DNA from: Glutinoglossum americanum
Taxonomy: Eukaryota > Ascomycota > Geoglossomycetes > Geoglossales > Geoglossaceae
NCBI GenBank assembly: GCA_020080175.1
Contig: JAGHQL010000174.1
Span: 1 to 58,600 of the forward strand
Reading direction: 5' to 3'
DNA: 58,600 nt
Under the pieces are notes generated by a model. The model had not been told where the DNA came from, did not search any database, and saw nothing but the letters and a program-made list of their open reading frames with translations. A program made the position numbers and the translations under genes. How positions within the stretch are numbered: the stretch's first letter is position 1; every line of letters begins with the position of its first letter. Positions 1 through 58,600 of this stretch are shown piece by piece.

Positions 1-1261
1 CACCCCCTGGGTCCAATAGGGGTGCTACGGGGTGGTGCCTGAGCATTCCGTAACAAAACACAATCGACAAGCCAAAAGAGACACCTAACAGTGGAGATGT
101 CCTTAGAGACCTGTAGGGGACCTCCAGTAGAATCATGATTTGAGTCCCCGCGCAGCTGTTGTTCGCAATATACCTTTCGTGTATAAGGGCTGAGATACCA
201 ATGACAACCTTTTCGCACTCATTAGTGCTCGTGCTACGGGCGAGCCAGCACATTTGGCTAGATGATCGGTTCGCGCTTCAGTTGGCAGCTGGTTGGTGGG
301 TTGGTTAAGCTTCCTGCCTGGCGGACGAGCCAGAACGCCTCTCGTCGTTGTGTATGTAGGACATTACGGGTACTTGACGAAAAGGAGAGAGAGGTAGAGG
401 CACGGAAGAAGATGAGTAAATTGCGGTGTCCTAATAATTAGATAACTACCTTAACCCTGGGTTGGGCTCTCCTCCTTCTATGGAATAAAAGGCAGTCCGC
501 CTCGAACATGCACGCAGCACTACCACAAGGGCCTCTAATCGTGTAGCTTAATCAAGTTCGCCGTCATCGCTTTTTAGGAAGATGTTCGAAGATTACAAAC
601 CAGCCTGCACATTTTCCTCCTCCAGAATAACCACAGTCGTTGAGATCCTTCTAGGGGCGCCGGATAAGAAATAGCATGCTCAAACAAAACAGACAATAGA
701 CGTGGGGGTAGAATAGAAAAACGCGGGAATGAAAATACCGATAAGTAGTGCAACCTTGCAATGATACCTATGATCACTCTCTAGTCGCGAGTCCGGGAAC
801 CGCCTCTAGCCAATGCTGCGTCGCAGGAGCCAGCTTGATGCTGGCCGTTTCGTGTATGTTCCGGTCAACACAACCTTTTACCATCCAGGCAATATCTCGG
901 AGAGCTTTAGGAACATTGTATCATACATCAAGAGGAAATTAGAGAAAAGTCGTCACATCAGAGTTCACGAGCGTAACCCCTATTATTGTTCTATACTCCC
1001 AACATGTGAGCGCTCTCGCCACTTTGACAATCTGACGATCCGACCACCAGCCAATCTACTGGCTTGGCTAGTTCTATGTGACCCTAGGTTAATGTTATTC
1101 TGGCATCAGAGCCTGGAAATCGTGTCGGTTTGCCACGGACGGGTCCCTATGGAGACAAGCCATCTAGGCCCTCTATGATCTACGCAACAGCGGGGAGGCA
1201 GTGCTCTGATTCCCGCCCACACTCTCCTAGAAGCCTCCCCGAGCCCCGGTGCAAAAACACC
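1..1261. other. intergenic, nothing recognised
   Basis: Only short unconvincing open frames (at most about 120 codons) in overlapping phases. No domain-like sequence, terminal repeats or RNA gene was seen. Confidence 0.6.
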
Positions 1262-3970
1262 CTAATGGATGGTGAGGTAGAAGCCATCGATATTTGTCAG
1301 ATTTTGGTTAATGCCGGGACAACCCAGCAGCAACCTAGCTGCCGCCTGGTGTCCCCCATAAAAGGCATAGTGCAGTGGTGTCCACCCAAGAAAATCTTTC
1401 GCGTTCGGTTCGATCCCACCACAGTCTAGAAGCGACTTCATTATCGCTGTGTGTCCTCTAATGGCAGCGTAGTGTAGTGGTGTTAGTTCAGCACAATTCC
1501 CCAGGTTCAACATAATATCACTACGCTCCAGAAGCAGCTTCACCACCGCCCCGTCGACCCCATTAACGCCAATATGAAGCGGGGTATCACGGCTCTTGTC
1601 CCTCCGGTTTGGGTCAACGCCAGGACACTCCAGTAGCAACTTTACCGACTCCTCGTAGCCTTCATTGACAGCAACATGAAGTGGGGTATCGCCGGAGTCG
1701 TTTTCCGTGTTTGGGTCAGTCCTAGAACACTCGAGTAGCAACTTTGTCACCCCCTCGAGACGCGCAGTCACAGAGTTATGGAGCGGGGTGTTGCCATACT
1801 CATCCCTTGAGTTCGGGTCAATTCCGTCGATTGTCAGTAGCGACTTCACTACTGCCTCATAGCCTCTAAGGACGGCATAGCACAGTGGCGTCCAACCACC
1901 GATATCCTTCGCGTTGGGGTCGATGCGGCGGTGCTTTAGCAGCAGGTCTGTCGCTGCCTCATGCCCTCTGTCGGCAGCGTTGTGCAGTAGTGTCCAACCA
2001 TCATCATCTAGCGGGTTTGGATCAATCCCATCACATTCTAGCAGCAGCCTTATCACCGCCTCAAATCCTCCGTGGGCAGCATAGTGTAGTGGCGTTAACC
2101 CACGGCTGTTTTTCGGATTCAACTTAATGCCTTGACACTCGAGTAGCAGCTTCACCACTGCCACGTCACCCCTATTGACGGCACTGTGAAGCGGGGTGTA
2201 GCCATTAATATCCCCCAGGCTAGGGTTAATGCTGTGATACGCTAACAGTATCTCCACTACCGCTTTATGCTTCCCGTTGACAGCATAGAGCAGTGGGGTC
2301 CAGCCAGCGTTGTCTCGAGTGTTCGGTCGAATTCCGCCACGCCTTAGCAATAGCTCCGTTATCCCCTCGAGCCCTCTGCGGGACGAACAGTGCAATGGCG
2401 TTGAACCACGGTAGTTCCTCGGATTCAGCTGGATACCAGGACTCTCTAATAGCAATTCTACCACCGACCCATAATCTCCACGGACAGCATAGAATAGCGG
2501 CGTCATTAGGGTTATGCTCCTCGCGTTTGGGTCGACAGATTGATGTCCCAACAACAGCTTCACTATGGTCTCATTCCCTTCGCCGGCAGCGCCGTGAAGT
2601 GGAGTGTCGCCCCCCTTATCCCCAGAGTTTACGTCAATGCTAGGGCATTCAAGTAACAGCTTCACCACTGCCTCATAGCCTTCCATAACAGCATAGTGCA
2701 GTGGGGTCTGGCCAGCGTTTGACTTCGAGTTTGGATTAACGCTGCCACATGAGAGGAGCAGCTCCACCCCTTCTTCATAACCTTCGATAGCAGCGCAGCA
2801 TAATGGTGTCCTGCCCTCATTGTCTCTCGGGTTCGGATCGGCACCAGGCCACTCAAGTAGCGACTTCATCGCTGCTTTCTGGTACTTATCAACGGCTTTA
2901 TGAAGCGGAGTATTACCGTATATATCCTTCGGGTTTGGATCCACGCCAGGACACCCCAGTAACAGCTTCATTGCCCTACCCTGGACAGCGTAATGAAGTG
3001 GGGTACTGCCAATGCAATTTTTTGCGTTCAGATCGATGCCAGAACACCCCAGCAACAGCCCTGCCACCACCTCACCACCCCCGCCGACAGCTTCATGAAG
3101 TGGGGTGTTGCCATCCTCGTCCTTTGGGTTTATATCAATGCCAGGACGCTCCAACAGTATCCTCACGATAGCATCGTGTCCAGATTTGGCCGCGACGTGG
3201 AGAGCTTGGCGCATCCCCCAAGCCTGGACATTGGGGTCCGCTCCGGCCTTTATCAGCCCTTGCGCCTTAATGGCATCACCATCCTCAGCTACTAGAAACA
3301 ATGGTGTTCGGCCGAAAAGGTCCGCATTGTCAACGCAAGCGCCACCCGCAACCAACTCCTGCACTATGGCAATAGTGCTTTCCTTACTAGCGATGTGAAG
3401 CGCAGATCGGCCGAGGTAATCGGACATGTTTGCGTCAATATTTAAACTGATAGCGGCTAAAATTATTGATGCATTGCCCGTACGAACGCACCGATGTAAG
3501 AGCGGTGAGATCTTAAGGCCAAGGTCAACATCAAGGCCGAGATCTCTCATAATAGATGATAGTCTTGCCCAAGAGTCGCTGTATAGCCGCGCGAGTTTAT
3601 CCAATTCCCCCGATCTTCCGATATCCCCGACATCAGACCCAAGAAGCAACACTAGTTTTTCTTGAGCATCCTCCGCCGCTGCAAGGTCGCCCATTCCGAG
3701 ATACAACGAGACGAGGCTAGACAAAATAGCCTCACTCTTGCCACCTTGATGCGCGGAACACTCCCCAAGTCGATGAAATAGATACGTAGCGTCCCCGAAC
3801 TCACGCCGTGCTTGCAGTTCCTCGACCTTCGCAATAGCGCCCTGGGTAACCGTATGCATTGCCTCTTCAGCAGCACAGAAGAAAGTTCGTAGAGCTTCTA
3901 GACGCATTTCGACCGACTCAGGAACCACGCCATCGCAGCTGACGTCCAAATCGGCCTGGTGGTCTAACAA
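1262..3970 (-). CDS. ankyrin-repeat protein, about 21 repeats
   Basis: Ankyrin repeats form a stacked protein-protein interaction surface; the partner is unknown. The frame is open for 902 codons. An alpha-helical N-terminal region of about 180 residues shows no recognised domain. It is followed by about 21 repeats of 33-35 residues with the consensus G-x-TPLHYAV...VVKLLLE...DPN, running to the stop codon. One repeat near residue 330 is shortened. In fungi such arrays often form the C-terminus of NLR-like or Pfs/HET proteins, but no NACHT, NB-ARC or nucleoside-phosphorylase domain is visible here. The open frame starts at a non-ATG codon. The first in-frame ATG is at 3907, and the frame continues upstream to a possible splice acceptor near 3993, so one or more 5' exons are probably missing. 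The repeats are similar but not identical. Confidence 0.85.
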   Translation of the reverse strand: MLDHQADLDVSCDGVVPESVEMRLEALRTFFCAAEEAMHTVTQGAIAKVEELQARREFGDATYLFHRLGECSAHQGGKSEAILSSLVSLYLGMGDLAAAEDAQEKLVLLLGSDVGDIGRSGELDKLARLYSDSWARLSSIMRDLGLDVDLGLKISPLLHRCVRTGNASIILAAISLNIDANMSDYLGRSALHIASKESTIAIVQELVAGGACVDNADLFGRTPLFLVAEDGDAIKAQGLIKAGADPNVQAWGMRQALHVAAKSGHDAIVRILLERPGIDINPKDEDGNTPLHEAVGGGGEVVAGLLLGCSGIDLNAKNCIGSTPLHYAVQGRAMKLLLGCPGVDPNPKDIYGNTPLHKAVDKYQKAAMKSLLEWPGADPNPRDNEGRTPLCCAAIEGYEEGVELLLSCGSVNPNSKSNAGQTPLHYAVMEGYEAVVKLLLECPSIDVNSGDKGGDTPLHGAAGEGNETIVKLLLGHQSVDPNARSITLMTPLFYAVRGDYGSVVELLLESPGIQLNPRNYRGSTPLHCSSRRGLEGITELLLRRGGIRPNTRDNAGWTPLLYAVNGKHKAVVEILLAYHSINPSLGDINGYTPLHSAVNRGDVAVVKLLLECQGIKLNPKNSRGLTPLHYAAHGGFEAVIRLLLECDGIDPNPLDDDGWTLLHNAADRGHEAATDLLLKHRRIDPNAKDIGGWTPLCYAVLRGYEAVVKSLLTIDGIDPNSRDEYGNTPLHNSVTARLEGVTKLLLECSRTDPNTENDSGDTPLHVAVNEGYEESVKLLLECPGVDPNRRDKSRDTPLHIGVNGVDGAVVKLLLERSDIMLNLGNCAELTPLHYAAIRGHTAIMKSLLDCGGIEPNAKDFLGWTPLHYAFYGGHQAAARLLLGCPGINQNLTNIDGFYLTIH

Positions 3971-3993
3971 CCTCTTAAGATACCCGAGCTCTT

Positions 3994-5117
3994 CTACACT
4001 ACTTACTCATCTTAGCTCCAGATCCAGCAGCGACGTGGGAGTAGCCTCACTATTGGCGAGTGCTCTTAAGGGGGACCCTTTCCGTAGGAGAACCTGGAGC
4101 CCCCACAGATGGAGCGATAGCATGCGCCTGCTCGCGCTTTCTGAGGCTCTCCGAGCAAGCATAGTTGTACTTTACACAGCGGTCACACCGCTGTCCGGGC
4201 CACCTTCTATTTTCTGGCAAGCACTTTTCATAGTCAGCAATACAGTACCCGTGGATGAGAAAAGTGAAGAGAATAGTACCTTCTGTCTGTCTCTCCTACA
4301 CTGTTTGCATTTCTTGTAGGCGATTTTGGGCATCGTGGCTATTGAGTACGATTAGGAAACGAGCGATGCCTGCAATCACTGGTAGGCCAATACATATGTT
4401 AGCTTAGTCCCTACTTGCAAGTTTTTTCTAGCAAGACGGGATACGAACAATTTCAAAGCGCTAGCCTCGCCGCTATCTCTTGCATCGGTGATCTCCTACA
4501 CCAAACCCGAGTTAACATTGCTTTTATTTGATACCGTAGGGCGGATGCTGAGGGCGAAGGGGGACGGCGAATGTGAGATTTTATGCCCATGTCGCGTGGG
4601 GGTCCCACAATCACGAGGCATTTCACTCCCACCCAACCCCCGCTCCACTATACCAGTACCGAAAACATGTACGCACACTGCCGGTTGCAGCTAGCGATTG
4701 CACACCTCGTCCCGTCCGCCACCCCCCACCTACCGCATACAAACTGCCCACCCTTCTAGATAGTTACCAGAACAACCACCCCGCGTAACACATAACGTAT
4801 GACCCAGCCTTCCCTTCTTAAAACCGCCAGCCTTCGCACTCCTTATTCGCCCCCTACCCCGCTTGCTTGCGTCAGCCATTCCCACAAAAATTCAGGTAGG
4901 ATTAACACCTCATCCGGCGCTAGAGGGCCCCTTTCCATGCGCCTTCGCTGTCTCTCCTTCGCCCTCTACGTATGAAGAACCGAAGAGCTTATGTAGACGA
5001 GCCGTCAATCTACCCGTGGTGGATTCAAATGTATATATATTAAGCTCTTGTCCCACTAATGGGTCATCTATCATATAAGCCAACTACTTCGCCTTCGATG
5101 GTGTAGGCTCCCAAACG
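3994..5117. other. intergenic; possible 5' exon(s) of the ankyrin gene
   Basis: No convincing coding exon could be assigned. Missing 5' exons of the ankyrin gene may lie in the first few hundred bases on the minus strand. A CA/CC-rich stretch lies around 4715-4800. Confidence 0.4.
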
Positions 5118-5881
5118 ATGTCCGACTCATACTGGGACCCTGCGGCTCGTGGTCGATCCGACATGCATGTGGTCATATCTATCGACCCAAGCCTATTACC
5201 CCCACCTAAGACGGCTCCAGCTGCCAAAATCCCGTGGGCCTTTGCATGTCGAGAGCCTAACAGCGACTCCTACCTGCTCCTGGTGGACTTGCTGCCATCT
5301 GATGCTGGCGATGTAGCCATAAAGAAGATGAAGATCCAGTACCGCCGTCTAATGGTCAGTGGATGGACGAAACGGATCACCTCTCTCTTCACCAAGACCA
5401 TGCTGGGAACTGGCGTTGTGGGGGTTAGCTTGTTTGGAAAGTCCCAAGTTGTCCACCCGCTCCTGCCAAAAACACCTTTAGACGCTAACCAAGACAGGTC
5501 CTTTCTCCATACCATGCCTACAGAAGCCGCGTCAGACTCCACGTGCGAAACTACACCCATAATATTCTCCTAACCGATGCCTTTCAGCAGCCAGGGCTGC
5601 TCCGCCATATCCCTCGCTTTGCCGAACCCGCCGGCTCATGCACACTTGGTCCAGTTGAGGACCCAAGGGATCCTTGGTGGCTTGAGGTCGTTGTCATTAG
5701 CAGGGTGGTGGACAAGCACAAGGTTGCATTGCTACTCCTATCTATTCTCCTGATTGCCGTTAGCACCGGCATAGCAGCTGGCATCTCTTTAAGGCGTCCA
5801 GATGTCGGCGTGAGCATCGCCTCGGGGGGTTTCGCTCTGGTTTCTGCACTGCAGGCTCTTATGTCTTACGTCACCGAGTGA
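5118..5881 (+). CDS. hypothetical membrane protein, two frames (intron or frameshift)
   Basis: Not assigned to a named family. Part 1 begins at ATG 5118 and contains the phrases IPWAFACRE, SYLLLVDLLPSDAGD and GWTKRITSLF. Part 2, in another frame from about 5521, reads NILLTDAFQQPGLLRHIP and then carries two hydrophobic helices (ALLLLSILLIAVSTGIAAGI and a second one to the stop at 5881). The two parts look like one protein with a soluble N-terminal domain and a C-terminal membrane hairpin. The frame change could be an 83-nt intron: a weak donor near 5441, a GCTAAC branch site and an acceptor ending near 5523. It could equally be a one-base frameshift in a decaying gene. The downstream part is too cleanly hydrophobic to be chance. 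Confidence 0.5.
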
Positions 5882-8043
5882 GTCTCTTTTCCGACGGCAA
5901 TGTGCGAATATGTACCATTATCTAGTGGGTCGAGCCCTGGAATCTCTCTCGGCAGGAGCTCTTACTAAATATCTCTTTTCTCTTTTTGTTGTCGGGATGG
6001 CTCCCGAAATCTGGGCCTGGGAACAGGATACTTTATCCTCGCAAAAAGTTATAGAGCTAGCTACCACAAGCAAAAGTGTTTCTTGATCTACACCGACCTA
6101 CACCACTTCTATGTAAAGTCGGTAGATATCCTAGCCGCAAAACGGCTGCCAATAGACCCTAATAAGTCGAGAGTTTTACCCCACAATCCAAAATTCTAAA
6201 GCCCTTGCCCTGACAGGAAATATCCACAGGCCGTACCCAGAGGCATCTGGAACCAGTTCCCACTGCTTAGAAGATAGATATAGGATAGTGCAAGGGTGGG
6301 GGTAAGGGTAACTAGTCTCATTAATAAGTGGTCGCTTCGGCGAGTACTTGGGGGGTGGACGAAAGAAAGCCAACGCCCCAATTTTTACGGGCGAGCACAG
6401 ACAATGCAAGGATTACTTGCAGGCAAAAAAAATAAGGCCCTGCCTCCTCTCCGTTAGAGCAACACCCTATCGAACTCATGCCAGCAAAAAAGCTACTCTC
6501 ATATCTTGAGTGTAATGCTCGATCCCTCGGTTTTACCTGGAAATTGAAAATTTTTGGTTGGCGCCCACGCCTTTCTTGCGAACGTTCAGTGGCGTCCAGG
6601 AGCAGAGACTTACTCTCACCCCCAAAGTGCAAGCGCATTCGTATTGACACCCCACGCCAAAAGCCCCATATGATACAACTCGAAAATTTTCAAACGACAT
6701 GCATACGATGCGTGAAAGCGCCTCGGATTTCTCCGGCCTTCCATAAGCAATAGACTCTCAGCAATTGGGTCCTACTCTGGTACTATGTACGCAAAACCAC
6801 ACTCTGTTAAATTCCAAACAAAATCTGCCGTCCGATATATTCTACTCTATGTGCTCCCAGGTCATGCGTTTCCGTCCATTTGTTTTTGCTAAGGCACCCC
6901 AACCAAATCCGACGAAAGGGAGCAATCAAGTTGGCTCTCGGCGAGCGGTGTTAAAACCGCCAAGTAATCCTGGAGTGGCACAATGCTGACTTGATAGCTT
7001 AGTACCCTCAGAAGTGCCGGACCAGATCAAGGCAGGTGTGCGATGGGCCGAAAGCAGTCGAAGGCACCTAAACCCCACTCTGGCCTGCGCTAAGGGAAGA
7101 GATTTCTTCCAGTGGCTACACAATACTACTGGAGAGCGAAGCGAACGAGCTTCCAAGCAAGCAGGGAAAATTTTTTCCCGCAAGTGACATTGAACTCAGG
7201 AATCCTACAATCCAAGGATGGGATCGCTGACGTCCAGTAACTCGGGCACTCGCACAATACTTCGTTCGCCCGACAGAGTAGATAAGGCAGAATACCTAAG
7301 TAACGAAAGATCAGGAAAGTCGACCCCCACTCCTGGCGCCCAACCCATGGTTGTGGCTGTGTGAATGTCCATCCGTCTATGCTTTTCCCCTTCCTCGAGC
7401 GACCCAAAAACTCGGTTGTTTGCTCTACCGAAACCTTGGGGTCACTCACCCAGCACTAATTCTAAGCATCCAGGCCCTGCGTACCGGTATTCGCCCGGCT
7501 ACTGAATAGCAAAGGCGCGGGAGGGCGGGATGAGGACCACCGGCTTCCGGAAAAGGTATAGTCGAACGACCCTGTTCCCCGCAACAAACCCCACGGAAAC
7601 CCCAGAGAGACGCGAGAAATCAGAGCTGATATGCAGGCCAGAATACCCCACACGGCAGGCAGCCTCTGCAATCAAGCCTGGCCGCCAAAGAGCCACGAGC
7701 ACGGGAACTCCACGATAAGCTTAGATGATCAGAGCCTGCCAATTTAACAACCGGAAGGCCTACATAAGTATCTAGACTTGCTCAACCAAGGATCTTAGGG
7801 ATATTACATATATATGTCGGAGGTCTACAGTCGAAGGTTTACCACGCCCGCATAACGCCAACGCCAAGGCTCCAGGGAAGAAACTACCCCCAAAGAAACC
7901 GTCGGAACCGAAGTATTGTCGGTGACTGTTGGAGGCAAGCCCTCGTGTAGATTGCCGAGTAAATACCACTCAAAAAGTATGCTGGAATGAAACAACCTGA
8001 CCCGCGATGCATAACGCAAACCCGCAGCAATCCCTATAACCAC
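5882..8043. other. intergenic, nothing recognised
   Basis: Short overlapping open frames (up to about 125 codons) on both strands with no recognisable domain. No terminal repeats or tandem arrays noticed. Confidence 0.5.
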
Positions 8044-9822
8044 CTAGCTAGTCGCGAGCTCTGGAGCCGCCTCGCAGCAACGAGCATGGAGCAAAGACGG
8101 CGAGCCCCCAATCTCGTAGAGCCTCCTAGCCAGCATCTCCGCAGTTGGGCGATCACCCGGGTCTTCACTCAGCATAGCATTCAAGACACCAAAGAAATCC
8201 TCATCCGCCTCCCCTCCGAGCTCCCGCGACCTCTGCCTCATCCGCTCTACCCAACGCGAGAGATTCTGCGGATCGTTCTGGAAGGAGGTGCCTTCTGTCG
8301 TCCCCTCCAGGCTTTGGAACAGCGAGGCGAGGCGGAGGTCGTAGAACACTGTGTTCATCTCTAGGAAAATACAGCCGAGTGAGTAGATGTCGGCCGCCCT
8401 GCCGTGCTCTTCGTATCGTGCGACTTCAGGTGCGCAGTACTCAAGAAACGTTAGCCCCACATTAGGTATTAGGTATTGCGTCACGGCTTATAGTGATACC
8501 TTGTATGTCCCGCGAATTAGGCCATCAGTGGCGCTTTGAGATAGGTCTGCAAGGTCCCTTGAGATCCCGAAATCCGTAAGAATGACTCCATCCCTCGTAA
8601 GCAGCACGTTTCTTGACTTGATGTCCTTATGCCGCACTCTGTTGCTGTGGAGGTATTCTATCGTGTTCGCCAGGCATCCGTGAAGCCTCCTGATGAATAG
8701 ACATGGGTCTCGTGGGCTCCCTACGCCGCCCGGACGAGGGTCCAACCCGAGATTATCAATAATCGTACATTTTCCTGACATGGAATAGTCGTCGAGTTCA
8801 TCTAGAAATGAACCGAGGTCGCAGATTGCCACAGGCCACAGCAAAATCCCCAGCTTATTGCCCTGCGTGTACGACCCAATAAGTCTCACAATATGATGGT
8901 ATCTCAGCTTTTGCGTTATTTTAATCTCGTTAATATCCTCTCGCCTTGTCCATCTATTAAGGCAGATTAGTTTCATTGCAAGTGCAACGCCTTGGCAGAT
9001 AACTTCAAATACGGCCCCGCTAGATCCATGACCTAAGTATCGGCGCTCCCCCAGAGGAATATCAGCTTCACGCTCATAATCCACATGTTGGCCTCTCCCT
9101 GACCAATTTGACCATATAGCGCACTCAGGTCCTGTCTCCACCGGCGAGGCTTCCTGTTGAGGGCTGACGAGAAGAGCTTGAGTTCCTAGTATAGCCTCTG
9201 CAGAGTGCGTGAGCGTGCTTGGAGGAGTATCCGGGCGAGGTCGGGATGTCGGCAGTGTCGTTAGCCACCAGTCGAGGCTTTTGCTGAGGCTTTTGGCGGT
9301 AACGCCACTTCTCCTTTGGGACACGGAAAAAGAGTGCCGCGAGGAGTTCTGCAAATGTTGATCCAGCGCCGTAAATGAGTTAAAGGGCCGACTGCACTCA
9401 TCACAGAAGGGATGATCATCCCTCGCCGAGCAGTGCTGATCTAAAGACTCAAAAGAGGTAAACCGTCGGTTGCACTCATCACAGAAGGGATGATCCTCCC
9501 TCGCCGAGTAATGCTGATCTAGAGACTCAAAAGAGGTAAACCGTCGATCACAGGTTTCGCAGAAAGGATGATCAGGTATCGCCGCATAGTGCTGATTCAA
9601 CGACTTCAACGAGCCAAAAGGCCGATCACATTTCTCGCAGAGGAGATGAGTATCAGAGAGATCCGAAAAATGCCGATGCAGGGCATCAAACGAACGAAAA
9701 GATCGGTTGCATTTATCGCAGAACGGATGATCACTCAGCGACTTCTGGTGTCGATGAAGGGCCCCCTCATCCGCAAACGAGTCCCGGCATATCGGACAAG
9801 ACACTTTCCGTTGCCTCCTCAT
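8044..9822 (-). CDS. C2H2 zinc-finger / protein kinase fusion
   Basis: Predicted 572-residue Ser/Thr-type kinase with N-terminal zinc fingers. Exon 1 is 9822-8500 and exon 2 is 8439-8044. The 60-nt intron (8499-8440) has a GTATCA donor and GCTAAC branch site. Splicing restores the kinase sequence GTYKYCAPEV. The start ATG at 9822 (MRRQRKVSC) lies just before the first finger. Six C2H2-like fingers of the type CDxCNRxFxSFxALDQH occupy residues 9-163. Fingers 4 and 5 are nearly identical. The kinase domain (about 260-560) has a glycine loop GHGSSGAVF, the lysine in LAMKLI, HKDIKSRNVLL (HKD in place of HRD, Asp kept), DFG and APEV. The catalytic residues are present, so it is probably active. 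The fingers suggest nucleic-acid or protein targeting. Confidence 0.88.
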
Positions 9823-10462
9823 GATGGAATACCGACACGCGACCACAAAAAAAGAAAAAGAGGTCAAGGATACAGAACACTCAATAGTCGCAATAGAGGA
9901 AGAAAGAAATTTGCCGCAAGAGCCTCTCTGCCTCACTCAGCCCTGTCAGTCCCCCGCCACCGGCAAACGGGCGGTTACACGAGATCCAATCAGGTTGACG
10001 GGTTGACTCAGCACAATCGGCTTTGCACCCCAAGACATACTACGAACTAGAGGGGAATCGCTAAAGGATGGGTTGGGGTGCTAGAATTCCCGGAATCTGG
10101 GGATAAATGAGGGCAAGGGGTTCGAAGGACGGACCACTAGCCTCCTGCATATCGCCAGAATGTCGGGCACACCGGTTAGATAGCCTAGACGCTAACAGAC
10201 CTAATGATAAGGAAACTACGAGCATAGGCGTCACCTTGTATCACCCATGGTCAGCCTAGGGACGAGGACGCGGCCGCTCGTTCAGAGCTCTCGGGTGGTC
10301 TGCCTGACAGTTAGTTATTGTAGTCAGACTGCAATCATGCTTAAAACTATCCTAGTAGAGAATAAACGACGAGGGGGGAGTTGCCAGTAAGTAGTTTGCA
10401 CAATATGACGCCTTTCCATGTCTTTTAGCGGATGAGTAGTTTACCTGAAGAGGGTCTAATTT
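9823..10462. other. intergenic, 5' of the zinc-finger kinase
   Basis: Contains the presumed promoter of the minus-strand kinase gene. No TATA box or repeat stands out, and no other gene was seen. Confidence 0.4.
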
Positions 10463-11165
10463 CTAGCGTTGGCAATGAACAGTGTCCTTTTTTGTTTCCC
10501 CCCTTACATTTCCAGCTGACGAATTGCGCTGCGCCAATTTCCCCACAATATCACTTAAAGCTTCATCGATCTGTGTAACATAAGAAAATACTCTCCCGTC
10601 AGCCTCTTTCCAATATTCCGAAAATAATGCCATTCGGCCGTCCATCCAATGAAAGCGCGGGGGAGCCAGAATCTCCCCTCAGAGAACCCACCGCCGCCTG
10701 TCCCAAAAAAACACCTTCGCCCTCTAAAGATCGTCCCAGTTTCCACTTTCACCCGTAAATCCGGACGCCCTCCACTATCTCCACGGTTAGCCTTGTTAAT
10801 GAATTCAAACAAAATTCTAGAGATCAAGGACTCCCCAAACACAGATCTCACCCACAGCTACTTCCAGGCACCGTCTCTCGCTATCAGGGACTGACTTGTC
10901 AGCCATAATGGAGATGGTAATAAGGTTCCAAGTGCCACCATCCTGTAGTCCTGCCGAAGAACGTCAACAACCCTCCAACCCTCGCACAACTGAACTTGTT
11001 CCACAACTCTGCCCTCCAAGGATGGATCCCAAATGGAAATGAAAGGGTCTCCCTTCCAACTGGGAATATGCGCTCCACTTCAGGATACTTGCTATCCTCC
11101 ACATCGAAGCCAGGAGGCTCACTTGAGACAGCCGTCCCATCACTAGAGCCTTTCTGATGCGACAT
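10463..11165 (-). pseudogene. decayed gene, copy A of a dispersed pair
   Basis: On the minus strand an ATG at 11165 opens MSHQKGSSDG and continues through EPPGFDVEDSKYPEVERIFP and HPWRAELWNKFSCARVG to a stop at 10899. Homology with copy B (18066-18525, plus strand) continues past that stop in other frames: DKSVPDSERRCLEVAVGEIC, then GRPDLRVKVETGTIFRG. It closes with an open segment containing DEALSDIVGKLAQRNSSAGN that ends at 10463. The frame changes could include introns, but none is clear, so the copy is probably broken. The function is unknown. Copy B lies just upstream of a trypsin-like protease segment, so this may be the N-terminal part of that kind of protein; that link is inference. 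Confidence 0.5.
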
Positions 11166-12088
11166 GGCAAGGTACCAGGTAAGCTTTTCAGTGGGCTGTG
11201 GTGGGTCGAGCTGTGGTTTACAAGATGGAAACCGAGCCATGCACGTCGAAGGAGCTTGTGGTCGTCATACGCTAAATCCGCCTCCTAATGACAATATGTG
11301 GAATTCATGGCATCACGACATCGTCAATGACGGCAACGCTTCTTGTTTGTGACGCCATCTGCTAGCAGCTAATTTTCTGTGCCAACGTATGCCAACTGCT
11401 TGGTATCACATAGGTATCATACTAGTGTGACAGTGCAAACTTTTATGTAATCAACGAAGAGTGTAATTGCATTGCGTGCGGATGCTCAACATGGCACACA
11501 TGCTACCTTAAAGTCCCATCTTCGGAAGCCCTCAGCGTTCCCTAGCATCTTCAGGGCCTCTCACTGCAACTCCCCACCGTTACCTTGCAGAAATATCCGA
11601 TGGGCCCAAGGATCCTCCCAGCTGGTCCTAACATCTCAATTCCCCACAGCCTAGAAGTCGATATCGCCATCCAAGAACCTGGGAGCCTGGCTACTACATT
11701 GGGCGACGTGCAACCGGGGTAAGTGTGATGAAGTGGGTCCGCGGGATGGCAAATTTGTTTCTTATACCCATAAACTTCAGCAGCTCAGAACGAGTCTCAA
11801 CGACTAAGATATCTATAGTCTGAACTAAAGCATCGCGTTGCCTTAACGGGCTTTCGACGCACCAGCGGAGATGTGTTCCAGCCATTGCCTCTTCTATAGG
11901 GTGAGACAGTTCTGGCTGGTTTTGGTGAATTCGTTGAGAGGGTGCCTAGACACTGCACTGCAGCCATTGCAGCAAAAGGTGGTCGTAACCGCTGGTACAA
12001 CAGCCGTCACTGTAGTTAGTTGCTGCAATACCTAATCGCCCTCCGCGGATTTCTCTTCACGATTCGTCCCACCATGTATCGACCCCGG
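11166..12088. other. intergenic, nothing recognised
   Basis: 3' flank of the DUF7580 gene and 5' flank of decayed copy A. Only short shadow frames were seen. Confidence 0.4.
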
Positions 12089-13920
12089 CTACACAGTAGT
12101 GTCAGCACATAGCGGAGAATACCTTGTTGTGCGATAACGCCACTGCCCGCAGTTTTTGAACAGTGGCTCGATGATATCTCCACAGATAGCGCCCCAGAAC
12201 CCAATGTCCTCCCAGTCCCGAAAGCGGGTTTCCCCGCCGATCATTCCCCGGACACAATGGGAGACAGCCTTGTCGTACAGCTCCGGCATTGGTTCGTCCA
12301 TGTCATCGAGCCACTTCAAGGCCAGTGCCAGGCGTTCGTAATATTCAACCGGAGCCTCCTCCAGAGAGAATTGAGCCTCCAAAGTCCTTTTGTGCCAGAT
12401 TTCCAGAAGCAAAATTCCGAGCTCGAGAAGGGCCACCCTTGGGTTTACGCTCTGCTGAGGCAGTGGCGCACTCGCATTGTTATCACCGAATGAAAGAGAT
12501 ACAAACGGCCGGTCGAAGTCGATATTAAGTAAATCTCGGGAGGCGTTATTAGCCTCGCCTGTAGGCCGAAGCAGGAAATATATCACATCTTTTGACCACG
12601 CACTCTGCAGCCACTGTGTTTGCAAGAGCTGGAGGAGGTTCGATGCAAGTCTGAGCGCAAGCAGCATCCGAAATCTCAAGGGAAGGAGGATATTATGGTG
12701 ATTTGACCTGTTATCAGATAGAAGGGTATTCAATGTCATCTTGTCGGCTTGGTGGCACGGGGTCAACATTTTCTCATCGGTAGGTATCGTCCCCATTTGC
12801 TGGCTTCCGGTAAGAACAAAAGCAATCTGTCGCTTGCTGCATCTGGCTGTTTCGATGGTAGCACAAATGTCATCAACGAAGGTCACCTCAGGCCCCGCCG
12901 ATGTACTTTCAGGCACAATAAGCTTAACCCCTGGCGATGCGGAGGGCCGACCAACAACCGGCAGGTTTGAGTTACCATCAGTGTCATCCTTTAACACGGG
13001 CACCACTGCTTCATGCCACAATGTCTGCCCTTGGCAGATGTTTACCGCAAATATGAGCTGGAAAACTAATACAGGCGCAGAGCCATCCCTTCTAGCCTGT
13101 TTCAAAATGTCTGCAGCGGTGTCCACTCGATCCTCGAGAAACAGCTTCGCCTCATGTTTTTCGTGGCATCCGGTTCTCCAACCTTGAAAGATAGCCAGAT
13201 ACAGGTTGCTAGCTGACCCTCGAACCCGGCGAAGAGCTTTTGCAAGCTTGACGGCCTTTCTAGGTGAGGTGCCCTCGATCAACTGGCGATTTGATGACAT
13301 AATTCTTGCGAAGTGACAAAGGGTGTTAGTAGTATCATCGAGGTCCCGAATGGCGCTCTTCAGTTCACTTGCTCCGAACGTTAGCTTCACTCTTGGAACC
13401 AAGTCTAGCTGTCTGGCATTCGCTTCTTGGTTGGCCTTAATAATTCCAAGCAAGTTGCCGTCGTGATCCTGTTACCGGATGTAAGCCTCAGTAAGCGCAA
13501 ACGCTCTTGCAAAAGGTTGTTGGTAAAACAGACCTTCACAGCGGGCACGAGACCTGCGATATTCTTGACTATCTTCTTGACGATATCATCGCTTTGCTTG
13601 AGCGCCCCGGCAAATGCAGCATCATTTTCCGGTCCCAAGTAGTCCAGGACTTGATCTCGAACGCTTCTATCGTTCAAATATCCAAATGGGTCGTCATCTA
13701 GGCGCCAAACGTCCTCACATCCGCTTCCGATGAGGAGTGACCTGACTGTCTCCGCAAGCGTTCGCTGTTGGAGGAGGAGTGCAAGAGCCAGCTTCTCGAC
13801 GTATATCCGCTTCTGAAAGAAGATTCTGCTCCTTTTAATGCCATCCTTAGACAAGTCAACGGCCTTGAAGAGGACCGGGAGAGCTCCAAGCAAAAGACCC
13901 GCAACCTCGATTCCCGACAT
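12089..13920 (-). CDS. DUF7580 family protein
   Basis: Predicted 592 residues. Exon 1 is 13920-13476 and exon 2 is 13422-12089. The 53-nt intron (GTAACA...AAG) keeps the frame. The ATG at 13920 gives MSGIEVAGLLLGALPVLFKA, the characteristic N-terminus of this fungal family; the upstream GTG is less likely. The N-terminal half is helical and resembles the HeLo-like N-terminal regions of fungal NLR and prion-associated proteins. The C-terminal half carries the DUF7580 landmarks FRMLLALRLASNLLQLL, YFLLRP, NPRVALLELGILLLEIWH and AVSHCVRGM. This half looks like a kinase C-lobe without catalytic motifs (inference). No annotated biochemical role is known to me. It is head to head with the zinc-finger/pseudophosphatase gene, with 264 bp between start codons. 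Confidence 0.8.
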
Positions 13921-14184
13921 GAGTACATCCACCGGAGAACCGGGAACTTTTGGTTGCGGTCGTAGGCAACGCAGACCTTGTCAGCACGCTTTGGTCACAA
14001 TCAGAGCAGGTCGAGATGATATCGCGGAGCGCAGTAACTACCTAGATGCGGGGTAACACGTATAGCCTCGCTGCCGATTGGATGGAGGCAACGAATCACT
14101 TCTCTCAAATATCTAGGCGAAGGATTTGCTGTCGAACCCCGAATATCGCCTTTGCAAGAATCCTGGGAGCGGCGCACTCGAATC
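13921..14184. promoter_or_regulatory. bidirectional promoter region
   Basis: This 264-bp gap separates the start codons of two divergent genes (DUF7580 minus, zinc-finger/pseudophosphatase plus) and must hold both core promoters. No clear TATA box was seen. Co-regulation of the pair is plausible but inferred. Confidence 0.5.
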
Positions 14185-17100
14185 ATGGCAGGGTCAATAA
14201 GAAGGGAGACTCTCGCTAGCACGGGTCTTGAGACCATGAAGCTTTTCGAGCGGGTCAAGGCCATCGACAACCTCGTTGGAAATGCAAGAGACGAAGGATG
14301 GCCTAAGGCTCGATTCGCGGCCGAAGCCGACCGTTTTGAGCTTTGGGCTGTGAACCTGGGTCTCTTCGTATCGGGCCATGGGTCTCTGGATTATCGTGTC
14401 AGGCAGGCCGAGAGCATAGGTCAAACACTACAGAGATTCATGAGTGGCCTTAACAACTCGTTGGCCGAAGGTCAATCCATACCCAGACTACGCTATTCAT
14501 ATCTCGCTGACCCTAGGCTGATTAGTACTCGATTACTGCGCTGGCAAGGCCGACCCGTCGATGTCAGAGGTGCAAGAAGATCCAGCGGGCAACCCTCTGG
14601 ATCTAGATCCCGTAGACGAAGATTTTAGAGATGAGGCCTCCCAGGAACCAGGCTCAGACATAGACTTGCTCCTAGACAGTGTAAAGGATCCGGTTGACCG
14701 ACTTTACAAGCTCTCGACATGGATCCGCAACCCATCATCTAGATTTGCGTCGTCAAAGGCGCTGCACCACCACCAAATTGATCCAGAGTCTAATGTTGAC
14801 CTCCTACAGGCCGTCAAAGAATTTGACTACGATTATGTCAGTTCGCTATTTTTGCAATATCGAAAATCGAGAGCGTATGGGGAGCGTCCGACCCTTAATC
14901 CACCAGAACACAAGGATAGAGATGATGATGCAGATAATGTATGGGGGCCAATCCGGACCATACTCTCGCAACACAAAACCGACCGCTCAAAGGGCACCGA
15001 GTCATTTCTTGTTTATCGTATAGCCCAGGCGAACACCCGCCGAAGACAGCAATTTGCATATTGGAAGAAACACCGAGACAAGCTCACTCAACATACAAAA
15101 ACAGTTACGCAACACCTTGACGTTCGCAAGGAGGTGGCTCTAGCTCAATTTAACTTGGAAATACAAGCCAACGAGGTTCCAATATCCGTGATGACTCCCG
15201 CACGATCTGTAACGACCGCTAGCCGTCTGAACACCCTCCAGCCGGCCGCTATGGACGGCCAGTCTAACGTCTCGGCCTCCGAATATGCTCCCTCAATGTG
15301 GCAGCCCGGCGAAGAGGTCGCGGGCTTTCCTCCTGTGCCGAAACGGCCACCAAGCGAAAAATTCTTCGAGTGTCCTTATTGCTTCACATTGTGCCCGAGG
15401 GCACTGCTGGCCGAAAAAGCATGGAAGTGAGGCAGTCCCAAAACCGGTGTGGCTACGGAAGAGGCAACACTAACGGCAATTACAGAGCTCACCTCATACA
15501 CGATCTGCGCCCTTACATATGCACATATGAAGACTGCAAAAATCCGGATCAGCTGTACGATGCCCGCCAGGACTGGATTGGACATGAGAACTCCTCGCAT
15601 CGGAGGGTATTGCGCTGCCCAGAGCACCCAGATCAAACCTTTTCCAAACTCGAGGAATATCAAGAACACCTACACCACGGACACGCCGACTATAGAGATG
15701 AGATATCCGTAACCCTAATCACCCATGCTAGCGAATCAACCTTAGAATTCCCAGACAGATGCTGTCCAATATGTTCCCTATCTCTAGAGACTGCAAGAGC
15801 ACTACAAAGCCATATTGCACTGCACCTCGAGCGATTTTCTCTGTTTTCATTACCACGATCCGTTGGCGAAGACGACAACGATGCAAATGAAGGGGGTTCA
15901 GATGAAGTCAATGTTGCTTTTGATGGTTCCAGAGACGAGGACTTCTGTGGAGACCTGGACTTTGCGGGGGAAGATAACAGCGATGCAAATGAGGCGGCTT
16001 TAAATGAGGCGGGTTTAAAGAAAGCTATTGCCGAAGCTATTGCCTCTCCCAGCACGAGCGAGGACCCCGATGAAGATCTAGACTCTATGGGGGAAGACGA
16101 CAATGATGCGAATGAGGCGGGTTCAAATGAGGCGGATTTAAAGAAAACTGCTGGCAACGTTGTTTTTTCCCTCCCTACACCAGTGACGAAGGGCCCCAAT
16201 GAAGATCACGACTCTGTAGGGGAAGATGGCAGTGATGTGAATGAAGCGGGTTTAAATGAGGCGGATTTAAAGAAAGCTGTGACCACCAGCGACGAAGACC
16301 CCGATGAGGATATTGACTTTATGGGGGAAGATAATCTAGAAGAACAACAAGCAAGAGAGCAGTCGCCAGTATTGCTTGATGACGAGGTGGATCTTGAGAG
16401 TATCATAGAGAAACTGCTTGAGGCCCGTGGCGCGAAACGCGGAACACTAGTCCATCTCCTAACACAGGAGATTAACTATCTCTTCCAGAAGGCTCGCGAG
16501 GTGTTTATCTCACAACCTATTCTCCTAGAACTAGAGGCGCCGCTAATGGTATGTGCCATGAACCCACTCCCTTAACTATATAACTATATAACTATATACC
16601 TAACCCACATACCTGACGATCCCAGATATTTGGAGACATACGAGGACAGTATTATGACCTGCTCCGCTGGTTCGAGTATGTCGGCTTCCCTCCGGAGGCG
16701 AACTTCCTCTTTCTGGGTAATTTCGACGGTAGGGCGGCGCAGCCCCTCGAAACCTTATGCCTTCTTTTCGCTTTTAAGATTAAATATCCTGAGAACTTTT
16801 TCCTCTTGCGGGGTAAGCACGAGACCATGCCATTTTCGAGGACATACGGTCTCTACGGAGAGTGCAGGGGAAGGCACAACATTCAACTATGGGAAAATGC
16901 TGTGCATACCTTCAATTGTATGCCTATAGCGGCAATCGTTGATGAGAAGATTTTTTGTGTCAGCAGCGGCCTTAGTCCTAATCTCAACAGGATTAGGGAT
17001 ATTGACTTGATCATGCGTCCATTAATCGTAAGTCTACCATGCCTTTCTTGTATACCCACTCTTCCAGTTACAGGTGCTAGAAGGAGCTTATCCTTGTTTG

Positions 17101-17486
17101 ATACCGATATAGATTCCGGACCGCGGGTTGCTTTGTGATTTACTCCTTGCTACTCCTGATCTCGACATTGCCGGCTGGTCCGATAACGATTCAGGGACCT
17201 CATTCAAATTCGGTCCTGACGTCGTTAGTCGGTTCTGTCAAAGGCATGATATGGATTTGATCGTGCGAGGGAACCAAGTCCTCCAAGATGGCTATGAGTT
17301 CTTCTCAAAGCGGCGACTAGTTACGCTATTCAGTGCGCCCAATTACGGCGGAGACTTCGGCAATTCCGGCACAGCGATGGACGTTAATGAGAGCCTGTTT
17401 TGCTCTCTCAAAGTAAATACATTCTGTTAGAATCCTCCTCCCATACCGATATTGACATTCTTTTGCAGCGTTTGAAACCGAATTAA
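14185..17486 (+). CDS. acuF-like C2H2 protein fused to a PP1-type pseudophosphatase
   Basis: Six exons: 14185-14470, 14568-15426, 15486-16548, 16626-17027, 17113-17412, 17469-17486. They sum to 2928 nt (975 residues), and every intron (56-97 nt) preserves the frame. The N-terminal half is the fungal acuF-like family: [21 protein letters not shown], then [20 protein letters not shown], then ECPYCFTLC, then [20 protein letters not shown] (completed by splicing) and a CCPICSL...[12 protein letters not shown] finger. An acidic region of four imperfect GEDxxDANEAxxNEAxLKK units follows (15867-16340). Residues about 685-970 are a near full-length PP1 catalytic fold ([44 protein letters not shown]). 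GDIHG has become GDIRG, GDYVDRG has become GNFDGRA, RGNHE has become RGKHE, MHGGLSP has become VSSGLSP, and RAHQ has become RGNQ. Catalysis is therefore probably lost, while the regulatory-subunit-binding fold may remain. Confidence 0.88.
15867..16340 (+). repeat. in-frame acidic tandem repeat within the pseudophosphatase gene
   Basis: Four imperfect coding repeats start with GED and contain DANEA...NEA.LKK, separated by variable acidic spacers with DPDED. They form a probably disordered linker between the zinc fingers and the PP1-like domain. Copy number may vary between strains. Confidence 0.75.
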
Positions 17487-18065
17487 AAACAAAAGTAGAT
17501 GTATGGCGGTTTAGGCGGTAGCAGGAATAAGGGGTGAAATTAGGTCCAGCACCTAGACTAAATTTCAAAGTAGAGTTCAAAGACGGCAAGAATAAAGTTC
17601 AAATATGACCAAACGAGGGGCCAAAAATGAATTAAACCAGGGTGTCAGAATTGGAGCAGATCCAAAATCGGGTGCTCATTTAGTTTATAAACAAGACCCA
17701 TTGCGCCCATCAAATGGATCGGTTTAAATTAAGCATCACTGATCCTTCCCAATTCCCTCTATCTATGCATTATCAGTAGATATCAAGGCGGGTAGAGAGT
17801 CCGAGATGGCCAAATGAAACGAATGGCCCATAACATTACATGAAAATCAAACGCTTGGTGCACGTTGGCACATAGAATCGCGGAAATGTCGCCGTCACAG
17901 CGCCATTATCTTCACTTGCCGTCATACGGAGGAGGGAGATTTAGAATGACAACAAACCATAATAAACTTCTTCGACGTATCTGCGCGGTTGGGTTTTTAT
18001 CTTGTAAACTGCAACTCAGTTCCCCAAAGGTCTCTACAACAGTCCAGTATCCTTAATACCTTGCC
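17487..18065. other. intergenic, nothing recognised
   Basis: 3' flank of the pseudophosphatase gene and 5' flank of decayed copy B. AT-richer than its neighbours, with no convincing open frame. Confidence 0.4.
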
Positions 18066-18525
18066 ATGTCACATCCGAAAGACCCCATCAATGAGACCAT
18101 CGTCCCAGGGGTGTCTTCAAGTTCTGAGCCTCCTCTCTTCGGTGTAGAAGATAGCAGGTTTTCCGCAATATCTCCAGTCGGAGAGGAGTATGGTCTTATT
18201 TCAATTTAGGATTCATCCCTAGAGGGCAAAGTTATGGAACAAGTTCGGTTGTGCGAGGGTTGGGGATCAGTTGATGTCGTTCGACGGGGGCTACGCTTGA
18301 AAACCCTATCATCATCACTATTACCATCAACAAGTCAGTCCCTGATAGCGGGGAGCGGTGCTTGGAAGTAACTGTGAATGAGATCTGCGTTCGGTGAGTC
18401 TTAATCTCTAGAAGTTTGCTTGAGCCTGTTGGCGAGCCTGATTGCGGGTAGGGAAGGGCGTCCGGATGTCCGGGTGAAAGTGGGGACTGGAACAGTATAT
18501 AGAGGAGTCTTGCTATCAAAGCAAT
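18066..18525 (+). pseudogene. decayed gene, copy B of a dispersed pair
   Basis: ATG at 18066 sits in the same context as copy A (ccttgccATG). It opens MSHPKDPINETIVPG and continues EPPLFGVEDS. The homology with the minus strand of 10463-11165 then goes on through the equivalents of RAKLWNKFGCARVGD, NKSVPDSGERCLEV and GRPDVRVKVGTGT, but with several in-frame stops and frame changes, so it is broken. The trypsin-like protease segments begin about 540 bp downstream on the same strand. The two may once have been one gene. Confidence 0.55.
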
Positions 18526-18767
18526 ATAATCCGCGCGCAGCGGTCGGTTCCAGCATCGGCGTTGCCGGTTCGGAATGACAGGGACTCTAGGCGGCTATGT
18601 GGAAATTTTCCGCAATGAAAAGCCAGCGCGCCGCACCGTGCTAGATCTTACTTGTCACCATGTCGTCTCTCCACTTCGCAGAGTCTTCGGATGAAGAAGA
18701 TTAGTACTGCTTGTAGCCGATTGAGTAATTACATGACGATTCTACTTTATATTTCCTCTTGAGCATC

Positions 18768-18979
18768 AAAACTAATAGGGTACAAACCATGTTAATATAC
18801 TATGTATTCTACTGCTTTTATAGCATAATACTCTCTAGATACAAAAGCTGATAGGGTACAATGTACCCTATCACTTCACTTCCAATAAGTAGACCTACAA
18901 ATCATATTAACGTACTATGTATTCTACTGCTTTTATAGCATAATACTCTCTAGATACCAAAGCTGATAGGGTACAATGC
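18768..18979. repeat. tandem duplication of about 114 bp with a palindromic junction
   Basis: A block of roughly 75 bp (atactatgtattctactgct and following) occurs at about 18788-18862 and again at about 18902-18978, with two or three differences. Each copy ends in the motif ctgatagggtacaatg. A third, shorter relative (ctaatagggtacaa) lies at about 18772. At the first junction the motif runs into its own reverse complement (gatagggtacaatgtaccctatc), a perfect-looking palindrome. The block is AT-rich and non-coding, and could derive from a small non-autonomous element. Confidence 0.7.
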
Positions 18980-19271
18980 AGCCTACTAGTTTTGCAATAT
19001 GTTGGCTAATATGTAACATAATTATTATATCAAATCCGATTAGATGTTAACTTTTTCTGTCAGCTCAGGATATCGTCAGGCCAAGTGCGGATGCTCTCTT
19101 GACTGGGCACTAATTCAAGTAGATGAGGGCTGTGTAGGGGATAACAAGGCTAGATCCGGGACTCCACTAGATATTTGAGATTGCCCACAATACAGGCGAA
19201 GGAATGGCTGATGGACTAGTAGCGATTACTTCAGATACCTAAAGATGACTTTTCATGTTCTAGGCCGCTAG

Positions 19272-19587
19272 TGTTGCGCGGAGAAGCCGCAGGAACCACT
19301 CAGGGGGTAATAGTACCCCGTGGAACCATTACAAGGCAACCACACCTCGCAGGGAGGTTCTAGCATGCGCAAGAACCTGCATTTTAGCTTATGCTAGTAA
19401 TAAGCTAACAAGTTCCTGAAGCACGACGGACCTTCAAGATGGCTCGCCCACTGACAAATCGACATCGCCGCCATGGTGGCGATGCATACCGGGTGCCTAT
19501 AAAAGGCGCCCTGATCTCTACATTGTAGTTAGGTAGCGGTAACTAGTTAATTTAATCTATTCTATTTACACGACTCAATACTCTACA
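19272..19587 (+). mobile_element. solo LTR of a retrotransposon (fossil)
   Basis: A 316-bp segment begins TGTTGCGCGG and ends ACTCTACA, giving the TG...CA ends of LTRs. It is flanked on both sides by the 5-bp direct repeat gctag (19267-19271 and 19588-19592), which is the target-site duplication. A TATAAAAGG box lies at 19498, as expected for an LTR promoter. No internal region or second LTR lies nearby, so it is a solo LTR left by recombination between two LTRs. The superfamily (Ty3- or Ty1-like) cannot be told. The intact target duplication suggests it is not very old. Confidence 0.85.
19498..19506 (+). promoter_or_regulatory. TATA box inside the solo LTR
   Basis: TATAAAAGG lies about 115 bp upstream of the ATG of the downstream protease segment. 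Transcription initiated here would run into that open frame. Confidence 0.6.
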
Positions 19588-19927
19588 GCTAGTTCCATAC
19601 GCTTACGACACCGCACGCATGGATGCTGGCGATGCTATTGTGAAGTTTGGAAGACCAACCGGTTATGCAACCGGTCCCTTTAATGAGACACGCGAATGGT
19701 ATTTCGTTGGGACAAATTACGGCGAGTCCTCTGCCAAGGGAGGTTCCGGCTCCCCTGTACATTCCCCAGACGGGCGGGTGGGTGGTATGTTGTTCGGAGG
19801 ACCGGAGAGAGAGGCCGGCAGGAGAGTGTTTCCTTACGCGACTCCGATCGATGGAGTTTTCGGTGATACTGCGGGTTGCACAGTTCGTCTGCTGGGAGTG
19901 GAAGAGGAAAACGAGGAAGGACTCTAG

Positions 19928-22890
19928 GGAGCCCCCTAACCAGCGACCCAGCCGGCACGCCCCGAGGACAGCCTCCGCGCTGCGGTTACGTACATGCTTG
20001 GGGAAGAGTCCTCGGAGTTAGCTACGGGCCCATCTAATAGGTAGTAGAGCAGTAATAACAGAGCATTCATACATCCAAACCCCATATCAGCGCGGCCACT
20101 CCCTCCCCATAACCCGCAAGCACCCCTACAAAACAACCCAACCTCCCACCTAAAACACCAAACACCCCCATCCACAATACCCGCGCCCGACAGCCAAGTA
20201 CTGACACGCAAGATAACGAAACGATCGCGCAGGTAAGCATCCACGACGCCGGAGCCTCGGGGGTGCTTCCAGCGGTGCCTCCCGCTCGTGCTGCCGCGGA
20301 TGACATGCCCTAGCAGATCGTGTTGCGCAGGGTGATTGCGTCAATCGCTCCATGAAAAGCTACAGAACATAGGGAATAGAAAGCAGCGGGATAAGAGACC
20401 CGGGGCCTTCAGCAGGGCGATGCAGGGACCTCGTGACGGCACAAACTCATACGGTAGAGAGCGGAAGTAAGGAACGATGGGTCGATTAGTGAGCGGGCGC
20501 TGAAGCCAATCTACTTACAGCTAGTACTGGTACCCCCTAAGTGCTCCGGAGCCTTTAGTTGAGCCTTCGCTTTAGTAATCCATCGGCATTTGGCCATATG
20601 CCAGGGACCCGGGCGGCCGCGCAAGATGGGGTGGTGGCCGCACTGAAATGGAACATACTAGCATCCTAAGAATAAAAGAAGGCGAGGGGGTAGGTACAGC
20701 CAATAGTCTATATGCTTGAGCGGGCCAAGAGCCGAAATCATGGCGCTTCTAGTACACCATCCGCGGTATCACAGAATATCCGAGTAAACAAACCAAAAAG
20801 ACGTGGTTTCTACGGTGTTGAGAAAGCCCCCCTTTTTTTTCGGGGGGGAGGGGGGGGGTGAGGAGTTTGGCGGGCTGATTCGCTGGTAATTACCGCTATT
20901 CTAGCTAACGCCCAACTAGGCATCCGGGGTAGCTATGCACAAGGGAGTGTGATTTACGAACCCATCCACTGTCCAGGCAACGTCTAACCTTGCCAGGTCT
21001 CGGTGCTGCTACTTTTTTTTCCGAACCCCTGCCTTTCTAGACACGTGTGGTTGCCTACCTTTAGACACCAACTGCTCCCTTGGGTGGTGAGCTGGGATCT
21101 GCTCTGGTTGGGTGGAAGTTTACATGACTTACTGGGGTTTCTCAGGTTGGTTCTTCCCGTTAGGGTTGGCTGATGGCGCAGTAGACTGGGTGGTGCGCTC
21201 CACCGGGGTTGGGATTAGAGGCGGGTCCCGCGGTGGATAACGGTAGGGGCGTTAGGGAGGGAGACTGGTGCGTTGGCTAATGGTCAACTGGGGACGGGCG
21301 CTTGCTTTCTTGCTCCGCTTGGGCGGTAAGCCCGTGGACCTTTTTCAGCTTTATGGGAAGCACCTCGCTTACGTTAGTATGACGATAGGGTAACGGCTAA
21401 GCCTGGAAGGTTTGTGCCGGGGTGTCTAGCAAAACCAATACCAGGTTTGCTGGAATGCTTATGTTTTGTTTTGTCTGGATGCCAGCACAGCGGCACGGTT
21501 CGGTTGGTGTGTACGTGTAGGTAAACTCAGGGGGCTGGGGCCCCTCTTGGGAATATTCTGCTAGAATGAGCTCGTGGTGCAGTGGATGCAATCTGCTTAA
21601 CTGGCCTTGGGAGATTGCTTTTGGAAATTGGAGGTTCACGGCCCTGTCGACTGCGTTCGAGAGTGCCCCAAACGTAAGAGATCAGGGGTGTGGTTGGCAG
21701 GTCGGAGGCCGCACACACCATCCCTGCATCAGGTAGCGTGTTGAGATGTGTATACCGTTGTCGTTGTGGTTCTGGTAGCGGTCCGCGGGCCGGTAGTTCC
21801 GCTGAATCTCTCGGCTCTAATCGGCACTATCGTGTCCAGGATTTGCCCCAGGTGTGTTAGGCTAGTGTATTGAAGCTAGTCTCATGGTGGTCAGGGTCTA
21901 GCGTGGGCACAGTTGATTGGGTTGGATGTGCCAATTTATCAAGATTTGCTTTGTTTGGGCGGCGGGGCGGCGGTCCAGGGCGTACTCTGGTTGGTGGGTT
22001 AATAGTTACACGTTGGTAAGTTCGAGTTTGCGCGCAGATATGCGATCCTTATCCCTGCTATTGCCTTTGACGTTGTTTCCCGGCTCACGGTAGTTCCGGG
22101 ATTCAGCTCTAGACCCCTAAGGGTGTTTCGTCTATGTAGACGTGATGAAATTGAGATAAGGGGGTTGACCCCGCAGTGGACCCTGGCGGTTCTCCTAGAG
22201 AAACTAGGCTCGGCGGCGGATTGTGCTGCATGGGATTTGCATGTTAACAAGCGGCCGATCGAGACGCAGGCCGTACAGGGGCATCTATCAAAAGCCCTCA
22301 CGTTCGCGCAGCTTTTGAGCCAATCGTCTACCATGACGCTGAAGCAGAATGGGGGTTACTACAGGGATCCCTCCTATGGGTGTGGGTTGGAGGCACGCCG
22401 CCAAGTGGTGTTCATGGGGTTCCTCCCCGAGGTTTGAGTGACAAGAAGGTCAGGTGGCGATTAGGGATAGCTCCCCCGAGTACGCTGCCAGAATGGCGAA
22501 CCGGTAGCTGCTTCAGATTAAGTGAGCGCGAAGACTTCTGGCCAATGCCTTTGTGCCCCCGTGCCTGACGGCTTAGGTACATGTGCATGACCAAGCTCAG
22601 CTCGCCTTTAAGATTGTATCGCTCAGTGATACGATGGACAAAGCGCATTGGCTTTCAGCACAAGGGGCTTACCATACCTGGAATCAGTGCGATAGACCAC
22701 TGTTTGAACGCATGGTTCCCGCCAACTTAGCCGCCATTCCAGCTGCGTAAATGGCAATTCTGGCAGAACCAGCTGATTAGTCAGTCGAGACTGGAGAAAT
22801 GGTTGACTGGTTACTCACTGGTTACTCACTGGGATACCAAACCCATGGTAGTTTGGCTGGAAAACTGACGACGATGGTGTTTATGGCTCG
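19928..22890. other. long gene-poor stretch
   Basis: No convincing gene. From about 21060 to 22440 the plus strand is noticeably rich in G and T, with open but featureless frames of 80-110 codons on both strands. This may be a very decayed element or gene, but no motif supports a family. A short tandem duplication of ggttactcact lies near 22811. Confidence 0.5.
20827..20860. other. C6-T8-G7 hairpin with long G run
   Basis: Six C, eight T, one C and seven G form a potential GC stem with a T-rich loop. A further run of nine G follows within ten bases. It could act as a slippage hotspot or a G-quadruplex. Confidence 0.5.
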
Positions 22891-23633
22891 TCGTGGTTGT
22901 GGCGTTCGGATCGGGACTTTCCCGTAACTCCAGCCCCAGACCACATCGGGATGACCGAGAGAGAGAGATTACACTACCAGATAGGAAATCGAACAAGCGA
23001 TCGACCGACTACTTTGGAAGGTGGATCGAGCATAATCTCTTTTGGTTTGGACGAGAGGGGTTTATCAAGGTGTTCGGATGAAGACTATTCCGTGGTTCAG
23101 CTCAGTGCGACAACCCGGATTCGGGGGACCGAATGCGCGGGTCAGAGGAGGCGGAGGCGGTTATTGGCTGGGCTGGACCACAAAGCGACCGCATCAGGCA
23201 GAACCAAGAACTTCGCTCCAGCTCAACGCAATCATTTCGACTTTTTGCCACGGAGTATTGCTTTTTCTCTCACCTCCAATGCGATCAGCCCTCCTGAACC
23301 CCAACTTAATTCCAACGACAAACGCATGCATGCAATGCGGCCTCGGGTTCTCGATTGGCGGACGAATGCTTCAACGTCCTATGGAAAGTTGGAAAGTGGA
23401 GATCAAAACCTTGAGCATTTAGCGGCGAAAGGCGAAAATGTCTCAGCGCCACGAGGGAGCCAAGGGCCAGAGCAAAACAAAGAACAACGTCTTGGCTTTC
23501 TGACTACAGGAATGAAAGAAAATGACGGTATCCTGATTTCAGAAAAGCGGAGAAAGCCCGCCGAGAGCCGAAAACGAGCTGAAAAAGCCACATTGTCGAG
23601 GGAAAGATGGCTATTGGAATTCCCATTGGAACG

Positions 23634-23708
23634 AGAGGGACATGGAGAGGGACACGGAGAGAGACATGGAGAGGGACATGGAGAAGGACATGGAGAAGGA
23701 CATGGAGG
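23634..23708. repeat. 12-bp minisatellite (gagagggacatg type)
   Basis: About six units of 12 bases alternate ggacatggagag and ggacatggagaa with minor variants. Confidence 0.8.
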
Positions 23709-23767
23709 TGTTGCTGTTTGGAGGGAGTCAAGAAACGGATAATTCCGCAACACCTTCCTTCAACACG

Positions 23768-23935
23768 CCAGACAACAGACAGAGACAGACACACACACAC
23801 ACACACACACGCACATCGACAGACCAGACAACAGACAGACACACACACTTCACTTCACTGCAACAGACCAGACAACAGACGGAGACAGACACACACGCTC
23901 GGTGGGCCTCGATGGATCCCTCGACACACACACGC
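23768..23935. repeat. (CA)n and cagacaga microsatellites
   Basis: Three CA-rich tracts (about 23788-23812, 23838-23850 and 23888-23898, with another near 23923) are separated by copies of agaccagacaacagacagac. Confidence 0.8.
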
Positions 23936-24395
23936 GCAAACAAGCCCGTGTTCTTCGCTTAGAGACTCGACAGACACTTGTGCTTATTAGATGATCCAGC
24001 CCGACAACTTGGCGACTTGGCAGGGAAAAAGCAAAACGGTGATCAGCCACACACACGCGGTAACGCGAACATCCGAACGCAGGAGGTTAAACATCTTCCA
24101 CCAAGACGATCAAGGTTCGAACCCACGCAAACATTCGCCGCGCGGTGACTGCCTCGACGCCACCAGCCAAGTTAACTTCCGATAGGCAGCCGCTCCGTGT
24201 CGGCATTAGCGCAGATGCTACTCATGATTCGTTGGCGGCGGTTGGTGGTGGTGGTGGTGCTGCTAGTCGTGGTAGTGGGGAAGTAAGTTTCGATGCAAGG
24301 AGGGGTCGACGGTGTTGGGCGCGAGGGGTTTTGCGTTTGGTTAGCTGGCCAGCAAGCAGCTAGAGGACCAACTTGTCGAGTGAGGGAGATACGGA

Positions 24396-24403
24396 TATAT
24401 AAA
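24396..24403 (+). promoter_or_regulatory. TATA box of the RidA-family gene
   Basis: TATATAAA lies 138-145 bp before the ATG at 24541. The presumed leader contains five copies of CCAGA at about 24494-24520. Confidence 0.65.
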
Positions 24404-24540
24404 GGTCCCTAAACCCGCCGGATAAAACAATTCGTCTCTCCAGAGAAGCTCAGGCAATCATCCCCACCTCGCGCCAAAAGCCAAACACTACCACCAGACC
24501 AGACCAGACCAGACCCCACCAAGACAGAACAACTACAGAA

Positions 24541-25349
24541 ATGTCCGCCCTCGTCCACGTTAATCCTCCGGGCTCCACTCCTCCCTACAAGGATCTCTTC
24601 CACAACGTGACCATCGTCCCTCCCAACACAAAGCTCGCCTTCGTCTCCTCCCAATGGGCCTGCGACAGCAGCGGGAATCTGATCGAGGGCGGCAAGGATA
24701 ACTACAACGCCCAGGCCAAGCAGGCGTGGTCGAACGTGTTGATCATCTTGAAGGGATTGGGTTGCGGCGTCAAGGACATCGTGCACAAGAGGAACTGCTT
24801 TACGTGAGCTTTTTTTTTTTTCCCTCACTCACCGCGAAGCCCAACCGGAGTGGGAGCTAACGAGGGCTTTCTTTTTGCGCGTGTACAGGACGTTCAGCGA
24901 TGATATCGCAAAGTCTTGCATCGAGGGTGCGCTTGAAGCGCTGGGCCCGGAGGAGAGCGAACATTTCTTCAAGTCGTAAGTGTCCTAGCCACCAACCGCC
25001 TTTACTCGGCCAAAACTCCCATAAAGATGCGACGCGCTGACGAAATCCAAAAAAAAAACAGTTCCAGCGCCTACAGCGGATACTCGCACTTCCACATGCC
25101 CGATATCCTGTTCATGGTTAGTTACCACGCCGCCCCCCTCCCATCCACATACCCACGCACCCACCCATCCATCCCCCATCCCCCATCTCCCCCCCACCCC
25201 AGCTCGGATTTCCGCAGTGGAAAAACCCCGCCCGCTTGCCCACTCTCTTGATTGATCCATTAACCAACCACATAAATTCCGCGGGCTAACCAGGGACATA
25301 ATGCCGCTTCCTCAAATAGGTGGACGTCATCGTCGCTCTGCCCAACTAA
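24541..25349 (+). CDS. RidA/YjgF/L-PSP family protein
   Basis: Four exons: 24541-24803, 24889-24975, 25062-25116 and 25320-25349, giving 144 residues. The introns (85, 86 and 203 nt) have GT donors and AG acceptors. The last intron is long and the last exon only 30 nt. The RidA family deaminates reactive enamine/imine intermediates or acts as an endoribonuclease, usually as a trimer with active sites between subunits. Recognition rests on the family layout. The beta-strand region reads KLAFVSSQWACDSSGNLIEG and is followed by a helix with AQAKQAWSNVLIILKGLGCG. A KRNCFTTF segment, a second helix and a closing strand VDVIVALPN complete it. The length suits a divergent fungal RidA branch. A strong TATA box precedes it. 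Confidence 0.85.
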
Positions 25350-26127
25350 GGGCCAGCAGGAGGAGGAGGGGGAGGAAGAGCGTATTCCGCTCCTTCCACG
25401 GAAACCAGAGGGGAAACTGGATAAGGACACACCAGGAAAGGGGGCCGTCGTTTTTCTTCGGAGATGCGCAAGGAGATGCGGGAAATTTTGCTGGGAGACC
25501 CTGGTGGAGGTTGACGGGGTGGTTTTCAGTGCTGTTTTTGTGAACCCGGCTTCTCCTTTCCCCTGACCCCATCTGACGATGGGGGGTTGGGCTCAGTCTG
25601 TCGCTTTGCCGGGATAAATATATATTCATTCACTCGCTTTGCGATACTATGGGGGTTTGTCAGGGACAAAGTAGTTAGCGCAAATATATAAGCATGCGTT
25701 GTATCGCTGAGCCGTGGCAGCCCGGGGTAATAAGGTGAACTCTGTCGCCGTGTCGGTAGGCGGGTGCAGGATATACCCTAAAGGTACAATGGTCACTTTA
25801 TTGCTCTGGGGTGCACGGCGTCTTTGTTCTATTGCGTCGTGCACCTGCCTATCCTCGAGCTAGATATGCTGAAACTCTGAAGGATAAAGAAGATAAGTGT
25901 TTCCAATTCCAGACAAAGAGCTAGAGATAGTCCAGTGGACAATGCCCCCAGCTAAAAACAATTATCGTTGTCGTTTGTTCAATTATGGCCAGCCCTTTCT
26001 TTCAACGGATAAATAACAAAGCAGACAAACCCAGCTCACCCGAACGAACAGGCCCCTTACCAAAACTAAGTAAGGAACAATAGAACAAACTCCAAAAACC
26101 TCTTTTATCCGTACCCCGAACAAATTC
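25350..26127. other. intergenic between RidA and OTU genes
   Basis: 3' flank of the RidA-family gene and upstream region of the OTU gene. No further gene was recognised. Confidence 0.4.
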
Positions 26128-26135
26128 TATATAAG
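26128..26135 (+). promoter_or_regulatory. TATA box of the OTU gene
   Basis: TATATAAG lies 136-143 bp upstream of ATG 26271. Confidence 0.6.
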
Positions 26136-26270
26136 TAGGTTAGCAAGTCAAAAGCTTCCACACAAGAATCTCCAGTGAAAAACAAACTGCAATCCAGAGA
26201 CCCGAGAGATAGCAGGGCGTAAACAAGCCCAAAAAAGCCCAGGAAGAGCAACGGACTCCCAGCCAGAAAA

Positions 26271-27665
26271 ATGGCTTCCCAACTGAAAAGCTTCAGAAAA
26301 AGGACAAGGCCCCAATATGGTGGCATAACGACTGACCTTTCCCCTAAGCGTAGGCTGATCGAAGGCGAATGGTGGACCGAATCAGAAGACGAAGACACCC
26401 ACTCCGATGGATTCTGGCAGCTATCCCCCGGCCTGGGAGGCGGCAGTCTGCACAGAGGAGGAGGGGGTTTCCACCCGCCGGATAGCTGGAAAGGAGACGG
26501 ATCCGAGTACGACGGCGAAGGCATCCGAACCAGAACGGCCGCGGAGAAAGCCAGAAATAACAGCGGGAGGCTAAACAGGGATGAGCAAGACAGTGAGAAC
26601 GCCGAACTGCGGAGAAGGATCAAGAGGTTGCAAATGGAAACTGACCAAATCCGTGGCGAGAAGGCTGACCTTGAGAAAATGCTCGAAGAACTCGCAATAG
26701 CGTTCAGCTCTCTAGAGGAGAACTTGCAAGCCCCATCCCCCCGAAGCAACGCCGGCACCAACAACGACAACGCCGCCAGCAACAACCACCACGATGACGT
26801 CGACGACGACGACGACGAGGACGACGACAACCCCCCACCCCACACCACCTTCCCCCCAACCCTCGAAACCCCCACAGCCGGCCCCCCCGACATCCACCTC
26901 GAAGCCCCCCCCGGCCCGCCCCAACCCTTCCGAATAGTCCCCGTAGCCAGCGACGGGAACTGCTTCTGGCGAGCCTTCTCCGAGCTCTACTACCACACGC
27001 CGACGCTCTGGGCGCGCACCAAACTCCGCACGCACGCGCACTTCTCCCGCGTAATCAGCGACGGGCAGCACCCGCGCCACGACCTCTACACGCGGCTCGC
27101 GCACCTCGCGGCGCTCGACGCGTTCCCGCTGGACGAGCAGCTCGCGCGGCCCAACGCGTGGACCAGCGAGCAGGCCACGCAGCTCGTCGCGGACCTGTTC
27201 GACGTGCAGCTGGTCGTGCACTACGCGCAGCCGGCGGCGCGCGGCGCGTGGCACTCGGGCGTGCTGGTGCGCGGCCCGCGCAACCGCCGCCAGGTGTTCA
27301 TGACCCTGGTCGGCGTGCACTGGCAGGGCCTGCGCCCGTGCGGCGTGCCCGAGTCCGAGTACAGGTTCGAGTCCGACGTCATGCGGAACGCGCAGGCGAG
27401 GCTGCCGGTTCCGGACGAGGGCGGCGCGATGGGGGTTCCGCCCGCGGTGGTGCCGAGGCCGCGGGTCGGCGGGTGGGATAGGGAGGGGGAGGCGAAGTTT
27501 TTGAGGTTGGGGGAAGAGGCGGAGGTCGCGGAGGTGGTGGGGTTGGGGGGGGATGGGGAGTCGGAGCTGATGAAGTTGGCGCGGGAGGCGTTGGCGGGGG
27601 AGGGGGAGTCGGAGTTGATGAGGCTGGCGCGGGAGGTGTTGGCGGGGGAGGGGGAACAAGGCTGA
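26271..27665 (+). CDS. OTU-domain cysteine protease (putative deubiquitinase)
   Basis: Single exon of 464 residues. OTU proteases cleave ubiquitin or ubiquitin-like chains with a Cys-His-Asp/Asn triad. The N-terminal 150 residues are charged and include a predicted coiled coil (about 95-150: RRIKRLQMETDQIRGEKADL and on). An Asp-rich run and a Pro-rich linker follow. The OTU core (about 220-365) starts FRIVPVASDGNCFWRAF, with the canonical DGNC catalytic cysteine. It includes ATQLVADLFDVQLVVHY and ends FMTLVGVHWQGL, with the likely catalytic His. The C-terminus holds two near-identical copies of GESELMKLAREALAGE. GC content rises sharply from about 26,860, and codons there are almost all G/C-ending, unlike the first third of the gene. 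Confidence 0.88.
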   Translation: MASQLKSFRKRTRPQYGGITTDLSPKRRLIEGEWWTESEDEDTHSDGFWQLSPGLGGGSLHRGGGGFHPPDSWKGDGSEYDGEGIRTRTAAEKARNNSGRLNRDEQDSENAELRRRIKRLQMETDQIRGEKADLEKMLEELAIAFSSLEENLQAPSPRSNAGTNNDNAASNNHHDDVDDDDDEDDDNPPPHTTFPPTLETPTAGPPDIHLEAPPGPPQPFRIVPVASDGNCFWRAFSELYYHTPTLWARTKLRTHAHFSRVISDGQHPRHDLYTRLAHLAALDAFPLDEQLARPNAWTSEQATQLVADLFDVQLVVHYAQPAARGAWHSGVLVRGPRNRRQVFMTLVGVHWQGLRPCGVPESEYRFESDVMRNAQARLPVPDEGGAMGVPPAVVPRPRVGGWDREGEAKFLRLGEEAEVAEVVGLGGDGESELMKLAREALAGEGESELMRLAREVLAGEGEQG

Positions 27666-28499
27666 TTGAAGGCGCGGTGGAGGAGTTGTTGGTTTTTCCG
27701 GTTTGTTCATTTTATTTTTTATTTTTTTTTTCCCAAACTGCTATCTCACTATCAGTTTTTCTCTCTACGAATCCTATACAGACTATCCGTTTCCACTTCA
27801 ATCCATCTCAAGAGAGATACATACCTACACACATGCATAAACCCTCACTCCTTTACCCTTCCCCCGTAAAGTTGCCTATCAGATACCCCAGTCGTTCCTC
27901 TTGTATTCCCTAATAGCGCGCTACGTGAGCATATCGTAGCGCGTCTCTTTCTTCACCCCCTCCAGCTTTTCTCCTCTTGCAAACTATTTGTTTGCTGTTT
28001 TGCCGGGATCATCCTTGCTTCCTTCTCCGATGAAGGCATCGGTAGTGGTTCGGGGAAATATTAGAAACTGAGAAATGAGAGAAGGGAGGGTAGAACGGAG
28101 GTGAAATAGTTCTATTTCTTGGTAGCCTAGTAGGAGTCCTAAAAAAATAGTTGAGAATACCTGAATGTCAAGGCAATATAAAATACTGAATTCCGTATCC
28201 AGGATAACCAATGGTACTCCAGAGGCGAGATCACCAAACAGTACATGTATTCGTAACAAGCGAACACCTACCCCATTGCCGCCCAGAAAGAACCTGACAA
28301 AGAAACGCAAGCCTTCCAAATTTTCACCAACCCCCCGACGTCCAATGTCTCCCACCTCCACCATGCAGACACCCTACTCGCCATAGCAATGGCGGCCACA
28401 CAAACGAGTCGGGTGGTCACTCATGTCCCCCACGACGTCACGGTTTTGTGTGGCCAGCAATCGGCTCTTGGGGTGATACCGGAGGTTGGTAGGTTTCCC
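27666..28499. other. intergenic
   Basis: T-rich 3' flank of the OTU gene. A minus-strand open frame of about 126 codons (27984-28364) has some hydrophobic character but no recognisable family and was not called. Confidence 0.35.
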
Positions 28500-29335
28500 T
28501 ATTGGCAGAGGTAGGACAGGAAGTAGCCGCAGGAAGAGGGGTATCCACCAGATATGGGGCAGCCGTACGCGTGCCGCGTACATCCTCCAGACAAACCCCC
28601 GGAGTCGTAACCACTCTCATTCAAACCCACCCTCCCACTTAACGAATATATATATACGCCTCCCCTAGACGTAGCCCCCGTATCAAGTTCAACCATTGGC
28701 TTCACCAATATATTCCCCGCAAAAGCCCCCAACTCGGCGGCTCCACCAACAAAAAAGAAGACATTGCCGGCTCGCGCCCCGCTAGGACGACGGACGGGTC
28801 GTTGCCGCTAGCAAAGCTTGAGGCGATCTGGAAGATGAACCGAGCGGATGTAGAGCCTTTCGTGTGGAGGGTCGAGGTACCCGTTTACCGCGTGGAAGGG
28901 AAGAACCTGTATACCTCATCGACGAGGGTGCGGCCACCGAGGTCTCCCGAGAGGCCAGTGGCACGCCTAATCGCGGATCCGGTATTGTAGGCGGCCTCCG
29001 CGTCTGCTTTGGCGGCCACCACGACGGGATTGTGGTCAATATACGCCCCGCCTCTGATGATGAGAGTCATCGACGGATAATCCGGGCGCGATACCTAAAC
29101 CGCCATTTATGACAGTAGGACCGAAGTTTGCAACGGAGTCAGAAGCAGTAACGCCAAGCAAAGAGGCCAAGTTGAGAGATATAACCGGCGGCGTCGTAAA
29201 CTGTAAGACAAGGTATGCAATATAGAACCCAAGGCCGGCCAAAGAGAGCAGAAAACTGAATACAAGGAGAGCCCCAACACAGCGGTGAATAGCCTTGTCG
29301 GTATCCTGCGGCGAACAACAATAACAGTACCGCAT
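28500..29335 (-). pseudogene. possible small membrane protein gene, structure unresolved
   Basis: ATG at 29335 opens MRYCYCCSPQDTDKAIHRC. A strong transmembrane helix follows (VGALLVFSFLLSLAGLGFYI...) and then PPVISLNLASLLGVTASDS. A second plausible exon in another frame reads GGAYIDHNPVVVAAKADAEA, joined by an intron of 43-49 nt. Further open pieces (VNGYLDPPHERLYIRSVHLP; NILVKPMVELDTGATSRGG) change frame again without clear splice sites. The layout is one membrane anchor and an extracytosolic domain, weakly like fungal LEA14-type membrane proteins. Either it has several short introns or it is decaying. Confidence 0.35.
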
Positions 29336-29409
29336 CGCGACTATCTTGCAAAGAACGAACAAATAAAAAAACGGAAAAATGCCGGAGTCGGCTCGGGAAA
29401 CCATACAAG

Positions 29410-30217
29410 CGGACAGTGCATCTGAAGCAACGAACGAAAGTTCATCCGACGATGAAAACCAAGCCTAAGTGCAGATGGCATGACCGAGAACCACCTATTG
29501 GGGAAAGGGCTGCCGCGGTGGAGACTTATTCCCGGACCCTGAAGGAAAAGCATGAAATAATGGTACCGCTTTTATCGCTCTCCACCGAGGGCGCAACACA
29601 CGTGGATCTCCAACCCTCCCCCACATCATCACCCCGCGAGGAGAAGTGAAGCTAGCTGTTTTCCCCGTTTTGCGGTTGTGGATCATAGCGGGTATTAGCG
29701 TCTGTCATCACCGCTCGCCAGCTTTTTAGGAGGAGTCGCCATCGAGGGGGGTTTAGTTGTCGTTCTTAGCCAAGATAGCTTTGTGGGAAGTTTAGCTCAA
29801 GTAGATGGAAGAAGTTAGTCTTGAAGGGATAAGGTGATGGGTGATCCGCCTGCTTTGATAATTAGGGGATTGAGATATGTGTTCGTGGTCTGGCGTCTCG
29901 GTGGGAGAGTACTACAGAAAACTGCTTTTTAGTCATGGGCGCCTCACCCAATTGGTGCCGCTTTAAATGGCGAGCTGGGTGATGCTCACCCTGAGCTCGC
30001 ACGAGCGCATTCCACCATCACCTCCATCCTTTATATTCCGCCCCATGTTGGTGCTCCAAATACAGATGAATGAATTGGTCATGACGTTGGGAACGGTATG
30101 AAGAGAACATCTTCTCGCCCGAAACGTGATCAAAAAGAGCTAAACCCGATAAATTAGACTCTTATTAGGAAAGCCCCGCCTCATTTAAAGAATTAGAATT
30201 CCTATTAAAATAATACT
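29410..30217. other. intergenic, nothing recognised
   Basis: No convincing coding frame or structure before the MITE. Confidence 0.4.
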
Positions 30218-30219
30218 TA

Positions 30220-30409
30220 ACGTCGTTTATCAGTGAGCGGCGAATATCAGCGACCGGCGAGCTTAGTACCACCACACCAAAATTTGTATGTAGAGATACT
30301 TTTGTGACAACTTTCTTTTTCCAGAAGAAGTATTTCTGCATACAAATTTTGGTGTGGTGGTACAAAGTTCGCCGGTCGCTGATATTCGCCGCTCACTGAT
30401 AAGCGACGT
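30220..30409. mobile_element. MITE with 71-bp terminal inverted repeats, TA target site
   Basis: Left arm 30220-30290 and right arm 30339-30409 are reverse complements with about three mismatches in 71. The loop is 48 bp. Ends read ACGTCGTTTATCAGTGAGCG and the element is flanked by TA on both sides (30218-30219, 30410-30411), the target duplication of Tc1/mariner/pogo transposons. The element is 190 bp with no coding capacity, so it is a non-autonomous miniature element. High arm identity suggests recent activity or foldback correction. Its RNA would form a long hairpin. Confidence 0.9.
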
Positions 30410-30411
30410 TA

Positions 30412-31600
30412 TCCGGATAAAAGTGTTTTGTTGACCAAGAAAGGCTTCTTGATCTACAATGCAACCTCCAATATTCTGATGTTATTATTTCTTACTATTA
30501 GGGAAATAGGAACCAGTTCTGGTTTTAAGTCAGATGTTACTTATTACTATTCTTACTTATATAACGCCTACACGTTGCGTAACTATTGCATATCAAATAC
30601 CACTTCATTAATAGCATTGAGTGGCTACCTCCGCATAGAAGTCCCCTCCACGCGCTTCTGGCTGGGCGTTAAGGGACGAGTCTCAAAGCGCCAACTCCTT
30701 CCCGGGCCGTAAGAATTGTTTAATACTAGTCTAGTAATGGTACTATTCGCCAGCCCTGGCGATTGCTCCAGCCGCTCAACCACCAACCCATTGGCCCATA
30801 GAGGGTTATTTTAACGCTTGTCTAACCCGGGATTACTCTAACAGCCTAAGCGTTGGCATACTTGACAAGTGCACCTGGTAGTCTGCATGCGTTTTGCCAA
30901 GGCCGAGAGCTCCTTTTCCGACCGGCAGAGTTGATTCCTCAACGTTCATCGGTCAACACACCTTTTGTATATAGAATTTGTCTAATAGAGCCAACTCCAT
31001 CAATCTATATCTCTTCTATTGTCTTGCCACACCCTTGAGCTGCACCACGAGCACTCTAGCCGCCCTCGATCGCCCTCGTCGCCCACCCCGATCGCCAAGA
31101 GCACCCGCGGCACCCCACGAGACCTAACCACATGTTATGACTAGGGCGACACATTCTTCATACAATGATCCAATGTTCAATTTTGATTGAGAGTCTTCTG
31201 AATATATTTGAATATCTTCCATATGATTTTTTTTTCTTAATATGTGCCAGGTTTATAGCCTCTAACTATAGCCTTTTCTAGCAATCCTTTTGCCGTAGGC
31301 GCCTTTTTACTCGTGATAGTATAGATTTGGGAGCAGTTTGAGAGAGGTTTGAGTTGAGGAACAGGCGGTTGGTCGGATGGGCACCAACGGCTTTCATTGG
31401 ACTAGATACTCATCGTCTCATCTTCATACAATACTATGCCTGACACACCTTGAAACCCCTACTCGGCCCTCCGTGACAGCAAACTGACCCAATAACCGGA
31501 TTGAAATCATAACGAAAGCCGTCAATTAGCCCTACAATGGCCCTTGGAAGGAGAAACAAGCGTTATGGGAGAGCTTCGTCGTCTCAAAAAGCATTAAAGA
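30412..31600. other. intergenic, nothing recognised
   Basis: AT-rich stretch with no supported gene. A frame at 30428-30712 is featureless. Confidence 0.4.
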
Positions 31601-34600
31601 CTAATAATGCGTCTGCGACATCCCAAAAGTCTGTCCACCAATCTCTTGCTGTGGAAACCCGCCTTGCTGCACGGTGTTAGGCTGGCTCGACTGCCCTTGC
31701 GTTGGGTATCCTTGAGGCCCACCCATGCTTGGTTGCTGAGAGCCCGAGTGGTGCGCAACGTTCGGTTGGCCGGCTGTCTGTTGTCCTTGAGATCCATTTG
31801 CAGGCACTCCGTCCACCCCCATCGCATGGGGTTGATTAGGTTGGCCGGGAATCTGCTGTCCGGACGTAGGCATGCTATTCAATCCCATCGGTTGGGTAGG
31901 CTGGCTACCTATCTGCGTCCCCCGAGCTCCGGAGGTGGATAAGTTCATGCTCTGGGGTTGGCCATGTGCCGGATGCATATTGAATGCCATAGGCGCCTGT
32001 CCAGCGTATTGAGGCACCACCCCCTGTTGCCCATACCCTTGGAACATGCTATTTGGCCCTGGAAAGCCTTGGTTGTATCCTGCTTGCAGTGGAGAAGGAC
32101 CAACTAGACTTTGATTCTGTGCGGCAAAACCGGGAGCTGGGTTGAATGCCGGCATGGCCCCTTGCCAATGTTGCCCCTGGCCCTGCGAGCTCAATTGCTG
32201 GAGGTCTATCCCTGGAGTCCATTGCGGTCCCACTGGGTGGCCTTGAACGGGGTTCGTATTTTGGGAGTAGATATTACTTCCCATTGCAGCTGGATTGACA
32301 GAACCCCATGTTCCCTTGGCGTTTGGATCAGATCCTCGGTACATGTCGGCCCTCCAGTGAACTGATTGCGCATAATCAGTAGCTGACAGCATCAGTGTTT
32401 TCTTAATATACTCGTCGAATTCGACTGAAGCCCTAGCGACAGTCTTAAACCACTCTAGCCTCAAACTAGGCCTTGCAGGATGTTTTGGGTCTGTAGCCAA
32501 TTCGATGCTATCGTACTCAGCGAGGGCGACGGCGGTTTGAAAGGCGTTTCTGATCTGCCTCCCGTTCCATCCAACCTTATGGCTAGCGACTTGAGATTTG
32601 TAAAGACTTTCAGCATATACCAGAACCTCTTGTTTATCGACGGCAATATCTTTGTGCTTGATAATTGTATCCAGATTATGCTCCCATATGGCCTTCGTTT
32701 GTCCCCAGTCGAGGGGTGGATAAAGAAGGCTTACATGAATTCGCGACCTGAAGGCCTCGTCAATGGTACCAACTCTATTCGTCGTCAAGAAGAGTATTCC
32801 GGTGTAGTACTCAAGAGCGCGCAGGAAGACTTATCCTATAAGCTTAATCCCTAACAACGAACAGGACAAACATACCGGAGACCAGCGCATTTCGTTTCAC
32901 GTCTGCTTTTGCTCTCTCAGCAAGGAATACGTCGGCTTCGTCAAGCAGCAAGACACATCCCCAAGACTGCGCAAGCTGAAAATTCAATTCTAGGGTTTGC
33001 TCCACCTGAGTTGGCGTCATGCCAAGGTCACCTGTTGTTGGATCAGCACTCTGGCGGCTAATTTTGAGGGTTTTAACGTACCGCAAGTAATAGGGAATAG
33101 CGGTTTAGCGTTCAATGAGGCGACGCATTCTAGTACTCGTGTTATTAACTGCAGCCGCGTAGGGTAGGAGTGTACTGACCGGCAGTGGATGTCTTTCCCA
33201 CACCAGGCGCGCCATGCAAAAGAATGATTAGTCCTTTGCCTTGACCCCAAGTCAGCTACGGCCTCTCTCCACTATATCTTTCCTAGTATGTACCTTTAGC
33301 TTTCACAAGGTCAAATCCAAGCCCTTCATCCTCACTCAGATTCATATTTTCGCGTCGGCGAAAGTGGGTCTGCACGAGGCCCAGTACAACACGGTCGTGG
33401 CCTGGGGGAAGCTTAAGATTCTTAAAGCCGTCCTTTTCCTCCTTTACCGGACTTAGGTCGTCCATTCGCAAGCTGGCTGTGGAATATCAGCAGTTAGCAA
33501 GGAAAAGGCTTGTCGCTTGCTTGTTATGACATACCCCATTTGCGGCTGCGCAAGATGAAGCCAAACACTCTGTTCGGGAGTAATTTCCATTCCTCTTGGA
33601 GGATTTCAGCCTTTTCCGTTTGATTGTTCTCGTTTGATTTTTCTCTCTCTTCATGAAAGTCGCTAGATCGCTGCCGATCCCAAGTGTAGTCCTTAACGAT
33701 GTTCTCATTCGTGCAGCAGAAGACACTGGAGCAATTGCCATAGTCGCCACATTCGACAAATTCATGCAAGGTCATCTCACGAGTCTCCCGGCCGTCTGAC
33801 TCACAGGTGTCGGACCAGCTAAGCTCAGGGCGCCACTCGGGGTTAAATTGGAGGGTCCGGTCGAAATCCACCATGACGGGACTGTCGACATCCTCAGGGT
33901 GGGAAACCTTGAACATGGCTCTTCCGGCCGGTGACCTGATCAGAGTGCGTCCTTTGCAGTACATATGCCGAATCCCAGAGGCTTCAACAAAATTCTTTCC
34001 CCGTGCGTTCAACTTCGCCAGCAAAGCAGGGCTCGTTTCCCCATATCTGACCGGATATAAGTCCAGCGAGGTAACTTCTCTCCAACCCTCAAAGGGTCTG
34101 ATTCCGAACCTGTGCTGACAGGGACCCCACTCCTTGCCGTCGAAGTCTATATAGTAACAGTCAAGAGTAAACTCGCTTGCCTTTGCAGTGTTTGGTCTGA
34201 TGCTGCTGGTGTCGCCCGACAGGTAATGTCTTCCGCCAGTTGCCTGCCGCACTCTCCACAACGTCTGCGGGCCTTTCCTTGAAAATACGAATGTTCCGGG
34301 TTCGAATAGATGCCACAAATCCTGGAACTGAACTTTTGGATTCTTTTCTTTCTTATCATCCAGGCGGTCGTTAAGGTGCCCGAGACAGTCGTCGAGTAAA
34401 TTGACAAGACATCGGAGGTCGTCCCGAGCCTCGGCGGACTCGTGCAGCTCAACTTCTTCGCCATCATCATCTTTCTTGGTGGCCGTATCATCTTGCACCG
34501 GCATCTCTCTGTCTGGTACTAGTGCCGAATAATCGTTATCTTTTTCCTCTTCATCATGGCTACAGTCACGCAACGGAATACCCCATCTTCCTTCTAGGCT

Positions 34601-35488
34601 AATTAGCGTTTCCTTGAGCTCTTTCCTGTGGTAGATTAAGGGCTTGAAAGGCCGTAGGATGACCAGTGGCCTTTCAGAACTATCATCGAAAGAGTTCGCC
34701 GTTATTTTGCGGAGGATCCGAAGAAGCGGGATGGAGTTGATTCGAATACGCTCTGGAAGCTCTTTGGAAATAGGGCTGTTGTCTGTCAATGTCCTCACCA
34801 TGTTAGGTGTCGTGACTGCGGCTTTATGGCGATGATGGAACAGAATAGGCTCCCCATTCAGGACGTCAATCGCATGGTGAGACTCTCCCCTCTTTCTCAG
34901 CTCTTTGAATTCCATCCAATCAACCACATTCAGCTTCGGAATTGCTGGTTGCCTCACGGGCGTCTCATCCTCGGGAGGGGGCTCTGGCGAGGGTTCGCGT
35001 TTTTCCAGAACTCTGAGCCTATCTTCGATACGGGAAACGCGTCTCTCTGCCAAGTAGACGTGATGAACATGCTGCCCGACCCGTTTCTTTGACTTGTTCT
35101 CCAGGTCTTTATTCGACATTTCTCCGGAATTGTTCTTCCCCAGCACAAACATATAATCAACCGAGCTCCCATTGCTAATTTCATCGAGATCTCGGGTTCG
35201 GCTTTTGATTATCCCTGCCTGGCCTTCAATTCCCACATGAGGTTCCTCCGACGCGTCCGCCTCTGGGCCTGGTTTGTCGACTTCAATTTCTTCAAGATCG
35301 CCTTTCTCAACCGACTCCTGAACCTTCATATCCAATTCCTCCGCTTGGAGTGAGTGATCCTCTGCATTACTGCCACGCTTATCGGGAGTGTTTTGTAAGG
35401 AGGTAGCCGCAGTTGTGGGGGCCAAACTTGTTGATACACTCTTTGTTGACCTACTCGATCCACAATCTTCGCTCATTGGAGACGGCAT
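31601..35488 (-). CDS. DUF7025 / AAA ATPase with Gln/Gly/Pro-rich tail
   Basis: Six exons: 35488-33535, 33476-33294, 33239-33180, 33129-33082, 33031-32876 and 32829-31601. They sum to 3630 nt (1209 residues), and every junction falls in phase 1. The N-terminal 200 residues are charged and disordered. Residues 200-640 hold the fungal DUF7025 region (FEPGTFVFSRKGPQTLWRV, YYIDFDGKEWGPCQHRFGI, EGWREVTSLDLYPVRY). The AAA module has Walker A (LLHGAPGVGKTSTA, residue about 720), Walker B (GCVLLLDEADVFLAER) and sensor 1 (LFLTTNRVGTIDEAF), with an arginine-finger-like RSRIHVSLLYP. The last 250 residues are rich in Gln, Gly, Pro, Asn and Ser. A remodelling ATPase is expected; the substrate is unknown. 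The closest well-known group is the fungal cytosolic AAA family annotated only by domain. Confidence 0.9.
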
Positions 35489-36121
35489 TTTGGGGTTCAG
35501 CGAGCAAAGACCTCAACTTGAAGACGATAGTAACAAGGGTGGAGTTGAGAGAGGTTGAGACTGTGAACACTCAACACGGGAAGCTCTTGTCAGTTCAATT
35601 CCTTCCGGAGAGTAACCCAATCTCCAGAAGCGCATTCTTTACGTGGGGGCTAAATGCCTACAAATACCCCGGCCCCTTGCAACGAGTAACTTTTCGCCCC
35701 CAATAATCAAGTCGCAGTACGGCCATGGCCAAGACATTTCAACATTTACCCCGCAATTATATTTACAGGCGACGCAATACTTCGTACTCTGCACATGTAC
35801 TCTCTTTCAGTCAACCACGGCTTAGGCATTGCATATTCGCCCCACATCGGTCCTTGATTTTAATAGGTTGATGACCCCTCTTTCATCAACTATCCGTACA
35901 TACTGAGCAGCTACAGCGTATCATTGATATCGTTCAGCCCATTCGCGTAGTCGTCTGCATTACGATAAGGAATAATTGTGACCTTGGCCATGCACCCTCA
36001 CAGAGGCCCAACTGTAATTGCATATTAAATATATGTTTCAAGTTTAGGTCAAGCGATCTACGGAAAACCCTAAGTGTTCACGAGAAACTTCGAGCGTTTT
36101 CATTCCTGCTTCGAAGACAGC
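35489..36121. promoter_or_regulatory. divergent promoter region between the AAA and DUF7708 genes
   Basis: The 633 bp separate the divergent start codons at 35488 (minus) and 36122 (plus). No distinct TATA box was seen and no further gene was found. Confidence 0.4.
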
Positions 36122-38243
36122 ATGTCTCAGCGACAGAAGCACGAAGCCGTTATGGCCGCAAAAACCTTCATCGACAAAACAAAAGGCATACACCGTGTTT
36201 TCCAAAGTCAGAAATCTCATTACGACCAACAGGTGCAGGAATACGTGCCTTCCCCCCAACGGGATCCTCTGGCTGTCATGTAAGTCGAGAGAAGAGATTG
36301 GGGATGCCATAACCTAATCTGACTTTATCCGGTGGACCGCAGGGGCGACCAAGAGTACGAGCATCAAATCCAGCAGTATGCGAAGCAGTGTGAAGAAAAA
36401 ATGCAAACATTCCTGGAGAAACACTCACACCGGGAAGCGAGTGATGAGCCCGGAAATGTAAATGGTGCGCTCACTGCACCCTCTACCCAAGCGACTTGGG
36501 AAGAGGTATTGGTGGAAGTTGATCGTGCGAGGGAGAAGTGGGAAAGCAAAGCGAAGGGGTGGACGGGATTCTTTCGAGGACAATTTAGGGCGGCGGAGGA
36601 GGGGGCCAAGTTCGCCAACCCATTCCTAGACCTACTCCCGAACCCCAAGTACAGTTCTATCGTATGTGGAGGACTCAAGTTGATCTTCGGGGTACGCCAG
36701 GACCCTTCCGGAAAAGACAAAAGGGCTACTTGACTAATATCCGGGGTGTCAGGCTGCCACTGCAAATGCAGAGGCTCGAAACGTCATCATGGACTGTTTG
36801 GAAACCCTACCGGATAGAATCGAAGAGGCAAACGCAAGCCTCAAAATCTACAGCCAAAAGTTTGACCTCAGACAAGAGTATAAACTGAAAAGAGTATCAG
36901 CCGGTCTTTCTATAGCGATTTTAACAACTGTAGAAGTGATGATATCGTGGTTCGAGAAGCCGGGATACCGTAAGTCTCGAGAGCTTCTCCCATTGCCATG
37001 TCGAAACAAGTCAGCTCACGCTAAGAATTTTCTATTTTGCAGAGAAGTCGTTTTTATCATTTGTTAAGCAAAAAGAGTATCCAGCAGACATCCAAGACGC
37101 TGTCGCAAAGGTCAATACGAGATCTGAAGATCTTCGCCGGATCGCTGATGAATGCCAAAGGAAGGTAACCATGAACACAAATCAGAGGGTAACAAACATG
37201 CAAGACACTACTTCCTCTACCTACACAGCCGTCAAAGACCTACCGGAGATAATAGAAGCAAAGATCAAAAATCTAATGTTGGAATTCTTGTGCGCCAGGC
37301 TTTCCAATGCAGATTGTACGGTATTTCCCGCCCAGGACGAATCATGCTAACATCTACAGGGATGGCGGATACACTCCTCACCAACGGTAAGCCCTCCACC
37401 CCTTTGGGATGTATCTATCCAAATTCTCACGGAAGGCCAGGCTTTTATTTGGTTCCTTCAAGGCCCAGTACTCCGACTCCCCAGGCCTACGTTAGCAACA
37501 ATTCGCTCCGCCAATTCCTCAACGTCAAGACCGAATTGATTAAGGAGGCCATCGATAAAGCGCTGAACCAAGGCCAGGGCAATGGTCCAGGCGCCTCTCA
37601 ACTTATCCAGCAACTGTCCAGAGATCCCCGCTTCCATAGTTGGCTAACAACTAACCAATCTGGTCTTCTTGTCCTAAGCCGGAATTCGGATGATCCTAGC
37701 TCGGTCTTCTCATATTTTGCAGCTATGCTAGTCGCGTCGCTTCGCAATTATCGCCCTGCAATTGCGATTCACTTCTTCTGCCCCATCTGGGATCCAGAGA
37801 ACCCCCCAGGCTCGTATTACCTCCTCCGTAGCTTGATAGTCCAGCTCCTCCTCTTTCCGAACGACTTGGCCATAACCCCCCAAGAACTACCTCCATTACA
37901 GCATGACCCTAGCCAGCTGCGCGATCTCTTTATCAAATTGCTGGCGTCCTTGCCCAGCGGAAAGACCGTATTCGTGGTCATCGACGGGATTGCACGCCAC
38001 TCAGCTGATGACGAGAAAGAAACACTATTTGTGGTGCACCTCCTCAGAGATGTATCGCGAACCCACTCTGAAAATGTGCGCGTGAAGGTGCTCTTGACCG
38101 CACCCGTGCCGTTTGAGGCGACAGATTTGCTGTCAGATGACTCCAGGCTCATGCTTGCGGTAGGTACAGGAGATTATCGCGATTTTGGGCAAACCCATTT
38201 GAGCATGTTGCTTGGGGTACCCGGACAGGAACCGGATAGGTAG
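36122..38243 (+). CDS. DUF7708 STAND-like protein lacking a canonical P-loop
   Basis: Six exons: 36122-36279, 36343-36691, 36753-36969, 37043-37320, 37360-37386 and 37482-38243. They sum to 1791 nt (596 residues). Exon 5 is only 27 nt, inferred from strong flanking splice sites and frame. The ATG at 36122 is preferred over an upstream GTG. Residues 90-190 match DUF7708 (WEEVLVEVDRAREKWESKAK, FFRGQFRAAEEG, LPNPKYSSIVCGGLKLIFG). A long helical region follows (VMISWFEKPGYQKSFLSFVK). The C-terminal half resembles the nucleotide-binding part of fungal STAND proteins: WLTTNQSGLLVLSRN where Walker A would be, then IAIHFFCPIWDPENPPGSYY, LLRSLIVQLL, and VFVVIDGIARH as a Walker-B-like strand. It stops before any WD40, TPR or ankyrin sensor. 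Probably a regulatory or degenerate NLR-like protein. Confidence 0.75.
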
Positions 38244-38545
38244 AAGTTGGGAAATGATGAAACGAGGAGGAAAGATGAAATATAAATAGCACTTGGAAAT
38301 TGGAGTTACCTCTGCTTCCCTCTTAAAATACAAATAAATTCTCTAATAGCCTCACCTAGACCTACGATTCGAGAGTTCGCTGCCTTGCTATGAGCTTGGA
38401 GTAGATTCGAGCGGGGTGTCAGGGGCGGCATGTCTCCGGTTAGTCGATCGAGGCCGTTGTTTCTGAGGCGTCGGCGGACTGCCGGAGTCTCCAAAACTCA
38501 AATCCTGCATACCAGTCCGGAAATTTCTCAAAAAAAAAAAAGAGA
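38244..38545. other. intergenic
   Basis: 3' flank of the DUF7708 gene. Nothing further recognised apart from an A12 run at about 38530. Confidence 0.4.
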
Positions 38546-38758
38546 ATGAATAAGAGAAAGGCTAGGAAGAAGCCTTATAGGTGGTGTAGGGAGCATAAGA
38601 GCCGGAGTGATGAGAATCGGGATAGGATTATTTGGATGGATGAAGCTACTTCGAAACTAGCCAAGACAGTAGGGCAATATGGGAAACCGGACGCCCAGGA
38701 GAGGGATACCTCGAAAAAGCTTCAGTCCACCCTCCCAGAGCAATCGGATGACAACTAG
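38546..38758 (+). pseudogene. Tc1/mariner transposase relic, first catalytic Asp region
   Basis: The open segment KARKKPYRWCREHKSRSDEN followed by RDRIIWMDEATSKL resembles the stretch around the first Asp of Tc1/mariner DDE transposases (KKP...RL.W..EH...W.RIIWSDE). It ends soon after, and no other transposase part follows on this strand, so it is a fragment of a DNA transposon. Confidence 0.5.
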
Positions 38759-39399
38759 TGCCTGAGGTGCAGGTGTACCGCTGGTGTCTTTACTCGAAGG
38801 TGGACGAATAAACACAACCACTTACACCAATGGCATCCTAAAGCCATACCTAAAGCTATCTCTTGACTGGCTCCTTTCCGCGTGGCTATAGCTATCGTGA
38901 GCGGGGGGAGTAGCTAGGGTGTGGGTTGCAGTGAGCAAAGCGATGAAGCAATGCTATCTCTCTTTCTGCTCGAGGAAGCTCAAATACGGACCAACGTTTC
39001 TGGGAAGGAGTAGCGTGCATAGTTGCGGCCGCGGGAGAAGGTCGATCGCTAGTTATGTCGTAAGAAGTTGAACGTGTGCTGGCCTGGAGCTTTGGTGATG
39101 GCGGGCTAGTTGTTAGTTTACCGCCGGTCATGGTGGGCATGGTGGGCCATTAACCGGTCATCGATCCCCTAGGGACTCGGGCCTGGTTCTTTCGATTCTT
39201 AGCCGGTGGTCCATGTCTTCTAGCGTATCATAAGGCGTCTCCAAGCGTCCGAAGCCCAGTATTTGCAGATGTCTGTATATCAAATATCTTAAAGTTCCAG
39301 GAGAAGGATGGTGGCGCGTAGCTTTTCGTTAATACTCATATCTCCAATGCAGGCACCCCATTCGCCCGTTGGAGTAGTAGCGTCGGAGGTGTCAACTTG
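38759..39399. other. intergenic between transposase relics
   Basis: No supported gene. It may contain further unrecognisable transposon sequence. Confidence 0.35.
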
Positions 39400-39640
39400 T
39401 TCATATGCTATCTCGAGTAATCGAAGAACTCCCCATATAGGGCTTCGTCAGCAACAGTCGTAACGGTAGAGGAGAGAGTTTCTTGGGTTAGCTTTTGTTA
39501 TCGCGGGTTCTGCAATTTCTTCAATATTTTGGATTTCATGCCCCCTGGCATGGTTTTCCGCCTTAGGACAGTCCAAAGGTTCTCAACAGGACTGAGGTCT
39601 GTGATTGGGCAGGTCCCACATACGAGGAACTCGGTTTTTC
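39400..39640 (-). pseudogene. Tc1/mariner transposase relic, C-terminal DDE part
   Basis: On the minus strand the sequence around 39630-39530 reads DLSPVENLWTVLRRKTMPGG. This is the hallmark D-x-(N/S)P-(I/V)ENLW motif before the end of Tc1/mariner transposases. The frame breaks on both sides. It faces the opposite way to the 38.5-kb relic, so at least two transposon copies, or an inversion, are recorded here. Confidence 0.6.
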
Positions 39641-39898
39641 GTCTTCTATATCATTGTAATTTTTGCTGTATGTTACCTTGCATCACCATCCATAGTATGA
39701 AATTGCTTCTGTTTGGCTCCTTCCTTTTTTTCCATCTGTGGCCACCGGGGAAAGGCAGCAGGGAAATACAAACCCCAACCCTTCATTCTCCTATTGCCTC
39801 GCACATACATGTACTATACACGCACACATACGCTACGAAGCCCACCCCAACACTAAAAAGAATATCGCTATCCTGAGGAGACAATTTCTCAAACACCA

Positions 39899-39914
39899 CC
39901 CCCCCCCCCCCCCC
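39899..39914. repeat. poly-C run of 16
   Basis: Uninterrupted run of 16 C on the plus strand, preceded by caccac. The exact length is likely to be unstable or uncertain. Confidence 0.85.
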
Positions 39915-40575
39915 AATAACCGTAAGCATCTCTCCGAGGACCACCGCTAGATCACAGTTTGTATGTTTAGGATGAACCCCCATAAACAATGAGTACTCCC
40001 AAGCAACACCACCACGCCACAGCGCGGAGTGTGGACGCTATCAAAAGGGATTCACGTCGGTAGGCACGCCCCATGACTGTAGCTGTTCGGGGTCCCATAA
40101 ACCCTCGTGTCCCATAAACCAGAGGATTCCTCCAAAGTCAGCGATGCGACTGGCGGTTGGCGCCGCTGTTATGTGGTATCCGAGCGAGCGAAGCGGGCCT
40201 CTCCCCCGGCATACGCAGCCTATAGTACTAGTGCTTTGCGAACTAACGGCCATCCGACAACCCACATCGTGGTGGCCAGCACACCATTGGATTATGGAGC
40301 TTAGCCTGGGTCCTTTGCGCATGCCTCGAGGACCAAGTCCTGCAGGTTAATGTCTTGGTCTCGGCATTCCTGGAGTTCGTTCGCCTTTATATCTTCATAT
40401 CAAGACAATACTCGAATCTGGTCCAGGCGTAATGTGCTAGAAACCGCCATATGCTTATATCAAAGACAACCCTCTTTCTGACATTCTTGTCATTCAACAC
40501 TTTGGTAAGGTTTAAGAGTGCCTCACTACATTATGCATCGGTCAGTAAATCTTAAACTTGTCTGGAGCGAACTTT

Positions 40576-40700
40576 AGGTGCACCGGAGGGACTCCCATAA
40601 CCATAGGCGTCTCTCCGAGGACCAACATCATATCAAGGTGCATATATCCGGGAGACTCCCATAACCATTAGACGCACCCCCCGCGAAGAATGCAAGGAGA
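40576..40700. repeat. two diverged tandem units of about 61 bp, with a related copy at 39.9 kb
   Basis: Both units start aggtgca and contain gactcccataaccat(t)ag.cg. The first also carries ctctccgaggaccaac. A related sequence (ataaccgtaagcatctctcc) follows the poly-C run at 39915, so the unit is dispersed locally. Confidence 0.5.
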
Positions 40701-40942
40701 AAGACAATACTTAAAAATTGAATTTGTGGCATTCTAAATTTTTCGTCGTACCCCGAGTAGATAAAACGAAAACCTCATAGTATCCGAGTAACTACGCATT
40801 ATTCTAAACATCCACGAGAACAAGATAAAAATGGAAAGAACCCTAGATCCCCCAAGGTGCCTATATAAGCTCGTATCGCCCTCGGCCCAGAATCCAATAA
40901 AGGGAGACGAAGATAGAATTAGGAGACACAAACCAACAAACC

Positions 40943-42336
40943 TCAATCACTCGGCGACCCCCCATTCCGATACTCCCACAGCCTGCTTACCTCTTTAACC
41001 GGCATTTTTACCACCGCCTCCCCATCCAGCAGACGAATCACCGCATCATAACCTTCCCTCTCCTCCGCAACCTGTCTATCCACCACCATCAAACTATCCA
41101 TAAAGGCATTGCTCGCAGCCACCAGACCCTCCTCTCCCCACTCAAACATATAATCCAAGTAATGCTGGCATAGCAGATGGCCGGTAGCGCCCTTCCGCTC
41201 AATCACCTGCCCCACGAAGCGGTTATTACGATAATTAAACCCCTTGGTGAAGTTCAGGACGCCCCAGCGCGCGACGAAATCTCCCTGGTTGGCGTAGTGT
41301 TCGATGTGGCGGATGACGCGCTTTGTTGGCTCTTCTCGGGTAGGATCGCGGAGAGTACGGACGGGGCTCTCCGAGGGGATGCCGGAGATGGCAGGGTTGT
41401 TGAAGTGGTTGGCAGCGGCGCCGAAGGTATAGATTTCGAGCTTTTGGAAAATGGCATGAGGGAGGTCGGCGAGGAGCCAGTCGACCATGAGGGCGCCTTC
41501 AATGGCGCCTTGGGAATGCAGGATCACGACAACCTTGGTATTGTTAGGATCCCGGAGGGCATCTTTGACAAGGCGGTAGGCCTGGCGAGAGTCTTCAGTG
41601 TTGTAAGAAAAGTCTCGCTCGATAAGACATTGGATGACATCAAAGAGTATGCCGGCCCTGTATATTCCGACGTTCTCATTAGCACAGAAATGTAAAGATG
41701 GTAGGGTCCGGAAAAAAACATGCAGGGAGGGAGTCAGCAACTTACGTTAGGTTGTGAATTCCAGTGACTTCACGTCTGAATGTCATTGCCAACCTGTCAA
41801 CATTGCACCGCAGCCAATGGTTCCTAACTCTCATAAGAAAATAGTCCCTATATGAAAAAGGGACTCAAGATGTATTACCCAATAGAAATACCGTTCATGA
41901 AGATCCACTTTTCCCCTTCATGTTTCTCCCATCCGTGATTCGGAACCCGAGAAGTTATAGGCTTTCCATCCCCATTCAACCACCCACAAATCACTTTATT
42001 AACCATCCAAAACACCGCCACATACACCACCAACACGTTCAATGGCAGAGGATATAAAAACCAGAACGGGATCGTGAGGATGAAGAGAGCCTGCAAGACG
42101 AACAAGATCACATGTAGAATGATGGCTTTAATGTTCTTGAAGGAGGGGTACAACTCGTCGAGATTCCCGGATCCATAGTCGAAGATGGGAACGATGACTC
42201 CCCAGAAATAACTCAGCACTTGGAAGAAGAGTACGACATCAGACCAGACGAGCGAATAAGGAGAGCTGGTGAAAGGGAGAGGGTTGGTGGAGGATGAGGC
42301 GTCGACTTGCGTCGGAAGGTAGTCGACCAAGGTCAT
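40943..42336 (-). CDS. membrane-anchored alpha/beta-hydrolase-like protein
   Basis: Three exons: 42336-41879, 41823-41746 and 41657-40943, giving 416 residues. The ATG at 42336 opens MTLVDYLPTQVDASSSTNPL. Exon 1 carries about three hydrophobic helices (LVWSDVVLFFQVLSYFWGVI; IKAIILHVILFVLQALFILT; LNVLVVYVAVFWMVNKVICG). Then come EKWIFMNGISIG and, after splicing, NHWLRCNVDRLAMTFRREVT. The catalytic part has VVVILHSQGAIEGAL, a G/H-x-S-x-G-like nucleophile elbow with Ser near residue 227. It is followed by LEIYTFGAAANHFNNP, HIEHYANQGDFVARWGVL and GHLLCQHYLDYMF, candidates for the acid and His of a triad. This is a conserved fungal family without an assigned substrate; a lipid or ester hydrolase is the natural guess. 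Length and splice sites look intact. Confidence 0.85.
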
Positions 42337-43685
42337 CGTGCGTTGATGCAAAGTGGAGTCTAAACGGCGAGGAAAACACAAATAATGGTATCCAAGACCG
42401 CCGCCGTGTCTTCAGGGAAGATGTTCCAGTGTCTAAACATTAAGTATAGAGATGCAGGCAAGTTCGCATGGGGCCACGGCCTTCACAGGACATTAACGCG
42501 GAACACTGGATCAGCTCAAAAACCCACCCTTGCCCGGCACATTTTCAACCTTCCACTGTAACAACAAGGGAAAGAAGCATTGTCAGATACCACCAGGCAG
42601 ATTTCCGTCGTCTGTCGTCAGAGCCAAGAGCCATGCCTCCAGCGAGCGAGTCATATACGCTCGTTTGAGCTTCCCAAGAAAAAAAAGAGGCAACGTAACG
42701 AACGGCACGCGGAGGCTGAACGTCAGCCAAAGACAAGGCTGAGACGCCGGAAAAAGCAAAGGATCTCCGAGCTGGAAAACCATCCAGCCAACAGCGGGAC
42801 GGACACGTCAACAACTGGCCTGGCTGATGTTGAACACGAACATCCTCCGGCGGATGATATTACGCATTCGCATAGATACGCCCGTCACTGAAGGGATCCA
42901 GGCCGGACAGCCCGGCCAAGCGCACGGCGGAGATTCCGTGGCGATCCTCCGATTGAAGCCTACATCCCAGCACCAAAACTCCGCGCCCGTGCGTAGCCAA
43001 CCCCCGCAATAGCGCGTCGCTGTTCGTATCAGCCAACTGGGATATTTTCTCGAATGCCGTAAAAGGTTCACCAGAATAACTTACAATCCTGATTTTTGGC
43101 CTGATTACCTTGCGGTTAGCCTACCACCACGAGACGTGGGAATAACTGAGATCGGAGGAACTTTAAGCAATTACTCCGAGAGGGGACGACCAGAGCAAGG
43201 GCGAACCCAAACCGAGAGGAAGTTAAGGTGATCTATTCACACAAGGAGCGAGAGCCTTAACGCCAATCTTAATTAATAAGGTAGTCCAACTAAGGGCAAG
43301 ACTCTAACAGATTTCAACATCTCGGAAAGGGCTCCCATAATCAAGGGCACCACCCCAAGAGCTATTTTTTATATCGTGACGGATATGCTCAAGAGGGCTC
43401 CCGTAACTATGGGAGTCTACCAAGCGCCAACAATTGAGCCAAGAGGCATACCAGCGGAAATAAAAAAGATAGATAAAAGATAAAATAGACACCCTCAAAA
43501 GGTAATTGGGTGAAATTCGAAATTGTATTCTAGCAACTTCTTGCGGCATTTAAGAAATTATCCTGATAAACACTCTTCCAAGTTTTCCGTTTTCGGAGGT
43601 GCTAGTTATGGTGGGCTATGTTCCGAGGCGATGACTAAGGTTAATACAACTCCACACCCAAAGGTCGACATCACCTCTCTTTACT
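42337..43685. other. intergenic between hydrolase and RQT4-like genes
   Basis: Divergent promoter space for the two genes. Overlapping short frames around 42545-43071 show no domain. Nothing else recognised. Confidence 0.4.
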
Positions 43686-45519
43686 ATGGATCTCCAGTCG
43701 TGGGCTGTACCTCGCCTGCGAAGGCTCCTTCCTCTAGATGAGGACTCACTTAAGCAGGTTGTGGACTATGCGGCCACACTACCGAAGGAGGCCGTTGGAG
43801 ATCACTTCAAGGTACGTACGGCGGCCGAGATAGATCAAATATCCACCAAATTGACTCACCCTGACTTGGAATTGGATTATCTAAAAATCATATTGCACTT
43901 TGCCAACCCACCGTTGATGAGAGAGCTATACTACGTTTTGTCTCTACATGCAGGAGACTAACGGCTGCAAATAGGAGCTTCTTGGGGAGTCGTCCCAGGC
44001 ACTAGAATTTATCACTGCGTTCAATGCTCGTCTACCCCCGTCATCTTCACCCTCACCCATCACCGCGGCGCCCGATGTTAACGTGCCGCGAGCTCCACGA
44101 AATACAAAGAAGAAAAAACAGCCGCTCAACAAGTTCCCCAGCCCAGCACGCAAGCCAAATGAAGGGACCGCGTACGAGTCGGTTGACAATGCAGCCAGAA
44201 GCTATATCAAGACAGACGAGGAGGAAATTTATGCAGGTCCAGGAAGAAGTGCGAAAATGCCTCGAAAGAGCGCTCTCGCCGAGGCGCTTCAAGTCCCAAC
44301 ATCCAAGGATGCTTCCTCATCCGCCTCTTCCCGCGATGTATCCCCCGGCCCTGCTCGGGCCAAACTCCCGCCTGGCTCCCAGGGTTCGCTAATCTCTGAC
44401 GTTCCAAAACCCAGAAAGAAGAATGCCTCAGGGTCAGGGTCTACCTCAAGCACTGCTCCGCAGGCTCAAAAAGTCCGCATTGCAGGTGGAACACCCATGC
44501 ACGGACAGTCGTCTACCACTAACGACCTCGACTCGGCAATCCGTGCTCTCGAGATTCAGACGAACCCGGTCCTTAACTCAAAGTCTGTTTCTAAAGATGA
44601 TGTGGCAAAGCGAAAGTGCAATTGCATGGCCGCACGCCATCCCCTATTAGCGGCAGCCCCCAACTGTCTGAACTGCGGGAAGATAATATGCGTCAAGGAG
44701 GGACTTGGGCCTTGTACATTCTGCGGGAAGCCGCTACTATCAGGAGATGAGATCCAGTCGATGGTGCAGATCCTGCGCGAGGAGCGCGGCAGGGAGAAAA
44801 TGGAAGCAAACAACGCTTCTCACAAGCGTGCTGAAGTCTCCAAGACGCCGCGAGCTTTCGCTCCAAGGCCCGAGGTCTCTACGCCGGCAACCTCAGAGTC
44901 CGAGAGGGAGAATGACGGCAAACTCGCCGCTGCAAAGCAGCACCGCGACAAGCTCCTAGGCTACCAAGCAACCTCCGCCAGGCGCACTCGTATCATCGAT
45001 GAAAGCGCCGACTTTGAGGTTCCTTCCGCGGGACAATCCATGTGGGCTACGCCTCAAGAAAGGGCGCTGCAGCTTAAAAGACAGCAGAAAGTGCTGCGGG
45101 AGCAGGAGTGGCGAGCGAAGCCTGAATGGGAGAAGAGACGCGTAGTGGTCAGCGTCGACCTGATTGGCGGCAAGGTCGTCAAGAGAATGGGCCAGGTCGA
45201 AAGACCCGAGGACCCAGACGACAGTGCCAGCGAGGAGGTGCCGGGCCCGCAGACACCCCCGACGACGGTAAATGGCACCTTTAGCAACAACCCTCTCCTA
45301 GGCGGCCTAATAAGGCCCACCTACAAGCAGGGAGTCGGCGACGACGATCCAGGAGAGGGAAGCAGCTCCTCGGTAGCGCACGAGAAGAGGAAGAAGACCA
45401 CCTGGCGGAAAGTGCAAGACGATACGGACGATAACGAGCGGTGGATCCTGGACGGGGGTATATACGGTGGCGAGGAGACCAGGCGGATCAACGTTTGCGA
45501 GGAGCCACCCTGCGGATGA
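43686..45519 (+). CDS. RQT4: ASC-1/TRIP4-type zinc-finger protein (Rqt4 homologue)
   Basis: Two exons, 43686-43811 and 43975-45519, 556 residues. TRIP4/ASC-1 in animals and Rqt4 in yeast belong to the ASC-1/RQT complex that splits collided ribosomes in ribosome quality control, together with the helicase ASCC3/Slh1. The N-terminus (LQSWAVPRLRRLLPLDEDSL...LLGESSQALEFITAFNARLP) is the ubiquitin-binding, CUE-like helical region of this family. A long Ser/Lys-rich linker follows. The C2HC5 zinc finger at residues 257-295 reads KCNCMAARHPLLAAAPNCLN, then CGKIICVKEGLGPCTFCGKP. After it come the usual charged helix (ILREERGREKMEANN), DKLLGYQATSARRTRIIDES and a WATPQERALQLKRQQKVLRE segment. The intron is 163 nt, longer than most here, and stays open for 49 codons if retained. 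Confidence 0.92.
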
Positions 45520-47001
45520 CCCCTCCACGAGCAGCGGAAGGGACCAGGCTCGTTTCCGGGTACGGCTACTATATCGTTTCCCTGTTGCCCTGTTGTACGC
45601 ATGTAATGTATGTAAACGCATGCACTCGCATCCCCAACCGATCGATCAATCAACCGATCAAGCAATCAATCAAGCAAGCAAGCAAGCCTGCACCTTGCAC
45701 GCACATGTACATGAGAGCACACCCGTCCGATTACGTACCTTTTCGCACCTCCGAGATGACAAACTCAAACCAGACCGCCTTTTTCCAATTTCACCCAAAA
45801 AAAAAAAAAAGGGAGGGGGGAGGAGGAGGAGGAGGAGGAATACCCCGCGCCTCCTACCCCAACGGCGCAACAACACCAAACTACGGCATCCGCAACGCCT
45901 TTCCACCTCGACCTCTTTTTTTTTTTTTTTTTTCCCTTCCCCGCCCACCACCGCGCGCGCGGCTGTATCCTCCTCCGCCCCCAAACCCCAAACCCCCTCT
46001 CCCGCACGCCGCCATACATACACGTTAACGTTTTTCGCTCCCCCGCCGCCAACCCTTCCTCCATCGCACCCCTACGCGTTTCATCCCCCTGTCAGCACCA
46101 CCACTACCACCTTCCCAAAAAAAAAAACCCAAAAAAAAAAAGAGCCGAGCGAGCAGGGCGACGTTCCTGTCTGTCGCTGCTGCAGCCCCCGGGACTGGGC
46201 CGGGGGGAAGATGGGACGGAATCGGAGGGAGGAGGTGGGAATGGGAATAGGAATAGAAAATTAAAAAAAAAATTAAAATTAAAATCCCGCTTTTTTTTTT
46301 TTTTTATCTCCCAGTAACAACAAACTTTTTTTTTTTTCCAAGTTCAGACCCCCTTCCCGTGTTCCCCCGAGATGAAAGGCGAACGTACAAGTATATCGCG
46401 GCCGCTATTGCAGCGGAGACGCCCGTTCGTTTTTTTTTCATTTTTTTTTTTCAATCCTCCTGCTGGTCCGAGGGGCGGGTGCGGCGGGTTGACCGCCCTG
46501 TTGGTCTTTTTTTTTGTTGGCTGGTTGGGTTGGTTTTTACGTACATTTCGGGGGGTGGGTGCGTTTTTTTTTTTTGTCCTGGTGATGGGCGCTTTGGGAG
46601 CTTTTGAGAGGGAAGAGTTCTCTTCTTTTTCTTTTTTTTTTTTGTTTGGGATGGGTGGTGGACGCGCCCGTTATTTTTGACTAGAAAGGGTTTTTTTTTT
46701 TTTTTGGGCAAGAGAAACTGGGTGCGGAGCCGCCTCGTTGTGTCGATCTGGGCTGTAGGTGGTGGAATAATCCTCAGACTGTGGTTCCTCGTCTGGCAAA
46801 CTGATCATCGTGGAATGAAACGATTCTGTCTGTGGCTATTTGTTTTGGGTAGCATAGCGGCTTTTCAGCCATGGCAGCGTTACATGCATTTGTGATTGTC
46901 GGCCTCCGCAATGGGATTCACGGCTTGATTGGGAACTTATCGCCCGTTTCTTTCGCCCTTCAATCGCCGGTAGCAGTCTCCCTAGCCTCAAACCTCAAAC
47001 C
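45520..47001. other. convergent intergenic region with many homopolymer runs
   Basis: Tail-to-tail space between the RQT4-like and ribokinase genes. It contains GATC/AATC-type tetranucleotide repeats (45645-45690), A14 near 45800, (GGA)n near 45820 and about T21 near 45915. Several A10-11 and T10-17 runs lie between 46120 and 46710. The apparent frames here are low-complexity and not called. Confidence 0.7.
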
Positions 47002-47994
47002 TCAAACCTCATTCTCCCAGGGAATCGAGCCCATCGCACCCTCCTTCTCGACCGCCCTCGCCGCCGCGCGAGTTGCACGCTGCACTGCACTTCGAATATC
47101 AAACGCCCTTCCCTCCCTCTTTTGCCGCACAGCGCTCACCGCATAAGCACCGATGAACGTATCCCCCGCCCCCGTGGTATCCACGACGTCTGCCTTTTCC
47201 GCTGCCAATTGCCCTTCCTCGCCATCGGGCCCTCCGGACAAGTACCACGAACCGTTCTTCCCAAGCGTTATGACCACATTCCTTACCCCACGCCTCTGAA
47301 ACTCCCTCCCAACCTCGCTCGGATTTGAAAAGACGTAGTCCTCCGATACACCGTACAAGATCGCCGCTTCCGTCTCGTTGACGATGAGGTGTTCCACGAA
47401 ACCGTAGGCCCATGGCGGCAGGGCCGCTGCGGGTGCGGGGTTGAAGAGTACCGGGACAGGAGGAGAACAGGCAGCTGCCCCGCGGAGGATCGCCAGTACC
47501 GTGTCGAGCGGGATTTCAAGCTGCAGGATGAGTAGATCAGGAATTGGTGCGGCCAATGAATCGAATGCTTCAGGGCGAAGAGTTGCATTTGCGCCGGGAG
47601 AGAGCAGGATTCGATTCTCTCCCGAATCCTCAACGAGTATAACCGCCACGCCGGTATTCCCATCCTTTCGAACCTGAACGCCAGAGACGTCGACCCCATC
47701 ACCCCCCAGTGCCTCGATGAGATTCTGCCCAAACGCATCGCCTCCTACGGCACCCTCCATGCGGACAAGGATCGATTCGGAAGCGTCGCCATCGCCATGC
47801 CCGCCGTTCTTCGACAGGGAATCTTTCCTTCTTGACAGTCTGACGCAAGCTACGGCTTGATTTGCGCCTTTGCCTCCGCAGGCGACGCTGAAGGACGAAG
47901 AGACGAGAGTTTCGCCGGGAGACGGGATGCGCGGGGTGCGAGTGATGAGATCCGCGTTGAGGGATCCGATGACGGTGATGACTGACCGTTGCAT
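47002..47994 (-). CDS. RBK1: ribokinase
   Basis: Single exon of 330 residues, the normal length. Ribokinase phosphorylates D-ribose to ribose-5-phosphate with ATP in the cytosol and belongs to the PfkB carbohydrate kinase family. Landmarks: VIGSLNADLITRTPRIPSPG with the N-terminal substrate-binding Asp; FSVACGGKGANQAVACVRLS, the GGKGANQA signature; VGGDAFGQNLIEAL; ILLSPGANATL; FNPAPA; HLIVNETEAAIL; VVITLGKNGSWYL. The PfkB C-terminal signature VDTTGAGDTFIGAYAVSA carries the catalytic Asp and the anion hole. An insertion of about 15 residues (SRRKDSLSKNGGHGDGDASE) follows the GGKGANQA helix. All catalytic residues are present. Confidence 0.95.
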   Translation of the reverse strand: MQRSVITVIGSLNADLITRTPRIPSPGETLVSSSFSVACGGKGANQAVACVRLSRRKDSLSKNGGHGDGDASESILVRMEGAVGGDAFGQNLIEALGGDGVDVSGVQVRKDGNTGVAVILVEDSGENRILLSPGANATLRPEAFDSLAAPIPDLLILQLEIPLDTVLAILRGAAACSPPVPVLFNPAPAAALPPWAYGFVEHLIVNETEAAILYGVSEDYVFSNPSEVGREFQRRGVRNVVITLGKNGSWYLSGGPDGEEGQLAAEKADVVDTTGAGDTFIGAYAVSAVRQKREGRAFDIRSAVQRATRAAARAVEKEGAMGSIPWENEV

Positions 47995-48500
47995 TTCCCG
48001 GTTTTTGTGGGTGAAGGGGGGTTTTAATTTATCCCGGTGTTACATACGCGAGCGAGATGTTTATATCAACCGCTCATCACCCTTTTGACCACCCACACTG
48101 CCCAAGTAAGGCTCAAGTACTTGAAAAAAAAAGAATCATCGTCTGCGTGACGCGCTGAGATTTATCTCATTCAGCTATGTGCCTGCCATCGTGGTTATGT
48201 CACAAGAAACGTCTCCGCTGAGCCATGTGCATAGGTAGTTACATTGCACGCGTCGTGACGCTAATGTGACAAGAGAGATACAAAAAGATCTCCGGGTATC
48301 CAGCGAAATGGCAGTTGTAGGGGCAGTTCACCCCCACAGTTTGAAACGCCATGTATGAACCATCTTCAATCCCCCTCCCCCCCAAAAAAAGATATATAGA
48401 AAGACCGATCAAGCAGACGGTTCAGCGGAAGATATCCGTGGACGATGCCTTGCTGATCGGGATATTAACAGAAATAAAAAAGAGAGACTTTGTACACCGT
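47995..48500. other. intergenic between ribokinase and ferric reductase genes
   Basis: Ribokinase promoter side and 3' flank of the ferric reductase gene. No other feature was seen. Confidence 0.4.
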
Positions 48501-50887
48501 CTATAAAGCATAATTCTCCGTGTGCAGAAAGATTTCGTCTTTGTAAGGATCTCTCCAAACCTCACGCTGCATGCGTGCTACAGTGTTGGCCACATCCTCG
48601 CGCATGCCTGGGGGTCCGCAGACGTAGACACAAGTCCGCTTTCCAAATTCTTTTGATAAATCGCGAAGCATGTACGGAAGGTCGGGTCGACCGTATTCAG
48701 TCAGCCAGCCTTGCTTCTTTCCCACCGCTGAGACGCCAAAAGCAAACCTAACCAGACTTTTCTCGATCATCGTCGGTGTCTCTGGGAATCCGAACTCGAA
48801 GTTAGGCTCCCCAACACCCTTCATCGATAACGTTAACGATGGCCTCTGCCGTGAGTGCACTTGGCTTGCATCCCGAGTGTGCGCTGGCTCGGGGGCCTTG
48901 ATCTCTTCTTGTTTCGGGAGGGCAGTGATGCGGTCCTCATTCTCCCGACGAAGCTCCCGTTCGCGTTCCGGATCACCGGCAGCTTCGTCTCGGATAAGAG
49001 CAGAGTTCCGCTTGCTAGCAATCCCCTGAGCGAAGTTGTTAAGCTTATCGTGGAGAATATCGCTGATAACGTTATCTTTCCGCGATATGCTTATGCTAGC
49101 CCCGTGTCTCTTCGCTGCAGTGACGAAGAAGTGACACCTCACAGAGTCAGGTGGCGCATACTCCCGGCATATCCGAAGTTCCTCCCTGAACCAATCCACT
49201 GCTTCCAGGCGCTTAATCGCCCACAGTACATGCACAGTCTTTGTTATCGCTTTGCCATCCCTCATTCTCTTAACGAGGTCAATAAGTTGGCTGACAAGGG
49301 CGGTGACGCCACTCCCTCCAGCAACAAGCACGACCGTGTCGAATGAATCCATCTGTCTTTTCATTCCTCCATACGGCCCATCCAGGAACGCCCGGTAGGT
49401 CTTGTAGGGCCCCTTCGCAATCGCAGCGTTTAATACTTTCTTGGTGAATCCGCCAAAGGGCCGAAAGACCAAGATCATATCCCGATAGCCCTCCCCGTAT
49501 TCTGATGGAAAGTCTTCGCTGCAGAGCGAGGTTACGGTAAAGGGATGATTCTCAAATATGGAGATACCCGGCATCCTGAGATACACGTACTGGCCAGGTC
49601 GCCATTTGACCTGCGTCGGAATCGTAATCTTGAGCGCATTCTCCGGAAGGATTGTCACAGCTGCCTCATCACCAATCAGCCAGGACATACGCCACGGGTT
49701 TGTCCAGTTGAGCTTGAAGAGGCGAGCGCAATAGGAGAGTATCCATATGCCGAGAGTGGCGAAAAGGTAGTGCCAGGATGTCAGGAAGTTGTGGCAATGC
49801 CAGAAGAGCATGGCCAGGTACACTATAGCAACGGGTACGTGCAAAGCGACGAAGAGCTCATACATCCATCTTCGGAGGATTGGCAAAGACGCAATGCAAA
49901 GCCAGAGCAACGGCACAAGACTCGCAATCCCTTCAAACAGCCAAGTTAGATGCTTTGCCAAAGTCAAAATCGGAATCTTCAAGGCTCACCGGTGGTGTAT
50001 ATCGGGCCTTTACTAGGAAAATATCTTTGAAAGATCACCCAGCCGCCTTGGTCCCAAACCGGATGTAGATAGAAAGGTATGGTATGCACTAGGCTGAGGA
50101 AGAGGCATATGTAACCACCCCAGCGATGAAGGATATTAAGTCTCTCATGCCCAATGCCCGTGATAGCTGACACCAGGTTGGCCTTCATGCTGAGTGCGAC
50201 TATCCATGGCGTCATGGCAACAGCGATCATACCCGCTCGGATCGCAAGCGGGGGTGAGCCGTAGGCGATGGAGGCCCGGTAGAGAGGCTGCGGTAAGAAG
50301 GAGTAGAGGGTTACAAACGCCAAGGCGGAAAAGACAATCATAGTCACCCCTAGCGAGGGGAAAGTAATCTCGTGCTTTCTCCATCTTAACCTCGGAATCG
50401 GTCGATAGAAGAGCCATCGAATTCCCGCAAGCACATTGTTGAGCGGCCCTATAGAAGAAATGGAAGACTGAGCCTTAGGCTTCTCCGGTGAGGTATTATC
50501 ACGAGGAAATAACTTGGCAGCCGTACTATTTGTAGCCAGGCTGGCCATCTCGTAATCGCTTTGCGGTGACGTAGAAGCCTCAACCTCCATTGCCTCCTTG
50601 AACAAGGCCGTTCGGATCTTGTCTATCCAGTAAAAGTAGAGGTGCATGATCGCCGCAATAGTCGCTATGACCAGACAGAAGTAAACCCATCCCAAGGCAT
50701 ATTTGCCGGATTTCGACCATGGATCTTGATTCTGGGCGTCGACCAGGGCCTGAGGGCTGGTGCTGTTGACCGGAATGTTTATTCGTTTTGCTAATGACAA
50801 GACCTCTCGCTCGGCCATTAGGATTAAAGAGTCCAATTCCCGTGCAGCCGAGTTTGCGCGCGCCGCCAATGCTCTTAATGTCGGCAT
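48501..50887 (-). CDS. ferric reductase, FRE/NOX-like transmembrane protein
   Basis: Two exons, 50887-49990 and 49930-48501, 775 residues, with a 59-nt intron (49989-49931). FRE proteins pass electrons from NADPH through FAD and two haems across the membrane to reduce Fe(III) or Cu(II). A first membrane helix near residue 70 (WVYFCLVIATIAAIMHLYFY) is followed by a cytosolic stretch and the ferric-reductase core: ITFPSLGVTMIVFSALAFVT, GIGHERLNILHRWGGYICLF with haem-ligand His, FLSLVHTIPFYLHP, and VALHVPVAIVYLAMLFWHCH. The FAD site reads HPFTVTSLCSED. The NADPH sites are VLVAGGSGVTALVSQLIDLV and VYVCGPPGMREDVANTV, and it ends ENYAL. An inserted acidic/basic loop lies between the NADPH motifs (about residues 595-680). 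No signal peptide is obvious at this ATG. Confidence 0.93.
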
Positions 50888-53800
50888 CCTTGCGAGGCGT
50901 GCCCGTTCAGGTTCGATCCCTAGGATCCTTCAGCTTGTTTTGAGCCTCCAGTTATCGTTCGCGTTGCAATCGAAGGGAGCCCAATATCCGCGATATTCTG
51001 TCCACCCGGTTTCGGAGGCGCCGGACACCAGATCTTGCAGAGCAGTCGGAAGCCTACTGCCGTTAGAGCTTCAGGTCTAGAAGGCCTAAGAAAATGCCTC
51101 AAGGGCCGGATGGAGTGTCTACCTGGGCAATATTAAATTCCGTGTCCTGCAACGCGTAGGATAGTTGATGAAGCCAGTTCGAAGTCCCTCGAGCCACAAT
51201 ATCGGAGCTTTGGTTCCCAACGTAAAATGAAGTTCAGGCGCAAACAAACCCTCAGTCGTGATAAGCAAATTGCGTACGCTAAAACCGCGCAAATGCTATG
51301 CGAGGAGTTCCAGACTCCGGCAAATAAGACAAATGGTACAAGGGATATTTGGTAGCGAATGTAAGGAAGAGAGGGAGGGCCCTTCCAGCTAGTCGATTGT
51401 CGCGAGGTCAAGATATCACCAGCGGGGTTGACGGGAAGCGGTCCACCAGACTATATGCAAAAAAAGACCCTAGCCAGAATTCCAAGTGGAAGTCCCGGCC
51501 AAGACTTCCGACAATGTGCAGGGTTGCGGCGTTGACGAGAAAGGAGGTGAGGGCCAATGCTGGGCGGTTGCGAAACGCCAGGATAATTGGCTCGATAGTT
51601 AAATCTAGGGGAAAACGGCCTGCCAGTTGAACCGTAATGCAGCAGATGGTTCCAGGCCCCACGCACGCAAAAACTAAGACTCTGCACCTCTAATCCCCAA
51701 TCCCCAACCCCCGATATTTCTACTAGCAAGGTTAGGGTCCCACGCGACGTATTGTAACACGAAGATCTTCGTCTTCGGGAGAGCAGCGGACATCCAACAG
51801 CCCGATAAGAAGGGGGTGCTTATTAGCTACCATGCCCGACACATAACAGGAGAGATTCCCACATCCTGTTCGGTGTGTTTCGGAGCGATGAAATATTTGT
51901 CAGGGACGTGTCGGTGCTGAGCCAACATAGGCAAGTGATCAAGGTTCCTGCTCCCAAACGCATCAAATAAAATCACTGCTGGTAGTGGTGGGGTGAACTT
52001 GTGGCGTTGATGAGAGCGAGTTCAGTGCGGAATGTTGTGCGAAGGGAGCCACGGGCCGTGACTGATCGGGCATGGAGTCCCCGGGCAATTGGCAAATGGC
52101 CTGCATGGAATACGCGCTGCAGGACATGCGGGTGCTCTGGGTTGTGATAGCCGAGAGGTGGAGGGATTTGTCTTGTTGGTGGGGTTGAACGAGCAACCTT
52201 GCACCTCAACGCCCACAACCACCTACGCCCATTCGGTCGTCTGAACGCTCTCCATGCAATAGAGTTTTAAAGCTGCACGTTCCGAGCTGCTTATGCGGTG
52301 CGATAAAGATGGTTCTCGTACGCAGGCTCGTCTAGATGATTGAATAATAAGTCTTGATAGTCAAGGCCATCGACGTTAGTGAGGCATCAAAGTGGAGAGA
52401 GATTACATCGCGAGCATTCTGTAAGGTGATCTCGAGGTTCTCCTTTCCTTGCTTGATGCAATAATCCCCCGGTTCCTTAACGTGAACAAAGTAAAGTAAA
52501 ACGCGCTTGATTACTACTTTTGTGCTCAACTCAAGAATATCACTAAAAAGGAATTACTCCCTCGGTACAGTGCCCCAGGCGGTTGCAAGATGGCGACCGC
52601 GTTGAAGAGCTTTAAGGAAATCAACGCCATAATAAAGCCACGGCGCCTGGTCGCAAACTTCCATGCGTTCTGTCAGTCATTATGGCGGCCTGTTCGCCAA
52701 GAATTGGGATATTGATCTAGGCGCTGTGAAGTCTGTGATAGTGATGCAGGTACAGCTTTACGAGCGGTTACTTGCCTACTCGGATAAAGTTTTGGCTGAC
52801 CAGAATATTATGGAAAATATATACAAATTTTCTTTTTGGAAATGATTTGGCGCCGGGACCGACTAAGGACATGCGGAGGACCTGAAGAAATCTTTGGTGA
52901 CAATAATTCTGGGGAAAAGCTGTCGAACGCCGAATCGAGATGGCTCAGTCATGACTAATGGAAGTCACATGACGCACACAGATTCTAACATTTTAAAGTC
53001 AACCTCATCAAGCGAAAGACAGACTCATCAGCTCAGCGGAAGATAGTGTCACCACTGATCATCTCACCAAATCCTAGTAAGAATATCTTTAACATCACCT
53101 AGATGTGCCTGTCTCCTTGTGTCTCGGAGAGGGGTGTGCGTTGCGAAATGCTAACGTTAAGACTCTCGCCATTAGCATCCAAGTCTCATCGAAGAGCAGG
53201 ACATCAATTCGCTGCCGATAAACCGCAATCATGGGTAAAGTTCATGGCTCTCTCGCTCGTGCGGGGAAAGTCAAATCTCAGACGCCCAAGGTACGGACTT
53301 AGAATTCAAATTTTACCATCATCGTTCCTCTCTAGCTTGCAGGAGAGGCACCAACTGCCTTCGTCGGACACAAGACTATTCCTACGAGTATGAGGATGCT
53401 GATAAAGCCTTGTTTTCCGATGTAGGTTGAGCCTCAGGAAAAAAAGAAGACTCCCAAGGGTCGCGCTAAAAAAAGAATAACCTATACACGTCGGTTCGTG
53501 AACGTCACAATGACTGGAGGGAAGCGAAAGGTACGATCCTCCGTCCTCAGTAATTCTTACACATGAGGCCCCATCTCTCTCCGAAGAACGAGGAGTCATT
53601 CTAACCTCATTTCTAGATGAACCCCAATCCCACTTCATAAGCACCCACTTGTCGTTGATGTTGCAGGGATTTTCATAAATCTTGCGATGGAGGACACTCT
53701 ACCTATAAGAGGGGGCTTCTTTCGAAGTGCGTTGCCGTTGGTTTGTTTTATCGGTGGATAGGAGCAGAATCCTAGATCACAATAAGTGGCGAGTGATGTG

Positions 53801-55077
53801 CGTGCCTTGGGGCGGATGGGTAATGGCATCCACGGGAGGAGACCCCTGTTGTTCTTCTGTGGGGAAGGACGCTTTGCGCTCGACTATGTATATTCTCTGC
53901 TTGTTTATCATGGTTTAAGCCCTCAGTGATTTTCACAAGCGACCCAGAATACTGATCTTCTACTGTCGTCCATGAGCTAAAGCTAGTTTATGGGACGGAA
54001 ACCCTGCTCAATGACCAATTCGGACACCAAGACTAAATTGATACCTTTGATTGGTGCTGGTATCATGGGCATGCTAGCACCACTTCTATGATAATGTTTC
54101 GGGATTGGGTAGCAATTCTCCTAACACTATCAGTCCTTGTGAGGAAATTCGCCGAATAAACCATACACCTGAGAAAGGGAAGTCTAAGATTTCATTCCAC
54201 TTTTGCCGCGCGTAATAGGTATATAAAGATGAAGTTTTCATTGAATTTTTTTTCTCCTAATCCTCCAATGGAACACTATAAATAAGAAGATCGTTCACTT
54301 GAGCCGCCTGCGTCAGATAATACCAACGCGGGTTACCCTTACACGCTTATCCTATTCGGCTCCGGTGCAGCAGGGGTTTTGCCGAAACACCAGGCAGAAC
54401 ATCCTCCAAAGGTCATATCGTCAAAAAGAAGTTAATAGACGCCTCAAACGGACAGAGGGTTGAAGGAACTGTCGAATTCCTGGCCTATACTGTTGTGCGT
54501 ACCGTTGCATATGGAATGCGCACCTTCATGCTTGTCGAAATCTGAGAGTGGAGCGGGTGAAACCGCAGCCGTCCCCTTAGCCTGGGGGAGCGGAGCTGCT
54601 ATTGACGGCAATAACCTGGGAGCTGGTTTTGGTGGAGACCCTTTAACAATCGCTGGGAGAAAGGGCTCGTTTTGTAATACGTTGGATTGGTATTGTTGCG
54701 GTTGAGGTTGCCGGGTGGCCCAATAGGTACGCACATTGAGCTGTTCCCAAGTCCTATTGTGCACAACTCTTATTGTCGAGAGCTTGCTAACCAGCCCACA
54801 GAATTTTATTTTAGGAGTTTCAGTAAGTGCAGACAGTCTTTCTTGTCCACTTCTTCATCCTCCCTTTCCGTCTCCCCGCCCGCAAACCAAAGTCTCGTCT
54901 TCAAAGCACCACTCGCCCGCAGCGCATAGCCTTGCGATCGTTGCCTATCTTGCCCAGTCATATTCCCTCATCGCTGGCGCGTCTGGAACGTCTATTCTAC
55001 GCTCTGCGCCTTAAGCAATCCCCTTCTCTTCCCCTCTCCTCGTCAACATCCATCAGCGTGCTCCACCCCTTTGCAAC
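50888..55077. other. long stretch without a confident gene
   Basis: The first few hundred bases hold the ferric reductase promoter. Minus-strand frames at 51133-51411 and 51408-51662 are hydrophobic (for example LVPFVLFAGVWNSSHSICAV) and could be two exons of a small membrane protein, but no family was recognised. A segment at about 52591-52845 (MATALKSFKEINAII and on) is open in two frames. Dinucleotide-fold-like phrases near 54050 and 54350 are isolated. No repeats or RNA genes were seen. Confidence 0.4.
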
Positions 55078-57236
55078 ATGTCGGCGGGAACGACAGATAT
55101 TGCGTTTGATTACCCCTCTTTTGGTATCTCTTTGGTTGCAGAAGCGCTGGCCGTAGAAGATCTGGACTGTCCGCTGAGCAATCAGACCGCAAATACTCCA
55201 GTCACTATGAAACCATCCACGACTGAAGGAGATGTTCTTTCCCTAGAAGAACAACTCAATCTCATGGTATGTCCAAGCCTATTGCCCTTTGTCCCATAAC
55301 CCCTTTCGATTCCGGAGATGGTCGTTTGACAATACTTTTGAAGGCCGAAAATATTTTCGAAGATATCGTCGAAAACATCTTGCATGATTATGTTCTTAGA
55401 GAGCACCGCGATGAAAAGATGGTTCGAGCTAGGTCCGCTGCAATTCTTGGGAAACAAGCGGCAGAAGCTGTCGCAGCTCAAGAGCCTCCTGGACATGCCA
55501 ATTCTTTGACCCCGAATGCCTCCTTAACAGGCTCTCCTGCCCCGGCTTCCGGTTCTGCTGCTTCCGGCACTACGGGAAATAGCAAAGCGGTACACACAAA
55601 GTCCGGTTATTTTGAAGATGGACAATTTTACCTTAAAGGGAACCCACTCGAGACACAGCAGGATATCATCTGCGAACGCTGTGGCAACCAACGCAAACTA
55701 AGCCTTTCCGAGAATCCAGACCCAAATAAGAAGTATTGCAAGCGCCAGCCATTCTCCAACACACCAGGCCTTGACATCTACGGTCATCCATTCCTCTTGG
55801 AAGCAGGCGGGTCCAGTCGAAACGGAAAGGATAAGGACCTTGCTACTGCCAGGACTCTTGCGGACCAGGCTTCTACGCCTGGGAGCTTTGAGTCACCCGC
55901 CACCACACCACCGGATGGTACGACATCGAAAACCGCCACTGAGGTCCCTGTAAAAGCACTTAAGAAAACTCCACTCCCTCTCTTATCCTGCCGAAACTGT
56001 AATAGGAACATGGCTTGTAACCGACTTTCTCTGCACCTGAAGTCTTGTCTAAACCTTGGTGGTCGCAGGAGGGGTGGCAGAGACGCGAGTCAAGGCGTTT
56101 CACAGAACGCCTACACCACACCTTGTGGCAGTAAGACGGGAACTCCGATGCCAGAGCCGCGGAAGAACGCAGCGAAGAGCCCAGGGAAGAGGGACAGAGA
56201 TGATGATGACTCTGAAGATGAGCCAAAGAAGAAGAAAATCAAAAAGCCTCCCCCAAACAAACTCGCCCAGAAAAACACACCCGTCGAGAAGAAAAAGACG
56301 AAGGCTCAACTTGCAGCAGAGGCCAAGTCGGCGAAGACGGCGGCAGCAAAAGCCGCAAAGGATTCAAAGGAGGTGAAGCTTGCAAAAGGCGGGGAGGGCA
56401 AGGACACTACCTCGTCCGCCGTGAAGGTCGTTGGAGATAAAGCTAATGGGGAGACTGTGAATAAGAGGAAACGGAAAGCAGAGACCCTGCCCAATGCCAA
56501 TGGTGCTTCAAGAGATATCGACGACGACGAAAAGGACAGCATTACCCTCTCGCAGACATCTTCAAGCACCCTGGCAAGCTCTGCTCCTCAGTCCAAGAAA
56601 CAGAAGATGGCTCCAAATGAAAAGCCAGCAAAGAACCCTGTCAGCAACTTTAAAGTTCGTCATGGTAGCCCAGAAAACGGACCAGCTGGTGGACGCATAT
56701 CTAATTCTCCAATCCCTCTACCAAAATCCAGCTCTCTTGGAACTCCAGCAACTTCAACCACTTCCCAGTCATCCTCTGCTTCAGGCATACGACCTGGCTC
56801 GTCTTCGAAACCACTCAACAGCAACACTTCATCCAAATCAAAGGCTATTAAGAAAGAGAACCCTAGGCCAGCTAGCAATATCTCTCCCAAACCAAAAACG
56901 GCTGATCCTACAACTGGTCCCAGGTCAGGAAAGACCTTACCAAAACCCCCACCATCCCCGATGAAGCCAAAACCCGTCGCCGCCGCTCGAGATCTCGCCG
57001 TTTCAGCAGATAACACACCTTTAACATCGCCTACTCTTAAGAAGAGGCCCGCCAACGGAAGTCCCCTGAAGAAGAACCTCAAGGATAAGGAGACCGAGAC
57101 AAATCCTAAAGAGAAGAAAGATAAAGCGGGACCAAAGATATCAGTAAAGAGAGCAGCTGAGGAGACACCCGCGGCAAAGAAGACGGTGCCGAAGAAACCG
57201 CGTGCTGGAAATGCGGATGAAGGCAATGAGACATAG
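55078..57236 (+). CDS. SGF11: SAGA deubiquitinase-module subunit, Sgf11-like
   Basis: Two exons, 55078-55266 and 55344-57236, 693 residues; the 77-nt intron has donor GTATGT. Sgf11 links the Ubp8 deubiquitinase to Sus1 and Sgf73 in SAGA and helps remove ubiquitin from histone H2B in the nucleus. The N-terminal helix AENIFEDIVENILHDYVLRE (64 onward) matches the Sus1-binding helix. A fungal-specific Cys pair follows (CERCGNQ...KKYCKRQPF, 173-196). The Sgf11-type zinc finger at 279-298 reads CRNCNRNMACNRLSLHLKSC, followed by LNLGGRRRGGRD, which fits the arginine-rich nucleosome-contacting tail. The last 390 residues are Lys/Ser/Pro-rich, disordered, and carry several basic NLS-like runs. Yeast Sgf11 has only about 100 residues, so the length is typical only of filamentous fungi. 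It could instead be annotated simply as a SAGA-associated transcriptional activator. Confidence 0.78.
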
Positions 57237-58249
57237 GTAGTAGGTAGGCCGCTGACACGACGATCACGATGGATCAGGTTGTCTCTCTTCAACGGCGGGT
57301 AGTCACGATTCCTTTCTCTTTTCAAAACGGCGAACATTTTCTCTTTTTCTGGGGCGCACACACCACTGTTACGCAACGCATTCTGAATTTTTGGAATTTG
57401 TGAACTCCGCGAGCTTTAAGCATTGGGACTACGGTGCATATCTCACTCTGTTCTATTGCATGAACCCGCAGCATTTTCACATGAGACCTACAAGGTGGTG
57501 AATAAACCTCCATCCAACGTTTTCTCCTCTCTCCCCTTCTCTCTTGTGCATAGTCTACATGGCATTTTCACCACAGTCACGGCATTTCCGGTTTGGACAG
57601 GGGTGCTTTTTTCAAGGAGCCATGGAGTGGATTTGAGGACGGAATTCTAGGGAGACGACTAATATCATCTAGGGTTTCCTTCTACTTTTCCGCCGACGTG
57701 TCTAACCCTCCCATTTCTTCCCCCCTTTTACTTCTGTTTTTCTATTTTCCATTTTTCAGGGAACCCATGAGCAAGAACCAATCCTGGAGCATGGAACTTC
57801 CCCACAACAGAAGACGGACCATTTCTCTGTGTCTCGCACACGGGGGTGGCGTGCTATTCAAAAACGATGGTGTCGGTCTTTCGTCTTTCGTCTTTTCTTG
57901 TCCCGATCGTTCTGATCACTCAACGTACATGGTGCTATTAGGATCGAGCAATTTTTTGTAAATACATTGGGACAAAGTGAAAACGGGAGATAGTTAGATA
58001 AAAAAACGATTCAAACCAACGACTCTTGTATTGTGCATAGTGCGAAAATTGGTGTCACAAGTATCGCGCGTCGTATGTCACGAGTGGGAATCTCTAAGCA
58101 TCAACATTCCAAACTCAATAGAGCTCCTCTAAGCCACTGGCTTGGACCACGACATCAATAAATAACCCCATGTAACAGTAGGTTTGTCTAAACACTATCC
58201 ATCTGGGTAGCTGGTAGCTAACATCCCCCAGGACAACACCTTTGCGACA
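57237..58249. other. intergenic between SGF11 and NAA50
   Basis: 3' flank of the Sgf11-like gene and promoter side of NAA50. Pyrimidine-rich tract around 57690-57750. No gene supported. Confidence 0.4.
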
Positions 58250-58600
58250 ATGACCGAATTACAACCACCACTCCAACCACCACCAGAACCTCCACTACCA
58301 CAACCACAGGAACCTCAGCAGCGACGAGTAGAATACTCACAACAACACCAACCGGTCGCCACGCCACCGCCCCTCCCGCCTCTCCCCTCCCACCTAACCC
58401 TCTCCCCAATCACAACCCCGAACCAACTCTCCCAACTCCGCCGCATCAACGCCCTCCTCCTCCCGATCACCTACCCACCCACATTCTACACCTCCCTCAC
58501 CCACCCCACCTCCCTCAGCCTAATCGCATCCTACACCCCGCCCACCTCCGCCCCCACCGTCGTCGGCGGAATCTGCTGCCGCCTCGAATCCCACCCCCCT
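58250..58600 (+). CDS. NAA50: NAA50-type N-terminal acetyltransferase, 5' part
   Basis: Starts at ATG 58250 and runs off the end of the window after 117 codons. Naa50 (San) is a GNAT-fold enzyme that acetylates N-terminal Met and works with the NatA complex on ribosomes. The first 50 residues are Pro/Gln-rich and disordered. The family sequence then begins: LTLSPITTPNQLSQLRRINA, LLLPITYPPTFYTSLT (the L-P-V/I-x-Y peptide-binding segment) and VVGGICCRLES (first core strands). The acetyl-CoA-binding motif lies beyond the window. Codons are strongly C-ending. Confidence 0.85.
   Translation, partial: MTELQPPLQPPPEPPLPQPQEPQQRRVEYSQQHQPVATPPPLPPLPSHLTLSPITTPNQLSQLRRINALLLPITYPPTFYTSLTHPTSLSLIASYTPPTSAPTVVGGICCRLESHPP

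Follow-up and report, generated by a model that had tools for sequence, protein, structure and literature searches.

Structure of the fusion gene

The window, by which we mean the whole stretch of DNA that was analyzed (58,600 nucleotides of a Glutinoglossum americanum contig), contains a gene in which a zinc-finger-like N-terminal part and an acidic linker are followed by a PP1-like phosphatase domain (Table 1). The joined six-exon model has a coding sequence of 2970 nt for 989 amino acids plus a stop codon, with zero internal stops, in agreement with an earlier note on this DNA that had called the frame open. The same note had described six exons with clean splice sites, and this holds for introns 2 to 5, whose donors match a simple consensus at 5, 6, 6, and 5 of 6 letters and whose acceptors are all AG. 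The joins of exons 3/4, 4/5, and 5/6 lead to an alignment with PP1 without gaps; three frame-keeping joins were found for intron 4 in the range tried, and just one of them has a full donor match. For intron 1 the description was overstated, since its donor (GTCAAT) has 4 of 6 consensus letters. None of 64 frame-keeping GT/GC..AG joins exceeds 4 of 6 at the donor. The weak site may reflect an atypical intron, an error of sequencing, or damage to the zinc-finger part, and in each case the PP1 part is left untouched. If intron 1 is not spliced, a shorter protein could begin at aa 108, where exon 2 has an ATG in frame; the open frame of this exon comprises 302 codons (14522 to 15427).

The junction falls within exon 3, in which the last C2H2-like motifs, the linker, and PP1 up to position 60 are read in one frame. 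This frame contains no stop, whereas the two alternative frames have 27 and 21. Because the C2H2-like part, the linker, and the start of PP1 share one open exon, the fusion does not depend on splicing or on how the exons are joined. The fusion is real and unusual.

Table 1 Features of the fusion gene in the window, in order of their start position
Feature	Position	Strand	Remarks
Exon 1	14185..14470	+	aa 1-96, N-terminal region; ATG at 14185, open frame
Putative intron 1	14471..14525	+	Donor GTCAAT; CTGAC and TTAG at 3' end; weakest of the five joins
Exon 2	14526..15426	+	aa 96-396, central region and first Cys pair of C2H2-like module
C2H2-like zinc-finger module	15365..15873	+	aa 376-525, split by intron 2; Cys/His spacing
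Intron 2	15427..15485	+	GTGAGG..TTACAG, 59 nt
Exon 3	15486..16548	+	aa 396-750: C2H2-like motifs, acidic repeat linker, PP1 N-terminus
Acidic linker	15871..16380	+	aa 525-694, 53 D/E in 170 residues
Linker repeat units	15938-16027, 16061-16150, 16190-16279	+	All three in the same codon phase
PP1-like pseudophosphatase domain (predicted)	16381..17486	+	aa 695-989 plus stop, exons 3-6
Intron 3	16549..16625	+	GTATGT..CCCAG, 77 nt; after PP1 position 60
Exon 4	16626..17027	+	aa 751-884
GDIRG for GDIHG	16632..16646	+	D64 kept, H66R
GNFDGRA for GDYVDRG	16716..16736	+	D92N, D95G; R96 kept
RGKHE for RGNHE	16809..16823	+	N124K; H125 kept
Equivalents of SDS22 lysines K147, K150	16884..16895	+	Q and E in the fusion
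VSSG for MHGG	16959..16970	+	H173S
Intron 4	17028..17112	+	GTAAGT..ATATAG, 85 nt
Exon 5	17113..17412	+	aa 885-984; most of RVxF pocket
RGNQ for RAHQ	17266..17277	+	H248N
Intron 5	17413..17468	+	GTAAAT..TTGCAG, 56 nt
Exon 6	17469..17486	+	aa 985-989 plus stop; matches LKP end of PP1

The N-terminal part had been presented as an acuF-like C2H2 protein joined to a PP1 fold. The PP1 domain and the single-exon fusion bear out the joining, whereas the N-terminal part is best called C2H2-like: a simple Cys/His pattern picks out two such motifs, but the best Pfam zinc-finger score (zf-C2H2_4) is 16.2 bits versus a cut-off of 27, and no search result supplied the label acuF-like. The N-terminal 525 residues matched no NCBIfam model and, at E-values up to 1, no solved structure. 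The linker repeats appear little constrained (pN/pS 0.67 to 0.82, on only 17 synonymous sites).

Genomic neighborhood and search for relatives

A DUF7580 gene on the opposite strand (start at 13920) lies head to head with the fusion gene, with 264 bp between the two ATGs. Diverged inverted copies of about 600 bp (10721-11311 and 17902-18505, 67% identical) flank the gene. Also nearby are genes for an ankyrin protein and for an NPHP3_N protein, and a gene with a C2H2 array and a protein kinase, whose single frame is interrupted by one stop. This may be a neighborhood of receptor-like genes, and it provides no tie of the fusion to immunity. Pfam searches of ten further ORFs of the window returned one match, a ferric reductase. 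Judging by its short introns and the domains it encodes, the window looks fungal. A tRNA scan of the window found none, and a downstream scan for bacterial promoters and terminators, of a type that is not applicable to a fungus, found none either.

No relative turned up in viral contigs, which were searched with an alignment of four rows as well as with the C2H2 and PP1 parts, in genome contigs searched with the C2H2 part, or in plasmids. The alignment search of the genome contigs yielded five loci, which are PPP-like genes in bacterial MAGs (32% to 41% identity) and probably represent eukaryotic contamination.

Descent of the phosphatase domain

In the joined protein, Pfam identifies two domains above cut-off, STPPase_N at aa 699-746 (3.7e-16) and Metallophos at aa 748-937 (1.5e-25), and no domain beyond these two was detected in the 989 residues at E-values up to 0.01. 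In phmmer searches of solved structures the protein scores 427 bits with PP1-2 (7qwj), which we take to be Sds21 of fission yeast, and 414 bits with PP1 gamma, versus about 193 with PP2A and 199 with calcineurin, indicating that the domain is derived from PP1. Residues 695 to 989 are identical to PP1 gamma at 180 of 294 positions (61%) and to PP1-2 at 186 of 292 (64%), with zero gaps. Among positions common to these two PP1s, 85 of 255 are changed in the fusion. RIP was ruled out as the cause of the changes, as the RIP indices in the gene are about those of the rest of the window. An AF2 prediction for exon 4 alone (134 aa, the longest contiguous PP1-like stretch, aligned with one PPP) had a mean pLDDT of 37.9.

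Loss of the catalytic center

We take the six metal ligands of PP1 to be D64, H66, D92, N124, H173, and H248, and its catalytic and phosphate-contacting residues to be D95, R96, H125, R221, and Y272. In the alignment only D64 is kept among the ligands, the others being replaced (H66R, D92N, N124K, H173S, and H248N), exactly as the earlier note had stated from five altered motifs, all of which are present. D95G and R221S are further changes, while R96, H125, and Y272 are kept, so that 7 of the 11 active-site residues differ. Judged from these replacements, the PP1-like domain is very probably inactive as a phosphatase.

By the list of M2 ligands that we assume, all four differ in the fusion. 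The PP1 variant H248K could not be purified, from which its authors conclude that the M2 metal is needed for stability, and H248N still bound M2, according to the available part of that study (PMC10066265). With all four M2 ligands changed, the PP1-like fold may be unstable unless new residues stand in for the charge of the metal.

Partner-docking surface and SDS22 site

The RVxF groove of PP1 has been described as I169, L243, Y255, F257, R261, M283, L289, F293, and C291 together with D166, D242, and E287 (PMC9582199 and PMC3387161, in the parts available), and the acidic patch that receives SILK motifs as E54, E56, D166, and E167 (available parts of PMC9582199 and PMC10066265). At these RVxF/SILK docking residues the fusion is identical to PP1 gamma in 14 of 15 cases, the exception being F293L. 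In the groove next to the RVxF site, R74, Y78, L296, and P298 are kept, and M290F and Q294K are changed. Two patterns tried on the fusion itself found no RVxF or SILK motif of its own that could bind its PP1 domain.

The equivalents of K147 and K150 are replaced in the fusion (K147Q and K150E). In PP1, the K147A/K150A variant is deficient in SDS22 binding and also recruits less inhibitor-3 in cells (PMC11199634, available part), which weakens the idea that the domain still takes inhibitor-3. A PP1 copy that never loads metal would be stuck on SDS22 unless this site were lost, and from the alignment K147Q and K150E would fit an escape of a metal-free copy from SDS22. With 85 of 255 positions changed, the chance that both given lysines change is about one in nine. 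As far as the available text of PMC10776994 goes, Y134 and R96 take part in SDS22 binding or in the bound conformation, and changing Y134 to Ala abolishes binding. Both residues are kept in the fusion, so that a loss of SDS22 binding is uncertain.

For the comparison of retention between surfaces, position 242 was left out of the docking count because PP1 gamma and PP1-2 differ there. Among positions common to these two, the active site is kept at 4 of 11 and RVxF/SILK at 13 of 14 (Fisher p = 0.007). Of a wider docking set, 17 of 19 are kept; this set, RVxF/SILK, and the active site, each compared with the rest, give p = 0.039 to 0.046. PP1 gamma, PP1-2, and PP2A agree at 130 positions, and the fusion departs from them at 41 of these, 7 among the 11 active-site positions and 34 among the 119 others (p = 0.036). 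At PP1-specific positions the docking retention is not significant, either for the docking set (8/9 versus 73/116, p = 0.16) or for RVxF/SILK alone (5/5 versus 76/120, p = 0.16). The segment from 125 to 154 is poorly kept (13/30 versus 157/225 elsewhere, p = 0.0065), but 352 of 5000 shuffles contain some 30-position window kept no better than the worst one observed. All of these are several tests on one sequence, a number of them with p near 0.04, and are suggestive only. The idea of a lost catalytic center with a retained partner surface is borne out by the counts of changed active-site and kept docking residues, but not by the test at PP1-specific docking positions.

Maintenance or decay, and possible function

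The reading that we favor, and that we consider plausible if somewhat short of probable, is that the gene encodes an expressed PP1 pseudophosphatase, carried on a zinc-finger-like protein, that binds PP1 partners without catalysis. A single protein would combine a zinc-finger-like N-terminal part with a whole C-terminal PP1 domain unable to bind the two catalytic metals. The domain would still fold, with R66 and K124 possibly supplying positive charge in place of the metals, and would not dephosphorylate. It would continue to bind the RVxF and SILK partners of PP1, and it may have escaped the maturation trap of SDS22, on which a PP1 unable to load metal would otherwise stay. In this way it could permanently compete for PP1 partners, or tether them, at whatever site the zinc-finger part occupies. 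Such a protein may be a natural inactive mimic of the essential enzyme PP1, and its existence would demonstrate that a gene-encoded copy can compete within the partner networks of PP1. A dead PP1 copy with partner sites kept and SDS22 lysines lost would also separate the surfaces for partner binding and for maturation. A fuller version, in which the protein is a natural PP1 sponge that is metal-free (through H66R, N124K, and the other changes), freed from SDS22 (K147Q and K150E), competent for RVxF and SILK, and able to draw PP1 regulators away at selected places, is unlikely in our estimate.

The main rival to partner binding is decay, in which a zinc-finger gene has acquired a PP1 copy that drifts unselected, its frame having stayed open by luck or because the gene died recently. 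We regard this as somewhat unlikely. The poor donor of intron 1 and the little-constrained linker repeats would fit it, as would the one-third of common PP1 positions that have changed, among them W206 and D208, which are shared by PP1 and PP2A, and a head-to-head neighbor that is open in two different frames. However, there is no stop in 989 codons and no gap in 294 aligned residues, four of the five introns have ordinary sites, and a RIP signature is absent. Neutral evolution was simulated from the window's own domain to a comparable divergence under four settings, with point changes only and indels ignored, and under these terms just 15, 8, 25, and 7 of 1000 runs per setting were free of any stop, which argues against unselected drift.

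Partner binding by an inactive domain is also to be weighed against a role as bait. The earlier note had compared the protein to the integrated decoys of immune receptors; Pfam finds no NB-ARC or NACHT domain in the 989 residues, which reduces that comparison to an analogy. A related proposal, which we consider decidedly unlikely, is a bait or decoy in fungal self/non-self recognition or defense, where a foreign effector that binds or modifies the PP1 mimic would be sensed via the zinc-finger part, perhaps with the DUF7580 protein as partner. The head-to-head DUF7580 gene and the ankyrin, C2H2-kinase, and NPHP3_N genes nearby speak for it, as do NLRs of Sordariales with zinc fingers and CHK-2-derived kinases, the latter proposed as decoys (PMC12258605, available part). 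Beside the missing nucleotide-binding domain, head-to-head NLR pairs are rare in Sordariales according to the same part of that paper, and DUF7580 has no mention in the open-licence literature searched. A pseudophosphatase that binds substrates by trapping phosphate, rather than mimicking PP1 toward its partners, would draw on the retained R96, H125, and Y272, and such a role has been proposed for PfPPP8 and for PPP pseudophosphatases of kinetoplastids (PMC10317984 and PMC2994645, in the parts available). With R221S, D95G, and five metal ligands changed, the phosphate and metal center is largely gone, and we consider this role very unlikely. Scarcely credible, finally, is that two separate genes were wrongly joined. 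An ATG at aa 675, ahead of the PP1 part, could serve as a second start, but it sits in the repeat pattern of the linker (SMGED/FMGED), whose longer units share one codon phase. The C2H2-like part, linker, and PP1 start form one stop-free exon, and on this single-exon fusion we reject separate genes.

Comparison with known phosphatases and decoys

Few pseudophosphatases of the PPP family have been described, with known or predicted cases in protists. In the open-licence literature, searched by titles and the beginnings of abstracts, we found no fusion of PP1 with a zinc-finger protein and no fungal PP1 pseudophosphatase. With active PP1 (PP1 gamma and PP1-2) the fusion shares STPPase_N and Metallophos, the RVxF and SILK docking residues, and a gapless alignment. 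Five of the six metal ligands are changed relative to active PP1, as are D95, R221, and both SDS22 lysines, and an N-terminal part of 694 residues is added. The PPZ phosphatases of fungi likewise carry a PP1-like domain (about 60% identity to Glc7) behind a long and variable N-terminus. By the available account (PMC8836105), PPZ has phosphatase activity but no SILK site, whereas the fusion keeps D166 and E167 and loses catalytic residues.

PfPPP8 of Plasmodium was termed the first experimentally characterized PPP pseudophosphatase in 2023 and, like the fusion, has a PPP fold with a broken metal motif (GNLINRG, compared with GNFDGRA here; PMC10317984, available part). This motif lies near residue 1311, suggesting that PfPPP8 also has a long N-terminal part. 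In the same source, PfPPP8 has one mutated core motif, and its motifs stand farther apart than those of active PPPs, whereas the fusion has several changed motifs, the exact spacing of PP1, and PP1 as its parent. PPP pseudophosphatases of kinetoplastids were predicted in 2007 and 2010 (PMC2175518, PMC2994645). They share with the fusion the change of catalytic residues and were proposed to be substrate traps or scaffolds; the set consists of a PP2B-like cluster and diverged kinetoplastid-specific PPPs, and the available parts of these papers report no PP1-derived zinc-finger fusion among them. The pseudophosphatases treated in the available part of PMC3827238 belong to a family other than PPP.

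The zinc-finger and CHK-2-derived kinase domains of Sordariales NLRs, the kinase domains being proposed integrated decoys, resemble the fusion in that a copy of an enzyme within a fungal multidomain protein could serve as bait (PMC12258605, available part). There the candidate decoy is a CHK-2-like kinase, whereas here Pfam finds no nucleotide-binding domain in the 989 residues.

Chemically close to H66R of the fusion is the PP1 variant H66K, which also places a basic residue at this M1 ligand. H66K folds without the M1 metal, shows normal inhibitor-3 binding in vitro, stays on SDS22 in cells, and has served as a laboratory sponge (PMC10776994, PMC10066265, and PMC11388335, in their available parts). 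It is an engineered single change that leaves SDS22 bound (same sources), whereas the fusion lacks the SDS22 lysines and has altered M2 ligands as well. If the sponge reading were true, the fusion would be a pseudophosphatase derived from PP1, and the laboratory H66K sponge would have a counterpart in nature.

Genes and repeats surrounding the PP1 fusion

The features accompanying the PP1 fusion gene, which joins a C2H2-like part to a putative PP1-like pseudophosphatase domain, are compiled in the table. The N-terminal and C-terminal parts of its minus-strand neighbour, the DUF7580 gene, lie in two different open frames that overlap near 13408-13471, so this gene is either broken or mis-sequenced or contains an undetected intron. 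Each of the inverted copies flanking the pair includes a short reading frame, starting with MSHQ in the copy at 10721-11311 and MSHP in the one at 17902-18505; the frame around the former copy is without a Pfam match. With its 84-nt arms, the inverted repeat at 30218-30411 resembles a hairpin or a small foldback element.

Features of the window around the PP1 fusion gene
Feature	Position	Strand	Remarks
Ankyrin gene	1265-4006	-	914-codon open frame, many ankyrin repeats
C2H2/kinase gene	8047-9936	-	C2H2 finger array, then protein kinase domain
Inverted copies	10721-11311 and 17902-18505		67% over ~600 bp, either side of DUF7580/fusion pair
DUF7580 gene	12089-13980	-	ATG 13920; head to head with fusion gene
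Direct repeat	18781-18985		90 nt, two copies 92% alike, ~1.3 kb downstream of fusion gene
Inverted repeat	30218-30411		84-nt arms 94% complementary, spacing 26 nt
DUF7025 and fungal AAA lid (AAA_lid_13) segments	31604-35512	-	Adjoining open frames
NPHP3_N domain	37152-38240	+	
C2HC5 zinc-finger protein	43975-45516	+	Ordinary gene
PfkB sugar kinase	47005-48039	-	Ordinary gene
Ferric reductase	48504-50929	-	Ordinary gene, split over two open frames

Signalling gene and possible ATPase and NLR loci

The C2H2/kinase gene, which lies ~4 kb away from where the PP1 fusion begins, is a second fusion of zinc fingers to a signalling enzyme. AMK, HKD, and DFG motifs are visible in its kinase domain. The gene occupies a single frame interrupted by only one stop (8488-8490), which may lie inside an intron. 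The DUF7025 and AAA_lid_13 segments may belong to a single AAA ATPase gene. The NPHP3_N locus is perhaps a fragment of a fungal NLR, a receptor class to which this domain is linked.
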